DNA of 64,000 nucleotides from Streptomyces sp. NBC_00539 (GTDB lineage: Bacteria > Actinomycetota > Actinomycetes > Streptomycetales > Streptomycetaceae), in assembly GCF_036346105.1 (NCBI RefSeq), contig NZ_CP107811.1, positions 2,052,501 to 2,116,500 of the forward strand, written 5' to 3'. The translations under genes were made by a program, and so were the position numbers. Shown piece after piece: positions 1-64,000 of the stretch (its first letter is position 1; each line of letters starts with the position of its first letter). The notes beneath the pieces were generated by a model. It was not told the DNA's origin. It saw only the letters and a program-made list of their open reading frames with translations, and ran no database searches.

Positions 1-1123
1 AGACGTGCACCTTGGCGTTGCCCTTGTGCACGACGTTGGCGCCCCAGCGGGTCAGGCCGTTGATCACGCGGTAGACCGCGTTCTCGTTGCCCGGGATCAG
101 GGACGACGCCAGGATCACGGTGTCACCGGGGACGATCCGGATCTGGTGGTCGCGGTTGGCCATCCGGGACAGGGCGGCCATCGGCTCGCCCTGGGAGCCG
201 GTGCAGACCAGGACGACCTCGTGGGCCGGCAGGTCGTCGAGGGTCTTCACGTCCACGACGAGGCCGGCCGGGACCCGGAGGTAGCCCAGGTCACGCGCGA
301 TGCCCATGTTGCGGACCATCGAGCGGCCGACGAAGGCGACCCGGCGGCCGTACTCGTGGGCGGCGTCGAGGATCTGCTGGATGCGGTGCACGTGGCTGGC
401 GAAGCTGGCCACGATGATCCGGTTGTGGGCATTGGCGAAGACCGTGCGCAGGACGTTGGAGATCTCCCGCTCCGGCGGCACGAAGCCCGGGACCTCGGCG
501 TTCGTCGAGTCGGAGAGCAGGAGGTCGATGCCTTCCTCGCTCAGCCGCGCGAAGGCGTGGAGGTCGGTGAGGCGGCTGTCCAGCGGCAGCTGGTCCATCT
601 TGAAGTCGCCGGTGGCCACGACCAGGCCGGCGGGGGTCCGGATGGCCACGGCCAAGGCGTCCGGGATGGAGTGGTTGACCGCGATGAACTCGCAGTCGAA
701 GGGGCCGAGGGCCTCCCGTTCGCCTTCCTTCACCTCAAGGGTGTAGGGGCGGATCCGGTGCTCCTGGAGCTTCGCCTCGATGAGGGCCAGCGTCAGCTTG
801 GAGCCGATCAGCGGGATGTCCGGCTTCTCCCGCAGGAGGTAGGGGACGGCGCCGATGTGGTCCTCGTGGCCGTGCGTGAGGACGATGCCCTCGATGTCGT
901 CGAGCCGGTCCCTGATGGACGAGAAGTCCGGAAGGATCAGGTCGATGCCGGGCTGTTCCTCTTCGGGGAAGAGGACGCCGCAGTCGACGATCAGGAGGCG
1001 GCCGTCGAACTCGAAGACGGTCATGTTGCGGCCGATCTCACCGAGACCGCCCAGGGGGGTGACCCGGAGGCCGCCCTTGGGGAGCTTCGGGGGCGGGCCG
1101 AGTTCAGGATGCGGATGGCTCAA
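1..1123 (-). CDS. rnj: Ribonuclease J, N-terminal two thirds (runs off the window)
   Basis: Metallo-beta-lactamase/beta-CASP ribonuclease with 5'-3' exo- and endonuclease activity in mRNA decay and rRNA maturation, cytoplasmic. Seen: the translation from 1123 begins MSHPHPELGPPPKLPKGGLR and carries the zinc-binding THGHEDH motif about 80 residues in, then an SDSTNAEVPG stretch and SFASHVHRIQQ of the beta-CASP domain. About 374 codons are present of a family length near 560; the C-terminal part lies beyond position 1. The start is taken as TTG at 1121-1123 because a GGTGAGGAGAG Shine-Dalgarno sits just upstream; no ATG in that frame fits the family N-terminus. It lies 128 bp downstream of dapA on the same strand, so co-transcription with dapA is likely. 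Confidence 0.95.
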   Translation of the reverse strand, partial: MSHPHPELGPPPKLPKGGLRVTPLGGLGEIGRNMTVFEFDGRLLIVDCGVLFPEEEQPGIDLILPDFSSIRDRLDDIEGIVLTHGHEDHIGAVPYLLREKPDIPLIGSKLTLALIEAKLQEHRIRPYTLEVKEGEREALGPFDCEFIAVNHSIPDALAVAIRTPAGLVVATGDFKMDQLPLDSRLTDLHAFARLSEEGIDLLLSDSTNAEVPGFVPPEREISNVLRTVFANAHNRIIVASFASHVHRIQQILDAAHEYGRRVAFVGRSMVRNMGIARDLGYLRVPAGLVVDVKTLDDLPAHEVVLVCTGSQGEPMAALSRMANRDHQIRIVPGDTVILASSLIPGNENAVYRVINGLTRWGANVVHKGNAKVHV

Positions 1124-1213
1124 AAGTCTCTCCTCACCACGCACGCCACGTACCTCGGAAGGCACGTGGCGCGCATGTCATTCGTGCACTTGCTCTTGTC
1201 TGGTGTGGTCAAG

Positions 1214-1241
1214 CTTGTTCAGTTGTGCTTGTTCAGTTGTG
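1214..1241. repeat. Perfect 14-bp tandem duplication between dapA and rnj
   Basis: CTTGTTCAGTTGTG occurs at 1214-1227 and again immediately at 1228-1241. It is AT-richer than anything around it and lies in the 128-bp dapA-rnj gap, 10 bp past the dapA stop. A further small dyad (1144-1151 with 1164-1171) follows. Function unknown; it could be a simple slippage duplication. Confidence 0.7.
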
Positions 1242-1251
1242 AAGTCTGTTG

Positions 1252-2181
1252 TCAGAGCTGTACCCCGCCGGCGGCAAGATCGATCTTGAGCTGCGCCGTC
1301 TCTTCGGCGGTCAGCTCGACGAGCGGGAGCCGCAGCGGGCCTGCGGGCAGGCCCTGGAGGTTCAGCGCGCCCTTGGTGGTGATCACACCCTGGGTGCGGA
1401 ACATGCCGGTGAACACGGGGAGCAGCTTCTGGTGGATCTCGGCGGCCTTCTGGACGTCGCCGCCCAGGTGGGCTTCGAGCAGCGCGCGCAGCTCGGGGGT
1501 GACCACGTGGCTGACGACGGAGACGAAGCCGACCGCGCCGACCGACAGGAGCGGCAGGTTCAGCATGTCGTCGCCGGAGTACCAGGCCAGGCCGCTCTGT
1601 GCGATGGCCCAGCTGGCGCGCCCCAGGTCGCCCTTGGCGTCCTTGTTGGCAACGATACGGGGGTGCTCGGCCAGCCGTACGAGGGTTTCGGTGTTGATCG
1701 GGACGCCGCTGCGGCCGGGGATGTCGTAGAGCATGACCGGCAGCTCGGTGGCGTCCGCGATCGCCGTGAAGTGCCGGTAGAGGCCCTCCTGCGGCGGCTT
1801 GCTGTAGTACGGGGTGACCGCGAGCAGGCCGTGGGCGCCGGTGCGCTCGGCCTGGCGTGCGAGCTCCAGGGTGTGGCGGGTGTCGTTGGTGCCGATGCCC
1901 GCGACCACGTGGGCGCGGTCCCCGACCGCTTCGAGTACGGCTCGTACGAGGTCGTTTTTCTCCGCGTCGGTGGTGGTCGGCGACTCACCGGTGGTGCCGT
2001 TGACGATCAGGCCGTCGTTGCCTGCGTCCACCAGGTGGGCGGCGAGTCGCTGCGCGCCGTCGAGGTCGAGTGCGCCATCCGCCGTGAACGGCGTGATCAT
2101 GGCGGTGAGGACCCGCCCGAAGGGGGTCTGCGGAGTCGAGATCGGAGCCATGGGTAACACGCTACTCGCTGCCACCCTCAT
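1252..2181 (-). CDS. dapA: 4-hydroxy-tetrahydrodipicolinate synthase
   Basis: Condenses pyruvate with aspartate semialdehyde, the first committed step of the lysine/diaminopimelate pathway; cytoplasmic tetramer. Seen: class I aldolase TIM barrel with NGTTGESPTT, the LYDIPGRSG segment holding the catalytic tyrosine and VANKDAKGD with the Schiff-base lysine; about 300 aa, normal for the family. Start: ATG at 2179-2181 has a good GAGGGGA Shine-Dalgarno five bases away; the family N-terminus MAPISTPQTPFG corresponds to the internal ATG at 2149-2151 (299 aa), which has no visible ribosome-binding site, so either may be used. It is followed on the same strand by rnj; dapB is nearby but in a separate unit. 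Confidence 0.95.
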   Translation of the reverse strand: MRVAASSVLPMAPISTPQTPFGRVLTAMITPFTADGALDLDGAQRLAAHLVDAGNDGLIVNGTTGESPTTTDAEKNDLVRAVLEAVGDRAHVVAGIGTNDTRHTLELARQAERTGAHGLLAVTPYYSKPPQEGLYRHFTAIADATELPVMLYDIPGRSGVPINTETLVRLAEHPRIVANKDAKGDLGRASWAIAQSGLAWYSGDDMLNLPLLSVGAVGFVSVVSHVVTPELRALLEAHLGGDVQKAAEIHQKLLPVFTGMFRTQGVITTKGALNLQGLPAGPLRLPLVELTAEETAQLKIDLAAGGVQL

Positions 2182-2280
2182 GGTGTCCCCTCGGGGGACG
2201 TCAACAGGGTACGGGTCCCCCATATGACTGCGGAGTGTGACGACGGCGAGTGGCTGCCGGTGTGGCCCGGGTTGTTGGAG

Positions 2281-2318
2281 CCCGGCACTGCCTGCTCGGG
2301 GGTTCAAGCAGTGCCGGG
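2281..2318. terminator. Stem-loop between thyX and dapA
   Basis: Perfect 11-bp inverted repeat CCCGGCACTGC (2281-2291) with GCAGTGCCGGG (2308-2318), 16-nt loop. It lies downstream of thyX and upstream of dapA, both on the minus strand. No U-run follows, as is usual for actinobacterial terminators. Confidence 0.6.
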
Positions 2319-2416
2319 TCCGTTTGATCAGCCTAGATGAACTTTCCGAAACGCCGCAATACGGACACTTGGGACTTGCTTTCGGACATCCGTGCGCGAC
2401 GCGCCGTCGACCCGCC

Positions 2417-3157
2417 CTACGGGGCGACGCGACCGTTCGCGTTGAAGGCGGCGTAGGTGAGGGGCATGAGCCCCGCCCAGTGCCGTTCCATCTTCTCGCC
2501 GACCATCTCGATCTCCCGCTGCGGGAAGGACGGGGTGGTCGCCAGCTCGTGCTGCGTGCGCAGGCCGAGGAAGTGCATGAGCGAGCGCGCGTTGCAGGTG
2601 GCGTACATCGAGGAGAAAAGACCGACCGGCAGGACCGAACGGGCAACCTCGCGGGCCACGCCCGCCGCCAGCATCTCCTGGTACGCCTCGTAGGCCCGGC
2701 GGTACGAGTCCTCCATGACGCGGCCGGTCAGTTCCTGCTGCGCCCCGGTGCCCTCGACGAACACGTACTTGCCGGGGCGGCCCTCCTGGACGAGCTTGCG
2801 GTCGCTGTCGGGGACGTAGAAGACGGGCTCGAGCTCCCTGTAGCGGCCCGATTCCTCGTTGTACGACCAGCCGACGCGGTGGCGCATGAACTCGCGGAAC
2901 ACGAAGATCGGCGCGCTGATGAAGAACGTCATCGAGTTGTGCTCGAAGGGGCTGCCGTGGCGGTCGCGCATCAGGTAGTTGATCAGACCCTTCGAGCGCT
3001 CCGGGTCCTTCTGCAGCTCCTCCAGCGACTGCTCGCCGGCCGTGGAGACGCGGGCGGCCCACAGCACGTCGGAGTCGGCGGCGGAGTGCTTCACCAGCTC
3101 CACCGTCACATCACTGCGGAAGCTGGGTTTCAGGTCGGTGGCGGCCGTATCGCTCAC
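2417..3157 (-). CDS. thyX: Flavin-dependent thymidylate synthase
   Basis: Methylates dUMP to dTMP using methylenetetrahydrofolate, NADPH and FAD, the alternative to ThyA. Seen: the ThyX signature RHRxxxxxxxxS at residues 92-103 (RHRVGWSYNEES), the FEHNSMTFFI segment and the C-terminal SLMHFLGLRT region; 246 aa, full family length. GTG start at 3155-3157 is preceded by GGAAGGA eight bases away. The gene is monocistronic-looking: a stem-loop follows it, and the 266 bp upstream separates it from a divergent small membrane gene. Confidence 0.97.
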   Translation of the reverse strand: MSDTAATDLKPSFRSDVTVELVKHSAADSDVLWAARVSTAGEQSLEELQKDPERSKGLINYLMRDRHGSPFEHNSMTFFISAPIFVFREFMRHRVGWSYNEESGRYRELEPVFYVPDSDRKLVQEGRPGKYVFVEGTGAQQELTGRVMEDSYRRAYEAYQEMLAAGVAREVARSVLPVGLFSSMYATCNARSLMHFLGLRTQHELATTPSFPQREIEMVGEKMERHWAGLMPLTYAAFNANGRVAP

Positions 3158-3336
3158 TGGGGTCCTTCCAAACGTGTCACACCTGGGGCGCGCCTACTCT
3201 ACGGCGCCCGGCGAGGGTCCCTTCGCAGGCCCGAGGGGGGACGTACGGCGCCCGGGGAGCCGACGGGGCGCCGGGGAAACGGACGGATGTCACGGAATCC
3301 GGCACCTATCGGGGCGTTCGCGCGTCCTACTGGGAG

Positions 3337-3382
3337 AAGGACCAGAAGGTCCGGTAGGTCCGCAAAGGACCGGCAGGACCGC
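3337..3382. repeat. Five tandem 9-bp GGWCC-centred repeats
   Basis: Units beginning at 3337, 3346, 3355, 3365 and 3374 share the pattern NAGGWCCRS; the GGWCC cores start at 3339, 3348, 3357, 3367 and 3376, a 9-9-10-9 spacing. They lie 40-85 bp upstream of the start of the small membrane gene at 3424 and in the thyX upstream gap. Could be an iterated operator or a minisatellite. Confidence 0.6.
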
Positions 3383-3423
3383 CCACGGCCCCCCGGGCCC
3401 CGACCACAAGGAGAGTCGCTTCC

Positions 3424-3663
3424 ATGTTCCTCCGGCGCGAACCCGTCCCGTTCACCTTCGTCGCCGAGGCCGACCGATTCCGCAGTAACGTCACTCCGCC
3501 GCCGCGCGAGAGTCTGAGCAAGACTCAGCTCGCCGCCCGTACGCTGGTCGGACTGACCGTGGTGGCCGGGCTCGTCGGCTCGCTGCTCTTCGGCATGCCG
3601 GCACTGCAGCCGCACAAGGCACCCGAGAAGTCACAGCAGTCGGAGGCCTCCGAGGGGCGGTAG
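3424..3663 (+). CDS. Small single-pass membrane protein, unknown function
   Basis: A 79-aa protein I recognise only as a conserved Streptomyces hypothetical. One transmembrane helix lies near residues 38-58 (LAARTLVGLTVVAGLVGSLL), preceded by a charged, proline-containing N-terminus and followed by a lysine/glutamine/glutamate tail. ATG start at 3424 is preceded by AAGGAGAG at an ordinary distance. The PH-domain membrane gene begins 48 bp downstream on the same strand, so the two may be co-transcribed. Confidence 0.75.
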   Translation: MFLRREPVPFTFVAEADRFRSNVTPPPRESLSKTQLAARTLVGLTVVAGLVGSLLFGMPALQPHKAPEKSQQSEASEGR

Positions 3664-3711
3664 CCTCACGGGCACAGCCCAACCGAACGTGCATGTGAGT
3701 GAGGTACAGCC

Positions 3712-4272
3712 GTGCCCCTGCCCTTCTTGACGGCCGACGGCGTGACCGACGCCGACGAGCACGAGGACGAAGCCCTCCCCCACGAAGACCACGACCGCTG
3801 GCGCCGGCCCTACCGGCCCGGCCCCTGGCGGGTGGCGATCGCCGCGCTGCTGCTCCTGCTGACCGCCTTCATGCTGCTGGCCACGATGATCATCGCCTTC
3901 GCGGGGGCGTGGGGCGGCGCGCTCGTGTGCCTGGCCGCCGCGCTCGCGGTGCTGGGCGCGACGCTGCGCCTGCTGCTGACGGGCGTGTGGGTGAGCCGTA
4001 GGGGTCTGCGCCACGTGGCGTTCTTCCGGACGCGGTCGATCCCGTGGAGCGCCGTCGACCGGATCCGTACGGTGCAGCAGCCGGTGCGCCTGCTGGGGCT
4101 GCCGAGGACCGTACAGGGGCAGGCGTTGACGGTCTCCGGTCAGGACGGCGCGTCGCTGCCGGTGCTGCTGACCGACCACGACGCCGACTTCCTCACGCGC
4201 GGGGAGGCCTTCGAGCGGGCCGCCGACGTGGTCGGGGCCTGGGCCGACGAATACCGGGCCGTCCCGGCCTGA
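3712..4272 (+). CDS. PH-domain (bPH-type) membrane protein
   Basis: A 186-aa protein with an acidic/histidine-rich N-terminus, two adjacent transmembrane helices (about residues 41-62 and 68-88) and a C-terminal domain beginning WVSRRGLRHVAFFRTRSIPW that matches the bacterial pleckstrin-homology pattern (conserved tryptophan followed by V.RIRTV). Start GTG at 3712 with GAGGTA upstream. Specific role not known. It converges on the minus-strand membrane gene at 4331, with a bidirectional hairpin between. Confidence 0.75.
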   Translation: MPLPFLTADGVTDADEHEDEALPHEDHDRWRRPYRPGPWRVAIAALLLLLTAFMLLATMIIAFAGAWGGALVCLAAALAVLGATLRLLLTGVWVSRRGLRHVAFFRTRSIPWSAVDRIRTVQQPVRLLGLPRTVQGQALTVSGQDGASLPVLLTDHDADFLTRGEAFERAADVVGAWADEYRAVPA

Positions 4273-4280
4273 GGTGACGC

Positions 4281-4310
4281 GGCGGGCCGTCCCGTGCGGG
4301 GCGGCCCGCC
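4281..4310. terminator. Bidirectional terminator hairpin
   Basis: GGCGGGCCGUCCC pairs with GGGGCGGCCCGCC around a GTGC loop (4294-4297): 13-bp stem with one G-U pair, placed between two converging genes. Confidence 0.75.
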
Positions 4311-4330
4311 GGGGTCCGTACGGGAGCGGC

Positions 4331-4783
4331 TCAGGCGGGTACGCGCTCCGCGTCGTGCAGGGCGATCGCCCGCTGCATGGCCTTGCGGGCCCGCGGGGTG
4401 TCACGGGCGTCGTGGTAGGCGACGGCGAGGCGGAACCAGCTGCGCCAGTCGCCCGGTGCGTCCTCGGTCTCGGCCTTGCGGCGCGCGAAGACCTCGTCGG
4501 CGGAGTCCCGCAGGATCCGGCCGTACTGGTCCCGCTCCAGCTCGTCCACGGGCAGGGCGCCCTCGGCCTCCAGCTCGGCGGCGAGCTGGTTGGCCTTGGT
4601 GACGAAGCGGGTGTTCATCCAGAGGAACCAGATCCCGATGACGGGCAGCACCAGGACCGCCACCCCGAAGGCGACGGTCAGCCAGGTGCCCTGCCGGATC
4701 AGCATCAGGCCCCGGCTGCCGACCAGGACGAAGTAGACGACCAGGACGGCGGCCGTGATGAAGTACGTGATCTTCGCGCGCAT
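4331..4783 (-). CDS. Two-helix membrane protein with C-terminal TPR-like helices
   Basis: 150 aa. Two transmembrane segments fill the N-terminus (about residues 7-25 and 35-55); the remainder is a soluble helical region in which DWRSWFRLAVAYHDARDTPRARKAMQRAIALHD looks like one tetratricopeptide-type helical pair. I recognise it as a conserved Streptomyces hypothetical next to dapB, without known function. ATG at 4783. It starts 20 bp after the dapB stop on the same strand, so it probably shares the dapB transcript. Confidence 0.7.
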   Translation of the reverse strand: MRAKITYFITAAVLVVYFVLVGSRGLMLIRQGTWLTVAFGVAVLVLPVIGIWFLWMNTRFVTKANQLAAELEAEGALPVDELERDQYGRILRDSADEVFARRKAETEDAPGDWRSWFRLAVAYHDARDTPRARKAMQRAIALHDAERVPA

Positions 4784-4802
4784 GGGTACTACTGCCTGCT
4801 CA

Positions 4803-6981
<2,179 letters not shown>

Positions 6982-6985
<4 letters not shown>

Positions 6986-9216
6986 TTGTCGGAGTCGTCC
7001 TTCTCGGCGTCGGCAGCGTCTTCGCCCTCGATCACGGGGACGAGGGAGAGCTTGCCACGGGAGTCGATCTCGGCGATCTCGACCTGCACCTTGGTGCCGA
7101 CCGCGAGCACGTCCTCGACGTTCTCCACGCGCTTGCCACCGGCGAGCTTGCGGATCTGCGAGATGTGCAGCAGACCGTCCTTGCCGGGCATGAGGGAGAC
7201 GAAGGCACCGAAGGTGGTGGTCTTGACGACCGTACCCAGGTAGCGCTCGCCAACCTCCGGCATGGTCGGGTTGGCGATCTGGTTGATCGTGGCGCGGGCG
7301 GCCTCGGCGGCCGGGCCGTCGGCGGCACCGATGTAGATGGTGCCGTCGTCCTCGATCGTGATCTCGGCGCCGGTGTCCTCCTGGATCTGGTTGATCATCT
7401 TGCCCTTCGGGCCGATGACCTCGCCGATCTTGTCCACGGGGATCTTGACGGTGATGATCCGCGGGGCGTTGGGGGACATCTCGTCCGGCGTGTCGATCGC
7501 TTCCATCATCACGTCGAGGATGTGGAGGCGGGCGTCGCGGGCCTGCTTGAGGGCGGCGGCCAGGACGGAGGCCGGGATGCCGTCGAGCTTGGTGTCCAGC
7601 TGGAGCGCGGTGACGAACTCCTTGGTGCCGGCGACCTTGAAGTCCATGTCGCCGAACGCGTCCTCCGCACCGAGGATGTCGGTGAGGGCGACGTAGTGGG
7701 TCTTGCCGTCGATCTCCTGGGAGATCAGACCCATGGCGATACCGGCGACGGGGGCCTTGAGCGGCACACCGGCGTTCAGCAGCGACATGGTGGAGGCGCA
7801 GACCGAGCCCATGGACGTCGAACCGTTGGAGCCGAGGGCCTCGGACACCTGGCGGATCGCGTAGGGGAACTCCTCGCGCGTCGGCAGGACCGGCACGATC
7901 GCGCGCTCGGCGAGCGCGCCGTGGCCGATCTCGCGGCGCTTGGGGGAACCCACGCGGCCGGTCTCGCCGACCGAGTACGGCGGGAAGTTGTAGTTGTGCA
8001 TGTAGCGCTTGCGGGTCACCGGGGAGAGGGTGTCCAGCTGCTGCTCCATGCGGAGCATGTTGAGGGTGGTGACGCCCAGGATCTGGGTCTCGCCACGCTC
8101 GAACAGCGCCGAGCCGTGCACGCGCGGGATGGCCTCGACCTCGGCGGCGAGGGTACGGATGTCCGTGATCCCGCGGCCGTCGATGCGGACCTTGTCCTTG
8201 ATGACGCGCTCGCGCACCAGGGCCTTGGTCAGGCTGCGGTAGGCGGCGGAGATCTCCTTCTCGCGGCCCTCGAAGGCCGGGAGGAGCTTCTCGGCGGCGA
8301 TGTCCTTGACGCGGTCCAGCTCGGCCTCGCGGTCCTGCTTGCCCGCGATGGTCAGCGCCTGGGAGAGGTCGCCCTTGACGGCGGCCGCGAGGGCCTCGTA
8401 CACGTCGTCCTGGTAGTCCAGGAAGACCGGGAACTCGCCCTCGGGCTTGGCGGCCTTGGCGGCGAGGTCGGCCTGCGCCTTGCACAGGACCTTGATGAAC
8501 GGCTTCGCGGCTTCGAGGCCGGCGGCCACGATCTCCTCGGTCGGCGCCTCGGCGCCGCCCTTGACGAGGGCGATGGTCTTCTCGGTGGCCTCGGCCTCGA
8601 CCATCATGATCGCGACGTCGCCGTCCTCGAGGGTGCGACCGGCGACGACCATGTCGAAGACGGCGTCCTCGAGCTCGGTGTGCGTCGGGAACGCGACCCA
8701 CTGACCGCGGATCAGCGCGACGCGGACGCCGCCGATCGGGCCGGAGAAGGGCAGACCGGCCAGCTGGGTGGACGCCGAGGCGGCGTTGATCGCCACGACG
8801 TCGTACAGGTGGTCGGGGTTGAGCGCCATGATCGTGGCGACGACCTGGATCTCGTTGCGCAGGCCCTTCTTGAAGGACGGGCGCAGCGGGCGGTCGATCA
8901 GGCGGCAGGTGAGGATCGCGTCCTCGGAGGGGCGGCCCTCGCGGCGGAAGAAGGAACCGGGGATCTTGCCGGCCGCGTACTGGCGCTCCTCGACGTCCAC
9001 CGTCAGGGGGAAGAAGTCGAGCTGGTCCTTGGGCTTCTTCGACGCGGTGGTCGCGGAAAGCACCATCGTGTCGTCGTCCAGGTAGGCAACGGCGGAGCCG
9101 GCGGCCTGGCGGGCCAGACGGCCCGTCTCGAAGCGGATGGTGCGGGTGCCGAAGGAACCGTTGTCAATGACGGCCTCGGCGTAGTGGGTCTCGTTCTCCA
9201 CTAGCGTTTTCTCCAT
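6982..9216 (-). CDS. pnp: Polynucleotide phosphorylase / guanosine pentaphosphate synthetase
   Basis: Phosphorolytic 3'-5' exoribonuclease and RNA 3'-polymerase of the degradosome; the Streptomyces enzyme was first described as guanosine pentaphosphate synthetase I. Seen over 744 aa: two RNase PH domains (first about 20-160, second from about 345, with [14 protein letters not shown]), KH domain with [13 protein letters not shown] and S1 domain with [21 protein letters not shown] at 9216 with GGAGACGA upstream. It follows rpsO after a strong intergenic hairpin and is coupled to the M16 peptidase by a GTGA overlap. Confidence 0.97.
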
Positions 9217-9437
9217 TTTCGTCGTCTCCGTCCGCCACCCGTGTGGTGGTGGACGGTTGCGGAGAAGCGCTCCTGGCGTGCGGGCCGGTCTTCGATCGAA
9301 GCACCCGGTTCGTAGCCTTCCGGGGCTTTCCGGATGCCACTACCGAGGACCGGCGGCGTAGGGAGGGCGCTCCTCCTCTTCAGTTGTGCACCTGCGACCA
9401 GACTACAAAGCGTCCGGTACGTCTCGCACGTACAGCA

Positions 9438-9474
9438 AAGGGAGCGGCCCACTCAGTGTGGGAACCGCTCCCTT
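9438..9474 (-). ncRNA. rpsO-pnp intergenic hairpin (RNase III-type site or attenuator)
   Basis: Long stem: AAGGGAGCGG (9438-9447) with CCGCTCCCTT (9465-9474), then an inner 5-bp stem 9448-9452/9458-9462 with a UU bulge and 5-nt loop. It starts 11 nt past the rpsO stop and ends in a short U stretch on the transcript. In Streptomyces a hairpin at this place is known to be cut by RNase III and to modulate pnp read-through; cleavage here is inferred from position and shape. Confidence 0.7.
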
Positions 9475-9484
9475 CACAGCGTCT

Positions 9485-9772
9485 TTACTTGGCGCCGGCC
9501 GCACCGCGGCGGATGCCGAGGCGCTCGACCAGCGTACGGAAGCGCTGGATGTCCTTCTTGGCCAGGTACTGCAGCAGGCGGCGACGCTGGCCGACCAGGA
9601 TCAGCAGACCACGACGGGAGTGGTGGTCGTGCTTGTGGGTCTTGAGGTGCTCGGTCAGGTCCGAGATGCGCTTCGAGAGCATGGCGACCTGGACCTCGGG
9701 GGAGCCGGTGTCGCCCTCCTTGGCACCAAACTCTGCGATGATCTGCTTCTTCGTAGCGGCGTCGAGCGGCAC
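9485..9772 (-). CDS. rpsO: 30S ribosomal protein S15
   Basis: Binds the central domain of 16S rRNA early in 30S assembly. Seen: [20 protein letters not shown], then [19 protein letters not shown] and [11 protein letters not shown], near-complete family sequence; 95 aa as expected. GTG at 9770-9772 has GAGGAG eight bases upstream. First gene of the rpsO-pnp-M16-dapB group on the minus strand; its promoter should lie within the 173-bp gap to eccD. Confidence 0.97.
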
Positions 9773-9945
9773 GCGTACTCCTCGTTTAGGTCTTCGTAGC
9801 CACCGAGTGCCCCAGGTCGAATTCTCTGGGGATCTTCCGTAACTCGGGAGGCGGGGTCCGCTGAGCGCAGCCTCCAGAGGATCTCCGGGGGCGCGTACAC
9901 AAACGGCCGTCACACAGCGTACCAGGCTGCCGGGCCGGGACCGTC

Positions 9946-11460
9946 TCAGCTGGTGAGGGAGCGGGCCCGGGAGTAGACGTCGAGCACGGCCAGGGTCAGC
10001 GGGACCAGGCTGAGCAGTACCGCCGCCTCGGTGAGGTCGAGCAGCCGTCCCCAGAAGGGTGACAGGCCCTTGCGGGGGATGACAAGCGCAATTCCGGCGA
10101 GGAGGGCCGCGCCTGCGGCGACGGCGGCGGAGAGCCAGATCGTGCGCAGGTCCAGCCCGCTGCGGTCGTGGTACTTGACGAGCTCCGCGAGCAGGTCGGC
10201 CGGCGGGTGCAGGGCCAGGCCCAGGACGAGCAGGGCGATCGCGCCGAACCCGGCCACCAGGGCGCACACGACCTGGGAGGTGTAGCGGAAGAGCCTGGCG
10301 CGCAGCAGCATCGCGAGGCCGGTGGCGAGGGCCAGCAGCCGGCCCCAGGTGTTGTCGGAGAAGCCGAGGACGGCGGCGGAGGCGACGACGACGGCGGCGC
10401 AGCCGCCCGCCAGGCCCAGCAGCATTTCGTGGCCGCGCCGGGCCTGGGCGGCGATGGCTTCAGCGTCGAGGGAGGCGCCCTGGTCGGAGCGGCCGTCGCC
10501 GGCCGGGTCCGCGGGGTCACCGTACGGGGTGGTGTCGTGACCGTCGGGCAGCTCGTAGTCGCTGGTCGAGCTCTGCGGGGCGGCGTAGCCGATGGGCAGG
10601 CGGGCGAAGCGGGCGGAGAGGCCGGGCAGGAAGGCGACGAGGCATATCGCGACGGGCGCGCAGACGGCGGCGGTGGCCGTCGCGGAGCCTGCGGTGGCGA
10701 TGGCCGCGAAGGTGGCGAGGGTCCCGGTGGCGGCGAGGAAGGTGGCCGCGACGAAGGGGGCGTCGCCGTGCGGGGTGAGGGCGACCAGCGCGACGGAGGC
10801 GACGAGGGCGCAGACGCAGCCGAGCAGGAACTGCAGGCGGCCCGGTCCGTGGCCCGCGGCGGGGGCGACGATGCCGGAGCCGGCGATCAGCAGGTGCGGG
10901 AGCGCGGCGAGGCCGAGGGCGATGGCGGAGCCGCCGTCGCGGTAGACGCGGGCGCGGACGCCGGCCGCGGCGGTGAGCAGGACGGCGACGGCGGCGGCGA
11001 TGACGCCGGGCAGGCCGTGGGTGTCGTGGCGGACCGGGTCGGCGTACCAGAGGACGAAGCCGAGCAGGACGAGCAGGACCGCGGAGCCGGCCAGGCCCGC
11101 GCCGCGCAGCATGTCGTCGCTCCAGCGGTGCCGGTCGCGGACGACGGCGGACGCGACGGCGTCGGAGACGTCGTCGAAGACGGCCGGCGGCAGGGACTCG
11201 GCGAAGGGGCGCAGGCTGAGCACCTCGCCGTCGAGCACCTGCTGGGCGGCGAGGGTGCGGGCGCCGTCGAGGACGGTGCCGGAGCGGCGTACGAGGTGGA
11301 AGCCGGTGGGGGCGCCGACGGGCTGGGTCTGGCCGGTCAGGCGCAGGAGTTCCGGGTAGACGTCCGCGACGGCGATGTCCTCGGGGAGGGCTACGTCGAT
11401 ACGGCTGTCCGGTGCCACGACGGTGACCCTGCAGAAGCCGGTCGCCTCGGCCGTACTCAC
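9946..11460 (-). CDS. eccD: Type VII secretion integral membrane protein EccD
   Basis: Multi-spanning core subunit of the ESX inner-membrane complex. Seen: N-terminal ubiquitin-like (YukD) domain, about residues 8-90 ([20 protein letters not shown]), then roughly eleven hydrophobic helices interrupted by an acidic loop near residues 305-340; 504 aa, full length. GTG start at 11458-11460 with GGGGAGC upstream. Divergent from eccC across a 193-bp promoter region. Confidence 0.93.
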
Positions 11461-11571
11461 CTGTGTGCTCCCCTGTTTGCCGTTCCGGCGCCCGCAGGTG
11501 CGGGGGGCGGATCCGCGGATGCGCAGACCGCGCGGGCCACCCTACCGGGCTTATGACGGACTGTAGGCAAG

Positions 11572-11577
11572 TAGGAT
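11572..11577 (+). promoter_or_regulatory. Candidate -10 element for eccC
   Basis: TAGGAT matches the Streptomyces housekeeping -10 pattern and lies 77 bp before the eccC start in the eccD-eccC divergent gap. The -35 region is weak (TTATGA at 11551, spacing too short), so the call is tentative. Confidence 0.35.
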
Positions 11578-11653
11578 CACCTCCCCCGGCCAGGCCGGGG
11601 AGTTGAGGGCGCCGGTTGGGACGTCCGTCTGTTTTCGAGGGATTGATGCTCCG

Positions 11654-14600
11654 GTGAGCCAGATCGTCGTGAAACGCCCGCCCAGGTCGCTGCCCCCGGA
11701 GGTGCCGTCGGACGAGGTGAGGCTGGAGGCTCCGCCGGAACTCCCGCGGGGGCAGCAGGAGGGCATGCTGATGCAGCTCCTGCCGATGCTCGGCATGGGC
11801 TCTTCGGTCGTCTTCTTCTTCATGCCGGGTGCGGCCCCGTTCATGCGCATCATGGGTGTGCTGATGCTGGTGTCCACGGTGGGCATGGTGATCGCCCAGC
11901 TGGTGCGTTACCGGCGCGGTACGCAGGGGCAGATGGCGGACGTGCGCCGTGACTACCTCAAGTACCTTGCGCAGACACGGCGTCAGGTGCGACGGACCGC
12001 GCGGGCGCAGCGCGACGCGCAGCTGTACCTGCACCCGGCCCCGGACCAGTTGTGGTCGGTGGTGGCGGAGGGCTCGCGGCTGTGGGAGCGGCGGGTCGGC
12101 GACGAGGACTTCGGGCAGGCCCGGCTGGGGCTTGGCGCACAGCGCCTGGCGACTGCGCTGGTGGCTCCGGACACCGCTCCGGTGGAGGAACTGGAGCCGT
12201 TGACGGCCGGGGCGATGCAGCGCTTCCTCAAGGTGCACTCCTCACTGGACGGGCTGCCGGTGGCGGTGTCGATCCGGGCGTTCTACCACGTGACGGTGTC
12301 CGGGGAGCCGGAGTCGGCGCGCGGTACGGCGCGGGCGCTGGTGGCACAGCTGGCGACGCTGCACTCCCCCGAGGACCTGATGGTCGCGGTGGTGGCGGCG
12401 CCGGGCGCGGTGCCCTCGTGGGACTGGACGAAGTGGCTGCCGCACACGCAGCTGCCCGGGCAGGTCGACGGGGCGGGCACCAAGCGGCTGTTCGGGGACG
12501 ACCTGGGCGAGCTGGAGGGGCTGCTGGGGTCCCGGCTGGAGGGGCGGCCGCGGTTCAGCCGGGACGTTTCGCCGGTGCTGGACCAGCCGCACCTGGTGGT
12601 CGTGCTCGATGGCGGGATGGTGCCCCCGGACTCGGTGTTCGCGGCCGTCGAGGGCTTGCAGGGCGTAACCATCGTCGAGGTGGTTGCGGGCGAGCTCGAC
12701 GAGCAGCGGGGCGGGCTCTCGGTCGTCGTGCGGCCGGGCCGGCTGCGGCTGGAGTCGGGCTCGGGCGTCGCGTACGAGGGGGTCCCGGACACGCTGTCGC
12801 TGCCGGCGGCGGAGGCCCTGGCACGGCAGTTGGCGCCGCTGCGGACCGGTGGCGGTGACGACGACGAGCCGCTGCTGGCGAACCTGGACTTCACGGACCT
12901 GCTGAACCTGGGCGACGCGGCGCAGGTCGACGTGTCGCGCACCTGGCGGCCGCGGTCGGCCGGCGAGCGGCTGCGCGTGCCGATCGGCGTCGGCGAGGAC
13001 GGCACGCCGGTCATGCTGGACCTCAAGGAGGCCGCGCAGGAGGGCATGGGCCCGCACGGCCTGTGCGTGGGCGCGACGGGTTCGGGCAAGTCGGAGCTGC
13101 TGCGCACGCTGGTGCTGGGGCTGGCGGTCACGCACACCTCGGAGACGCTGAACTTCGTCCTCGCCGACTTCAAGGGCGGTGCGACGTTCACGGGCATGGG
13201 GCAACTGCCGCACGTGGCGGCCGTGATCACCAACCTGGCGGACGACCTGACGCTCGTGGACCGCATGGGCGACTCGATCCGCGGCGAGTTGCAGCGCCGC
13301 CAGGAGCTGCTGCGCTCGGCGGGCAACTACGCGAACATCCACGACTACGAGAAGGCGCGCGCGGCGGGTGCCCCGCTGGAGCCGCTGGCCTCGCTGGTGC
13401 TGGTCATCGACGAGTTCAGCGAGCTGCTGACGGCGAAGCCGGACTTCATCGACATGTTCATCCAGATCGGCCGGATCGGCCGTTCGCTGGGCGTGCACCT
13501 GCTGCTGGCCTCGCAGCGGCTGGAGGAGGGCAAGCTGCGCGGCCTGGACACGTACCTGTCGTACCGGATCGGTCTGCGGACGTTCTCGGCGGCGGAGTCC
13601 CGGACGGCGATCGGCGTGCCGGACGCGTACCACCTGCCGTCGGTCCCGGGTTCGGGGTACTTGAAGTTCGGCACCGACGAGATGACCCGCTTCAAGGCGG
13701 CGTACGTCTCGGGCACCTACCGCTCGGGCGGCCCGGACCTGGCGGTGGGGCCGTTCCCGGTGGAGCGGCGGCCCGCGCTGTTCACGGCGGCGCCGGTGCC
13801 GGTGGTGTACGCGGCTCCGGACCCGGCGTACCTCGCGGCGCAGGAGACGCGGGGCGACGACGCGCTCGCGGACACGGTGCTGGACGTGATCGTGGGCCGG
13901 CTGGAGGGGCAGGGCGTGCCGGCGCACCAGGTGTGGCTGCCGCCGCTCGACCAGGCGCCGCCGCTGGACCAGTTGCTGCCGGCGCTGGCGCCCAGCGGGA
14001 CGAGGGGCCTGCACGCGCAGGGGTACACGCGGCCCGGCGGCCTCGTCGTACCGCTCGGCCTCATCGACAAGCCGTTCGAGCAGCGGCGCGAGGTGCTGTA
14101 CCGGGACTTCTCGGGGGCGGCGGGCCACATGATGGTGGTCGGCGGCCCGCAGTCGGGCAAGTCGACGCTGATGCGGACGCTGATCTCCTCGTTCGCGCTG
14201 ACGCACACCCCCGCAGAGGTGCAGTTCTACGGGCTGGACTTCGGCGGCGGCTCCCTCTCGTCGGTCGCGGACCTGCCGCACGTGGGCGGGATCGCCTCAC
14301 GGCTGGACCCGGAACGGGTGCGGCGTACGGTCGCGGAGGTGGCGGGGGTGCTGAACCGCCGCGAGGAATTCTTCCGCGCCAACGGCATCGACTCGATCGG
14401 CACCTACCGGCGCCGGCGCGCGGCCGGGGAGCTGCCGGGCGAGGCGTGGGGCGACGTGTTCCTCGTGGTCGACGGCTGGGGCGGTTTCCGGGGCGAGTAC
14501 GAGGGCCTGGAGCAGGTCGTCACGGACATCGCGTCCCGGGGTCTGGGATACGGCATCCACGTGGTGGTCACGGCAGCGCGGTACATGGAGGTCCGGGCCG

Positions 14601-15613
14601 CGCTCAAGGACCAGATCCTGAGCCGGCTGGAGCTGCGGCTCGGTGACGTCATGGACTCCGAGTTCGACCGCAGGGTCGCCGCGAACGTCCCGACGGGGAT
14701 GCCGGGCCGCGGTCAGGTGCCGGAGAAGCTGCACTTCCTGGGCGCGCTGCCGCGCATCGACGGGTCGCACAGCGCGGAGGACCTCTCGGAGGGCACGGCC
14801 GCGTTCGTGGCGGCGGTCAAGGAGACCTGGGCGGGGCCCTCGGCCCCGGGGGTGCGGCTGCTGCCGAGGCTGCTGCACGCGGACCAGCTGCCCAAGGGCG
14901 GCGAGTTCCCGGGGCAGGGGATCTCGATCGGTGTGGACGAGACGGACCTGGAGCCGGTGTTCATCGACTTCGAGACCGACCCGTTCTTCCTGGTCTTCGG
15001 CGAGAGCGAGTCGGGCAAGACGAACCTGCTGCGGCTCATCGCGCAGCGGATCGCCGAGCGGTACAGCCCCGACCAGGCCAAGCTGGTCGTCGGCGACTAC
15101 CGGCGCAGTCTGCTCGGGGCGCTGCCGGAGGAGCACCTCCTGGAGTACGCGCCGATGGCGAACTCGCTGCAGATGCACATGGAGGCGCTGGGCGGGGTGT
15201 TCTCCCGCAGGCAGCCGCCGGACGACGTCACCCCGCAGCAGCTGCGCGACCGCAGCTGGTGGACGGGCCCCGACGTCTTCATCATCATCGACGACTACGA
15301 CCTCGTGGCCACCAGCCAGGGCAATCCGCTCACGCAGCTGGTGGAGTTCCTGCCCTTCGCCCGGGACACGGGCGTGCGCTTCATCATCGCGCGCAATTCC
15401 GCCGGTGCCTCGCGGGCGCTGTACGAGCCGTTCATGCAGCGGATCAAGGAGCTGGGGGCGCAGGGCGTGGTGCTCTCCGGCGACCCGTCCGAAGGGGACC
15501 TGCTGGGCAACGTCAGGCCGCGTCCGCTGCCTCCGGGGCGGGGCTACTCCGTCTCGCGCAGGCGCGGTACGTCACTGGTCCAGATCGGGCGGCTGCCCGT
15601 CCAGGGGGCGTGA
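11654..15613 (+). CDS. eccC: Type VII secretion motor ATPase EccC (three FtsK/SpoIIIE domains)
   Basis: Energises export of WXG100 substrates. 1,319 aa, EccCa and EccCb fused in one chain. Seen: two membrane helices near residues 40-85, then three ATPase domains with Walker A motifs GATGSGKS (473-480), GGPQSGKS (830-837) and GESESGKT (1116-1123). Walker B is LVLVIDEFSEL in domain 1, VFLVVDGWGGF in domain 2 and VFIIIDDYDLV in domain 3, so only the first keeps the catalytic D-E pair, as known for characterised EccC. GTG at 11654 chosen because the product begins SQIVVKRPPR as in the family; GAGGGA lies upstream. DUF397 gene follows. Confidence 0.95.
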   Translation: MSQIVVKRPPRSLPPEVPSDEVRLEAPPELPRGQQEGMLMQLLPMLGMGSSVVFFFMPGAAPFMRIMGVLMLVSTVGMVIAQLVRYRRGTQGQMADVRRDYLKYLAQTRRQVRRTARAQRDAQLYLHPAPDQLWSVVAEGSRLWERRVGDEDFGQARLGLGAQRLATALVAPDTAPVEELEPLTAGAMQRFLKVHSSLDGLPVAVSIRAFYHVTVSGEPESARGTARALVAQLATLHSPEDLMVAVVAAPGAVPSWDWTKWLPHTQLPGQVDGAGTKRLFGDDLGELEGLLGSRLEGRPRFSRDVSPVLDQPHLVVVLDGGMVPPDSVFAAVEGLQGVTIVEVVAGELDEQRGGLSVVVRPGRLRLESGSGVAYEGVPDTLSLPAAEALARQLAPLRTGGGDDDEPLLANLDFTDLLNLGDAAQVDVSRTWRPRSAGERLRVPIGVGEDGTPVMLDLKEAAQEGMGPHGLCVGATGSGKSELLRTLVLGLAVTHTSETLNFVLADFKGGATFTGMGQLPHVAAVITNLADDLTLVDRMGDSIRGELQRRQELLRSAGNYANIHDYEKARAAGAPLEPLASLVLVIDEFSELLTAKPDFIDMFIQIGRIGRSLGVHLLLASQRLEEGKLRGLDTYLSYRIGLRTFSAAESRTAIGVPDAYHLPSVPGSGYLKFGTDEMTRFKAAYVSGTYRSGGPDLAVGPFPVERRPALFTAAPVPVVYAAPDPAYLAAQETRGDDALADTVLDVIVGRLEGQGVPAHQVWLPPLDQAPPLDQLLPALAPSGTRGLHAQGYTRPGGLVVPLGLIDKPFEQRREVLYRDFSGAAGHMMVVGGPQSGKSTLMRTLISSFALTHTPAEVQFYGLDFGGGSLSSVADLPHVGGIASRLDPERVRRTVAEVAGVLNRREEFFRANGIDSIGTYRRRRAAGELPGEAWGDVFLVVDGWGGFRGEYEGLEQVVTDIASRGLGYGIHVVVTAARYMEVRAALKDQILSRLELRLGDVMDSEFDRRVAANVPTGMPGRGQVPEKLHFLGALPRIDGSHSAEDLSEGTAAFVAAVKETWAGPSAPGVRLLPRLLHADQLPKGGEFPGQGISIGVDETDLEPVFIDFETDPFFLVFGESESGKTNLLRLIAQRIAERYSPDQAKLVVGDYRRSLLGALPEEHLLEYAPMANSLQMHMEALGGVFSRRQPPDDVTPQQLRDRSWWTGPDVFIIIDDYDLVATSQGNPLTQLVEFLPFARDTGVRFIIARNSAGASRALYEPFMQRIKELGAQGVVLSGDPSEGDLLGNVRPRPLPPGRGYSVSRRRGTSLVQIGRLPVQGA

Positions 15614-15702
15614 GAAGCGCGAACGTCGCCCACTGCGCCGCCCCGGCACCGATAATCGGGGCAGAACGCTGCACCGCAGTCGCACGAAGGGAAGGCCGCG
15701 CC

Positions 15703-15936
15703 ATGGGGTCCCAGCAGGAGAAGGACGAGCTGTACGCGCTCGACATCAGCGGCGTCGAGTGGGAGGGCCCGCCCGGGACCAGCCCCGACGAGGAGCGCGT
15801 GGAGATCGCGAAGCTGCCCGACGGGGCGGTGGCGATGCGGTCGTCGCTGGACCGGGAGACCGTGCTGCGGTACACGGCGGCCGAGTGGGAGGCGTTCGTG
15901 CTCGGCGCCCGGGACGGCGAGTTCGACCTGCGCTGA
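15703..15936 (+). CDS. DUF397-like small protein
   Basis: 77 aa, ATG at 15703 with GAAGGGAAGG upstream. The C-terminal half (VEIAKLPDGAVAMRSS then LRYTAAEWEAFVLGARDGEFD) fits DUF397, small actinobacterial proteins usually encoded beside an Xre-type regulator. No such regulator is adjacent here; it sits between eccC and the WXG100 genes, 89 bp after eccC. Function unknown. Confidence 0.75.
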   Translation: MGSQQEKDELYALDISGVEWEGPPGTSPDEERVEIAKLPDGAVAMRSSLDRETVLRYTAAEWEAFVLGARDGEFDLR

Positions 15937-15962
15937 CCCGGTTCGGGACGGCTCGGAACGCG

Positions 15963-15997
15963 CGAAGGGGCGCGCCCGGTGCGGGCGCGCCCCTTCG
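15963..15997. terminator. Bidirectional terminator in the type VII locus
   Basis: Perfect 15-bp arms 15963-15977 and 15983-15997 with a 5-nt loop, between the plus-strand DUF397 gene and the converging esxB-like gene. Confidence 0.85.
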
Positions 15998-16013
15998 GGG
16001 TGTGGCGGGGGAC

Positions 16014-16322
16014 TCAGTAGGCCTCGGTGAACAGGCGCGAGGCCTTGATGTCCGTGGCGTGGTAGTCGCCCTTGCCGCGCTCGATGAGCTGGGCGACGGT
16101 CTCCAGCTGCTTGTGCATGTGGTCGGCGGCGGCCTTGTACTTCTTCTGGAGGGCGACGTACTCGCGGTGCGCCTCACCGTCCCAGGTGTCCGTGACGACC
16201 TTGACGGCGGTGTCCATCTCGTCCAGGTCCTTGAGGATGTTCTGCGACACCACGCGGATGCGGTCCGCCATCTGCTGGACGCTTTCGTACCTGACCTTGG
16301 TGTGGCCGTCGTTACCGGACAT
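16014..16322 (-). CDS. esxB: WXG100 protein, EsxB (CFP-10)-like
   Basis: 102-aa helical-hairpin substrate of the ESX system. Seen: W47-D48-G49 at the turn and a C-terminal YHATD at residues 87-91, which fits the YxxxD/E export signal carried by the CFP-10-like partner. ATG at 16322. It lies 45 bp downstream of the esxA-like gene on the same strand, so the two are presumably co-expressed and form a heterodimer recognised by EccC through the YxxxD tail. Confidence 0.9.
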   Translation of the reverse strand: MSGNDGHTKVRYESVQQMADRIRVVSQNILKDLDEMDTAVKVVTDTWDGEAHREYVALQKKYKAAADHMHKQLETVAQLIERGKGDYHATDIKASRLFTEAY

Positions 16323-16367
16323 GGTCTACTCCTTCGCGCTGGGGCGTTGTGGGCAACGGGGCCTTGA

Positions 16368-16688
16368 TCAGAGGTTGTTGAGGCCGGACTTGTTGGCGGC
16401 GGCGAAAGCCTGACGCACGTCCTCGTCCTGGGCGTTGCTCAGGTTCTTCGTCTCCGACACCGCGTGGTGCAGGACGCCGAGCAGCCGGCGGATCTTGTCG
16501 TGGTCGGTGTTGATGTCCTCCTGCGCCTTGACGAAGCCTCCGGCGCCCACGCCGGTCCAGCCCGCGCTCACCGTCGCGATGATGTCGGCCAGTTCACGCG
16601 ACTGCCGCGACACGGCCTCGGCCGTCTCGGAGATCCTGTTGGCCGCCTTGACGACCGGATCGTCCGCAAGTCCGAAATTGCTCGTCAT
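16368..16688 (-). CDS. esxA: WXG100 protein, EsxA (ESAT-6)-like
   Basis: 106 aa. W44-T45-G46 at the hairpin turn between two amphipathic helices; no tyrosine and therefore no YxxxD/E signal, consistent with being the partner that depends on the EsxB-like protein for targeting. ATG at 16686-16688 preceded by GAGGAGC; the frame continues upstream but without a better start. A 213-bp gap to mycP likely holds the esxAB promoter. Confidence 0.9.
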   Translation of the reverse strand: MTSNFGLADDPVVKAANRISETAEAVSRQSRELADIIATVSAGWTGVGAGGFVKAQEDINTDHDKIRRLLGVLHHAVSETKNLSNAQDEDVRQAFAAANKSGLNNL

Positions 16689-16901
16689 CCGAAGCTCCTC
16701 ACTTCTCAATTCGCCGGCCGAACCGGCGGACTGCGTGGCGGAGCGGGTGTTCCCGGCGCGGAAACGAGCACGCGCCCACGGAAATCCCCCTCCGCTCCAC
16801 GCCATCCCCCGATCACAGTCGTGAAGCCTGCCGTCACTCTAGCCAGTTCACCGCGGGGCCCCAACACCGGTACTGCGTAGCGCCGGTGAACCGGTAGGCG
16901 G

Positions 16902-18155
16902 TCACCGCACGGGGCGTCGGCGCCTGCGGGCGTCGCGCATGACGGTGGCGGTACCCGCGATGACGGCGATGAGTACGACGGCGGTTCCCAGGGCGTACGT
17001 ACCGAACCGCTCCTCCCGCTCCTGCACGGTCTCGGTGAGGTGCAGCCCGGCCGCTTGGGGCGCGGCCGCGGGCGGCGGGCCCGGGTCCGGGACGGGGGCC
17101 TTGGGGGCTTCGCCGTCCTGGGTGAGGGCCCGTACCGGGTCGACCACGCCCCAGCCGACGTAGTCGTCGTGGCCGTTCACGGAGCGTTCGGCGGTGTTCT
17201 CGATCTGCCAGACGATCTGCTGCACGCTCCAGTCCGGGTGCGCGGCCCGCAGCAGGGCGGCGACTCCGGCGACGTAGGGGGCGGAGAAGCTCGTGCCGTT
17301 GTCCAGGCACTGGCCGAAGCCGGGGACGGTGGAGACCATGTCGACGCCGGGGGCCGCGACGCCGATGAAGTCGCCGGGCTGGGAGAAGGCGGCCCGCTCG
17401 TTGTTGCGGTCGGAGGCGGCGACGGCGAGGACCCCGGGGAAGGCCGCCGGGTAGGTCTTGCGCTTCTGCCCGGTGAGGCCGTCGTTGCCGGCGGAGGCGA
17501 CGACCACGACCTTCGCTTCGATGGCCCGCTGGACCGCCTTGGCGAGGTCGGAGTCCGCGCTCAGCGGGACGTCGGTGTCCTGGGAGATGTTGATGACCTG
17601 GGCGCCCTTGGACACCGCGTGGTCGATCGCCTGGGCGAGGGTGGCGGCGTTGCCGTTGCCCTGCCCGTCGTTCTGCCGGATCGGGATGACGGTGGCTTCC
17701 GGGGCGAGACCCACGAAGCCGGTGCCGGCCTGGGGTCGGGCGGCGATCAGGCCGGCGACCCTGGTGCCGTGACCCACGGTGTCGTTGGTGCCGTCACCGC
17801 CCTTGGGGTCGACGAAGTCCTTGCCCGCGCCGGTGTCGAGGGCGCCGCCGAGCTGCGGGTTGACCCGGTCCACGCCGGTGTCGATCACCGCGACGCGGAC
17901 GCCCTTGCCGCGGGTGCGGGCCCACAGGGCGTCCAGGAGCAGCCGTTGCAGGGCCCAGGGCCGGTCGGCGATCTGCTGCTTCATCGGGAAGGTGCACTCG
18001 CCCCCGCCGGCGAGGGACAGCGCGCCCGGGGACCCCGGGGCGGCGGGGCCCGTACCGCACGCCGCGACGAGGGCCAGGACTGAGCTCAGGAGCAGGCTCC
18101 GCACGGCCGTGGCGCGGCGCCCGGACGGTTGCTGTGGCATCGGCGGCATCCTCAC
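16902..18155 (-). CDS. mycP: Type VII secretion-associated subtilisin-like protease (mycosin)
   Basis: S8 serine protease of ESX loci. Catalytic triad visible as D92 (VIDTGVD), H129 (GHGTRVAG) and S289 (NGTSFSAP), with oxyanion N224 (SAGND). 417 aa. The N-terminal signal ends in a lipobox-like VAAC (C33), and a transmembrane helix near residues 388-408 followed by an arginine-rich tail anchors the C-terminus, the usual mycosin topology; proline-rich linker between. GTG at 18153-18155 overlaps the eccB stop (GTGA). ATGs at 18149 and 18140 are alternative starts. Confidence 0.92.
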   Translation of the reverse strand: MRMPPMPQQPSGRRATAVRSLLLSSVLALVAACGTGPAAPGSPGALSLAGGGECTFPMKQQIADRPWALQRLLLDALWARTRGKGVRVAVIDTGVDRVNPQLGGALDTGAGKDFVDPKGGDGTNDTVGHGTRVAGLIAARPQAGTGFVGLAPEATVIPIRQNDGQGNGNAATLAQAIDHAVSKGAQVINISQDTDVPLSADSDLAKAVQRAIEAKVVVVASAGNDGLTGQKRKTYPAAFPGVLAVAASDRNNERAAFSQPGDFIGVAAPGVDMVSTVPGFGQCLDNGTSFSAPYVAGVAALLRAAHPDWSVQQIVWQIENTAERSVNGHDDYVGWGVVDPVRALTQDGEAPKAPVPDPGPPPAAAPQAAGLHLTETVQEREERFGTYALGTAVVLIAVIAGTATVMRDARRRRRPVR

Positions 18156-19729
18156 GAACCCTGCGGCTGACGGGCGGAGTTGGTGTCCAGGCGCGGCCCC
18201 TTGGAGAGGAACTCCGACCAGGCGATGGGCACCATGGCCGGGGTGACCCCGCCGTAGCCCAGCCGGATCTGCGCCTGGCTCGCCTCGGGCCGGCCGTCGC
18301 CCGCGCCCGGCTGCTTGGGGCCGCCGGCGCCGATCCCGGACTGCTCCGCGTCACTGTCGCCGTTGGCCTGGACGGCGTACCGCAGACCCGTGTCGGTGAC
18401 CAGGAACGTGGAGCCGCCGGCCGTGGTCTGGCGGCCCTGGACCTGGGTGTAGAGCAGGCCCGAGCCCGGGGTGACGTACGCGCCGGTACCGCCGGCGGTG
18501 ATGTCGACGGGGAAGCCGGTGCCCGCCCAGGTGCTCAGCGTGGGGTTGCCCTGGCCGTCGACGGAGCGCAGCACCGCGCAGACCGTGTCGCGCAGGGCGG
18601 CGCCGGACGCCGGGCCGGGGGCGGCGGTCACCCGGTTGACCTGGGAGACCCTGCGCTGGGGCCACTTGGCGTCGTTCTTGAACGGGGTGGCGTCCGGGTT
18701 GAGGGACTGCAGGTCCACCTCGTGGGCCTTGCCGTGCATGTCGAGGCCGTCGGCCGCGGGCGCCGAGATCAGCAGCCAGGCCACGAACTCCGAGACGGGT
18801 GCGACCCGGTCGGGCAGGACGACGTAGTACTGGGTGCCGGAACCGGTCTGGGCGGTCAGCACCATGCCGACCTTGCTGTCGGCGGTGCCCAGACCCTGCA
18901 CGGCGGCCTTCTCGCCCGCCCTGCCGGGCAGTTGCGGGAAGGCCAGGTCGTCGCCGGGGGTGAGGGTGGCGAGCCACTGTTCGGTGACCGGCTGGGGAGT
19001 GGCGCCGGTGCCGACCAGGGCCGTCGTGATCGTCGCCGCGTCGGCGTTGCCCTCGGGGAACCGGTACTTGGTGCCGGCCGCGTCGACCAGGTAGCGCTCC
19101 TTGGCGCCGCCGGTGTTCTGCACGTACAGCACCTGCGTCTCGGTGGTCTTGCGGCCGTCGTCCATCAGACGCGCCTCCCGGTCGGCGAGGACGAACGCGG
19201 CGGTCTGGACGCCCTTGCCGTTGCCGCCGGGCTGCTGGCAGACGGCCCAGCGCTTGGCCTTGCCCGCGTCGGCCGGGGCGGGCAGCCGGTCGGGGGCGTA
19301 GGGGATGCCTATGATCGGGCCCCGCGGCGGCTTGCCCGCGTCAAGGATCTTGTCGTCGATCTGGACGACCTTGAACTTCGCGGGATCCAGCAGCAGTCGG
19401 GCGGACGCCAGGTTCAGCACGGGGTGCAGCCTGGTCTGGTCCTTGCCGTTGACCTTCGTGGTCAGGACCACGTACCGGGTGGTCGACTGCTTGCCGACGA
19501 TGACCTGCGTGCCGGGCTCGTCCCAGCCCTTGGGCGCCTGCGGTTTGAACATCCCCCAGGCGCCGAAGCCCGCGACCACGAGGGCGCCGACCACCAGGCC
19601 GGGGACCACGGCGCGCAGCGGGCGGGGCGCGCCTTCCTCGGTACCGGTGGCGGAGGGCTGGAGGAACGCTGCCACCGTGCGCCGCTTCGCGAAGGTGTAC
19701 GCGTTGAGTTCATCACGCCGTGATGCCAT
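18152..19729 (-). CDS. eccB: Type VII secretion protein EccB
   Basis: Bitopic membrane core subunit with a large extracytoplasmic domain. Seen: MASRRDELNAYTFAKRRTVA, typical for EccB, one transmembrane helix around residues 43-62, then the repeat-rich periplasmic-type domain with LNLASARLLL and a conserved cysteine pair (C169 region and DTVCAVL). 525 aa, family length. ATG at 19727-19729. Coupled to mycP by a GTGA overlap; divergent from eccE across 250 bp. Confidence 0.93.
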   Translation of the reverse strand: MASRRDELNAYTFAKRRTVAAFLQPSATGTEEGAPRPLRAVVPGLVVGALVVAGFGAWGMFKPQAPKGWDEPGTQVIVGKQSTTRYVVLTTKVNGKDQTRLHPVLNLASARLLLDPAKFKVVQIDDKILDAGKPPRGPIIGIPYAPDRLPAPADAGKAKRWAVCQQPGGNGKGVQTAAFVLADREARLMDDGRKTTETQVLYVQNTGGAKERYLVDAAGTKYRFPEGNADAATITTALVGTGATPQPVTEQWLATLTPGDDLAFPQLPGRAGEKAAVQGLGTADSKVGMVLTAQTGSGTQYYVVLPDRVAPVSEFVAWLLISAPAADGLDMHGKAHEVDLQSLNPDATPFKNDAKWPQRRVSQVNRVTAAPGPASGAALRDTVCAVLRSVDGQGNPTLSTWAGTGFPVDITAGGTGAYVTPGSGLLYTQVQGRQTTAGGSTFLVTDTGLRYAVQANGDSDAEQSGIGAGGPKQPGAGDGRPEASQAQIRLGYGGVTPAMVPIAWSEFLSKGPRLDTNSARQPQGS

Positions 19730-19979
19730 GACCGCCTGCTTCTCGCCGCACGGCCCGGCGGACTCCCGTGCCCCGGGCCTCGATGATCGGACCGGGGACC
19801 TACTATGCCTCTTGACGGACGGTATGCACGGCCCGGGTAGGCTCGGTCGGCCGCCGCGCGGCCTGCGGACCGGCGCGGTCAGGGCTCTTCGGGGCGGATC
19901 CGGCAGACTTCGAGAGGGCGGCGGCGACCCGCCGCGCCGCAGCGTACGGGGCCCGCCCCCGGGATGGGGAGGTGCGCGA

Positions 19980-21266
19980 GTGACGGCCACCGCGACGCAG
20001 CCACGAACGGCCCCGGCGGCACCGGCCACACCGGCGCGCACCGGGGTCACACCGCATCCGCGGTCCACCCCGGGCCGGTTCGGGCCGTTCCGGCTGCAAC
20101 AGCTGGTGCTCCTCCAGATCGCGGCCGCCGCCCTGCTGGTGGCCTGGGTGGTGGAACCGCTGCTGCTGGTGCCCGCCGGGGTACTGGCGCTGGTCCTGGT
20201 GCCGCTCGCGCTCGTACGCCGGCACCAGCGCTCCCTGCCCGAGTGGATCGGGGGCGCGCTCGCCCTGCGCACGCGGCGCCGCCGGGCCGCGGCACGCTCC
20301 GTACCGGCCGGCGTCGAGCCGGGGCTGGCTCCGCTGGTCGAGGCCGAACCCGCCCTGCGGACGCTGACGTTCAGCGACCGTGACCGCCGGCCGGTCGGCA
20401 TGGTCGGCGACGGCACGTTCCTGACGGCCGTCGTCCAGGTGGACATGGACGCCACCGCCCTGCGGCCCGACCGGGGGACGCGCCCGCTGCCGCTGGGGCT
20501 CGTCCGGGACGTCCTCGAAGTCGACGGGATCCGGCTGGAGAGCGCCCAGTTGGTGCAGCACACGCAGCCGGCGCCCGCCCCGCACCTGCCGCCCCAGGCG
20601 ATGGCCACCCGCAACTACGCCCCGCTCCAGGCCAGTACGGGCGCGCCGGCGGTACGGCTGACGTGGATCGCGCTCAAGCTCGACCCGGAGCTGTGCCCGG
20701 AGGCGGTCACGGCGCGCGGCGGCGGACTGGGCGGCGCGCAGCGGTGCCTGGTGCGGATCGCGGACCAGCTGGCGAGCCGGCTGACCGGCGCCGGGTTCCG
20801 GGCGGTGGTGCTGACCGAGCAGGAGCTGACGGGCGCGCTGGCCACGTCCTCCTGCGCGAATCCGATGGCGATCACCCAGGCCGGCCGGTCCTCGGGCACG
20901 GGCCGCCGCACGGAGGAGACGGCGCGCACGTGGCGCTGCGACGACCGGCGGCACACGACGTACTGGATAGGCCGCTGGCCGCAGTTGGGCGGGGCGGGCG
21001 CGGCGGCGCTGCCGCAGTTCGTGGCGCTGCTCACGTCACTGCCCGCGCTCGCGACGAACTTCAGCCTGACGATCGCCCCCGCCGAGCGGCAGGGCGTGAC
21101 GCTGACCGGGCACGTTCGGGTGACGGGGCGCAGCGACGAGGAACTGGTGGCCGCCCGCCGCGAACTGGAGCGGACGGCGCGCGGCATCAGGACCGGGCTC
21201 GTCCGGCTGGACCGCGAACAGGTACCGGGCCTGCTGGCCTCGCTGCCACTGGGAGGAGCACGATGA
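19980..21266 (+). CDS. eccE: Type VII secretion protein EccE
   Basis: Peripheral membrane subunit of the ESX complex. 428 aa: proline/alanine-rich start, two adjacent transmembrane helices (about residues 40-75) and a soluble domain containing RNYAPLQAS and the conserved CDDRRHTTYWIGRWP stretch. GTG at 19980 has GGGGAGGTG upstream and agrees with the start of similarity. Overlaps the next gene by ATGA. Confidence 0.88.
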   Translation: MTATATQPRTAPAAPATPARTGVTPHPRSTPGRFGPFRLQQLVLLQIAAAALLVAWVVEPLLLVPAGVLALVLVPLALVRRHQRSLPEWIGGALALRTRRRRAAARSVPAGVEPGLAPLVEAEPALRTLTFSDRDRRPVGMVGDGTFLTAVVQVDMDATALRPDRGTRPLPLGLVRDVLEVDGIRLESAQLVQHTQPAPAPHLPPQAMATRNYAPLQASTGAPAVRLTWIALKLDPELCPEAVTARGGGLGGAQRCLVRIADQLASRLTGAGFRAVVLTEQELTGALATSSCANPMAITQAGRSSGTGRRTEETARTWRCDDRRHTTYWIGRWPQLGGAGAAALPQFVALLTSLPALATNFSLTIAPAERQGVTLTGHVRVTGRSDEELVAARRELERTARGIRTGLVRLDREQVPGLLASLPLGGAR

Positions 21267-21961
21267 GGGGCGGTTTCGGGCTGATCGGGCCGCGCCGCGA
21301 ACGGCACGTGGTCCCGGCGGCCGACCTGGACGCGCTGGCCCTGCCCGTCGCCGACGACGGCGTCGTCATCGGCGTGGACGCCGAGGGCCGTCCGGCGGTG
21401 CTGGGCGTCAACCGGCCCACGCCGTACGAGGTCACGCTGATCGGCGGCCTGTGGACGGCGCAGGTACTGGCGCTGCGCGCGGCGGCCACGGGGGCCCGGG
21501 TCGCGGTGGAGACCGGGCGCGGGCAGGCCTGGTCGGGGCTGGCCCAGGCCGCTGGCGGCGGCCAGCAGTGCGTGACCCTGCACGATGTGGGGCGGGTGCC
21601 GCCGCAGGGCGCGTCGGCCGGCAGCCCGGTGCTGGTGGTCCGGGACTGCGGGATGCGGCCGCCGCGCGGGCGGGTGGTGGCGGGGCCCTGGCAGTCGGTG
21701 CTGACGCTGCTGCCGTACCTGAGCCCGGCGGCGCCCCGGCTGATGGGCAACGCCTCGCTGGTGGGGGTGCAGCGGGTGTCGCCGGACGAGGCGGGGCAGG
21801 TCGGCCGCCTGATGCACCTTCCGCGGGCGGCGGTGGAGTCGCTGCCGACGCTGGGTGACGGGGTGACGCTGTGGTGCACGCCGAGGGACCGCAAGTTCGT
21901 CATGACGCAGGGCACGGACACCGAGACCGGCCTGTTGGGCGCCGCGCGGCGGATCGACTGA
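21263..21961 (+). CDS. Type VII locus protein, unknown function
   Basis: 232 aa, no family I can name. Soluble, alpha/beta-looking: short strands such as DGVVIGVDAEGRPAVLGVN and SPVLVVRDCGMRP alternate with helices; no signal peptide or membrane helix. ATG at 21263 overlaps the eccE stop (ATGA) and has GGGAGGAG upstream, so translation is coupled to eccE and a role in, or alongside, the secretion machine is likely. The segment QVLALRAAATGARVAVETGRGQ could be a nucleotide-binding-like beta-alpha unit but has no P-loop. Confidence 0.75.
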   Translation: MRGGFGLIGPRRERHVVPAADLDALALPVADDGVVIGVDAEGRPAVLGVNRPTPYEVTLIGGLWTAQVLALRAAATGARVAVETGRGQAWSGLAQAAGGGQQCVTLHDVGRVPPQGASAGSPVLVVRDCGMRPPRGRVVAGPWQSVLTLLPYLSPAAPRLMGNASLVGVQRVSPDEAGQVGRLMHLPRAAVESLPTLGDGVTLWCTPRDRKFVMTQGTDTETGLLGAARRID

Positions 21962-22098
21962 CGGCCGGGGCGGCGGCGCCGTGGGGGCCGTGAGCCCGGA
22001 CACGGGGTCGGGCGGGGCGACGCGGCGCGATTAGGCTGAGCGTGGGCGCGGCGTCGAGGTGGGCGCCTGACCGGTGTTCGACAGACCAGGAGGACTCA

Positions 22099-24342
22099 GT
22101 GAGCGGCGATCGGAACGAGAGGCGCGGCGGGACGTGGGACGTCCCGACGGACGATCAGTCCGATGCGGAGCCCGAGGTGACGGGCGAGTTCACCATCGAC
22201 TACACCCCTCCGGCCTGGTACACCCAGGGTGCGGCGCAGGCTCCTGCCGCGTCCGTGCCGGGGCTGCCGGAGGGCAGCGGCTTCGAACCGCACCGCCCGT
22301 CGGACGTGACCTCGCCGCCGACGATGCGGATCGCCCCCTCGGCCCCGCGTACGCCGTCGGCCGACGCCGTGGTGCCGCCGCAGGTGTTCACGACCGCTCC
22401 CCCGGCGGCACCGGCCGACCGGGCGCCGGTCGCCACCGCCGACCCGGTGGCGGCCCCGGCGCCTGCTCCGCAACAGGGGCCGCCGGCCGCTCCGGCTCCC
22501 GCCGCGGACCAGGTGGCCGTTCCGGCTGCCGACCCGGCTGCGGTGGCTGCTCCGGCTCCCGCCGCGGACCAGGCGCCGGTCGCGGACCAGGCACCGGTCG
22601 CGGACCAGGTGCCGGTCGCGCCTGCGCCTGCGGCCGAAGACGCGGCCGCGCCGGCGGTGTTCACGATCGCTCCCCCGGCGGTCCCGGAGCCGGTGTTCCC
22701 CCCGGCGCCCGCTCCCGCGCCGCCGGTCGCCCAGGCACCGGATCCGGTGGTCCCCGCCGCTCCGGCCCCCGCCCCGGACCCGGTGGCCGCTCCCGCGCCG
22801 GTGGAGCCGACCCCGCCCCAGGCGGCGGCCCCCGCTCCCGCCCCGGTCGACGCGGCTGCGGCAGATGCCGTGCCGCCCGTACAGCTGTACCGGACCGCCA
22901 CGCCGCCCGAGGGGACACCCGTGCCCCCCGCCGCGTACGCCCCGGCCCCGCCCGGGCCCTACGCGCCGCCCGCCACCCCCGCGGAGACCGCCGTACCCGC
23001 CGCCGAGCCCCCGTTCGCCGAAGCGGGGGGCGGGCTGCCGGCGCTGCCGCCCACGTACCAGGCCCCGGACGGCTACGGGTTCCCGCCGCCGGCCCCCGCT
23101 CCGGCGCAGCCCGCGCCGCAGCCCCAGCCCGCGCCGCAGCCCCAGCCGTCGCACGACCCCCGTTCCGGCGGCCAGTGGCCCCAGCCCCCGTACCAGGCCG
23201 GCCCGGCCACCGGCGGGGCGCCGCTCGGTTACACCGCCGCCGTCGAGCTGTCCTCCGAGCGCCTGCTGCGCGCCAAGCAGAAGCCCAAGCCCGCCCGCTC
23301 CGGCTTCCGCTTCGGCGGCAAGGCCGCCGAGGCCGAGCGCCTGCGCAAGCTCGAACTCATCCGTACCCCGGTCATGTCCTGCTACCGCATCGCCGTGATC
23401 AGCCTCAAGGGCGGTGTCGGCAAGACCACCACGACCACCGCGCTCGGCGCGACCCTCGCCACCGAGCGCCAGGACAAGATCCTGGCCATCGACGCGAACC
23501 CGGACGCCGGAACCCTCGGCCGCCGCGTCCGGCGCGAGACCGGGGCGACCATCCGCGACCTCGTCCAGGCGATCCCGTACCTCAACTCGTACATGGACAT
23601 CCGGCGGTTCACCTCGCAGGCGCCCTCCGGCCTGGAGATCATCGCCAACGACGTGGACCCGGCCGTCTCGACCACGTTCAACGACGAGGACTACCGCCGC
23701 GCCATCGAGACGCTGGGCCGCCAGTACCCGATCATCCTCACCGACTCCGGCACGGGTCTGCTCTACTCCGCCATGCGCGGCGTCCTGGACCTCGCCGATC
23801 AGCTGATCATCATCTCGACCCCCTCCGTGGACGGTGCGAGCAGCGCCAGCACCACCCTCGACTGGCTGTCCGCACACGGGTACGGCGACCTCGTCTCCCG
23901 CTCCCTCACCGTCATCTCGGGGGTCCGCGAGACCAGCAAGATGATCAAGATCGAGGACATCGTGCAGCACTTCGAGACCCGCTGCCGCGGCGTCGTCGTG
24001 GTGCCGTTCGACGAGCACCTCGCGGCCGGCGCCGAAGTGGACCTCGACCTGATGCGGCCCAAGACCCGCGAGGCGTACTTCAACCTCTCCGCGCTGGTCG
24101 CCGAGGACTTCATCCGCGCCCAGCAGCAGGCCCCGCAAGGCCACTGGGGAGCGCCCCAGCCCGCCGCCCAGCCGCACGCCGCCCCGCCACAGCAACAGCC
24201 GCCGTACCAGCAGCCGCAGGCACCCCAGCCCTACGGCCAGCCGTACCCACAGCCCGGCCAGCCCTGGCAGCCCGCGCAGCAACAGCCCCCGCAACACCAG
24301 CCGCAGCCCGGTCAGCCGCCGCGCGACCCCCGGCTGGGCTGA
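22099..24342 (+). CDS. MinD/ParA-family ATPase with long Pro/Ala-rich N-terminus (EspI-like)
   Basis: 747 aa. Residues 1 to about 370 are low-complexity Pro/Ala/Gln sequence with local repeats; about 430-680 is a deviant-Walker ATPase domain: [10 protein letters not shown] (P-loop), [13 protein letters not shown], and a switch-like LTDSGTG; the C-terminus is Gln/Pro-rich. Architecture matches EspI of mycobacterial ESX-1, a regulator/secretion-associated ATPase. GTG at 22099 with AGGAGGA upstream. It ends the plus-strand eccE operon before a strong terminator. DNA partitioning is an alternative role, but no parB-like partner or site is seen. Confidence 0.85.
22510..22640 (+). repeat. 18-bp coding repeats in the EspI-like gene
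   Basis: The codons for the hexapeptide [12 protein letters not shown] are repeated three times in tandem (around 22567-22620), with related PAADQVAV units just before. Likely length-variable linker sequence. Confidence 0.6.
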
Positions 24343-24365
24343 CCCGCCCGCGCCGGCCCCGGCGT

Positions 24366-24411
24366 GCGAAAGGGCCCGTACCGCCCCAGAGGGAGGTACG
24401 GGCCCTTTCGC
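24366..24411. terminator. Strong bidirectional terminator
   Basis: Perfect 17-bp arms 24366-24382 and 24395-24411 around a 12-nt loop, located between the converging EspI-like gene and ribF. Confidence 0.9.
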
Positions 24412-24428
24412 GTCGTCCGGGCAGCCGC

Positions 24429-25385
24429 TCAGCGCTGCGCGTCGTAGCCTTCCGTCAGCACCCGGGCCCGCTTCACGTCGTCGGCGATGGCCTCCAGCAG
24501 CCCGTCCAGCGACTCGAACTTCGCCATCCCCCGCACGTAGGCGAGGAAGTCGACGGCCACGTGCATGCCGTACAGGTCCAGCCCGACGCGGTCGATCGCG
24601 TACGCCTCCACGGTCCGCTCGGTGGCGTCGAACTGCACGTTCGTGCCGACCGAGATGGCCGCCGGCATCCGCTCGCCGTCCGCCGTCAGCCAGCCCGCGT
24701 ACACCCCGTCCGCCGGGATCGCGGTGTGCGGCTGCGTCTCGACGTTGGCCGTCGGGTAGCCGAGCTCCCGTCCGCGCTGCGCCCCGCGCACCACGACGCC
24801 CTCGACCCGGTGCGGGCGGCCGAGGATTTCCGCGACGCCCTCCATGTCCCCTTCGGCGACGAGCCTGCGCGCGAGCGTCGACGAGAACGGCACGCCGCCG
24901 CCCGCCTCTCCCCGCACCACCAGGTCCACGACCTCGACCTCGTAGTCGTACGTGGCGCCCAGCTCGCGCAGGAAGTCGACGTTCCCGGCGGCCTTGTGGC
25001 CGAAGCGGAAGTTCGGGCCTTCGATGACGGCGCGTGCGTGCAGCTTGTCGACCAGCACCTTCACGATGAAGTCGGCCGGGGACAGCTGGGAGAACTCGGC
25101 CGTGAACGGCAGGATCAGCAGCGCGTCGACGCCCAGCTCCGCCATCAGCTCGGCCCGCCGCTCGTAGGTGGCCAGGATCGGCGGGTGGCTGCCGGGGCGC
25201 ACGACCTCGCTCGGGTGCGGGCTGAACGTCACGACGACCGACGGCACGCCGAGTTCGCGTGCCTGGGCCACGGCCCGTCCGATGATCAGCTGATGGCCGC
25301 GGTGCACTCCGTCGTAGGAGCCGATGGTGACGACGCTGCGTCCCCAGTCATCGGGGATGTCCTCCAAGCCACGCCAGCGCTGCAC
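24429..25385 (-). CDS. ribF: Bifunctional riboflavin kinase / FAD synthetase
   Basis: Makes FMN from riboflavin and FAD from FMN. Seen: N-terminal nucleotidyltransferase with VVTIGSYDGVHRGHQLII and the PNFRFGHKAAGN motif, C-terminal kinase domain with GRELGYPTANV and the DGVYAGW stretch. 318 aa. The start is set at GTG 25383-25385 (GAGGAGCGG upstream, family N-terminus VQRWRGLEDIP), not the upstream ATG at 25457. Last gene of the minus-strand nusA-truB group, 122 bp after the 1,211-aa gene. Confidence 0.95.
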   Translation of the reverse strand: MQRWRGLEDIPDDWGRSVVTIGSYDGVHRGHQLIIGRAVAQARELGVPSVVVTFSPHPSEVVRPGSHPPILATYERRAELMAELGVDALLILPFTAEFSQLSPADFIVKVLVDKLHARAVIEGPNFRFGHKAAGNVDFLRELGATYDYEVEVVDLVVRGEAGGGVPFSSTLARRLVAEGDMEGVAEILGRPHRVEGVVVRGAQRGRELGYPTANVETQPHTAIPADGVYAGWLTADGERMPAAISVGTNVQFDATERTVEAYAIDRVGLDLYGMHVAVDFLAYVRGMAKFESLDGLLEAIADDVKRARVLTEGYDAQR

Positions 25386-25506
25386 TGTGACCGCTCCTCG
25401 CCCGAACCCGTGGGTAGACCCTGTACTGATTGCCGATTGCAGGTCTAAGACTGCCATGCCACCCGCCGCGGCCCCGCATCGGCGTCGGACTCGCGGCCTT
25501 CCCCGC

Positions 25507-28500
25507 TCAGGTGATGTCCGGGGCGCCCCGCCCGAGGGTCTCGACCGTGCGCCGGGCGCCCGGCCCGAGCAGCGCGGCAGCCTCCGCCGTCGCCTCGCCC
25601 AGCCAGCGCGCGGTCACCGCGCCGAACGCCGGGTCCGCCCGTGACAGCTCCACGGTCCGCTGCTCGAACAGCGCGGGCCCGCCGGGGAGCCGCAGCAGTT
25701 GCCGGCCGGTACGCCTCAGCAGGTCACGGGTGCGCCGGTGCGGGCGGTCGGCGGCCCCGGACGCGACGGCCCCGAGGAACGCGTCGAGGACCGCCGGATC
25801 GGTCTCCTCACGCAGCAGTACGTCGGCCAGCTCGGCCCGCAAGGGGTACGAGGGCTCCCCGCCGGGCGCGGCCAGCACCGCGGCCAGGGCGGCCCGGACC
25901 GCCGTCGGCGCCGACCGCAGCAGCTCCAGGACGAGGGGGCGCAGCACGGGTTCGGCCGCCGGACCCTGCTCCAGGCGCCGGTCCACGAACGCGGCGGCGT
26001 GCGGGGCGTCCGACGGGCACCGCGCCAGGTGCCCCCGTACGAGGTCTCCCGCCCGCCGGGCCAGGGCCGGCGTGGTGAGCGCGGCCAGGGCGCGCAGCAC
26101 CTCCCCGTCGGCCCGGGCGCGCAGGGCGGCGAAGACGGCGTCCGGATCCGGCAGCACCGGCAGGGCCGCCACCAGGGCCTCGGCGGGAAGCCGGGCGCCG
26201 CACCCGGGGTCGCGGAAGCAGGCCAGGGCGTCCGGCAGGTAGCGGGCGCGCACCTGGGGGTCGCGGAGCAGCGTCGCGAGGGCGCCGCCGTGCAGGGCGG
26301 CGTCGGCGGGGCGGGTGAGCAGCGCCTGGGCGGCCCGGCGCAGGAGCTCCCGGTCGGCGGGGGTGCGCACGTGCAGGGCGGTGGCCTGGCCGTAGGCGGC
26401 GGCCGCGACGCGGCGCCCCGGCTGCTCGTCGTGCGCCCAGCGGTGGACGGCCCGGCACAGTGCGGAGGGCTCGTCCTCGGCGAGTACGGCGAGCAGCTCG
26501 TCGGCGCGGGGGTGCGCGGCGGTGACGAGGGCCTCGGTGAGGTCGTCCACGGCGAGCCCGCGGTGGGTGTGCAGCAGGGCCTGGGCAGCGGTGGCCACGG
26601 TCGCGCCGGGGCGGCCCCGCAGCCGGCGTTCGTCGCCGAACCAGGCGCAGAGCAGGGGCTGGACGTACCGGGGGTCGCGGACCAGGCGGCGGCCCGCGGC
26701 TTCGAGGTAGCGGTGGTCCGAGGGCAGCAGGCTGCGCAGCAGGTCCAGCCGGTCGGGCTCGGGGAGCCGGAGCCGGTTCCAGAACCGGCCGTCGAAGTGG
26801 CCGGGGTCGCCGGGGTCCCGGACTGCGCACCCCCGCCCGGACAGGTGCTCCGCGAGGGCGTGCAGGACCGGCAGGTGCGGCGTGGCGTCGGGAACTCGCA
26901 GCAGGGTCTCGCGCAGCAGCCGGGCGGCCCACCAGGCCCGGTCCCCCTCCGGGGCCGGGACGGTGTCGGGGGCCGGGACGGTGTCGGAGGCCGCCACGGT
27001 GTCGGAGGCCGGGACGCCGTCGGGGGCCGAGACGGTGTCGGGGGCCGGTCCGAAGGCGTTCAGGGCCTCCAGCAGCCCGGTGAGCACCTTGCGCGCCTGG
27101 TCGGGCGGGAGCCTGCGCAGAGCTTCCAGGACGGGGCCGACGCGGTGGCGGGGCACGGGCGGGCCGGTGGTGGCCGGCCCCCGGTGCACGAGGGAGTCCA
27201 GCGCGGTCGGCACGTCGAGGCGACCGGCCTGGAGCCAGTCGGAAAGCTCCTCATGGGCGAAGCGGTAGCCGGACCCCGAAGGGACCAGCAGCCCCTCGGC
27301 CAGCGCGGCCGAGGCCCAGCCGGTGCGCCAGGGGAACAGCTCCTCGAAGGCGGCCCGGTCCAGCCTGCCCTGTCCCGGACCCAGGCACCGCCGGGCGGCC
27401 TCGTGCACCCGTCCCGAGACGCGCGCCGCCAGCCGTCGCACCCCGGGCGCGTGCACCCCGGCGCCCTGGGCGTCGGCGGCCGAGGCGGCGATGCGCACCG
27501 CCACCCGCAGGGCGAGGAGGTCCAGGTGGGCGGCGAACACCTCGTCGCGGCCCGGACGGCCCCCGGTGGCCCCGGCGGCCCGTACCCCGGCCAGCAGGCG
27601 CAGGGTCAACGGGTGCCGGGCGTCGGCCTCCCGGACGGCGTCGTCCGGGATACCGAGGCGGGCCCGCAGGGCAGCGGCCTCGGCCCGGGTCAGGTCTGCG
27701 ACGGGCAGCGCGGGCGGCAGGCCTGGGGCGGGCCGCGCGGGGCGGTACAGCGCCTCGGGCGGGTAGAGGGCGCCGGCCCGCTCCCAGAACTCGGGCCGGG
27801 CGACGACGACCAGCCGGGCCCCGATCCCGCCGAGCCACCGGGCGGTGGCAGCCGTCCACGGCCCGAGGCCCTGCGCGAGTCCCGGCGGCATCTCCTCGGG
27901 CGCGTCCAGCACGACCACCAGCCTCCGCCCGGCCCCGGCGGCCAGCACCGCCACCGCCTCTCCGGACCCGCCCCACGCCTCCGCGGCGGCCGCCCCGGAA
28001 CCGCCCGTACCCCCGGGCGCAGCCGCCTCGCCCGACCCCCCGACCACGGGCCCCGCCCCCGGCGTACCGGCCCGGGCCGAGCCCTCCGCGGCACGGGCCG
28101 CCCCTGCACCGCCCCGGGCGAAGTCCCCCGCCGGCGTGGCGCCACCGGCCCCTGCCCGGACACCGGCACTGGCACTGGCACCCATACCCGCGCCCACGCC
28201 CGCGCCGACGCCCGCCGCCACGATCCGTCCCGCCCCGGCCAGCGCCCGCGACACCGCGTCGGCCAGCGATCCGTCGCCCTCCCGGAGCTCCGCACCGCGC
28301 AGCCACAGCGTCGGCGCCGGGCGCTCCCCGCGCGCCCGGGCGGCGGCCAGGGCGCCGAGGGCGGTGGTCCGGCCGGTGCCGGGGTCGCCGACCACCCCGA
28401 GCACGAGCCGGTCCCCGGCGGTGAACGCCTCGAGCTCGGCGGCGATCCGGGGGCGCGCGACGGGACCCGGCCCGCCCGGCCCCGTGCCCAGCACCGGCCC

Positions 28501-29142
28501 GAGCGTCGTCCCGGTGAGTTCCAGTGCGCCCGCGAGGTTCAGTTCCGCCCCGTACCCCGGCACGGTGGCGGCGTTGCGCTCCAGCACCGCACGCAGCGGG
28601 CCCCCGCCGTCCGCCCCCGCCGCCGCGCGCAGCGGCACGGCGAAGGTGCCCCCGGCGACCACGACCGCGAGCACCGCCCCCGTCGTCGCGTCCAGGACCG
28701 GTGCTCCGCAGGCTTCACCGCCGCCCCGCAGGGCGTCCCGCCCGTCCGTCCCGATGGCCAGCTCCACCGCGGCCGGCAGCCCGTCGCACCGCTGCCCCGA
28801 CCGGTGCACGACCTCCGCCCCGGCCGCGAGCACCCGCGCCTGGCGCCAGCCCCGCGCGGGCAGCCGTACGTACGTACCGGGCTCGACCACCTCGCGCCGG
28901 GCCGCCGGCAGCGGGCGGACCCCGAGCCCGTCGGTCCGTACGAGGGCCAGCGCGAGCCCCGGCAGGGCGGTCACATCGGCGGCACCGGCGAGCCAGGTCC
29001 GGCCCCCGGGCCCGTGCAGGACCAGCCGGTCCGATCCGTCGACGGCCTCGTGACCGGTGATCACCGTCCCGCGGTCGTCGGCGACGAAGCCGCTGCCCCG
29101 CACCCGCCCGGCGAGATCGCAGATCGTGACGAGCTCCGCCAT
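25507..29142 (-). CDS. Large protein: degenerate trypsin-like domain, P-loop NTPase, helical-repeat C-terminus
   Basis: 1,211 aa. Residues 1-170 resemble a trypsin-like fold (RGSGFVADDRGTVITGHEAV; GGEACGAPVLD), but the histidine of TGHE (H31) is offset, the aspartate position reads GLALAL and the nucleophile position is C145, so proteolysis is doubtful. An NTPase follows: Walker A-like GDPGTGRTT (252-260, Lys replaced by Arg), Walker B VVVLDAPEE (D413), with a Gly/Ala-rich insert between them. Residues 600-1200 are alanine-rich helical repeats of HEAT type. The layout is that of STAND-like sensors, whereas orthologues beside ribF are annotated serine protease. ATG at 29142; the gene lies between truB and ribF. 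Confidence 0.7.
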   Translation of the reverse strand: MAELVTICDLAGRVRGSGFVADDRGTVITGHEAVDGSDRLVLHGPGGRTWLAGAADVTALPGLALALVRTDGLGVRPLPAARREVVEPGTYVRLPARGWRQARVLAAGAEVVHRSGQRCDGLPAAVELAIGTDGRDALRGGGEACGAPVLDATTGAVLAVVVAGGTFAVPLRAAAGADGGGPLRAVLERNAATVPGYGAELNLAGALELTGTTLGPVLGTGPGGPGPVARPRIAAELEAFTAGDRLVLGVVGDPGTGRTTALGALAAARARGERPAPTLWLRGAELREGDGSLADAVSRALAGAGRIVAAGVGAGVGAGMGASASAGVRAGAGGATPAGDFARGGAGAARAAEGSARAGTPGAGPVVGGSGEAAAPGGTGGSGAAAAEAWGGSGEAVAVLAAGAGRRLVVVLDAPEEMPPGLAQGLGPWTAATARWLGGIGARLVVVARPEFWERAGALYPPEALYRPARPAPGLPPALPVADLTRAEAAALRARLGIPDDAVREADARHPLTLRLLAGVRAAGATGGRPGRDEVFAAHLDLLALRVAVRIAASAADAQGAGVHAPGVRRLAARVSGRVHEAARRCLGPGQGRLDRAAFEELFPWRTGWASAALAEGLLVPSGSGYRFAHEELSDWLQAGRLDVPTALDSLVHRGPATTGPPVPRHRVGPVLEALRRLPPDQARKVLTGLLEALNAFGPAPDTVSAPDGVPASDTVAASDTVPAPDTVPAPEGDRAWWAARLLRETLLRVPDATPHLPVLHALAEHLSGRGCAVRDPGDPGHFDGRFWNRLRLPEPDRLDLLRSLLPSDHRYLEAAGRRLVRDPRYVQPLLCAWFGDERRLRGRPGATVATAAQALLHTHRGLAVDDLTEALVTAAHPRADELLAVLAEDEPSALCRAVHRWAHDEQPGRRVAAAAYGQATALHVRTPADRELLRRAAQALLTRPADAALHGGALATLLRDPQVRARYLPDALACFRDPGCGARLPAEALVAALPVLPDPDAVFAALRARADGEVLRALAALTTPALARRAGDLVRGHLARCPSDAPHAAAFVDRRLEQGPAAEPVLRPLVLELLRSAPTAVRAALAAVLAAPGGEPSYPLRAELADVLLREETDPAVLDAFLGAVASGAADRPHRRTRDLLRRTGRQLLRLPGGPALFEQRTVELSRADPAFGAVTARWLGEATAEAAALLGPGARRTVETLGRGAPDIT
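26950..27050 (-). repeat. 18-bp tandem coding repeats
   Basis: Six near-identical 18-bp units in the 1,211-aa gene encode APDTVS, APDGVP, ASDTVA, ASDTVP, APDTVP and APEGDR-type hexapeptides in a linker inside the helical region. Unit-exact duplication suggests recent slippage and possible strain-to-strain length variation. Confidence 0.65.
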
Positions 29143-29312
29143 TGCCGCACCACTTCCCGCCGCTTCCGTGCTCCGACGGTAGGCAGGTGAAGATCAGCGG
29201 CAAAAGCACACGAGGCGAAAGCGCCCCCTTGTGCTCCCTCCATTCACTCCGAGCGCCTGCTCGGACGGGTGAATAGAGGGCCCCGGGTGGATAAACACCT
29301 ACCCGAGGGGGT

Positions 29313-29355
29313 CGTGGAGCGGTGAGCAGCGTCCATGTGCGCTCACCGCTCCACG
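29313..29355 (-). terminator. truB-distal terminator hairpin
   Basis: Perfect 15-bp arms 29313-29327 and 29341-29355, 13-nt loop, 86 bp past the truB stop and 171 bp before the next start. Suggests the 1,211-aa gene and ribF have at least partly separate expression. Confidence 0.75.
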
Positions 29356-29359
29356 TCAA

Positions 29360-29430
29360 GGCATCAACCTCAGGCATCAGACATCAGGCATCAGCCGTGC
29401 AGGGTCAGGCGTGAGGCGTCAGGCCTCACG
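29360..29430. repeat. Degenerate CATCAGG/GTCAGG short repeats after truB
   Basis: The gap between truB and its terminator is built largely of short related units (AGGCATCA, ACATCAGG, GCATCAG, GTCAGGC, GCGTCAGG). Nothing else is visible in this roughly 300-bp gap besides the terminator. Confidence 0.45.
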
Positions 29431-29440
29431 GATCATCACG

Positions 29441-30349
29441 TCAGACGAAGACGGCGAGCGACTTCGCCTTCCCGCCCTTGTTCTCGGCCAGTCCGAGCAG
29501 CTGCCCCTGCGGGCCGAACACCGCGACCGTCCGGCCTTCGCCGTACTCGTCCGGCATCTCGATCCGCACGCCGTTGGCGAGCAGCGAGGCCCGCCGCGCA
29601 TCCAGGTCCCAGCGCGGGAACGCCGCCGCGGCCGCCTCGCCGATCGGCATGACGGTCAACTCCTCCTGGAGCTGGTCGAGCGTCCGCGCCCGGTCCAGCT
29701 TGTACGGGCCCACCCGCGTGCGCCGCAGCGCGGTGAGGTGTCCGCCGACGCCGAGGTCGGCCCCCAGGTCGCGGGCGAGGGCGCGGATGTACGTACCGCT
29801 GGAGCAGACGACGGAGACGACGAGGTCGACGACCTTGGTGCCGTCCTCGGCTTCCGCGTCCCGCATGTCGTACACCTGGAACGAGGAGACGGTCACCGGC
29901 CGGGCCGGGATCTCGAAGTCCTCGCCGTCCCGCGCGCGCTTGTAGGAGCGCACGCCCTTGATCTTGATGGCGCTGACCTTCGACGGGACCTGCATGATCT
30001 CGCCGGTCAGCTTGGCGATGCCCTTGTCGACCGCCTCACGGGTCACCGCGGACGCGTCCGTCGAGGAGGTGATCTCGCCCTCGGCGTCGTCCGTCAGCGA
30101 GTTCTGGCCGAGGCGGATCGTGCCGAGGTACTCCTTCTCCGTCAGCGCGAGGTGGCCCAGCAGCTTGGTGGCCTTCTCGACGCCCAGGACGAGGACGCCC
30201 GTCGCCATCGGGTCCAGCGTGCCGGCGTGGCCGACGCGGCGGGTCTTGGCGATACCGCGCATCTTGGCGACCACGTCGTGCGAAGTGAATCCGGACGGCT
30301 TGTCGACGACGATCAGGCCGTCCGGAGTCTTCCCTGCCTGCGTGCTCAT
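29441..30349 (-). CDS. truB: tRNA pseudouridine(55) synthase
   Basis: Converts U55 of tRNA to pseudouridine. Seen: DKPSGFTSHDVV, RVGHAGTLDPMATGVL containing the catalytic aspartate, and SSGTYIRALARDLG; C-terminal PUA-like extension; 302 aa. ATG at 30347-30349 overlaps the rbfA stop (ATGA), indicating translational coupling. Confidence 0.96.
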   Translation of the reverse strand: MSTQAGKTPDGLIVVDKPSGFTSHDVVAKMRGIAKTRRVGHAGTLDPMATGVLVLGVEKATKLLGHLALTEKEYLGTIRLGQNSLTDDAEGEITSSTDASAVTREAVDKGIAKLTGEIMQVPSKVSAIKIKGVRSYKRARDGEDFEIPARPVTVSSFQVYDMRDAEAEDGTKVVDLVVSVVCSSGTYIRALARDLGADLGVGGHLTALRRTRVGPYKLDRARTLDQLQEELTVMPIGEAAAAAFPRWDLDARRASLLANGVRIEMPDEYGEGRTVAVFGPQGQLLGLAENKGGKAKSLAVFV

Positions 30350-30795
30350 TCCGCCGCTGCGTCCTCGTCGTCGTCGCCCGGCTTCTTGTACGGGTCGGCG
30401 TCACCGGCGTAGGTGGCGCCGGAGGAGGCCTCGCGCACCTCGGCGTCCGAGGCGCGCACCTTGTCGAGGAGGTCCTCGATGGTCTTGGCGTTCTCCGGGA
30501 GGGCGTCCGCCACGAAGGTCAGGGTGGGCGTGAACTTGGTCCCCGCCGCCCGGCCGACCGCGGAGCGCAGTACGCCCTTGGCGCTCTCCAGGCCCGCTGC
30601 CGCGCTGGCCCGGTCCTCGTCGTCGCCGTAGACCGTGTAGAAGACCGTGGCCTCCCGCAGGTCGCCGGTGACGCGGGTGTCCGTGATGGTCACGTGCGTA
30701 CCCAGGCGCGGGTCCTTGACGCCGCGCTGCAGCTTCTCGGCCACCACCTCCCGGATGAGGTCCGCCAGCTTCTTCGCCCGCGCATTGTCGGCCAC
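30346..30795 (-). CDS. rbfA: 30S ribosome-binding factor A
   Basis: Late 30S assembly and cold-shock factor binding 16S helix 1. Seen: RAKKLADLIREVVAEKLQRG, VTITDTRVTGDLREATVFY, and an acidic C-terminal tail; 149 aa. GTG at 30793-30795 is chosen for its AAGGAGAC Shine-Dalgarno and family N-terminus VADNARAKK, not the upstream ATG at 30843 that overlaps the DUF503 gene. Confidence 0.95.
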   Translation of the reverse strand: MADNARAKKLADLIREVVAEKLQRGVKDPRLGTHVTITDTRVTGDLREATVFYTVYGDDEDRASAAAGLESAKGVLRSAVGRAAGTKFTPTLTFVADALPENAKTIEDLLDKVRASDAEVREASSGATYAGDADPYKKPGDDDEDAAAE

Positions 30796-30829
30796 TGGTC
30801 CGTCTCCTTCTTTTCTTGCAGACAAGCAA

Positions 30830-31123
30830 TCAGTCTTCATCACCGTGCAGCCGCCGTCTCGCCGACAGCAGCTCCACTTCCGGACGCGCCGCGACCAGCC
30901 GCTCGCAGCGGTCGAGTACGTCCGACACGAACCCCGCGTCCCCGCTCACCAGGGCGACCCCGATACGGGCCCTGCGGTGCAGGTCCTGGTCGCCCACTTC
31001 GGCCGCGCTCACGGAGAACTTGCGCTGGAGCTCGGCGACGATGGGCCGGACGACGGAGCGTTTCTCCTTCAACGAGTGGACGTCGCCGAGGAGCAGATCG
31101 AAGGACAGAGTCCCCACGTACAT
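30830..31123 (-). CDS. DUF503 (YlxP-like) protein
   Basis: 97 aa beginning MYVGTLSFDLLLGDVHSLKE, the DUF503 signature, followed by KRSVVRPIVAELQRKFSVSAAEVG. A conserved passenger of infB-rbfA operons implicated by context in ribosome assembly or translation. ATG at 31121-31123 (weak Shine-Dalgarno CCGGAAC). Lies between infB and rbfA on the same strand, 34 bp before rbfA. Confidence 0.9.
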   Translation of the reverse strand: MYVGTLSFDLLLGDVHSLKEKRSVVRPIVAELQRKFSVSAAEVGDQDLHRRARIGVALVSGDAGFVSDVLDRCERLVAARPEVELLSARRRLHGDED

Positions 31124-31251
31124 GCAGTTCCGGATATCCCGCCGGTGCGGGTTCGGTGGCCTGCCGGCCAGACGCTCGGCAGGGTCACCTGAACCGTACA
31201 CGCAACGGCCGGGGCCGATCGACGGATATTCCGCCGACCGGCCCCGGTGGT

Positions 31252-31278
31252 GCCCGTACGACCAACGGCCGTACGGGC
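31252..31278 (-). terminator. Hairpins after infB
   Basis: Perfect 9-bp arms 31252-31260 and 31270-31278; a second dyad (31209-31216 with 31240-31247) follows directly on the transcript. Position is just past the infB stop, so partial termination before the DUF503-rbfA-truB part is likely. Confidence 0.6.
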
Positions 31279-31307
31279 CTTACGACACGGCGCGAACCGC
31301 CTCGCGC

Positions 31308-34475
<3,168 letters not shown>

Positions 34476-34505
34476 TTCGCTCCTTTTAGGTCCGGGTTAC
34501 GCCGG

Positions 34506-34558
34506 ACCGTCGCTACTTCATGGGCGTACTCATCGCGTACTCATCGAGTGCTCATCGC
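34506..34558 (-). promoter_or_regulatory. infB leader with overlapping micro-ORFs
   Basis: Three tandem 11-bp units (34524-34534, 34535-34545, 34546-34556; GCGTACTCATC on the plus strand, third unit two mismatches) create on the transcript the chain ATG AGC ACT CGA TGA, ATG AGT ACG CGA TGA and ATG AGT ACG CCC ATG AAG TAG. Each stop overlaps the next ATG. No strong Shine-Dalgarno precedes the first. Translation is unproven. Confidence 0.45.
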
Positions 34559-34626
34559 AATCTCGACCTACTTCCAACTCGCGAGGTACCTGACCGCACG
34601 GGGTATCCGTGCCGTACTACTTCTTC

Positions 34627-34914
34627 TTACGGTGTCGCCCCGGCCTCACCGGCCAGGGCTTTGCGCAGTGCCTCCGTGTCGAGCGCTCCTGCGGACCTGA
34701 GGGCCCGGGGGAACGCCCGGCGGCGGACCGCCTGGTCGAGACAGACCACGGCGGGGTGCAGGTAGGCACCCCGGCCGGGCAGCGTACCGCGTGGATCGGG
34801 GACGCATTCGTCCTCGATCGCCACGATCCGCAGCAGATCGCTCTTGGCCGCTCGCTCCCGGCACCCCACACAGGTGCGTTCGGGGCATGCGCGGGCTTGC
34901 GTCCGGCCAGACAC
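34627..34914 (-). CDS. ylxR: YlxR (DUF448) RNA-binding-type protein
   Basis: 95 aa with the family signature [19 protein letters not shown] and the basic PGRGAYLHP motif. YlxR is the small nusA-infB operon protein reported to affect transcription or RNase P in other bacteria; role here inferred. GTG at 34912-34914 with GGGGAGGT upstream. Separated from nusA by 173 bp containing two strong hairpins. Confidence 0.92.
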
Positions 34915-35028
34915 GCCTAAGTCTACCTCCCCGTACCGACCTCACCCCTTCAGGCGAAAAATCGAACGGACGTTGTCGTGATCCATTCGGAAACCTCCGG
35001 GCGGACCCGGAGCAGCTCCCGCGTGCCG

Positions 35029-35081
35029 GGGACCCCGGTTCCCGGGGTCCCTGTCTACCGGCCGGTGAGCACCGGCCGGTA
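35029..35081 (-). terminator. Two tandem hairpins between nusA and ylxR
   Basis: On the transcript the first is TACCGGCCGGT/ACCGGCCGGTA (arms 35071-35081 and 35056-35066, 4-nt loop), each arm itself palindromic; the second is GGGACCCCGG/CCGGGGTCCC (35042-35051 and 35029-35038, 3-nt loop). They sit inside the canonical nusA-infB operon and may attenuate or process it. Confidence 0.7.
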
Positions 35082-35087
35082 ATGGTT

Positions 35088-36137
35088 TTATTCCCCGCGC
35101 CGCTCGGCGTGCTCACCGTCACGGGCGCCGCGGCCGTCGCGGTCGGCGTCCCGGTCCGCGGGCTCCTCGGTGTCGGGGCGGATGTCGATGCGCCAGCCGG
35201 TGAGCCGCGCGGCGAGGCGGGCGTTCTGGCCCTCCTTGCCGATCGCGAGCGACAGCTGGTAGTCGGGCACGGTCACCCGTGCGGAGCGGGAGTCCCAGTC
35301 GACGACGTCGACCGCGCTCACCCGGGCGGGTGAGAGGGCGTTCGCGACCATCTCGGCCGGGTCGTCCGACCAGTCCACGATGTCGATCTTCTCGCCGTGC
35401 AGCTCCGCCATCACGTTGCGCACGCGGCTGCCCATCGGGCCGATGCAGGCACCCTTCGGGTTCAGGCCGGAGCGGGTGGAGCGGACGGCGATCTTGGTGC
35501 GGTGACCGGCCTCGCGGGCGATCGCCGAGATCTCGACGCTGCCGTCGGCGATCTCCGGGACCTCCAGCGCGAACAGCTTCTTCACCAGGTTGGGGTGGGT
35601 GCGCGACAGCGTCACCGAGGGGCCGCGGACGCCCTTCGCCACACGGACGACGTACGCCTTGAGGCGCAGGCCGTGCGTGTACTCCTCGCCCGGGACCTGC
35701 TCCTGCACGGGCAGGATGGCCTCCAGCTTGCCGATGTCGACGAGGACGTTCTTGGGGTCCTTGCCCTGCTGCACCACTCCGGTGATGACGTCGCCCTCAC
35801 GGCCGGCGAACTCGCCGAAGGTCAGGTCGTCCTCGGCGTCGCGCAGACGCTGGAGGATCACCTGCTTGGCGGTCGTCGCGGCGATCCGGCCGAAGTCCGA
35901 CGGGGTGTCGTCGAACTCCTTGGGCTCCTGGCCCTCTTCGAGATCCCTCGGGTCTTCCGTCGCCCACACGACCACGTGACCGTTGCTGCGGTCGAGCACG
36001 ACGCGGGCACGCCGGTAGCTGCCCTCGGTGCGGTGGTACGCGATGAGGAGGGCCGACTCGATCGCCTCGACGAGCAGGTCGAAGGAGATCTCCTTCTCCC
36101 GGACCAGACCCCGCAGGGCACTCATGTCGATGTCCAC
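35088..36137 (-). CDS. nusA: Transcription termination/antitermination factor NusA
   Basis: RNA polymerase-associated elongation and termination factor. 349 aa: NusA N-terminal domain ([23 protein letters not shown]), S1 domain from about residue 115, KH domains with [21 protein letters not shown] and [19 protein letters not shown]; acidic/arginine tail. GTG at 36135-36137 preceded by GAGGAGGCG; the ATG four codons on (36125) is an alternative. Two bases downstream of rimP. Confidence 0.96.
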
Positions 36138-36139
36138 GG

Positions 36140-36637
36140 CTACGCCTCCTCTTCCTTCTTGTCCTTGCGGTTGAACTCGATCTCGACACGCGCCTTGGCG
36201 ATGTCGGTGAACGCGATGCGGCGGGCGGTCGCCTTGCGGCCCTTCACGCCCGGAACTTCGAGGTCCATGCCCTCGTCGTCGACGTCGAGGATGCGGGCGA
36301 CCAGTTCGCCGCCCTCTGCAAGCTGGAACTTCACGAGACGGCCGGTTGCCCGGACGTAGTGACGGTGCTCGGTCAACGGACGGTCGGCGCCCGGAGAGCT
36401 CACTTCGAGGACGTACTCGTCGTCGCCCATCACGTCGGATTGGTCGAGCAGGTCGGAGACCTCACGGCTCAGCTCGGCGCATGCGTCCAGCTCCACGCCC
36501 TCGTCGGAATCCACGATGACCCGCAGCATCCGTCGCTTGCCCGCCTTCGACAGCTCGATCTCTTCGAGGTCCAGGCCCTTGGCGGCGACGAGCGGCTCCA
36601 GCAGCCCGCGCAGCCTGTCGCTCTGGGTGGTGCTCAT
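36140..36637 (-). CDS. rimP: Ribosome maturation factor RimP
   Basis: 30S assembly factor; heads the operon. 165 aa with [19 protein letters not shown] and [20 protein letters not shown], both hallmark stretches, and a KKEEE tail. ATG at 36637. The 159-bp gap to the divergent lipoprotein gene should hold the promoter of the whole rimP-nusA-infB group. Confidence 0.95.
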
Positions 36638-36796
36638 CCGGGTGACTCCTCGGCCGCGTGTGCTGTTGTGGTTTTCCGTCGCGTGTCAGGTCAAAGGGTA
36701 TCCGGTCGCGGAGGGTGTTGCCGTCCGCGCGCCCGGCGGGGGCCCCGGGTACGGTGATCACACCCTGCCCCGCCAGCACCTCCGGAGGTCGTCGCC

Positions 36797-37378
36797 GTGC
36801 CCTGGACCATGCCTTCGTTGCCCGCAGCGCCCCACGGGCCCTCACGACGCAGCGTGCTCGCCGGAGCCGCCGGGGCGGCCGGGGCCGCGCTGCTCACCGG
36901 ATGCACGGGCGAAAGCGGCGCGAACCCCGAGGACAACGGGATTCCACTCGAACGGCGGATGCGGGAGAACGCCGTACGTGACACGGAGCGGCTGCTGGAA
37001 CGTTACGACGCCACCACCGCCGCCCATCCGGACCTGGCGGGGCGGCTCGCGCCGCTGCGCGCGGCCGTCGCGGCGCACCACGCGGCGCTGGCCGTTTCCG
37101 GGTCCGCTCCCCCGGCCGGGGCCGGCGCCCCCTCCGCCTCGTCCTCCGGTTCGGCCCCCTCGGCCGGGACCCCGGCGCCGCGCTCCGCGCCCGTACCGGC
37201 GACGGCGGCCGAGGCGCTGACGGAGCTCGCTGACACCGAGCGGAGCCTGTCCGAGGCACGGACCATCGCGCTGGCGGGCGCGCCGGGGGAGCTGGCCCGG
37301 CTGCTGGCCTCGGTGGCGGCCTGCGGGGCCGTCCACGCGTACCTGCTGACCTCGACCACCCCCGGAGCCGCCTCGTGA
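36797..37378 (+). CDS. Tat-type lipoprotein, unknown function
   Basis: 193 aa. Twin-arginine motif SRRSVLAG (residues 16-23), alanine-rich hydrophobic stretch and lipobox LTGC with C36, so export as a membrane-anchored lipoprotein is predicted. The mature part is helical (DTERLLERYDATTAAHPDLAGRLAPLRAAVAAHHAAL) split by a Pro/Ser/Ala linker. GTG at 36797. Overlaps the next gene by GTGA, indicating joint function with the ferritin-like protein. Confidence 0.8.
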   Translation: MPWTMPSLPAAPHGPSRRSVLAGAAGAAGAALLTGCTGESGANPEDNGIPLERRMRENAVRDTERLLERYDATTAAHPDLAGRLAPLRAAVAAHHAALAVSGSAPPAGAGAPSASSSGSAPSAGTPAPRSAPVPATAAEALTELADTERSLSEARTIALAGAPGELARLLASVAACGAVHAYLLTSTTPGAAS

Positions 37379-37833
37379 AGCCCTCGCCCTCCCCCGCGAG
37401 CCGTCCGCTGGAAGCCGCGCAGTCGGCGCTGGCCGCCGAACACGCCGCCGCGTACGGCTACGGGGTGATCGGCGCGCGCACCTCGCCGGAGCGGGCGGCC
37501 GAGGCCCGGGAGGCGTACGGGAACCACCTCGCGCGGCGTGACGCGCTGACCCGGACGGTGCGGGAGATGGGCGGGGCCCCGCGGGCCGCGGAGGCCGCGT
37601 ACGCGCTTCCGTACGAGGTGCGCGGCCCGGCCGACGCCGAGCGGCTGGCCGCCGAGATCGAGGAGCGCGTCGCGGGCGCCTACTCCGATCTGGTGCGGGC
37701 CGCGGACGGCCCGCTGCGCCGCGAGGCGGCCGACGCGCTGAGCGCCGCCGCGGTGCGGGCGGCACGGTGGCGCGGCGGCGGCGTAGCCTTCCCTGGGCTC
37801 GCCGAACGCGCGGACCGCGCCCAGACCGGCTGA
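37375..37833 (+). CDS. DUF4439-type ferritin-like protein
   Basis: 152 aa, mostly helical: LEAAQSALAAEHAAAYGYGVIGAR then YGNHLARRDALTRTVREMGG, fitting the DUF4439 ferritin-like fold with glutamate/histidine pairs (EHAAAYGYG; ..NHLARRD). No signal peptide; the upstream lipoprotein has a related helical content and may be its exported partner. GTG at 37375 overlaps the upstream TGA. Confidence 0.82.
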   Translation: MKPSPSPASRPLEAAQSALAAEHAAAYGYGVIGARTSPERAAEAREAYGNHLARRDALTRTVREMGGAPRAAEAAYALPYEVRGPADAERLAAEIEERVAGAYSDLVRAADGPLRREAADALSAAAVRAARWRGGGVAFPGLAERADRAQTG

Positions 37834-37849
37834 AAGGGATCACGCACGC

Positions 37850-38752
37850 ATGGCTTTCGAACCGCCGCAGCGGCTTGTACGGGCGCTCGGCGAGACGCCG
37901 GAACCGGCGCGGGACGCCGACTGGCTGGAGCGGCTGCCGCGGCTCGCCGAGGAGGCGATGACCCGGCGCGGGGTGGCGGCCCAGCGGGTGCAGGCACCCG
38001 GCGGACGCAGCAGCCTCGTGGTCCTCGTGCGGTACTCCGACGGGACTCCGGCGGCTTTGAAGCTCGCCCCGCCCGCGGCCCGGCCGGACCTCGAACTCGC
38101 GGCGCTCGCGCACTGGGGCGGCTTCGGCGCGGTCCGGATCCTCGACTCCCGCCACCACGAGCAGGACGGCGGGCTGCTGCTGGAGCGGCTGCACCCGGAG
38201 GTGTCGCTGCGCTCGCTCCCGGAGGCGAAGGCCCTGCTGGAGGCCTGCGGCACCCTGCGCCGGCTGTGGGTGGCGCCGGGCGCCGGGCACGGCTGGGAGA
38301 CGGTGGCTCAGCGCACCGCCCGCCAGGCCGAGGCGCTGCGCAAGGCCCCGCCCGAGACGGAGGCGCTGGCGGCCGAAGCCCTCGCGGTCCGGGAGGAGCT
38401 GACGGCCGCCCCCGCCGAGGAGCTGCTGCTGCACGGCAACTTCCGGCAGGGCAAGGTACTGGCGGGCGAGCGGGCGCCGTGGCTGACGGTGGGCCCGGAT
38501 CCGCTGGTCGGGGAGCGGGCGTACGACCTGGCCCGGCTGGTACGGGACCGGCTGGAGGACCAGGTCGCCTCCTCAGCGGGAGCCTCGGGTGCCCGGCGCC
38601 GGGTGAACAAGCTGGCGGATGCGCTGGACGTGGACCGGGACCGGCTGCGCGGCTGGACGGTCTTCCGCGCGGTGGAGTCCGGGAACCGGGCGCTGGCGGC
38701 CGGACGACGGCGCGACGCCGAGCTGTTGCTGGAATTCGCGGCCTGGCTGTAG
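37850..38752 (+). CDS. Degenerate aminoglycoside/hydroxyurea phosphotransferase-like protein
   Basis: 300 aa with the overall APH(6)-type layout: N-terminal lobe with AALKLAPP (K71), then the catalytic-loop region. The canonical HGD reads HGN at 195-197 (HGNFRQGKV) and the metal-binding IDP region reads VGPDPLVGERAYDLA with glycine (G215) for aspartate, so both catalytic aspartates are missing. Kinase activity is therefore doubtful; a binding or regulatory role is more likely. ATG at 37850 with AAAGGGAT upstream, 16 bp after the ferritin-like gene. Confidence 0.8.
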   Translation: MAFEPPQRLVRALGETPEPARDADWLERLPRLAEEAMTRRGVAAQRVQAPGGRSSLVVLVRYSDGTPAALKLAPPAARPDLELAALAHWGGFGAVRILDSRHHEQDGGLLLERLHPEVSLRSLPEAKALLEACGTLRRLWVAPGAGHGWETVAQRTARQAEALRKAPPETEALAAEALAVREELTAAPAEELLLHGNFRQGKVLAGERAPWLTVGPDPLVGERAYDLARLVRDRLEDQVASSAGASGARRRVNKLADALDVDRDRLRGWTVFRAVESGNRALAAGRRRDAELLLEFAAWL

Positions 38753-38794
38753 GGCATACCGTAGATATCAGGATGTGTCCGCAGGGAGGCCGTC

Positions 38795-39811
38795 ATGGTC
38801 CAGGAACTGCTGACAGCGATCATCGCGGCCGGCCTGGGCGCCGCCGCGGTCTCGGCCGCCGCCGCGCGGGTGGTCAGGCAGTACGAGCGGGGCGTGGTCT
38901 TCCGCTTCGGCCGGCTGCGTGAGGGCGTCCGCGGCCCGGGCTTCACCATGATCGTCCCGGGCGTCGACCGGCTGCGCAAGGTGAACATGCAGATCGTGAC
39001 GATGCCGGTGCCCGCGCAGGAGGGCATCACGCGGGACAACGTCACGGTGCGGGTGGACGCGGTCGTGTACTTCAAGGTCGTCGACGCGGCCAGCGCGATC
39101 ATCGAGGTCGAGGACTACCGTTTCGCGGTCTCGCAGATGGCGCAGACCTCGCTGCGGTCGATCATCGGCAAGTCGGACCTGGACGATCTGCTGTCGAACC
39201 GGGAGCAGCTCAACCAGGGCCTGGAGCTGATGATCGACAGTCCGGCGGTCGGGTGGGGCGTGCAGATCGACCGGGTGGAGATCAAGGACGTCTCCCTGCC
39301 GGAGACCATGAAGCGGTCGATGGCGCGGCAGGCGGAGGCGGACCGGGAGCGCCGGGCGCGGGTCATCAACGCGGACGCCGAACTGCAGGCGTCGAAGAAG
39401 CTGGCCGAGGCCGCCGAGGTGATGTCGGAGCAGCCCGCGGCGCTCCAGCTGCGGCTGCTCCAGACGGTGGTGGCGGTGGCCGCGGAGAAGAACTCGACGC
39501 TGGTGCTGCCCTTCCCGGTGGAGCTGCTCCGCTTCCTCGAACGCGCCGCCCCGGCGCCGCCGGACGCCGCCGCACCCCCGCCGGCACCCCGCCCGGCGCG
39601 GCCCGTGAAGGACGCGGACCCGCCGCAGGCCCTGGCGGCCGGGTCCGCCGCCGACCGTGTGAACGGCTCGCCGGAGCGCCCGGACCCGCAGGAACCCCCG
39701 GCACCCGGGCCCGGCTCCGACCGCGTGAACGGCTCGCCGGACCCGGACCCCGTCCTGCCTCCCGGCGACCCCGTGCCCCCGCCGTCGGCGCCGGACGAAC
39801 CCGACGCCTGA
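38795..39811 (+). CDS. SPFH/stomatin family protein (slipin)
   Basis: 338 aa. N-terminal membrane helix (about residues 5-25), then the SPFH domain: VRQYERGVVFRFGRL, GPGFTMIVPGVDRLRKV, VYFKVVDAASAIIEV, and a coiled-coil-like helix RQAEADRERRARVINADAELQASKKLAEAA. Residues 245-338 form a Pro-rich tail with a duplicated DRVNGSP. ATG at 38795 with GGGAGG upstream. Slipins scaffold membrane microdomains and often pair with NfeD, which is not seen here. Confidence 0.93.
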   Translation: MVQELLTAIIAAGLGAAAVSAAAARVVRQYERGVVFRFGRLREGVRGPGFTMIVPGVDRLRKVNMQIVTMPVPAQEGITRDNVTVRVDAVVYFKVVDAASAIIEVEDYRFAVSQMAQTSLRSIIGKSDLDDLLSNREQLNQGLELMIDSPAVGWGVQIDRVEIKDVSLPETMKRSMARQAEADRERRARVINADAELQASKKLAEAAEVMSEQPAALQLRLLQTVVAVAAEKNSTLVLPFPVELLRFLERAAPAPPDAAAPPPAPRPARPVKDADPPQALAAGSAADRVNGSPERPDPQEPPAPGPGSDRVNGSPDPDPVLPPGDPVPPPSAPDEPDA

Positions 39812-39940
39812 CGGGGGGTGCGGAGGGTCGTCTCCCGTCCGCGGCTGCCCGCGGCCACCCGCAGGTGCCGCCGCTGCCGGGGCAGGAGCACGCCGTCCGC
39901 AGGGGCCGCCCGGAACGTCCTGCGCGGGGCCGGGCCCTGC

Positions 39941-39965
39941 GCCGCACCGGGTCCGCCGGTGCGGC
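39941..39965. terminator. Hairpin between slipin and proS genes
   Basis: Perfect 10-bp arms 39941-39950 and 39956-39965 with a 5-nt loop, in the 181-bp convergent gap. Nothing else stands out there. Confidence 0.6.
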
Positions 39966-39992
39966 CCGTTCCCCCGGGCCGCCCGGACCGGC

Positions 39993-41687
39993 TCAGGCCA
40001 GGCGTGCCAGGGCTTCGGCGAGGGGGAGTTCCTCGCGGGTGCCGGTGGCGCGGTCCTGGAGCTCGACCACGCCGTCGGCGGAGCGGCGTCCCGCGACCAG
40101 GATCCACGGCACGCCGATCAGCTCCGCGTCCGTGAGCTTGACGCCGGGCGACAGGCCGGGCCGGTCGTCCAGCAGCACGCGGCGGCCGGCCTCCGCCAGG
40201 GCCGTGGCCGCCGATTCGGCCAGTGCCAGCGGAACGGCCTTGCCCGCCGCCACCACGTGGACGTCGGCGGGGGCGACCGAAGACGGCCAGCACAGCCCCC
40301 GCTCGTCGGCGGTCTGCTCGGCCAGCGCGGCGACCACGCGGGAGACGCCGATCCCGTAGGAGCCCATGGTCACCCGCACCGGCTTGCCCTCGCGGCCGAG
40401 CACGTCGAGCCCGAAGGCGTCTGCGTACTTGCGGCCCAGCTGGAAGATGTGCCCGATCTCGATCGCCCGGTCCAGGGTGAGTCCGCTCCCGCAGGCCGGG
40501 CAGGGGTCACCCGGCTCGACCACCACGACGTCCAGGTACCGGTCGACTTCGAAGTCCCGCCCGCAGACCACGTTACGGGCGTGCGTGTCCGGCTTGTTGG
40601 CGCCCGTCACCCAGGAAGTCCCGGGCGCGACACGGGGGTCGGCCAGGTAGCGCACCTTCTCCAGGCCCTGCGGGCCCACGTAGCCGCGTACCAGGTCGGG
40701 GCGGTCGGTGAAGTCCTCCGCCGTCACCAACTCCACGACGGCCGGGGCGAGGTGCTCGCCGAGCTTGCCCAGGTCCACTTCCCGGTCGCCGGGCACGCCG
40801 ACGGCGACGATCTCGCCGTCCACCTTGACGAGGAGGTTCTTGAGCGTGGCCGAGGCGGGCACGCCCAGGTGCGCCGCCAGCGTCTCGATGGTCGGGGTGT
40901 CGGGGGTGGGGATCTCCTCCAGCGGGCCGTGCTGCGCCTCCACCGGGGTCAGGGCGAAGGTCACCGCCTCGGTGTTGGCCGCGTAGTCGCAGGAGGGGCA
41001 GTCCGCGAAGGTGTCCTCCCCCGCGGCCGCAGGCGCGAGGAACTCCTCGGACGCCGAGCCGCCCATCGCGCCGGAGACCGCCGAGACGATGCGGTGGTCC
41101 AGGCCGAGCCGCTCGAAGATCCGCTGGTAGGCGGCGCGGTGGAGGGCGTACGACTGCGCGAGCCCCTCGTCGCTGACGTCGAAGGAGTACGAGTCCTTCA
41201 TCTGGAACTCGCGGCCCCGCAGCACGCCGGAGCGCGGCCGGGCCTCGTCGCGGTACTTGGTCTGGATCTGGTAGAGCATGACCGGCAGGTCCTTGTAGGA
41301 CGTGCACTGGTCCTTCACGAGCAGGGTGAAGATCTCCTCGTGGGTGGGCCCGAGCAGGTAGTCCGCGCCCTTGCGGTCCTTGAGCCGGAAGAGCAGGTCC
41401 CCGTACTCCGACCAGCGGCCGCTCACCTCGTAGGGCTCCCTCGGCAGCAGCGCCGGCAGCAGCACCTCCTGCGCCCCGATGGCGTCCATCTCCTCGCGGA
41501 CGATGCGGGAGACGTTCTCCAGGACCCGCTTGCCGAGCGGCAGCCAGGTCCACACGCCGGCGGAGCTGCGCCGGACGTAGCCCGCGCGGACGAGGAGGCG
41601 GTGGCTGAGGGTCTCCGCGTCGGCCGGGTCTTCGCGGAGGGTCTTGGCCAGGAGGCGGGACATGCGCTGCACGTGTTGCGTTGACAT
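39993..41687 (-). CDS. proS: Prolyl-tRNA synthetase (bacterial type)
   Basis: Class II synthetase charging tRNA-Pro. 564 aa with motif 1 region ([16 protein letters not shown]), motif 2 ([20 protein letters not shown]), the inserted YbaK-like editing domain (about residues 220-390), motif 3 ([14 protein letters not shown]) and C-terminal anticodon-binding domain. ATG at 41687. Single gene, 33 bp downstream of the GNAT gene on the same strand. Confidence 0.97.
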
Positions 41688-41720
41688 GGAGCGAGCCTAC
41701 CGAGGCACCCCCCGGGTCGG

Positions 41721-42302
41721 TCACCGCATTCCGGGCCTGCGCAGCGGCAGCGGGGCGCCCATCACGGCGTACGGGAGGCTCGCGCTCGGGAAGTACACGC
41801 GGCGGGCCAGGTCGGTGTAGCCCAGCGCGCGGTACAGGGCGCGGGCCGGGCTGTCGGTGTCGATGGCGGACAGGATGGAGCGGGGTTCGGCGGCGGCGTC
41901 CGTGATCCTGGTGATCAGCTCCCGGCCGACGCCGTGGCCCTGGAAGCCGGGGTGCACGTGCAGTTCGGTGATGACGAAGGAGCCGTCGAGCCAGCCCTCG
42001 TTGTCACCGGCGCGCAGGTAGGGCTCGACGACGGTGGACCACCAGTGGTCGCGGTCGTTCGGCATGCCGTAGACGAAGCCGGCGAGCGCGCCGTCGTCGG
42101 TGTACGCGCCGAGCGCGCGGGCTCCCGGGCAGGTCATGTGGCGCTGGACGATGTAGCGCCGGATGCCGACTTCCTCGTCGCTGAGCCCGAAGGCGACGGC
42201 CTGCACGCGCAGGGCCTCGTCCACGCGGCCGGCGAGGTCGAGGGGGCCGATGCGGAGTCCGGCGGGCCGGTGGGGGCCGTCGCCTTCGGGGGTAGGCATC
42301 AT
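41721..42302 (-). CDS. GNAT-family N-acetyltransferase
   Basis: 193 aa. The acetyl-CoA site is visible as ITELHVHPGFQGHGVGRELITRI (beta-4/alpha-3 with the R/Q-x-x-G-x-G/A motif) followed by DSPARALYRALGYTDLAR. Substrate unknown. ATG at 42302 (a second ATG follows immediately). Located between proS and a second GNAT gene, both on the minus strand. Confidence 0.85.
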   Translation of the reverse strand: MMPTPEGDGPHRPAGLRIGPLDLAGRVDEALRVQAVAFGLSDEEVGIRRYIVQRHMTCPGARALGAYTDDGALAGFVYGMPNDRDHWWSTVVEPYLRAGDNEGWLDGSFVITELHVHPGFQGHGVGRELITRITDAAAEPRSILSAIDTDSPARALYRALGYTDLARRVYFPSASLPYAVMGAPLPLRRPGMR

Positions 42303-42417
42303 GCGGTGACCTTACTCGGCGGTAGCGGCGAGGGGTACGGGGCCGGCGCCGGGTCTTGTGGCCCCCGGGCGGCGCGCAGGAGCACTCCCCGACGGGTCGC
42401 AAGAGCAGGCTGACGGG

Positions 42418-43263
42418 TCAGAAGAGCACGCTCATGAAGGCGCCGACCTCACGGAAGCCCACGCGCCGGTAGGCCGCCCGCGCGGCGGTGTTGTAGTCGT
42501 TGACGTAGAGGCTGACCACCGGGGCCACGTCGCGCAGCGCGTACTCCACGACGGCGGCCATCCCCGCCTCGGAGTGCCCGCGTCCGCGGAACTCGGGGTC
42601 GACCCACACGCCCTGGATCTGGCAGGCGCGCGGGGTGGCCGCGCCGATCTCGGCCTTGAAGACGACCCTGCCGTCGTCGACGCGGGCGAAGGAGCGGCCG
42701 GTGCCGACGAGTTCCGCGACGCGGGCCTGGTAGAGCAGTCCGCCGTCCCCGGCGAGCGGGGAGATGCCGACCTCTTCGGTGAACATGGCCACGCAGGCGG
42801 GCATGATCAGGTCCATCTCGTCCTTGCGGACGCGGCGGACCAGGGGGTCGGGCCGCACCTCGGCGGACGACTGTTCGGTGATCATCAGGGGCTGGTGGGA
42901 ACGGACGTCGCGGGCGGGTCCCCAGCTGGGCTCCAGGAGGCGCCACAGCAGCCGGGTGGCTTCGGCGGGGCCGACGATGGAGGAACAGCGGCGGCCGGTG
43001 CGGCGGGCCCGGTCGGCGAAGGCGCGAACGGCGTCGGGGCCGGCGCAGACGGGGACGAGGTTGGCGCCCGCGTAGCAGAGGGAACGCAGCTCGCCGTCGC
43101 GGTACCAGCCCCACATCTCGCCGCCCAGGCGCCAGGGGTCGAGGCCTGCGACCTGGACCCGGGAGGTGACGAAGGCGTTCTCGACCGGCTCGCGTCCGAG
43201 GACTTCGAGCGCCAGGTCGAGATCACCGGGTTCAAGGACCCGGGTGGTGGTCTGCGTCAACAC
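42418..43263 (-). CDS. DUF4081 + GNAT acetyltransferase
   Basis: 281 aa. N-terminal half fits DUF4081 (VLEPGDLDLALEVLGREPVENAFVTSRV), C-terminal half is GNAT with IQGVWVDPEFRGRGHSEAGMAAVV and NDYNTAARAAYRRVGF. GTG at 43261-43263 has GAGG six bases upstream; upstream in-frame starts lack one. Conserved next to ispG in Streptomyces; substrate unknown. Confidence 0.85.
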   Translation of the reverse strand: MLTQTTTRVLEPGDLDLALEVLGREPVENAFVTSRVQVAGLDPWRLGGEMWGWYRDGELRSLCYAGANLVPVCAGPDAVRAFADRARRTGRRCSSIVGPAEATRLLWRLLEPSWGPARDVRSHQPLMITEQSSAEVRPDPLVRRVRKDEMDLIMPACVAMFTEEVGISPLAGDGGLLYQARVAELVGTGRSFARVDDGRVVFKAEIGAATPRACQIQGVWVDPEFRGRGHSEAGMAAVVEYALRDVAPVVSLYVNDYNTAARAAYRRVGFREVGAFMSVLF

Positions 43264-43343
43264 TGGGGGCCTCACCGTGCAAGTCTGCTGATCTCCGCAC
43301 TGTACCCGGCGCCGCTCGGGGATGCCCGGTCCCACAGGTCACG

Positions 43344-43388
43344 AAAAACCCCGTCCCCGCCCCCCCTGCAGCGGGGGCGGGGACGGGG
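43344..43388 (-). terminator. Canonical intrinsic terminator of ispG
   Basis: Perfect 16-bp G+C stem (arms 43373-43388 and 43349-43364, 8-nt loop) followed on the transcript by five U residues (43344-43348). Lies 46 bp past the ispG stop; one of the few textbook rho-independent terminators in the window. Confidence 0.92.
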
Positions 43389-43434
43389 ACGCGGGCGGGG
43401 GACGGCGGGAAACCGCGAGGTGCCCCGGGGTGCC

Positions 43435-44592
43435 TCAGACGCCGATGGCGACGGTGGGCTCGCCGGAGGGGATGCCGTCCTTCTCCATCTGCTCGGCGAT
43501 CTTCATGGCCTCTTCGATGAGCGTCTCCACGATCTTCGACTCGGGGACGGTCTTGATGACCTCGCCCTTGACGAAGATCTGGCCCTTGCCGTTGCCGGAG
43601 GCGACACCGAGGTCGGCCTCACGGGCCTCGCCGGGGCCGTTCACGACGCAGCCCATGACCGCGACGCGCAGCGGGACCTCCATGCCCTCCAGGCCCGCGG
43701 TGACCTCCTCGGCCAGCTTGTACACGTCGACCTGGGCGCGGCCGCAGGAGGGGCAGGAGACGATCTCCAGGCGGCGGGGCTTGAGGTTCAGCGACTCCAG
43801 GATCTGGATGCCGACCTTGACCTCCTCGACCGGCGGCGCGGAGAGCGAGACGCGGATGGTGTCGCCGATGCCCTCGGAGAGCAGCGCGCCGAAGGCGACG
43901 GCGGACTTGATGGTGCCCTGGAAGGCGGGGCCGGCCTCGGTGACGCCCAGGTGCAGCGGGTAGTCGCACGCGGCGGCGAGCTGGCGGTAGGCGTTGACCA
44001 TGACGACCGGGTCGTTGTGCTTGACCGAGATCTTGATGTCGCTGAAACCGTGCTCCTCGAAGAGGGAGGCCTCCCACAGCGCGGACTCGACCAGCGCCTC
44101 GGGGGTGGCCTTGCCGTACTTCTTGAGCAGCCGGGCGTCGAGCGAGCCCGCGTTGACGCCGATCCGGATCGGGGTGCGGGTCTCGTTGGCGGCCCGCGCG
44201 ATCTCCTTGACCTTGTCGTCGAACTGCTTGATGTTGCCGGGGTTGACGCGGACGGCCGCGCAGCCGGCGTCGATGGCCGCGAACACGTACTTCGGCTGGA
44301 AGTGGATGTCGGCGATCACCGGGATCTGGGACTTCTTGGCGATCGTCGCGAGTGCGTCGGCGTCGTCCTGCGTGGGGCAGGCCACGCGGACGATGTTGCA
44401 GCCGGAGGCGGTCAGCTCGGCGATCTGCTGGAGCGTGGCGCCGATGTCGGAGGTGCGGGTCGTGGTCATGGACTGCACCGAGATGGGTGCGTCGCCGCCG
44501 ACGGCCACGGAGCCGACCTGGATCTTGCGGCTGACCCGGCGGTCGGCAAGCTTCGTCGGCACGGACGGCATTCCGAGAGAGATGGCAGTCAT
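43435..44592 (-). CDS. ispG: 4-hydroxy-3-methylbut-2-enyl diphosphate synthase
   Basis: [4Fe-4S] enzyme of the MEP isoprenoid pathway, converting MEcPP to HMBPP. 385 aa: TIM-barrel half with [15 protein letters not shown] and [10 protein letters not shown], and cluster cysteines in SCPSCGRAQ and [13 protein letters not shown] at 44590-44592 gives the family N-terminus [15 protein letters not shown]; Shine-Dalgarno weak. Grouped with dxr and rseP, a conserved actinobacterial arrangement (dxr-rseP-ispG). Confidence 0.97.
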
Positions 44593-44711
44593 CTGCTGTG
44601 CAACCCCAAGGTGTGGTTCAAGGTCCCGAGATCGGCGGGCTCCAGGCTTCGAGATTACGCCAAGGCGCGGGTGACCCACGCATCGCAGGGGTCCGCGCCA
44701 CCCGAACGCGG

Positions 44712-44740
44712 GGAGCCGGGCACGGTGTGTGCCCGGCTCC
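44712..44740 (-). terminator. Hairpin between rseP and ispG
   Basis: Perfect 12-bp arms 44712-44723 and 44729-44740, 5-nt loop, 29 bp past the rseP stop in a 176-bp gap. Partial termination before ispG is possible. Confidence 0.7.
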
Positions 44741-44768
44741 GCAGGTGTGCCCGCGCGGCGGGCGCGCG

Positions 44769-46070
44769 CTAGCTGATCTTGATCGGGTTGACCACGTCGG
44801 CCACGAGCACCAGCAGCGTGAAGCAGACGAACAGTCCGGCGACGACGTACGCGGCGGGCATCAGCTTCGCCACGTCGAACGGGCCGGGGTCGGCGCGCCG
44901 GAAGACGCGGGCGACGCCCCGCCGCACGGACTCCCACAGGGCGCCGGCGATGTGGCCGCCGTCCAGCGGCAGCAGCGGCAGCATGTTGAACAGGAACAGC
45001 GAGAGGTTGAACATCCCGAGGACGCTCAGCATCGTGGCGAGGCGCTGCTCGCCGGGGATGTCGAGGGTGGCGATCTCACCGCTGATGCGGGCGGCGCCGA
45101 CGATGCCCATCGGGGAGTCGGGCTGCCGTTCGGCGCCGTTGAAGGCCGCGTCCCACAGGGCGGGGATCTTCTCGGGCAGCCGCAGGAGGCCCTGCACGCT
45201 GCTCTGCGCGACGTCGCCCATGTGGTCCACGGACTCGCCGAAGGTGAGCGGCGCGATCACTTCCTTGGGGCCGAAGCCGAGCCAGCCGGCCGTCACGTAC
45301 TGGCCCTTGACGTACCCGCCGTGACCGTCGGTCTTGGCGACCTTGTTCTCGATGAGCGTCGCCCGCAGGGTCAGCTCGTGCCCGTCCCGCACGACGGTGA
45401 CGGTGGCCGGGCCGACGGTGTCGCGGATCTTCTTCTGGAGCACGGACCAGTCGGTCACCCGCTTGCCGTCGAAGGCCACGATCTTGTCGCCCGTCTGGAG
45501 GCCCGCCTTCTTGGCGGGGGCGACCGGGTCCCCGTCCTTGCAGACCTCGCGCTTCTCGCTCTGCTGGATGACACAGGGCGAGACGGACGCCACCTGGGTG
45601 GTGGTCTGGTTGACGCCGAAGGTCATCCACAGCCCGAAGAAGATCGCCAGCGCCAGGACGAGGTTCATGAACGGCCCGGCGAACATGACGATCACGCGCT
45701 TCCAGGGCTTGCGCGTGTAGAACAGCCGGCTCTCGTCCCCGGGCTGGAGTTCCTCGTACGCGGCCGAGCGCGCGTCCTCGATCATCGAGCGGAACGGGGA
45801 GGTCGAACGGGCGGTGACCTTGCCGTCCTCGCCGGGCGGGAACATCCCGATCATGCGGATGTAGCCGCCCATCGGGATGGCCTTGATGCCGTACTCCGTC
45901 TCGCCCTTCTTGCGGGACCAGACGGTGCGGCCGAAGCCGACCATGTACTGGGGCACGCGGATGCCGAAGAGCTTGGCCGTCGAGAGGTGGCCGAGCTCGT
46001 GCCAGGCGATGGAGAACAGCAGGCCGAACACGAAGACGACCACACCGATCAAGGTCAGCAAGATCGTCAT
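44769..46070 (-). CDS. rseP: Site-2 intramembrane metalloprotease RseP/Rip1-like
   Basis: M50 zinc protease that cleaves transmembrane anchors such as anti-sigma factors. 433 aa: first helix with zinc motif HELGH at residues 24-28, one PDZ domain with [18 protein letters not shown], and the third zinc ligand in [10 protein letters not shown] near the C-terminus. ATG at 46068-46070 overlaps the dxr stop (ATGA). Targets not evident from the window. Confidence 0.93.
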
Positions 46071-47320
46071 GCGCGTGCCTCCACGGCGGCCCGTGCCGCC
46101 ATCTCCCGTGCCCGGGCCCTGGCCCAGGTCTCCGCTTCAAGGACGTCCCGGACGGTGAGGGAAGTTCCCGCGTCCGGCGTTCCGTGCTCATCGACCACGG
46201 CAGAGACCGTATCCATGATTGCTGTGAACGGCAGCCGACCGGCCAGGAAGGCCGCCACGCACTCCTCGTTCGCCGCATTGAACACGGCGGGCGCGGTGGA
46301 GCCGAGGGTACCGACGTGGCGGGCCAGGCCGACCGCCGGGAAGGCCTCGGTGTCCAGCGGGAAGAACTCCCAGCCCATCGCCTTGGTCCAGTCGAAGGCG
46401 GGGGCCGCGTCGGGGATCCGCTCGGGCCAGCCGAGGCCGATCGCGATCGGGCCGCGCATGTCGGGCGGGGTGGCCTGGGCCAGGGTCGAACCGTCGGTGA
46501 ACTCGACCATCGAGTGGACGTACGACTGGGGGTGGACCACGACCTCGATGCGGTCGAAGGGGATGTCGTAGAGCAGGTGCGCCTCGATGACCTCCAGCCC
46601 CTTGTTGACCAGCGTCGCCGAGTTGACGGTGATCACCGGGCCCATCGCCCAGGTCGGGTGGGCGAGGGCGTCCTCGACGGTGACCTTCGCCAGATCGGCG
46701 CGGGTACGGCCGCGGAAGGGGCCGCCCGAGGCCGTGACCACGAGCTTGCGGACATCGGCCCGGGTCCCGGCGGCCAGCGCCTGGAAGAGCGCGGCGTGCT
46801 CGGAGTCCACCGGGATGATCTGGCCCGGCCTCGCGAGGGCCTTGACCAGCGGGCCGCCGACGATCAGCGACTCCTTGTTGGCCAGGGCCAGGGTCCGGCC
46901 CGCACGCAGCGCGGCGAGGGTGGGCGCCAGGCCGATGGAACCGGTGATGCCGTTGAGGACGGTGTGGCACGGGGAAGCGGCGAGCGCGGCTGCCGCGTCC
47001 GGCCCGGCCAGGAGCTCGGGCAGCGGCTCGGACCCGCCGTACTGGGCGCCCAGCGCCTCTTTCAGCGCGGGGACGGCGTCCTCGTCGGCCACCGCGACCG
47101 CCTGGACCCGCAGCCTCCGGGCCTGCTCGGCCAGCAGTGCGACGCGGCCGCCGGCGGCGGAGAGCGCCGTGACCCGGAAGCGGTCCGGGTTGCGCAGGGC
47201 GAGGTCGATGGCCTGGGTGCCGATGGAGCCGGTGGAGCCGAGGATGACGATGTCCCGGCGGCCGACCGCGGGGTCGAAGAGGAGGTGCGGGTCGGCCAGG
47301 GGGGCTGGGCTGTCGGTCAT
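46067..47320 (-). CDS. dxr: 1-deoxy-D-xylulose-5-phosphate reductoisomerase
   Basis: NADPH-dependent second step of the MEP pathway. 417 aa: Rossmann motif [28 protein letters not shown], substrate loop ASGGPFRGR and [13 protein letters not shown]. Start set at ATG 47318-47320 ([14 protein letters not shown] as remembered for the family); an ATG three codons upstream (47329) is possible. Coupled to rseP by ATGA overlap. Confidence 0.96.
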
Positions 47321-47341
47321 GCCCCCCATTGTTGCCGCAAC

Positions 47342-48694
47342 TCAGGAGCGGTTGGACACGGAGTCCCCCTGAACGACACCGGCCAGCAACTCCGGGAGGG
47401 TCCCGACGAAGTCGGGGAGCGTCAGGGCGGCCCGCCACCACGCTCCGGCGTCGGCGCCGAGGGCCGCCGTGAGCAGCCGGCCGGCCTCGGCGCGGGAGGC
47501 GAGCACGGCCGCCGGCCGATCGTGCCGGTCGGGGTAGTCGTCGTCGCCGAGCCAGTGGTCCTCGTCCAGGGCCCAGGCGGCGGGGGCCTTGTGCCGCAGT
47601 ACGTCGGCGCCCGTGAGCAGGCCCGAGTCCAGACAGGCGCGGACCCAGCGGATGTCCTCGTGGAGGTCGCCCATCGCGTTGGGCACCGCCAGGCTGGCGA
47701 GGGCCAGCTCCCGGTCCACGCTGGGCTCGGGTTCCCGTACGGCGCCCGGCGCGAGGGCGTCGACGGCTTCGGCGAGGCCCTCCGGCGCGGGCCCGGGGTG
47801 CGTCGGCGCGCCGCCGCGGGCCACGGCCGCCGCCAGCTCGGGGAGGGTGCCGGCGAAACCGGGGGCGCTGCGGCGCAGTTGCGTCCACAGGCCGGGGTCG
47901 TCGCCGAGCACCGGGTGCAGGACGCGGACCAGGGCGGCCCGCATCCCGGCCCACTCGGCGAGGTTCCAGGCGAAGCGCCCGATCGCGTGGGCCTGTCCGA
48001 GCAGCAGGGTCCGGTGGGCGGGTGCGACGGCCGCCGCGAGTTCGTCGAAGGTCAGGGTTCCGGTGCGGACGGCCCGGACGGCGGGGCGGTGCCAGTGGGG
48101 CCCGTACGTGTCCTGCGCGCGGGTGTCGAGCAGGGCGAGGACGGCCGCCCGGTCCAGCCCGGCCACCAGGAGCAGCGCCTCGACCGAGCCGGGCGGGAGC
48201 GGGGCGCGGGAGTGCTCGCGCAGCAGGGTGTCCGGGTCGAGCTCGTACGGCAGGGTCAGCACGTCGAGCGGTATCCGTGGGCGGCGGCTGCCGTGGCGGC
48301 GCAGCAGGGCGATCAGTTCCGCGCTGCTCAGTGGCGGTCCGGGCTCCCCGGGCGCCGTGGGGGTGTGGCCCAGTTCGGCGCCGAGGGTGGCGAGGAGGCG
48401 CGGCGAGGGCCCGGGACGGCGCCGGTAGCGGGCGGGCCCGGGCAGGCCGGGCAGGGGGCGGCCGAGCACGTGCGGGTTGCGGGCGACGTGGCGGCGGTCC
48501 TCGTCGGTGCCGTCGCGTAGCAGCAGGGTGACGGCACCGGCGGGGAGGTGCTCGTCCCGGCACAGGTAGCGGCGGGCGGCCGGGTCGAGCCGGCCGAGGA
48601 TCCCGGCCGCGACCGGGTCCGGTGCGTGGCGCAGCAGCAGTGCCACGCACCAGGCCAGCCGTCGGCTGTAGCGGTCTTCCTCGGCCGTCGCCAT
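47342..48694 (-). CDS. Conserved hypothetical protein with internal GTLPEL repeats
   Basis: 450 aa; I cannot assign a family. Alpha-helical and leucine/alanine/arginine-rich, with a DEDRRHVARNPHVLGRPLPGLPG segment near the N-terminus and two copies of a motif F-x-GTLPEL-x-A-x-V (one mid-protein, one at the C-terminus), so the chain may consist of two or more related helical modules. No signal peptide or membrane segment. ATG at 48692-48694 with GAGGCGG upstream; the frame extends to 48847 without a better start. Precedes dxr by 22 bp. Confidence 0.7.
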   Translation of the reverse strand: MATAEEDRYSRRLAWCVALLLRHAPDPVAAGILGRLDPAARRYLCRDEHLPAGAVTLLLRDGTDEDRRHVARNPHVLGRPLPGLPGPARYRRRPGPSPRLLATLGAELGHTPTAPGEPGPPLSSAELIALLRRHGSRRPRIPLDVLTLPYELDPDTLLREHSRAPLPPGSVEALLLVAGLDRAAVLALLDTRAQDTYGPHWHRPAVRAVRTGTLTFDELAAAVAPAHRTLLLGQAHAIGRFAWNLAEWAGMRAALVRVLHPVLGDDPGLWTQLRRSAPGFAGTLPELAAAVARGGAPTHPGPAPEGLAEAVDALAPGAVREPEPSVDRELALASLAVPNAMGDLHEDIRWVRACLDSGLLTGADVLRHKAPAAWALDEDHWLGDDDYPDRHDRPAAVLASRAEAGRLLTAALGADAGAWWRAALTLPDFVGTLPELLAGVVQGDSVSNRS

Positions 48695-48783
48695 CGCTGT
48701 GCCGCCTCGTACTCGTGCCGGTTCCCGGGTCCGGGACCCGTGGCTCCCGTACACCAGTCTGACTGCACGCCGATCATGGCAGG

Positions 48784-50727
48784 TCAGCGCAGTGGACGGT
48801 GCACGTTTTCCTTCTGTGAGGGGCCGGGGGTGGCGTCCGCGATCCACGGGCCGTCGCCCGAGGGGTCGAGGACGCCCTCCTCCAGCCAGGTGTAGGTGCC
48901 GGAGAGGACTCCCGCGACGACCTTGCGGTCCAGGTCGTCGGTGTTGGACCAGAGCCGGCCGAAGAGTTCCTCGACGCGGATCCGGGACTGGCGGCAGAAC
49001 GCGTCGGCGAGCTGGTAGGCCTCGCGGCCGTGTTCGCCGGTGGCCCGCAGGTGCTCGGCGCGGACGCAGGCCGCGCTCATCGCGAAGAGTTCCGCCCCGA
49101 TGTCGACGATACGGCCGAGGAAGCCCTGCTTGGTCTCCATGCGGCCCTGCCAGCGGGCCATCGCCATGAACGTCATCCGGGCGAGTTTGCGGGCGCTGCG
49201 TTCGACGTACCGCAGGTGGGTGGCGAGGTCGGGGTGGCCGGCCGGGTGGAACTCCCGGTAGGTGCCGGGCACCTGCCCCGCGCCGGTGGCGAGCTGGGGC
49301 AGCCAGCGGGCGTAGAACCCGGCGGCGCGGGCTCCTGCCCTGGCCTTGTCGCCGAGGTCCTTCTCCGGGTCGATCAGGTCACCGGCGACCGACAGGTGGG
49401 CGTCGACGGCTTCCCGGGCGATCAGCAGGTGCATGATCTCGGTCGAGCCCTCGAAGATGCGGTTGATGCGCAGGTCCCGCAGCAGCTGCTCGGCGGGAAC
49501 GGCCCGTTCACCACGCGCGGCGAGCGACTCGGCGGTCTCGAAGCCGCGTCCGCCGCGGATCTGGACCAGCTCGTCGGCCATCAGGCAGGCCATCTCGGAG
49601 CCGTAGAGCTTGGCGAGGGCGGCTTCGATGCGGATGTCGTTGCGGTCCTCGTCGGCCATCTGGGAGGCGAGGTCGACCACGGCCTCCAGGGCGAAGGTGG
49701 TCGCCGCGATGAAGGAGATCTTCGCGCCCACCGCCTCGTGCCGTGCGACCGGCCGGCCCCACTGCTCGCGGACCCCCGACCACTCACGGGCGATCTTGAG
49801 GCACCACTTCCCGGCGCCGACGCACATCGCGGGCAGCGAGAGGCGTCCGGTGTTCAGCGTGGTGAGCGCGATCTTCAGGCCGGCGCCCTCGGCGCCGATC
49901 CGCTGCGCGGCCGGGACCCGTACGCGGTGGAAGCGCGTGACGCCGTTCTCCAGACCGCGCAGGCCCATGAAGGCGTTGCGGTTCTCGACGGTGATGCCGG
50001 GCGAGTCGGCCTCCACGACGAAGGCGGTGATCCCGCCGCGGTGGTTCTCGCTCTTGGGGACCCGGGCCATAACCACGAGCAGGTCGGCCACGACCCCGTT
50101 GGTGGTCCAGAGCTTCACCCCGTCGAGTACGTACGCCTCCTCCCCGTCCTCCGTGACCGGGACCGCCGTGGTGGCCAGGCGGGCCGGGTCGGAGCCCACG
50201 TCGGGCTCGGTGAGGAGGAAGGCGCTGATGGCGCTGGTGGCACAGCGGGGCAGGTAGGCGTCCTTCTGCTCCTGGGTGCCGAACATCTTGAGCGGCTGGG
50301 GCACGCCGATCGACTGGTGGGCGGACAGGAGCGCCCCGATGGCGGGGCTGACGGAGCCGACGAGCGCGAGCGCCTTGTTGTAGTACACCTGGGTGAGGCC
50401 GAGCCCCCCGTACTTGGGGTCGATCTTCATCCCGAGGGCGCCGAGCTCCTTGAGGCCGCGCACGGTCTCGTCGGGGATCTTCGCCTCGCGCTCGATGCGC
50501 GGGCCGTCGATCTCGCGCTCGCAGAAGTCCCGCAACCGGGCGAGGAAGGCCTCGCCGCGCCGGACGTCCTCGTCGGCGGGAAGCGGGTGGGGGTGGATCA
50601 GGTCGAGCCGGAACCGTCCCAGGAACAGTTCCTTGGCGAAGCTGGGCTTGCGCCAGTCCTGCTGCCGGGCCGCTTCCGCGACCTGCCTGGCCTCGCGCTC
50701 GGTCACCTTGGGCTGTGTTGCGGACAT
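48784..50727 (-). CDS. Acyl-CoA dehydrogenase (FadE-type, long form)
   Basis: FAD-dependent alpha,beta-dehydrogenation of acyl-CoA in fatty-acid oxidation. 647 aa: N-terminal extension, then the ACAD domains with AFLLTEPDVGSDPARL, LWTTNGVVADLLVV, NTGRLSLPAMCVGAGK, and the IFEGSTEIMHLLIAREAV segment; a C-terminal helical extension of about 170 aa lengthens it beyond classical ACADs. ATG at 50725-50727 with GAGGTGAG upstream. Single gene; substrate chain length unknown. Confidence 0.93.
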   Translation of the reverse strand: MSATQPKVTEREARQVAEAARQQDWRKPSFAKELFLGRFRLDLIHPHPLPADEDVRRGEAFLARLRDFCEREIDGPRIEREAKIPDETVRGLKELGALGMKIDPKYGGLGLTQVYYNKALALVGSVSPAIGALLSAHQSIGVPQPLKMFGTQEQKDAYLPRCATSAISAFLLTEPDVGSDPARLATTAVPVTEDGEEAYVLDGVKLWTTNGVVADLLVVMARVPKSENHRGGITAFVVEADSPGITVENRNAFMGLRGLENGVTRFHRVRVPAAQRIGAEGAGLKIALTTLNTGRLSLPAMCVGAGKWCLKIAREWSGVREQWGRPVARHEAVGAKISFIAATTFALEAVVDLASQMADEDRNDIRIEAALAKLYGSEMACLMADELVQIRGGRGFETAESLAARGERAVPAEQLLRDLRINRIFEGSTEIMHLLIAREAVDAHLSVAGDLIDPEKDLGDKARAGARAAGFYARWLPQLATGAGQVPGTYREFHPAGHPDLATHLRYVERSARKLARMTFMAMARWQGRMETKQGFLGRIVDIGAELFAMSAACVRAEHLRATGEHGREAYQLADAFCRQSRIRVEELFGRLWSNTDDLDRKVVAGVLSGTYTWLEEGVLDPSGDGPWIADATPGPSQKENVHRPLR

Positions 50728-51194
50728 GCGGGGACTCACCTCGCCGCCGAGTCGGATGACTTTCCGGAATACCGGTCGGTGCTACCTGTCAGTCGTACCC
50801 CCTCGGGGGCACCAGGAAAAGCGGGGCGGGGCAGGGTGGGGGAACGGGCGTGGGAAAAGGGGGACGGCCGGAGCCCCGCACGTGCGCTCTTCAGACCGCT
50901 TCCGACCGGTGGCGACCCCGGGCCTGCACGGATGATCCGCGCACCGGCCGGATCCTCAGCTCGCCCGCACCTTCCCTCCCGCCGGCCGCCTGCGTCCCGT
51001 GCGAACACGGCCTGGAGTACGGGAACACCGTCGGGAACGGCTGCGGAGGCCCGCCACGGCGGCAGATCTCGTGGCGAACGGCTCCGCCCTATCCGGCCAC
51101 GTATCCCCGGCCCACGAATGCGCAGGGCCCCGCGCCCGGGTAGACGCCGCGAAATATCGGGTGTGAACTATATCTAGGGGCGGAGGTGGATTGA
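50728..51194. other. 467-bp divergent intergenic region, left border of the CHAT cassette
   Basis: No convincing gene. Near the acyl-CoA dehydrogenase start are two small palindromes, TTCCGGAA (50762-50769) and ACCGGT (50771-50776), a plausible operator for that gene. At 50859-50881 is one copy of the 23/24-bp repeat that recurs at 54758-54781. An AT-rich patch (51161-51176, GTGAACTATATCTAGG) directly precedes the Shine-Dalgarno of the CHAT-WD40 gene and may belong to its promoter. Confidence 0.5.
50859..50881 (+). repeat. Left copy of 23/24-bp direct repeat flanking the CHAT cassette
   Basis: Begins GGGGGACGGCCGGAGCCCC and is identical to 54758-54781 except for one extra C there. In the right copy the sequence is one arm of a terminator; here no pairing arm is present, so this copy looks like a remnant or duplication. 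Confidence 0.65.
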
Positions 51195-53279
51195 ATGAAG
51201 GGTCTACCGTTCCAGCTCGAAATCATTGAAGCCGACACCAGCTGGATCGTGTCGTGCGCTTCCGAGTGCGGCGAAGCACTGATCCGCGTGCCGGCACCAT
51301 ATTCCGAGACCGACCTGCAATCCGCCCTTTCCAGGGTGGAGCTGTCACTTACCAAATCGTACAGTTCCCTGCCCGTTCGCGGCGCTCCCGCTACCGAAAG
51401 ACCGGTCCGCGAATTCGGGGAACGCCTCACGCAGACCGTCTTCCAGAACGACATTTCCACTCAGTTCGACCTGTGCCGCCGCGAGGCGCGCAGGCATGGC
51501 GTCCCGGTGCGGATCCTGCTGCGGACGAACGGCCCGCATGTTGCGTCCATTCCGTGGGAGTACCTCGTCGATCCGTCTCGCGATGACTACCTGGCGCTTC
51601 GTGTCCCCATCGTCCGGTACTTGCGGCTGATGAACCCGGCACCGCCACTTCCCCTTACGCTCCCCTTGCGCGTACTGGGCATTACGGCGAATCCGCGCGA
51701 CCTTCCCCTGCTGGACGGAAAACGGGAGGAGGGGCAGATATCGCAGGCGCTCGAACGGTACAGCTCCGACAACGTGGACGTCCACTGGCTGCCCGGGGAT
51801 CAATGGCAGGATCTGGCGAGAGAGCTGCGGTTTGGCTCCTGGCACGTCCTGCACTGCGTCAGCCACGGCGGATTCGACGAGGAAAGGAATGCCGGTTTCA
51901 TTCAGTTGTCCGGTGCCGACGGGGCTGCCAAAAAGATATATGCCAGTGACTTTGAGAGGCTGATCACCGACAGCCCGAACCTCCGTCTCATCGTGCTGAA
52001 TTCCTGTGAATCCGCAGTCAGCGGGTCCGACGACGTCTTCGCGGGTACCGCCGCCAATCTCGTCCGTGCCGGCGTGCCGGCCGTCGTCGCCATGCAGTAC
52101 GAGATCACCGACAGGGCCGCCCTCGTCTTCGCCTCCTCGTTCTACGAGCGGATCGCAGCAGGACTTCCCGTGGACCGCGCGGTGACCCTCGCGCGTGAAG
52201 ACGTGAAGATGGACTTGGACAGCCTTGAGTGGGCCACTCCCGTGTTGTTCCTCGCATCCGACGAAACCCGGATCTTCTCGCTGCCGCACGCACCGCCGAA
52301 CTCACAAGGGCCGCATCTGCGGACCACGGTGAACGTGCCCCCGCCCCCGGCCGCGCCGACGGCCCCCACGCGAGGACCCAGCCTCTCCCACCGCGCTCTG
52401 CTCGCGGAGATCGGTCCGTGCAACGACCTGGCGCTCGGACCGTCCGACCTCCTTGCCGCCGCTTGCCGCGATGGCGTGGTCCGCGTCGTGGACGGAGTCC
52501 ATGGCGGCCTCGTGGCGCAGTGCCTGCCCGTGCAGCGCGAGAGCCCGATCCGTGTGGTCTGGGGCCCTTGGCGACGGCATGTGGCCAGTCGGCACAACGA
52601 CGGAACCGTAATCGTGTGGGACCTCCAGACCTCGAACCCGGTGCGCGTGATGAACGTGGGAGGAGTGGGCTCCGCCGTGGCATTCAGCGCGGACGGCCAC
52701 TGGCTCGCCGCGACCGTCCGGGACCACATCTACATCTACAACTCGTGGGGTGCCCGCGTACGGGATTTGGCGGCCTGGCCGGGGAAGGAGCCCAAAGGCT
52801 GGCAGCGCCGGGGTGGCCGCGGCAGGCTCGGCGCCCTTCGTTTCGCGCCGGGAGACCGGCATGTGGTCGTGGCGACCGGTGACGGCGTGGTACGCCAATT
52901 GGACGTGGCCGGGCAGCCGGTGATGACCTGGCCGCAACCCCACCCCATACTCTGCCTCGCGCTCACCGAACACCTCCTCGCCACCGGCTGCACGGACGGC
53001 CGGGTACGCCTCTGGTCCTGGGACGGCCGTCTCTTGCGGCGCACGGAGTACGGGCGCCAACCCTCCCATCTGGCCTTCTCCCCCGACTCCTCGGCGCTGG
53101 CCATCTCCGACGACGAGGGAATGGTCACCTTGTGGGACCTGAAGACGGGGGAGTTGACCGTTGCGGCGCAGCTGCCGCACCGGCTCGCGGGGCTGGCCTT
53201 CCTCGACGGTGGAAAAGGTCTGGTGACGGGCACCGGGGCGGGTGCCGTCGAGCGCTGGACGCTGCCTCATCGGGGATAG
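51195..53279 (+). CDS. CHAT-domain caspase-like protease fused to a WD40 propeller
   Basis: 694 aa. Residues 1-360 form a CHAT (caspase HetF associated with TPRs) module: WEYLVDPSRDDYLALR, catalytic histidine H224 in VLHCVSHGGFD and catalytic cysteine C271 in VLNSCESAVSG, then GVPAVVAMQYEITD. A Pro-rich linker (about 360-400) leads to seven WD40-type blades (DGTVIVWD, DGVVRQLD, DGRVRLWSWD, EGMVTLWD etc.), one complete propeller. The domain pair suggests a sensor propeller controlling a peptidase, as proposed for bacterial conflict systems. ATG at 51195, GGAGGTG upstream. Codon choice is less GC-biased than neighbouring genes. First of four co-directional genes, 12 bp before the next. Confidence 0.88.
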   Translation: MKGLPFQLEIIEADTSWIVSCASECGEALIRVPAPYSETDLQSALSRVELSLTKSYSSLPVRGAPATERPVREFGERLTQTVFQNDISTQFDLCRREARRHGVPVRILLRTNGPHVASIPWEYLVDPSRDDYLALRVPIVRYLRLMNPAPPLPLTLPLRVLGITANPRDLPLLDGKREEGQISQALERYSSDNVDVHWLPGDQWQDLARELRFGSWHVLHCVSHGGFDEERNAGFIQLSGADGAAKKIYASDFERLITDSPNLRLIVLNSCESAVSGSDDVFAGTAANLVRAGVPAVVAMQYEITDRAALVFASSFYERIAAGLPVDRAVTLAREDVKMDLDSLEWATPVLFLASDETRIFSLPHAPPNSQGPHLRTTVNVPPPPAAPTAPTRGPSLSHRALLAEIGPCNDLALGPSDLLAAACRDGVVRVVDGVHGGLVAQCLPVQRESPIRVVWGPWRRHVASRHNDGTVIVWDLQTSNPVRVMNVGGVGSAVAFSADGHWLAATVRDHIYIYNSWGARVRDLAAWPGKEPKGWQRRGGRGRLGALRFAPGDRHVVVATGDGVVRQLDVAGQPVMTWPQPHPILCLALTEHLLATGCTDGRVRLWSWDGRLLRRTEYGRQPSHLAFSPDSSALAISDDEGMVTLWDLKTGELTVAAQLPHRLAGLAFLDGGKGLVTGTGAGAVERWTLPHRG

Positions 53280-53291
53280 AGGGAGAAAGTC

Positions 53292-53723
53292 ATGGAAAGT
53301 CCCGAGGTCGAGATCTTCTGGCCCTCGTCGCTCCCCGCCGAACCGGCCCTGGAAGGGCAAGATGCACTGCGCGAGGCCGGTGTTCCGACGACGTGCATGC
53401 TGCGGCCCACCCGGAGGGGGGCGGGCGACGTCGTTACGGTCCTGGTAACGACCGCTGTCATGCAGCCGTTCCTCAGCACTCTGTTCCAGCTCCTCGCCAA
53501 AGAGGCCCACACGGGATTGAAGACCTTCGTGGACCGACTGCTGGCAGGCCACTCGGAAAGAGAACAGGCACCCGAGGGCGTCGTGTTCGAGTCGGCAACC
53601 GGTGGGCGGGTCACCTTCGGCGCAGGTCTGCCCGAGCGGGCCTACGAGGAGGCGGTCCGTCTGGACGCCTACGGCGACAGCTGGATCTGGGACCCACGAC
53701 GCTCGATGTGGACCCCTGCCTGA
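53292..53723 (+). CDS. Small partner of the CHAT-WD40 protein (EACC1-like layout), unknown
   Basis: 143 aa. Three parts: a variable N-terminus (VEIFWPSSLPAEPALEG), a central hydrophobic helix (about residues 46-68, VVTVLVTTAVMQPFLSTLFQLL) followed by an amphipathic helix, and a C-terminal strand-rich part (GVVFESATGGRVTFGAGLP) ending in an aromatic, tryptophan-rich tail. The order hydrophobic helix, then short beta strands recalls effector-associated constant component 1 (EACC1) proteins that accompany CHAT and trypsin effectors; this is resemblance of layout only. It could be the protease's substrate or a membrane-acting subunit. ATG at 53292 with GAGGGAGAAAG upstream. Confidence 0.6.
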   Translation: MESPEVEIFWPSSLPAEPALEGQDALREAGVPTTCMLRPTRRGAGDVVTVLVTTAVMQPFLSTLFQLLAKEAHTGLKTFVDRLLAGHSEREQAPEGVVFESATGGRVTFGAGLPERAYEEAVRLDAYGDSWIWDPRRSMWTPA

Positions 53724-53752
53724 GGGGTCCGGACGCAGAGAGGTGCGCAGCC

Positions 53753-54196
53753 ATGGCAGACCAACACCAGCCTCCTCCCCACGACGACAACTGGGGTCCG
53801 GAGACCCCTTGGCAGGAGCCGTTCATCGCACCGCAGCAGCCCCCGCCGTCCCAGTCTTCGCCTCCTTCGTCACCTCCTCCTGACGCGGAAGGCCGCCAGC
53901 AGCAGTGGGGAGCGGGAGTGCACAAAGGCCGCGCAGGAGCGCCGAGCTCCTACTTGACCCCTGCCATCCTCGTCACGCTCTTCTGCTTCCTGCCGACGGG
54001 GATCGCCGCCATCGTCTTCGCCTCACAGGTCCAAAGCAAATGGACCGTGGGTGACTTCGCGGGAGCCGCCGAAGCTTCGCGGAAGGCGAGGCTCTTCGTC
54101 ATCGTGAGTGTCGCGGTCGGCTTCCTGGCGTGGGTGGTCTTTCTTGCCATCGGCTTCGCCAGTGGGCCGAGCACAACCACCGCGCCGACGCCGTGA
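53753..54196 (+). CDS. CD225/dispanin family membrane protein
   Basis: 147 aa. Residues 1-60 are Pro/Gln/Ser-rich and presumably cytoplasmic; two helices follow (about residues 66-86 and 112-134) enclosing the conserved ASQVQSKWTVGDFAGAAEASRKAR loop that defines the dispanin/CD225 fold. Eukaryotic members are IFITM proteins; bacterial function is unknown. ATG at 53753 with GAGAGGTG upstream, 29 bp after the 143-aa gene. Overlaps the DUF2752 gene by GTGA. Confidence 0.88.
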   Translation: MADQHQPPPHDDNWGPETPWQEPFIAPQQPPPSQSSPPSSPPPDAEGRQQQWGAGVHKGRAGAPSSYLTPAILVTLFCFLPTGIAAIVFASQVQSKWTVGDFAGAAEASRKARLFVIVSVAVGFLAWVVFLAIGFASGPSTTTAPTP

Positions 54197-54627
54197 CCTC
54201 CCCACACGTCCGGGCCACCGGGCCGGCTCCCCGGGCTCCGACGGCGAAGACCCTCCGTGATGCCTGGCTGGGCGCGGCGATCTTCACAGCGGTCGCCGTC
54301 ATCGTGGGGCTCGTGGACCCCACCCGACCGGGACGGTTCCCGAGCTGTCCGTTCCGATCCCTTACGGGCTTCGACTGTCCGGGCTGCGGCAGCCTGCGCG
54401 CACTCCACGAGCTCATTCACGCCCACGTGGCAGCCGCGGCCGACTACAACCTGCTGCTGGTCGCGTTCTTGCCCTACGCCGCTGTCGTGTGGCTGCGTGC
54501 CGTCACCGGCCGGACCGGCCGCAGAGGCATCCCCCGGTGGTGGGGGCCGCGCCTTGCGCTCATCGTGGTCGTCCTGTGGACGGTGCTGCGCAATCTTCCC
54601 GTCTTCGGAGGTGTGCTTGCCGCTTGA
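54193..54627 (+). CDS. DUF2752 membrane protein
   Basis: 144 aa. Family hallmark CPFRSLTGFDCPGCGSLRALHELIH, with the C-x(10)-CPGCG cysteine cluster between the first helix (about residues 24-42) and two further helices (about 85-105 and 120-138). Function unknown; dispanin and DUF2752 genes are frequent neighbours in actinobacteria. GTG at 54193 overlaps the dispanin stop, so translation is coupled. Last gene of the cassette, followed by two hairpins. Confidence 0.87.
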   Translation: MTSPHVRATGPAPRAPTAKTLRDAWLGAAIFTAVAVIVGLVDPTRPGRFPSCPFRSLTGFDCPGCGSLRALHELIHAHVAAAADYNLLLVAFLPYAAVVWLRAVTGRTGRRGIPRWWGPRLALIVVVLWTVLRNLPVFGGVLAA

Positions 54628-54725
54628 CCTCCGGGGAGCGGGCGCGTCTCGGCCACCCCGGTCCGCCGGCGGCAGTCATCAGGCCGGGCAAGTCCGCGCC
54701 CGTTGTGCCGTGGAGAACAAACCGA

Positions 54726-54755
54726 TACCCCGTTCTCACAGGTGAGAACGGGGTA
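54726..54755 (+). terminator. First terminator hairpin after the CHAT cassette
   Basis: Perfect 14-bp arms TACCCCGTTCTCAC (54726-54739) and GTGAGAACGGGGTA (54742-54755) with a 2-nt loop by strict pairing. About 100 bp past the DUF2752 stop. Confidence 0.8.
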
Positions 54756-54757
54756 GA

Positions 54758-54781
54758 GGGGGACGGCCGGAGCCCCCGCAC
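54758..54781 (+). repeat. Right copy of the direct repeat flanking the CHAT cassette
   Basis: Same sequence as 50859-50881 with one additional C. Overlaps the first arm and loop of the aldehyde dehydrogenase terminator, which suggests that the right copy is the original site. Confidence 0.65.
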
Positions 54782-54798
54782 AGTAGGCTCCGGCCGTC
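54762..54798. terminator. Bidirectional terminator of the aldehyde dehydrogenase gene and cassette
   Basis: Perfect 13-bp arms GACGGCCGGAGCC (54762-54774) and GGCTCCGGCCGTC (54786-54798), 11-nt loop, 24 bp from the aldehyde dehydrogenase stop on the minus strand. Confidence 0.85.
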
Positions 54799-54821
54799 GG
54801 CTTTGGGCCGTACGAGTCGGC

Positions 54822-56267
54822 TCAGATGTCCAGGCCGGTGAGGACCAGGACGCGCTCGTAGGTGTAGTCGTCCATCGCGTAGCGGACGCCCTCGCGGCCG
54901 ACACCCGACTGCTTGACGCCGCCGTAGGGCATCTGGTCGGCGCGGTAGGACGGCGCGTCGCCGACGATCACGCCGCCGACCTCCAGCTCCCGGTGGGCGC
55001 GGAACGCGGTCTGGATGTCGCGGGTGAAGACGCCGGTCTGGAGACCGAACTTCGAGTCGTTGACAGCGGCGAAGGCCTCGTCGGTGTTCTCGACCCTCTG
55101 CAGCGTCAGGACCGGCCCGAAGATCTCCTCGACGGCGAGCTTCACGCCGTCCGGCAGGTCGGCGACGACGGTGGGCTCGTACGAGGCACCCTCGCGCTTG
55201 CCGCCGGTCAGCAGCTTGGCGCCGGCCGAGACGGCCTCTTCGACCCAGGACTCGACGCGCTTGGCGGCGTCCTCGGAGACCAGGGGGCCGACGTCGGTCG
55301 CGGAGTCGGAGGGGTCACCGGTGACCTGCGCCTGGACCTTGGCGACGACCTTCTCCACGAGGCGGTCGTACACGGAGGCGTCGGCGATCACGCGCTGCAC
55401 GGAGATGCAGGACTGGCCGGCCTGGTAGTTCGAGAAGGTCGCGATACGGGTCGCGGCCCAGTCGAGGTCGGCCTCGGAGGACCAGTCGGCCAGGACCACG
55501 GCCGCGGCGTTGCCGCCGAGCTCCAGGGTGCAGTGCTTGTGGGGCACCGACTGCTGGATGGCGTAGCCGACGGTGTCGGAGCCGGTGAAGGAGATGACGG
55601 GCAGGCGCTCGTCCTTCACCAGGGCCGGCATCTTGTCGTTCGCGACCGGCAGGACCGACCAGGAGCCGGCCGGCAGGTCGGTCTCGGCGAGCAGCTCGCC
55701 CAGGATCAGACCGGAGAGCGGGGTCGCCGGGGCCGGCTTGAGGATGATCGGCGCGCCGACGGCGATGGCGGGGGCCACCTTGTGGGCGCACAGGTTCAGC
55801 GGGAAGTTGAACGGGGCGATGCCGAGGACCGGGCCCTTGACGAAGCGGCGGGTCAGGGCGAGACGGCCGACGCCACCGGCGTCGGTGTCCAGGCGCTGGG
55901 CCTCTCCGCCGTTGAAGCGGCGGGCCTCTTCGGCGGCGAAGCGGAACACGGACACCGCACGGCCGACCTCACCGCGGGCCCACTTGATGGGCTTGCCGTT
56001 CTCGGCCGAGATCAGCTGGGCGATCTCCTCGGTGCGCTCGGCGAGGCGCTTCGAGACGTGGTCCAGGGCGGCGGCGCGCACGTGCGCGGGGGTCGCGGAG
56101 AACTCCGCCGTCACGGCGTGCGCCGCGGCCACGGCCTCTTCGACCTGGGCGTCGGTGGGCACGCTGACCGTGCCGACCAGCCGGCCGTCCCACGGGGAGT
56201 GGACGTCGAAGCTGTCCTCGCCGGTGGCCTGGCGGCCGGCGAGCCAGAAGGCGTGGGTGGAAGTCAT
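54822..56267 (-). CDS. NAD(P)-dependent aldehyde dehydrogenase, probable GABA/polyamine catabolism
   Basis: 481 aa ALDH superfamily enzyme. Seen: APFNFPLNLCAHKVAPAIAVG (cofactor region), FTGSDTVG, the general base in LELGGNAA, the nucleophile in YQAGQSCISVQR, and VEEIFGPVL. Context (gabT, PucR regulator, FAD oxidoreductase) favours succinate-semialdehyde or gamma-glutamyl-aminobutyraldehyde as substrate, oxidised to the acid; the sequence alone does not decide. ATG at 56265-56267, weak Shine-Dalgarno. A GGACAAGGAC motif, also found upstream of gabT, lies about 30-40 nt before the start. Confidence 0.88.
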   Translation of the reverse strand: MTSTHAFWLAGRQATGEDSFDVHSPWDGRLVGTVSVPTDAQVEEAVAAAHAVTAEFSATPAHVRAAALDHVSKRLAERTEEIAQLISAENGKPIKWARGEVGRAVSVFRFAAEEARRFNGGEAQRLDTDAGGVGRLALTRRFVKGPVLGIAPFNFPLNLCAHKVAPAIAVGAPIILKPAPATPLSGLILGELLAETDLPAGSWSVLPVANDKMPALVKDERLPVISFTGSDTVGYAIQQSVPHKHCTLELGGNAAAVVLADWSSEADLDWAATRIATFSNYQAGQSCISVQRVIADASVYDRLVEKVVAKVQAQVTGDPSDSATDVGPLVSEDAAKRVESWVEEAVSAGAKLLTGGKREGASYEPTVVADLPDGVKLAVEEIFGPVLTLQRVENTDEAFAAVNDSKFGLQTGVFTRDIQTAFRAHRELEVGGVIVGDAPSYRADQMPYGGVKQSGVGREGVRYAMDDYTYERVLVLTGLDI

Positions 56268-56295
56268 GCGAATCCCGGCCCTTCGGGTTGTGCGG

Positions 56296-56305
56296 GTCCT
56301 TGTCC
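56296..56305 (-). promoter_or_regulatory. Copy of the gabT-type motif upstream of aldehyde dehydrogenase
   Basis: GGACAAGGAC on the coding strand, 29-38 nt before the ATG at 56267; identical to 60657-60666 in the gabT promoter region. Candidate shared regulator site. Confidence 0.4.
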
Positions 56306-56469
56306 CCTCCACCGTAGGACTCCCTCCGGGATTCGGCGTTTAGCCGGGGTGGAGTACGCGCAGCCCCGGCCGCTCCGCTTTGTCACTGTCGCATCGGTCC
56401 ACTCCGGCCCCGCGGGGCGAGTGGGGCGCGGGGCCCGGGCGGAGCTCCCCGGGAACGGGGAAAGGGCGG

Positions 56470-56488
56470 GCGGGGGGCGAGCCCCCGC
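56470..56488 (-). terminator. Short hairpin after the PucR-type gene
   Basis: GCGGGGG (56470-56476) pairs with CCCCCGC (56482-56488), 5-nt loop, 18 bp past the stop at 56506. Confidence 0.45.
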
Positions 56489-56505
56489 GCGGCGGCACCC
56501 CGGAG

Positions 56506-58086
56506 CTACGCCGCGGGCGGGCTGGCCTTGAGGGCGAGCCACAGCTCCATGCGGACGTCCGGGTCGTCCAGGGAGCGCCCCAGGATCTCCTCCACCCTCC
56601 GCATCCGGTACCGCAGCGTGTGCCGGTGCACGCCGAGGTCGACCGCGGCGGCGTCCCACTGCCCGTGGCGCGACAGCCACGCGTACAGCGAGGCCACCAG
56701 GTCGCCCCGCCCCTTCGCGTCGTGCTCGCGCAGCGCCCGCAGCGTGCCGTCCGCGAAGGCCCGTACCGCGTCGTCGGCCAGCAGCGGGAGCACGGAGCCC
56801 GCCGCGAGGTCCTCGTGCTCCACCAGGGGCCGTCCGCGCCGCCGGGCCACCGCGAGGGCCTGGTCGGCCTGCTTGCAGGCGGCCGCCACCCCCGGGGGCC
56901 CCGCCGGGGCGGACAGGCCCACCACCAGTTCGTCCGGTTCCGGCCCGGCCGCGTCCCGCCCGCGCCGCCCCTCCAGCGCCTCCGCGTACTGCGCGCAGGC
57001 CTGCACCGCTGAGCCGGCCTCCGCCGCCAGGACCACCAACCGCCCGTCCTCGGGGACCACCAGCAGCGCCTCCCCCGTCCGGGCCGCCGCCGACTCGACC
57101 GCGTCGGCCAGCTGCGCGAGCCCCTCCGGCTGCGCCGTCCCCGCCAGCGCCGGCTCGGCGACGACGATGCGGAACGGGGCGTCCAGCAGGGCCCCGTACA
57201 GGTCCCCCGCCACGGCCCGGGCATGCTCCGCCTCGCCGGTCATCAGCATCCGCAGCACGGCCGCGCCGAGCCGTGACTCGGCGTCGTGCAGCGAGCGCGA
57301 CCGCTCGGTGGTGAGGGTGAGCAGGGCCACCGCGGAGTGCACGGCGTACCGTTCGGCGGTGCCCAGCGGCGCTCCCGTGCCCACGGCCAGCGCGCCCCGG
57401 GGCCGCCGCCCGGTGCCGAGCGACTGGAGCTCGACGCGGTCCTCCGTCCCGCCCACCACGGCGCTCGCGGGCGCGGGCCGCTCCCGCAGCCGCTCCACGT
57501 CCGGGGTCAGCCGGGCGGCCCGGCGCGCGGCCCAGTCCGGCGCGGCGGCGACGACCGCGCCGGAGGTGTCGTAGAGCGCGGCCCAGCCGTGCACGTGGGC
57601 GGCCAGCTTCGCCAGCAGCTCGGCGGGCCCGTCGGCGGACAGCGCGGCCCGGGTCAGCTCCCGCTGCGCCTCGAAGCCGGCCGTCACGGCCCGGTACTGG
57701 TCGGCCGCCAGCGCCGCCGAGACGGCCTTGCTGATGGCGAGGAACGGGGTCCGGCGCGGTACCTCCAGCAGCGGCAGGTCCTCCGCCCGCGCCGCGTCGA
57801 CCAGCGCCTCGGGGATCGCCTCGTAGTTGACGCCGATCGCGAAGCCGATGCCGACGACGCCGGCCGCCGCGAGCCGCCGTACGTAGCGGCGCATCTCCTC
57901 GGGGTCCTCCGCGTCCAGCTTCATGGCGGTGATCAGCAGCAGCTCGCCGCCCTCCATGTACGGGACGGGGTCGGCGAGCTCGCTGACGTGGGCCCAGCGC
58001 ACGGGGGTGTCGAGGCGGCCCTCCCCCGCCCGGACGCCGAGTTTGAGGGCCGAGTGCTGGACGAGCGAGGCGAGGGTGAGCGGCAT
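56506..58086 (-). CDS. PucR-family transcriptional regulator
   Basis: 526 aa: N-terminal PucR ligand domain (MPLTLASLVQHSALKLGVRAG; VRWAHVSELADPVPYMEGGELLL), a degenerate GGDEF-like middle, and the C-terminal helix-turn-helix (WDAAAVDLGVHRHTLRYRMRRVEEILG). PucR/CdaR-type proteins activate catabolic genes in response to the substrate. Located between the aldehyde dehydrogenase and the gabT genes, it is the obvious candidate regulator of both. ATG at 58084-58086 begins the family N-terminus; Shine-Dalgarno weak. Confidence 0.9.
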   Translation of the reverse strand: MPLTLASLVQHSALKLGVRAGEGRLDTPVRWAHVSELADPVPYMEGGELLLITAMKLDAEDPEEMRRYVRRLAAAGVVGIGFAIGVNYEAIPEALVDAARAEDLPLLEVPRRTPFLAISKAVSAALAADQYRAVTAGFEAQRELTRAALSADGPAELLAKLAAHVHGWAALYDTSGAVVAAAPDWAARRAARLTPDVERLRERPAPASAVVGGTEDRVELQSLGTGRRPRGALAVGTGAPLGTAERYAVHSAVALLTLTTERSRSLHDAESRLGAAVLRMLMTGEAEHARAVAGDLYGALLDAPFRIVVAEPALAGTAQPEGLAQLADAVESAAARTGEALLVVPEDGRLVVLAAEAGSAVQACAQYAEALEGRRGRDAAGPEPDELVVGLSAPAGPPGVAAACKQADQALAVARRRGRPLVEHEDLAAGSVLPLLADDAVRAFADGTLRALREHDAKGRGDLVASLYAWLSRHGQWDAAAVDLGVHRHTLRYRMRRVEEILGRSLDDPDVRMELWLALKASPPAA

Positions 58087-58206
58087 CGGTTTCCAGGGGC
58101 CTTGGGAGGGTGGGCGGAGGCGAGGAGGCGAGGCCACGGGGGCCCGCCCATTTCGCCGTGTCGTATGAACGACTCCCCTCGATTCTGCCACCTCGTACGG
58201 GTCCGC

Positions 58207-60546
58207 TCAGCTCGTTCCGGCCAGCCTGACCAGAAGCGGAGCTGCCCGTTCCCCTCGGACGGAGGTCAGTGACAGCACCGCGTGCCCCGGCGGCACCGCG
58301 TGCGCGAGCTCCGACGCCGACCACCGCTCCCGCTCCACCTGCCGCACGGTCACCGCGTCCGTGGTGACGGCCTTGCCGGTGATCAGCTTGCGGAAGGCGT
58401 GTACCGCCCGGGTCAGCGGCTGGTCCGCGAAGACCGTCCGGTGGGTCACGTCCCGCGTCTCGACCCACTCGGTGCCCCAGGCCTCGGCGAAGCGCTTGCC
58501 GTCCCAGGTGGTCACCCCCGAGAAGGCCATCCGGCAGCCGACCGCGCCGAGCAGCGGCGTCCGGAGCGCCTCCGGTACGTCGTCCAGCGTGCGCAGCGCC
58601 AGCAGCACCCCGGCGTTGGCCGAGCGCAGCCGCTGGATGCCGCGCACGGTCTCGGGGGTCAGGGTGTGGGAGGCGTCGTCGAAGGCGAGGAAGGCGAAGA
58701 GCGAGCGGTCGGTACGGGCCGCGGCGGAGGCGTTGAACTGGGCGAGCAGCAGCCGGGCCAGGACCCGGGAGGCCTCGGCGTGCGCCCGCTCGGGCAGGTC
58801 GACGCGCACCCGCAGCGGGTGTTCCAGCGAGCGCAGGGAGAACGGCCGTCCCTGCCCGGTGGTGTCGAAGAAGCCGGCGAAGGCGGGCCGGTCCAGCAGC
58901 GCCACCCGGTCGGCGAGCAGCGGCCCGGGGTCGCCGGGGGTGCCGTACTGGCGGGCGCGGGCGTCGAGCTCGCGGAGCATCACGTGCCGGCCAGTGTCCT
59001 CCAGGGCGGTGCGCAGGGCGTCGAGCGCGGCGGGCACCTGGTCGAGGAGCTCGCGCAGCTCGGGCACTCCGGGGAAGCGGCCGTAAGCGGCGTGGAAGGG
59101 GCCCAGCAGCTGGGCGAGGGCGGTCGCGGCCCGGCGGACCTCCGTCCCGGGGACGTCACCGGCGAAGGCCTCGGCGAGCAGGGAGGCGGCCTCGTCGGGG
59201 TCGGTGGTGCCGCCGTAGAGGTCGAGGTCGTAGACGGAGTCGGGGTCGCCGACGCGCACCACGACGTCGTAGGCGGTGTCGGGGCCCAGGGCGGTTCCGG
59301 CGGAGGCCACGACGATGACCGCGGCCTGGCCGGCCAGTGCCTGGAGGGCGAGCGTCTCCACGACGGGGCGGACCAGCCGCCGGGTCTTGCCGGAGCCGGA
59401 GGGGCCGACGGCGAGCAGGGAGGTGCCGAGCACGTCGGGGTCGAGCGCGAGCCCCGTCCCGCGGCGGGCCCAGGGGTTGCGCTCGCCGTCCTCCACGGTG
59501 CCCAGCAGCACCTGCCGGGCGGGCAGGTCGTGCCGCGCGGCCCGCGCGGGCAGGTCCCGCGCGCCGGACGGGTGCACGCACGCCGCCGCCCCCTTGTCCC
59601 GCACGGCCTGCGCGAAGGCCCGGGCACGCCCCGGGTCGGCCCGTACGCTCTCCCACGCCCGCCGGATCCGCGCGTAGTCCACGTCGTTCATCCGCCCGGC
59701 GCCGATCTCCCCGGCGAGCCGCTCGGCGGCCTCCGGGAGCCCGGCCGCGCGCAGCTCGTTCCAGGCGACCGGGTCCTCGGCGACGGGGGCGGCGACGGGG
59801 TCCGCCGGCCCGCGCCGCGCCCCGTCCGTCCGCCGGGCCAGCCGGACGAAGAAGACCACGACGGGCAGCCCGGTCACCACGTAGACGAGGTAGGCGACCA
59901 GGGTCTGCGTGCCCGCGCTCATGTCCTCGTACGGCAGGTGGTCGCCGACCAGGCCGAGCACCGTCAGCGTCTTCGTCCAGATGAGCATCAGGACGAACAG
60001 CGCCCCGGCCGTCGCGCCCGCCACCCGCGCCACCGGGCCGCGCGCGGCGACGAGCCGTTCGAAGGCCGGCCGCCAGGAGCCCAGGCGGCTGAACCACACC
60101 ACGAGCACACCGGTGATCAGCAGCGCGTACGCCTGGAGCGCGGCGACGCCCCGGCCGTCGACCGGGTCGTCACCGAGCCGCCACCAGCTCTGCGGGGTGA
60201 GCGCCTTCACGGGCACGTCGACCTTCGGGATGTACCCGTTCGTCAGCAGGGACCAGACCAGCACGCACGCGAGGAACGAGATCACGGCCCCGCTCAGCAG
60301 CGCCCGGTCCTGGGCGGGTTCCGCCTCGGCCCTCGCGGGCGGCCGGTGACCGAACCGCCAGGTGCCGGGTTCTGCCTTCGGCCGCGGGACCCGCAGCCAC
60401 TCGGCGAACGCGGGACCGGCGCCCGGGGCGTACCCGGGCTTCGGCGGCGCGGCCGGGGGGGCTGCGGGCATGGGCGGAGGACCGGCGGGCCTCGGCACGC
60501 GGCCGCCCCCCACCCGCTGCTCCTGGTACGCGCCGTCGGTGTCCAT
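58207..60546 (-). CDS. VirD4/TraG-like membrane-anchored ATPase
   Basis: 779 aa. Pro-rich cytoplasmic N-terminus (1-80), four predicted transmembrane helices (about 86-103, 138-153, 176-192, 213-236), then a RecA-like ATPase domain with Walker A GPSGSGKT (381-388) and a Walker B candidate FLAFDDASH, and an ALRTLDDVPEAL segment typical of type IV coupling proteins. No relaxase or other transfer gene is near, so a conjugative role is not supported; possibly a chromosomal DNA or protein translocase. ATG at 60546. Divergent from gabT. Confidence 0.8.
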   Translation of the reverse strand: MDTDGAYQEQRVGGGRVPRPAGPPPMPAAPPAAPPKPGYAPGAGPAFAEWLRVPRPKAEPGTWRFGHRPPARAEAEPAQDRALLSGAVISFLACVLVWSLLTNGYIPKVDVPVKALTPQSWWRLGDDPVDGRGVAALQAYALLITGVLVVWFSRLGSWRPAFERLVAARGPVARVAGATAGALFVLMLIWTKTLTVLGLVGDHLPYEDMSAGTQTLVAYLVYVVTGLPVVVFFVRLARRTDGARRGPADPVAAPVAEDPVAWNELRAAGLPEAAERLAGEIGAGRMNDVDYARIRRAWESVRADPGRARAFAQAVRDKGAAACVHPSGARDLPARAARHDLPARQVLLGTVEDGERNPWARRGTGLALDPDVLGTSLLAVGPSGSGKTRRLVRPVVETLALQALAGQAAVIVVASAGTALGPDTAYDVVVRVGDPDSVYDLDLYGGTTDPDEAASLLAEAFAGDVPGTEVRRAATALAQLLGPFHAAYGRFPGVPELRELLDQVPAALDALRTALEDTGRHVMLRELDARARQYGTPGDPGPLLADRVALLDRPAFAGFFDTTGQGRPFSLRSLEHPLRVRVDLPERAHAEASRVLARLLLAQFNASAAARTDRSLFAFLAFDDASHTLTPETVRGIQRLRSANAGVLLALRTLDDVPEALRTPLLGAVGCRMAFSGVTTWDGKRFAEAWGTEWVETRDVTHRTVFADQPLTRAVHAFRKLITGKAVTTDAVTVRQVERERWSASELAHAVPPGHAVLSLTSVRGERAAPLLVRLAGTS

Positions 60547-60634
60547 GAACCCTGCCCCCTGCCCGTGCCTGCGCTGCGTCGCTCAATGTAGTTGCCCGGC
60601 GGCGGCCGCGGGGGGCTACCGGTGCAGCGGAATC

Positions 60635-60668
60635 GTGTCCTTCCTATGTCCGTCACGGACAAGGACAC
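60635..60668. promoter_or_regulatory. Nested dyad upstream of gabT, candidate operator
   Basis: Outer arms GTGTCCTT (60635-60642) and AAGGACAC (60661-60668); inner arms GTCCGT (60648-60653) and ACGGAC (60655-60660) around a single C. The right side contains GGACAAGGACAC (60657-60668). Likely site for the nearby PucR-type regulator. Confidence 0.5.
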
Positions 60669-60724
60669 GCGGGGACCACTCCCGAACGGAGCATGCCCTC
60701 GCCCCTCCCCCGGGCCTAGCCTGC

Positions 60725-60736
60725 GGACAAAGACAC
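60725..60736 (+). promoter_or_regulatory. Second copy of the gabT upstream motif
   Basis: GGACAAAGACAC, one mismatch from 60657-60668, 35 nt before the gabT ATG. Confidence 0.4.
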
Positions 60737-60770
60737 AAGTGCGTCCGAAAACACCCCCCAGGAGCCCCCT

Positions 60771-62105
60771 ATGACCGCTGTCCCGCAGGAGCGCCGCATC
60801 GTCACCGCGATCCCCGGCCCCAAGTCGCAGGAGCTGCAGGCCCGCCGCCTCGAGACGGTGGCCGGCGGCGTGGGCTCCGTGCTCCCCGTCTTCACCGCCC
60901 GCGCGGGCGGCGGCATCATCGAGGACGTCGACGGCAACCGCCTGATCGACTTCGGTTCCGGCATCGCCGTGACCTCCGTCGGCGCCTCCGCCGAGGCCGT
61001 CGTGCGCCGCGCCTCCGCGCAGCTCGCCGACTTCACCCACACCTGCTTCATGGTCACCCCCTACGAGGGCTACGTGGAGGTCTGCGAGGCGCTCGCCGAG
61101 CTGACCCCGGGCGACCACGCGAAGAAGTCGGCGCTGTTCAACTCCGGCGCCGAGGCCGTCGAGAACGCCGTCAAGATCGCCCGTGCGTACACCAAGCGCC
61201 AGGCCGTCGTCGTCTTCGACCACGGCTACCACGGCCGTACGAACCTGACGATGGCGCTGACCTCGAAGAACATGCCGTACAAGAACGGCTTCGGCCCGTT
61301 CGCCCCCGAGGTCTACCGCGTCCCGGTCGCCTACGGCTACCGCTGGCCCACCGGCGCCGAGAACTGCGGCCCCGAGGCCGCCGCCCAGGCGATCGACCAG
61401 ATCACCAAGCAGATCGGCGCCGACAACGTCGCCGCGATCATCATCGAGCCGGTCCTCGGCGAGGGCGGCTTCATCGAGCCGGCCAAGGGCTTCCTGCCGG
61501 AGATCGTGAAGTTCGCCAACGAGAACGGCATCGTCTTCGTCGCCGACGAGATCCAGTCCGGCTTCTGCCGTACCGGCCAGTGGTTCGCGTGCGAGGACGA
61601 GGGCATCGTCCCCGACCTGATCACCACCGCGAAGGGCATCGCGGGCGGTCTGCCGCTCGCCGCCGTGACCGGCCGCGCCGAGATCATGGACGCCGCGCAC
61701 GCGGGTGGCCTGGGCGGCACCTACGGCGGCAACCCGGTGGCGTGCGCCGGTGCGCTCGGTTCCATCGAGACCATGAAGGAGCTCGACCTCAACGCCGCGG
61801 CGAAGAAGATCGAGAACGTCATGAAGGCCCGTCTGACGGCCATGCAGGAGAAGTACGACATCATCGGCGACATCCGCGGCCGCGGCGCCATGATCGCCAT
61901 CGAGCTGGTCAAGGACCCCGCGTCCAAGACCCCGTTCCCGGAGGCGGCCGGCGCCCTCGCCAAGGCCTGCCACGCCGAGGGCCTGCTCGTCCTCACCTGT
62001 GGCACCTACGGCAACGTGCTCCGCTTCCTGCCGCCGATCGTCATCGGCGAGGACCTCCTGAACGAGGGCCTGGACATCATCGAGGCCGCTTTCGCGGGCA
62101 TCTGA
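60771..62105 (+). CDS. gabT: 4-aminobutyrate transaminase
   Basis: PLP-dependent class III aminotransferase moving the GABA amino group to 2-oxoglutarate, giving succinate semialdehyde. 444 aa: FNSGAEAVENAVKIARAYT (phosphate and substrate cup), HGYHGRTNLTMALTSK, the aspartate motif FVADEIQSGFCRTG and the PLP lysine in TTAKGIAGGLPLAA. ATG at 60771 with CAGGAG upstream. Divergent from the VirD4-like gene; works with the aldehyde dehydrogenase at 54822. Confidence 0.94.
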   Translation: MTAVPQERRIVTAIPGPKSQELQARRLETVAGGVGSVLPVFTARAGGGIIEDVDGNRLIDFGSGIAVTSVGASAEAVVRRASAQLADFTHTCFMVTPYEGYVEVCEALAELTPGDHAKKSALFNSGAEAVENAVKIARAYTKRQAVVVFDHGYHGRTNLTMALTSKNMPYKNGFGPFAPEVYRVPVAYGYRWPTGAENCGPEAAAQAIDQITKQIGADNVAAIIIEPVLGEGGFIEPAKGFLPEIVKFANENGIVFVADEIQSGFCRTGQWFACEDEGIVPDLITTAKGIAGGLPLAAVTGRAEIMDAAHAGGLGGTYGGNPVACAGALGSIETMKELDLNAAAKKIENVMKARLTAMQEKYDIIGDIRGRGAMIAIELVKDPASKTPFPEAAGALAKACHAEGLLVLTCGTYGNVLRFLPPIVIGEDLLNEGLDIIEAAFAGI

Positions 62106-62238
62106 GCGAACGTCCGAACACGGGGACCCACCGGTACCGCCGGTAACGGTCGGGCGCTGTGAAGAAGATGTGGGGGGCCGATGGCAGGAGCGCGTTCCTG
62201 CTGTCGGTCCCCTTTTCGCTGCCGTACGGTTTCTGCAG

Positions 62239-63012
62239 ATGAGTGAGACACCCCGCTCCCGGGAAACCGGGGGCGACACCAGTACCGGGCTTCCCCAGCG
62301 CCGCACTGGGCATGCGTTCGCGCACACTCCTCACCGATCGGACGGCCGTACGCCCCAAACCCCCCGGGGCGCACGGCAACCCGATCCGGGCGGCCGTCCC
62401 GGAACCACCCCCCCTGTTCCGGGACGGCCGGCCATTCTCCGAGCCGCGCTCTGCGCGCTCCTCTTCGCCCTGACCACCTGGCAGGTCCTGGTCTCGGGTC
62501 CGCTGCTCGCCCCGGACGCCCGGCTGAGCCGCGCGCTCGTCCGTACGGTCCCCGACCCCGTCACCGAACGCCTCGCGGACCTCGGCAACGTCCCCGTCGC
62601 CCTGCCCGTGCTCCTCCTCGCGCTCTGCTACGCCCTGTGGCGCGGCGACCGCGGAGGCGCCGCCGCAGCGGCGGTGGCCATGGCCGTGGTGCCGGCGCTG
62701 ATCGTCCCGCTCAAGGAGTGGACCGGCCGCCCCGGCCCCCTGGAGCCGTGGGCCGCCGGCTACTACCCCTCGGGGCACACGGCGACGGCCCTCGTGGCGT
62801 ACGGGGGCGCAGCCCTGCTCGTACGCCCGTACACCCGCGGCCCCTGGCCCACGGTGCTCGCCGTCCTCCTGGCGGGGCTGACGGCGGCGGGCCTGGTCGT
62901 GCGGGGCTTCCACTGGCCCTTGGACGTCCTGGCGAGCCTGCTGCTGTGCGCGCCGCTGCTGCTCGGGGTGCGGTGGGCCGTGGGCCGGTCCCGGTCCCGG
63001 TCCCGGGGGTAG
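62239..63012 (+). CDS. PAP2-family phosphatase (membrane)
   Basis: 257 aa. Variable, Arg/Pro-rich N-terminus, then about five hydrophobic helices carrying a PAP2-like active site: LKEWTGRPGP, YYPSGHTAT and RGFHWPLDVLAS (second arginine-histidine-aspartate). Probable undecaprenyl or phosphatidic-acid type lipid phosphatase. The start is uncertain: ATG at 62239 is used, with no clear Shine-Dalgarno; 62170 in frame is another option. It lies 134 bp after gabT. Confidence 0.8.
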   Translation: MSETPRSRETGGDTSTGLPQRRTGHAFAHTPHRSDGRTPQTPRGARQPDPGGRPGTTPPVPGRPAILRAALCALLFALTTWQVLVSGPLLAPDARLSRALVRTVPDPVTERLADLGNVPVALPVLLLALCYALWRGDRGGAAAAAVAMAVVPALIVPLKEWTGRPGPLEPWAAGYYPSGHTATALVAYGGAALLVRPYTRGPWPTVLAVLLAGLTAAGLVVRGFHWPLDVLASLLLCAPLLLGVRWAVGRSRSRSRG

Positions 63013-63019
63013 CGCCGCC

Positions 63020-63508
63020 TCAGGGCGCCGGGTCCTCGCGCGCCGCCGACCGGGCCGCCGCCTCGTGCATGGCGAGTTCCAGCACCGCCGGGTCGGTGAG
63101 GGTGCCCCGGCCGTCCGGGGCCACGAGCCAGCGCAGGCCGCCCGTCGCCCGGCCCGGGTACGGGACCGCGATCCAGGTTCCGGGTCCTGCCCCCCGCACC
63201 CCCGTACCGACCCAGTGGCAGGCGGTGCCGGGGGGTACGAAGAAGCCGAGCCGGGTCATCGCCGTGCGGCCCCGCCGGGCGTCGGGGAAGTCGCCGAGCA
63301 CCGGGCCGGGCCGCTCCACGAGCCGTGTCAGCACGTCGAGGGCGGGCCGGCCCAGGCAGCCGGGGGTGATCAGTACGTCCCAGTGCCGCCCGGCGGGCAG
63401 GAGGACGACCCCGAGGGGGTTGCGCTCCCATTCCCACCGGCAGGCGTCCGGGTCCGGCGCCACCGACACCAGCCATTCCACTGCCGTCTTGTCCCCCGGG
63501 AACGTCAT
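63020..63508 (-). CDS. Conserved hypothetical protein
   Basis: 162 aa, converging on the PAP2 gene with only 7 bp between stops. Contains NPLGVVLLPAGRHWDVLITP and PGTWIAVPYPGRATGGLRWLV, a pattern seen in actinobacterial proteins loosely annotated as N-terminal bifunctional primase/polymerase-like, but the metal-binding residues of a primase cannot be identified, so no activity is claimed. Soluble. Start 63508 follows AGGCCGGGCG. Confidence 0.6.
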   Translation of the reverse strand: MTFPGDKTAVEWLVSVAPDPDACRWEWERNPLGVVLLPAGRHWDVLITPGCLGRPALDVLTRLVERPGPVLGDFPDARRGRTAMTRLGFFVPPGTACHWVGTGVRGAGPGTWIAVPYPGRATGGLRWLVAPDGRGTLTDPAVLELAMHEAAARSAAREDPAP

Positions 63509-63693
63509 CGCCCGGCCTCCGTTCGCTCCAGCTCGGTCAAGGTCCCTCGAACGGGGCCTCCGGCTGGAGAGAGCGGGGCGGGGCGCGGCTATGACGCGGG
63601 TTCGGCGACACCGTGGTGGTGAACCGGGCCACCGGTGCGGTGACGGTCGGCGCCGGGCGCGCGCCCGGCAGCCGCAGCCCCGGTCGCGCAGCC

Positions 63694-63766
63694 GGTCGGC
63701 TGTCGAATCCGTTCAGCCGCGCGTCCGTTCAGCTGTCGGGTCGGCTGTCGGGCCGGTCAGCTGTCG
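63694..63766. repeat. Four 12-bp G[GT]TC[AG]GCTGTCG repeats
   Basis: Copies at 63694-63705, 63727-63738, 63739-63750 and 63755-63766. The last one spans the stop codon of the FAD oxidoreductase gene, so the others look like duplications of that gene's 3' end. The rest of the 248-bp gap shows nothing recognisable. Confidence 0.6.
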
Positions 63767-64000
63767 AAGCCCAGGCCGAAGCGGTCGAGCACCTTGAGCC
63801 AGAGGTTGCGGCGCCCGCCCCGGGCGTCGGCCCGGGCCAGCGACCACTTGGTGAGGGCGATGCCGGTCCAGGCGAAGGGCTCCGGCGGGAACGGCATCGG
63901 CTTGGACTTCACCATCTCCAGCTCGGTCCGCTCGGTGCGCGCGCCGTCCAGCAGGTCGAGCATCACGTCCGCGCCGAAGCGGGTGGCGCCGACGCCCAGT
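63757..64000 (-). CDS. FAD-dependent oxidoreductase, C-terminal fragment (runs off the window)
   Basis: The reading frame is open to the window edge; about 80 residues are present, ending RRNLWLKVLDRFGLGFDS. The visible GVGATRFGADVMLDLLDG segment, followed by PMPFPPEPFAWTGIALTKWS, matches the C-terminus of DAO-type oxidoreductases related to gamma-glutamylputrescine oxidase (PuuB-like). Position beside gabT and an aldehyde dehydrogenase supports polyamine catabolism. The start and catalytic part are outside the window. Confidence 0.75.
   Translation of the reverse strand, partial: LGVGATRFGADVMLDLLDGARTERTELEMVKSKPMPFPPEPFAWTGIALTKWSLARADARGGRRNLWLKVLDRFGLGFDS

Follow-up and report, generated by a model that had tools for sequence, protein, structure and literature searches.

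A sporadic four-gene cassette of Streptomyces joins a putative CHAT-WD40 protease to a dispanin and a DUF2752 protein

Within the window, the 64,000-nucleotide stretch of Streptomyces sp. NBC_00539 DNA that we analysed, four tightly spaced co-directional genes occupy positions 51195-54627 of the forward strand, and their coordinates bear out the arrangement given in the original prediction, including the GTGA overlap of the last two. The first gene (51195..53279, + strand) encodes a 694-aa CHAT-WD40 protein and is followed, 12 bases to its 3' side, by the gene of a 143-aa partner, a CHAT-associated domain of no known family (53292..53723, +). A further 29 bases 3' begins a CD225/IFITM-like dispanin of 147 aa with two hydrophobic helices (53753..54196, +), and the fourth gene, which overlaps it, encodes a DUF2752 membrane protein of 144 aa that carries a CPGCG motif and three hydrophobic stretches (54193..54627, +). 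A perfect 28-base palindrome (54727..54754), probably terminator-like, lies in the gap that separates the cassette from the convergent gene downstream of it. The palindrome is present in L159 as well.

Pfam identified both parts of the first protein: a CHAT domain at residues 73-340 (51411..52214, +; PF12770, 90.2 bits, cut-off 24) and WD40 (48.6 bits, cut-off 27). The structure model contained 28 strands at residues 398-689 (52386..53261, +), by our count seven blades of four, and its best Foldseek matches were WD40 propellers (WDR5, RACK1 and 5yzv), confirming the proposed fusion of a CHAT peptidase to a seven-blade propeller. H224 (codon 51864-51866, +) and C271 (codon 52005-52007, +), both inside the CHAT domain, are intact as had been claimed and are invariant in all seven aligned sequences (the window protein and six relatives); by motif, we take them to be the equivalents of the CHAT catalytic His and Cys. 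The protein is thus best described as a putative CHAT cysteine protease, its proteolytic activity being predicted from the sequence. All seven aligned members have WD40 as their C-terminal domain, and because conflict systems often swap parts such as this domain, its constancy counts against a conflict switch. A PADLOC scan of the four proteins gave no system match outside the shared CHAT or repeat region, with partial matches for the first protein only (SAVED_CHAT, E 4.7e-12; BovA, 5.2e-7; HEAT-ARM_XIII, 9.2e-6), and we found no direct pointer to phage defence in these or our other data.

The partner belongs to no family that we could recognize. Pfam returned none for the window protein (best E 0.26) and none that we accepted for the 12 partners, the weak matches to CofD, TetR_C_6, WXXGXW and others reaching an E of 0.012 at best, and NCBIfam gave no model over its cut-off for three members. 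In a fold search, no PDB match fell below E 0.19, and a PDB sequence search reached E 0.058, its four matches including designed proteins and a histone. The partner was modelled, at low confidence (mean pLDDT 66.6), as an alpha/beta protein running strand, helix, strands, long helix, strands, helix. This modelled order, at the same low confidence, resembles the published outline of EACC1. We rejected an identity with EACC1, given that PF19953 was absent from the Pfam matches of the 12 partners (E up to 1), that hhalign gave probabilities of 0.9% and 0.4%, and that the gene order differs, the partner lying 3' of the protease. The description of the partner as membrane-type did not hold, as the protein has one borderline hydrophobic stretch, a low-confidence alpha/beta model and no EACC1 relationship by sequence. 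With the partner, Streptomyces gains a further family of CHAT-associated proteins, none of the 12 members having an accepted Pfam match.

The two remaining proteins were assigned by Pfam to CD225 (53942..54142, +; PF04505, 82.2 bits, cut-off 27.1; two hydrophobic peaks) and DUF2752 (PF10825, 67.7 bits, cut-off 27). In the literature searched, we found no paper on DUF2752, and bacterial dispanins have, to our knowledge, no established role. Upstream of its CD225 domain the window dispanin carries a cassette-specific tail motif, WGPETPW, from W14 to W20 (53792..53812, +). A WGPxTPW-like motif occurs in 10 of the 12 cassette dispanins and in 0 of 36 other dispanins, a contrast drawn with a pattern written after viewing the cassette sequences, which amount to about seven lineages. 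In 11 of the 12, Cys-Phe stands in place of the Cys-Cys expected in the first helix, and L026 has no Cys there; this double cysteine (PMC3282796) is a prominent dispanin motif but not a strict requirement. Cys-Phe at this position was found in some other dispanins too. Relative to its closest relative, the window dispanin has a dN/dS of 0.76, indicating weak constraint there.

At the window locus the cassette is indeed lower in GC than its flanks, as originally noted (67.3% versus 73.0% in the remainder of the window), and its four genes have a third-position GC of 0.77-0.82 where 46 other genes average 0.945, a contrast biased by the script that listed those genes, which favours high third-position GC. 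As a general trait this fails: of the 12 loci, 7 have a cassette GC lower than that of the DNA around it and five (L022, L026, L014, L015 and L028) an equal or higher one, and we rejected foreign GC as a mark of the cassette.

The neighbourhood survey, set beforehand as the refutation test, found the genes together at 12 distinct Streptomyces loci rather than rarely adjacent. Order and strand are unchanged throughout, with two exceptions to completeness: L026 is without DUF2752, and the CHAT part of L022 is cut by a contig end. The partner lies 3' of CHAT at all 11 loci with both on the contig. Pairwise identities of the four genes, which fall to 37-53% by gene, correlate with r of 0.77-0.97, a level reached in 0 of 2000 permutations. 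Because order and strand are kept at 12 loci and the genes co-diverge, they are more than chance neighbours. That the dispanin pair and the CHAT pair are unrelated passengers, joined once by chance and carried together, is very improbable: a single joining event would account for all 12 loci, L026 does without DUF2752, and both pairs exist apart, but order and strand have been kept despite such low identities and the cassette dispanin motif is absent from the 36 other dispanins.

Each of the two pairs brought together in the cassette also occurs on its own. The partner was found within 3 kb of CHAT at at least 16 of 25 places, and at 14 of the 15 best-scoring ones (Streptomyces), using the Pfam CHAT model, since our own profile missed the divergent CHAT of L156; 11 of the at least 16 places, other Streptomyces without the dispanin included, are not cassettes. 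Elsewhere in the phylum, where this pairing is common, the dispanin is accompanied by DUF2752 at 21 of 34 loci, and no CHAT was found near any of these 34 non-cassette loci. These partner-CHAT and phylum dispanin counts, like those from 393 genomes given below, are lower bounds, with the best 14 or 15 candidates per genome scored. The proposal of a single unit thus stands in that the dispanin travels with the protease and has to be qualified in that both pairs also occur apart. In a phylum-wide search with the best nine candidates per genome, the partner appeared in two cassette genomes and as a weak match (20.4 bits) in G261, inside a gene reading as purE-like.

These separate pairs bear on the direction of signalling. 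The occurrence of dispanin-DUF2752 without the protease argues that the pair has its own function, and CHAT with its partner also exists alone. The pair could be the input, a membrane sensor of envelope damage or phage entry that signals through the dispanin tail to CHAT-WD40, whose targets would lie elsewhere (the partner or host proteins). The tail motif suits either direction, and Kaur et al. propose a membrane-associated sensor that activates the caspase of EACC1 systems (PMC7159879). We consider such an input role rather doubtful: the data do not tell input from output, but operons of a protease and a membrane effector are the better documented precedent (PMC9612521).

The cassette is present in a small fraction of Streptomyces and its spread is sporadic. 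Dispanin matches occurred in at least 13 of the 393 Streptomyces genomes searched, at least 10 of these matches within the cassette, which hence was found in at least 10 genomes and in several different neighbourhoods. Among 121 Streptomyces genomes, the partner (E<1e-20) was found in five and CD225 in six, the five being the same genomes and the same places as CD225, with a DUF2752 match adjoining. At the window locus fadE and gabD are the neighbours of the cassette; at 8 of 24 loci of relatives, just 177-283 bases separate the two. The partner was found neither in the plasmid collection nor in the viral contigs. One viral contig (L165) held a weak CHAT relative, and one faecal phage record a weak dispanin match. 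Plasmid relatives of CHAT at E 1e-30 or better came from three records (Arthrobacter, Tolypothrix and Nostoc) and covered the CHAT half only; around the Arthrobacter one, our profiles detected no partner, dispanin or DUF2752.

This distribution bears on a developmental or cell-division role, in which a HetF-like CHAT protein would act on membrane proteins while hyphae grow or spores form. The top NCBIfam match of the window protein is indeed HetF (E 1.5e-11; 43.4 bits, far under the cut-off of 1200), and elsewhere dispanins are regulators of membrane fusion and transport (PMC11730294). The few cassette genomes and their varied neighbourhoods fit a core developmental role poorly, and we hold it to be unlikely.

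We suggest instead, with a probability of roughly 0.4, that the cassette is a sporadic four-gene switch of the caspase or conflict type, in which CHAT-WD40 controls a dispanin-DUF2752 membrane pair. The WD40 propeller would serve as sensor or scaffold and the attached CHAT cysteine protease as the switch, with the partner as a constant co-factor, be it inhibitor, activator or first substrate. The dispanin-DUF2752 pair would form the output module in the membrane, held or released by CHAT-WD40 through the WGPxTPW-like motif on the proline-rich dispanin tail, a candidate docking or cleavage site. The trigger would most likely be phage or another invader, upon which proteolysis may free the pair, alter the membrane and stop the infection or kill the hyphal compartment. 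In favour of this tentative switch, we count the 12 loci, the co-divergence, the invariant His and Cys, the tail motif, the proximity of partner and CHAT, the sporadic spread, the fadE-gabD gap and the protease precedents. Against it, we count the absence of the partner from the plasmids and viral contigs searched, low GC at only 7 of 12 loci and the weak constraint on the dispanin, together with L026, which, if it works, does so without DUF2752.

The cassette looks like a candidate for an undescribed membrane-acting switch of defence or cell fate; the literature searched held no description of a dispanin in a CHAT-protease unit, in line with the novelty first claimed. A conserved operon that links dispanin and DUF2752 to a caspase-type protease yields a concrete hypothesis for the roles of both, and the catalytic residues and the seven-residue tail motif are its mutable points. 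A wider reading would make bacterial IFITM-like dispanins and DUF2752 the membrane effectors of an immune switch under a caspase-type sensor protease, place the link between IFITMs and antiviral function already in bacteria, and make the partner the first of a new kind of constant component in the conflict systems of actinobacteria; we regard this as somewhat unlikely.

Among known systems, two dispanin studies describe CD225, two hydrophobic helices and a G-D motif between them, features that the cassette dispanins share, and propose that the antiviral IFITMs of animals descend from dispanins (PMC3282796, PMC4488726); the cassette members differ in Cys-Phe (11 of 12), the specific tail motif and an operon shared with a protease. 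SAVED-CHAT (PADLOC PDLC02016) is matched in its CHAT part (E 4.7e-12), and the Pfam matches shown for the cassette include no SAVED domain. In Craspase, Csx29, a TPR-CHAT protein with the catalytic residues H615 and C658, cuts Csx30, a substrate encoded in the same locus (PMC10028731). The cassette would share a sensor-controlled CHAT and possibly a cleavage of this kind, whereas WD40 replaces TPR and no CRISPR effector is among its four genes. Bacterial gasdermin operons pair a protease, including CHAT, with a gasdermin (PMC9612521); the cassette likewise sets a putative caspase-like CHAT protease beside membrane-acting candidates, but these are dispanin and DUF2752, and the Pfam matches shown for the four proteins include no gasdermin family. 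The EACC1 systems of Kaur et al. 2020 (PMC7159879), like the cassette, are actinobacterial and place a small constant partner next to a protease of the caspase superfamily that bears an extra domain at its C-terminus. They differ from the cassette in the position of the small gene (5' of the protease rather than 3'); their C-terminal domain is variable, and that of the cassette protein is WD40 in all seven aligned sequences. Neither Pfam nor profile comparison makes the cassette partner an EACC1, and the cassette has two membrane proteins in addition. PF19953 had no match in the whole source genome, while the same search was positive in 19 of 31 Streptomyces genomes, and NF047832 (EACC1-associated caspase) was absent from the window protein's matches and reached 14.4 bits against a cut-off of 140 in the homologue at L014. 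In layout, the cassette is best read as similar to the caspase/EACC1 conflict systems.

The cassette comprises four forward-strand genes: a CHAT-WD40 gene (51195-53279), whose CHAT and WD40 domains both exceed the Pfam cut-offs; 12 bases further on, a gene for a 143-aa partner (53292-53723) that has no NCBIfam match and nothing convincing in Pfam; after another 29 bases, a dispanin gene (53753-54196) with a CD225 domain over the Pfam cut-off; and, overlapping it at GTGA, a gene for a DUF2752 protein (54193-54627), likewise over the cut-off. The CHAT residues H224 and C271 were invariant in all seven aligned sequences, the predicted catalytic residues being in place. A structure model of the CHAT-WD40 protein, of medium confidence overall (mean pLDDT 70.1), displayed a seven-bladed propeller, which a fold search likened to WDR5, RACK1, and the prokaryotic WD40 structure 5yzv; in the alignment, the linker between CHAT and propeller varied in length and was proline-rich in several members. 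The same kind of search with the predicted partner model (mean pLDDT 66.6) returned no match. On the Kyte-Doolittle scale, residues 47-65 of the partner form a single stretch of borderline hydrophobicity (1.74); the dispanin has two clear hydrophobic stretches and the DUF2752 protein three.

We found these four genes to recur as a unit. Genes in relatives were located with a simple GC-frame script, tblastn, and HMM matches, and the counts from the wider genome searches are lower bounds, with limited candidates scored per genome. Scanning genome contigs with the partner alignment yielded seven loci, all in Streptomyces, where the CHAT-WD40 sequence, partner, and dispanin invariably stood in that order (the L022 contig stops inside the WD40 part), followed by DUF2752 at six. 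An independent search detected CD225 in 13 of 393 Streptomyces genomes, 10 times in the cassette and three times elsewhere (G035, G540, G659). In a 121-genome sample, the partner (E<1e-20) occurred in five genomes, CD225 in six, and both at one place in five, an overlap for which a hand calculation ignoring kinship gave a chance of ~3e-8. Joining all searches, we obtained 12 distinct cassette loci (the window, L012, L014, L015, L022, L023, L024, L025, L026, L028, L159, and L160), and the co-occurrence of partner families anticipated by the original prediction recurred across them, DUF2752 being missing at L026; the genes present keep order and strand at all 12 (the L022 WD40 part as placed by the partner scan). 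The spread is sporadic, over about seven neighbourhoods as judged by neighbouring genes, some of them common to close relatives. Pairwise identities of the four genes correlated strongly (r 0.77-0.97; none of 2000 permutations as high), and hence the genes appear from their sequences to have been inherited together. In two S. rimosus-type cassettes, CHAT-WD40 is immediately preceded by an additional conserved gene encoding 252-284 aa (L015:5060-5818, L014:11787-12641).

The genome holding the window spans 7.5 Mb in two contigs. There, the cassette lies between two genes that we read as fadE (acyl-CoA dehydrogenase, 48784-50727) and gabD (succinate-semialdehyde dehydrogenase, 54822-56267) and that look core-like. 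Upon checking 24 fadE-matching loci of relatives (L087-L110, including one from G013, a genome with the cassette at another place), we observed gaps between gabD and fadE of 177-283 bases in eight and of 587 and 1101 bases in two more, gabD lying beyond the fetched stretch in 14. These gaps indicate that the cassette was most likely inserted between the two neighbours, which also enclose it at L159 (G763). Its GC content is 67.3% versus 73.0% for the remainder of the window, and its third-position GC 0.77-0.82 versus a mean of 0.945 for 46 other genes, which were predicted with a script favouring high third-position GC. The lower GC noted in the original prediction therefore stands for the window but does not generalise: since GC fell below the surroundings at seven of 12 loci and was equal or higher at five, foreign GC is no general mark of the cassette. 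Elsewhere in the window, 11654-24342 resembles, by our reading of the genes, a type VII secretion locus, with what we take to be an EccC-like ATPase, two small WXG100-like proteins, and mycosin- and EccB-like genes.

Both component pairs also occur apart. Searched by profile, 247 Streptomyces genomes yielded the partner domain at no fewer than 25 places in at least 23 of them, with CHAT within 3 kb at 16 of the 25, among them 14 of the 15 scoring at least 70 bits. Hence, the partner seems to represent a family not described before that is usually found near CHAT. Eleven of these 16 places are not cassettes, and the 10 fetched had no dispanin (the eleventh, in G559, was judged from coordinates only); another gene intervenes between CHAT and partner at three, TPR-like in the one scanned, L145. 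Nine partner places were without CHAT. Among the five fetched, an NB-ARC/STAND-like protein (its match below the Pfam cut-off) lies near a partner-like domain, on the opposite strand, at L154:5965-10285, and L152, L153, L155, and L164 had no recognisable neighbour. At L156:6297-9889, a 224-aa protein ends in a partner-like domain, and the next gene downstream encodes a protein that carries CHAT C-terminally.

CD225 was found in at least 33 of 396 genomes of the phylum, at 40 or more places; the 34 loci fetched represent 35 of the 38 non-cassette places (G165, G247, and G198 left out). DUF2752 directly followed the dispanin on the same strand at 21 of these 34 (20 by profile, L060 by coordinates) and lay 1.5 kb away at L041, the other 12 having none on the dispanin strand. 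Our own profiles revealed neither CHAT nor partner at the 34 loci, and Pfam CHAT was never near a dispanin in the 31 genomes concerned, many of them fragmented, the nearest CHAT on a shared contig being >350 kb away. DUF2752 itself is widespread in Streptomyces, being present in 118 of 121 genomes, and the three genomes inspected have a non-cassette copy among trp/his genes, without dispanin. In the DUF2752 tree, these three copies formed their own branch, and the nine cassette proteins included clustered with support of 83/89, as they did in 86% of 200 bootstrap trees. At L116:4895-5266, L117:4835-5365, and L118:4991-5365, in three Streptomyces genomes, DUF2752 sits among trp/his-like genes (by reading) and adjoins a small membrane protein with an HGHTPAAWTG-like N-terminal stretch. 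In Streptomyces G540, a genome with no CHAT match, a TIR-domain protein is followed on its own strand, after 174 bases, by a 74-aa dispanin (L162:6936-8162); dispanins may have been recruited into conflict-like loci more than once.

In cassette dispanins, a proline-rich tail precedes the CD225 domain. The pattern W-[GD]-[PG]-x(1-3)-[TS]-P-[WYF] occurred in 10 of 12 tails, the exceptions being L012 (WGPDPL) and L022 (WDP...TPF, with longer spacing), and in none of 36 other dispanins (from 33 of the 34 phylum loci plus L016, L161, and L162). The looser [DEGNS]W[GD] was present in 12/12 versus 2/36, and [TS]P[WYF] in 11/12 versus 0/36. Because the pattern was drawn up after inspection of the cassette sequences, which fall into about seven lineages, and most comparison dispanins (33 of 36) come from other genera, the motif, though specific, is a lead. 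It is the best pointer to a dispanin tied to protease or propeller, and its presence hints that the dispanin is no passenger. Dispanins elsewhere in the phylum have, by reading, zinc-ribbon-like (CxxC...CxxC) or DUF2510-like N-terminal parts (L040, L042, L043, L044, L054; L050, L051, L056, L057, L061), and it is the tail that seems to vary from system to system. Against L159, dN/dS was 0.11 for CHAT-WD40, 0.22 for the partner, 0.76 for the dispanin, and 0.43 for DUF2752; against L023, L024, and L012 it was 0.22-0.47 (dS 0.75-1.23). Protease and partner are clearly under constraint, and the dispanin is fast-evolving.

Overall, the cassette is a unit of two component pairs whose genes have diverged together, with a specific motif in its dispanin. 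In the scheme we propose, the propeller would sense or scaffold, CHAT would then be switched on and cut the partner or the dispanin tail, and the dispanin-DUF2752 pair would afterwards act on the membrane; this membrane pair may be sensor or effector, either direction being compatible with the sequence. The literature searched, which covered few subscription papers or preprints, held no paper on DUF2752 or on CHAT with WD40 in Streptomyces and, by title, no relevant account of dispanins in Streptomyces or of CD225 with phage. By term counts, dispanin and CD225 are absent from the main texts (without supplements) of Kaur 2020 and its 2021 follow-up, as is DUF2752 from that of Kaur 2020. Within that literature, the partner family, membrane module, and tail motif are undescribed, in agreement with the earlier view that a dispanin in a protease transcript had not been described as a functional unit. 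Actinobacterial caspase-type cassettes that include a small partner are already known as a kind of system. Precedents are the protease-gasdermin operons, with CHAT among the proteases (PMC9612521), the CHAT protease Csx29, whose substrate Csx30 is encoded in the same locus (PMC10028731), and the two-gene EACC1 conflict systems, for which both sensing at the membrane and auto-proteolysis have been suggested (PMC7159879).
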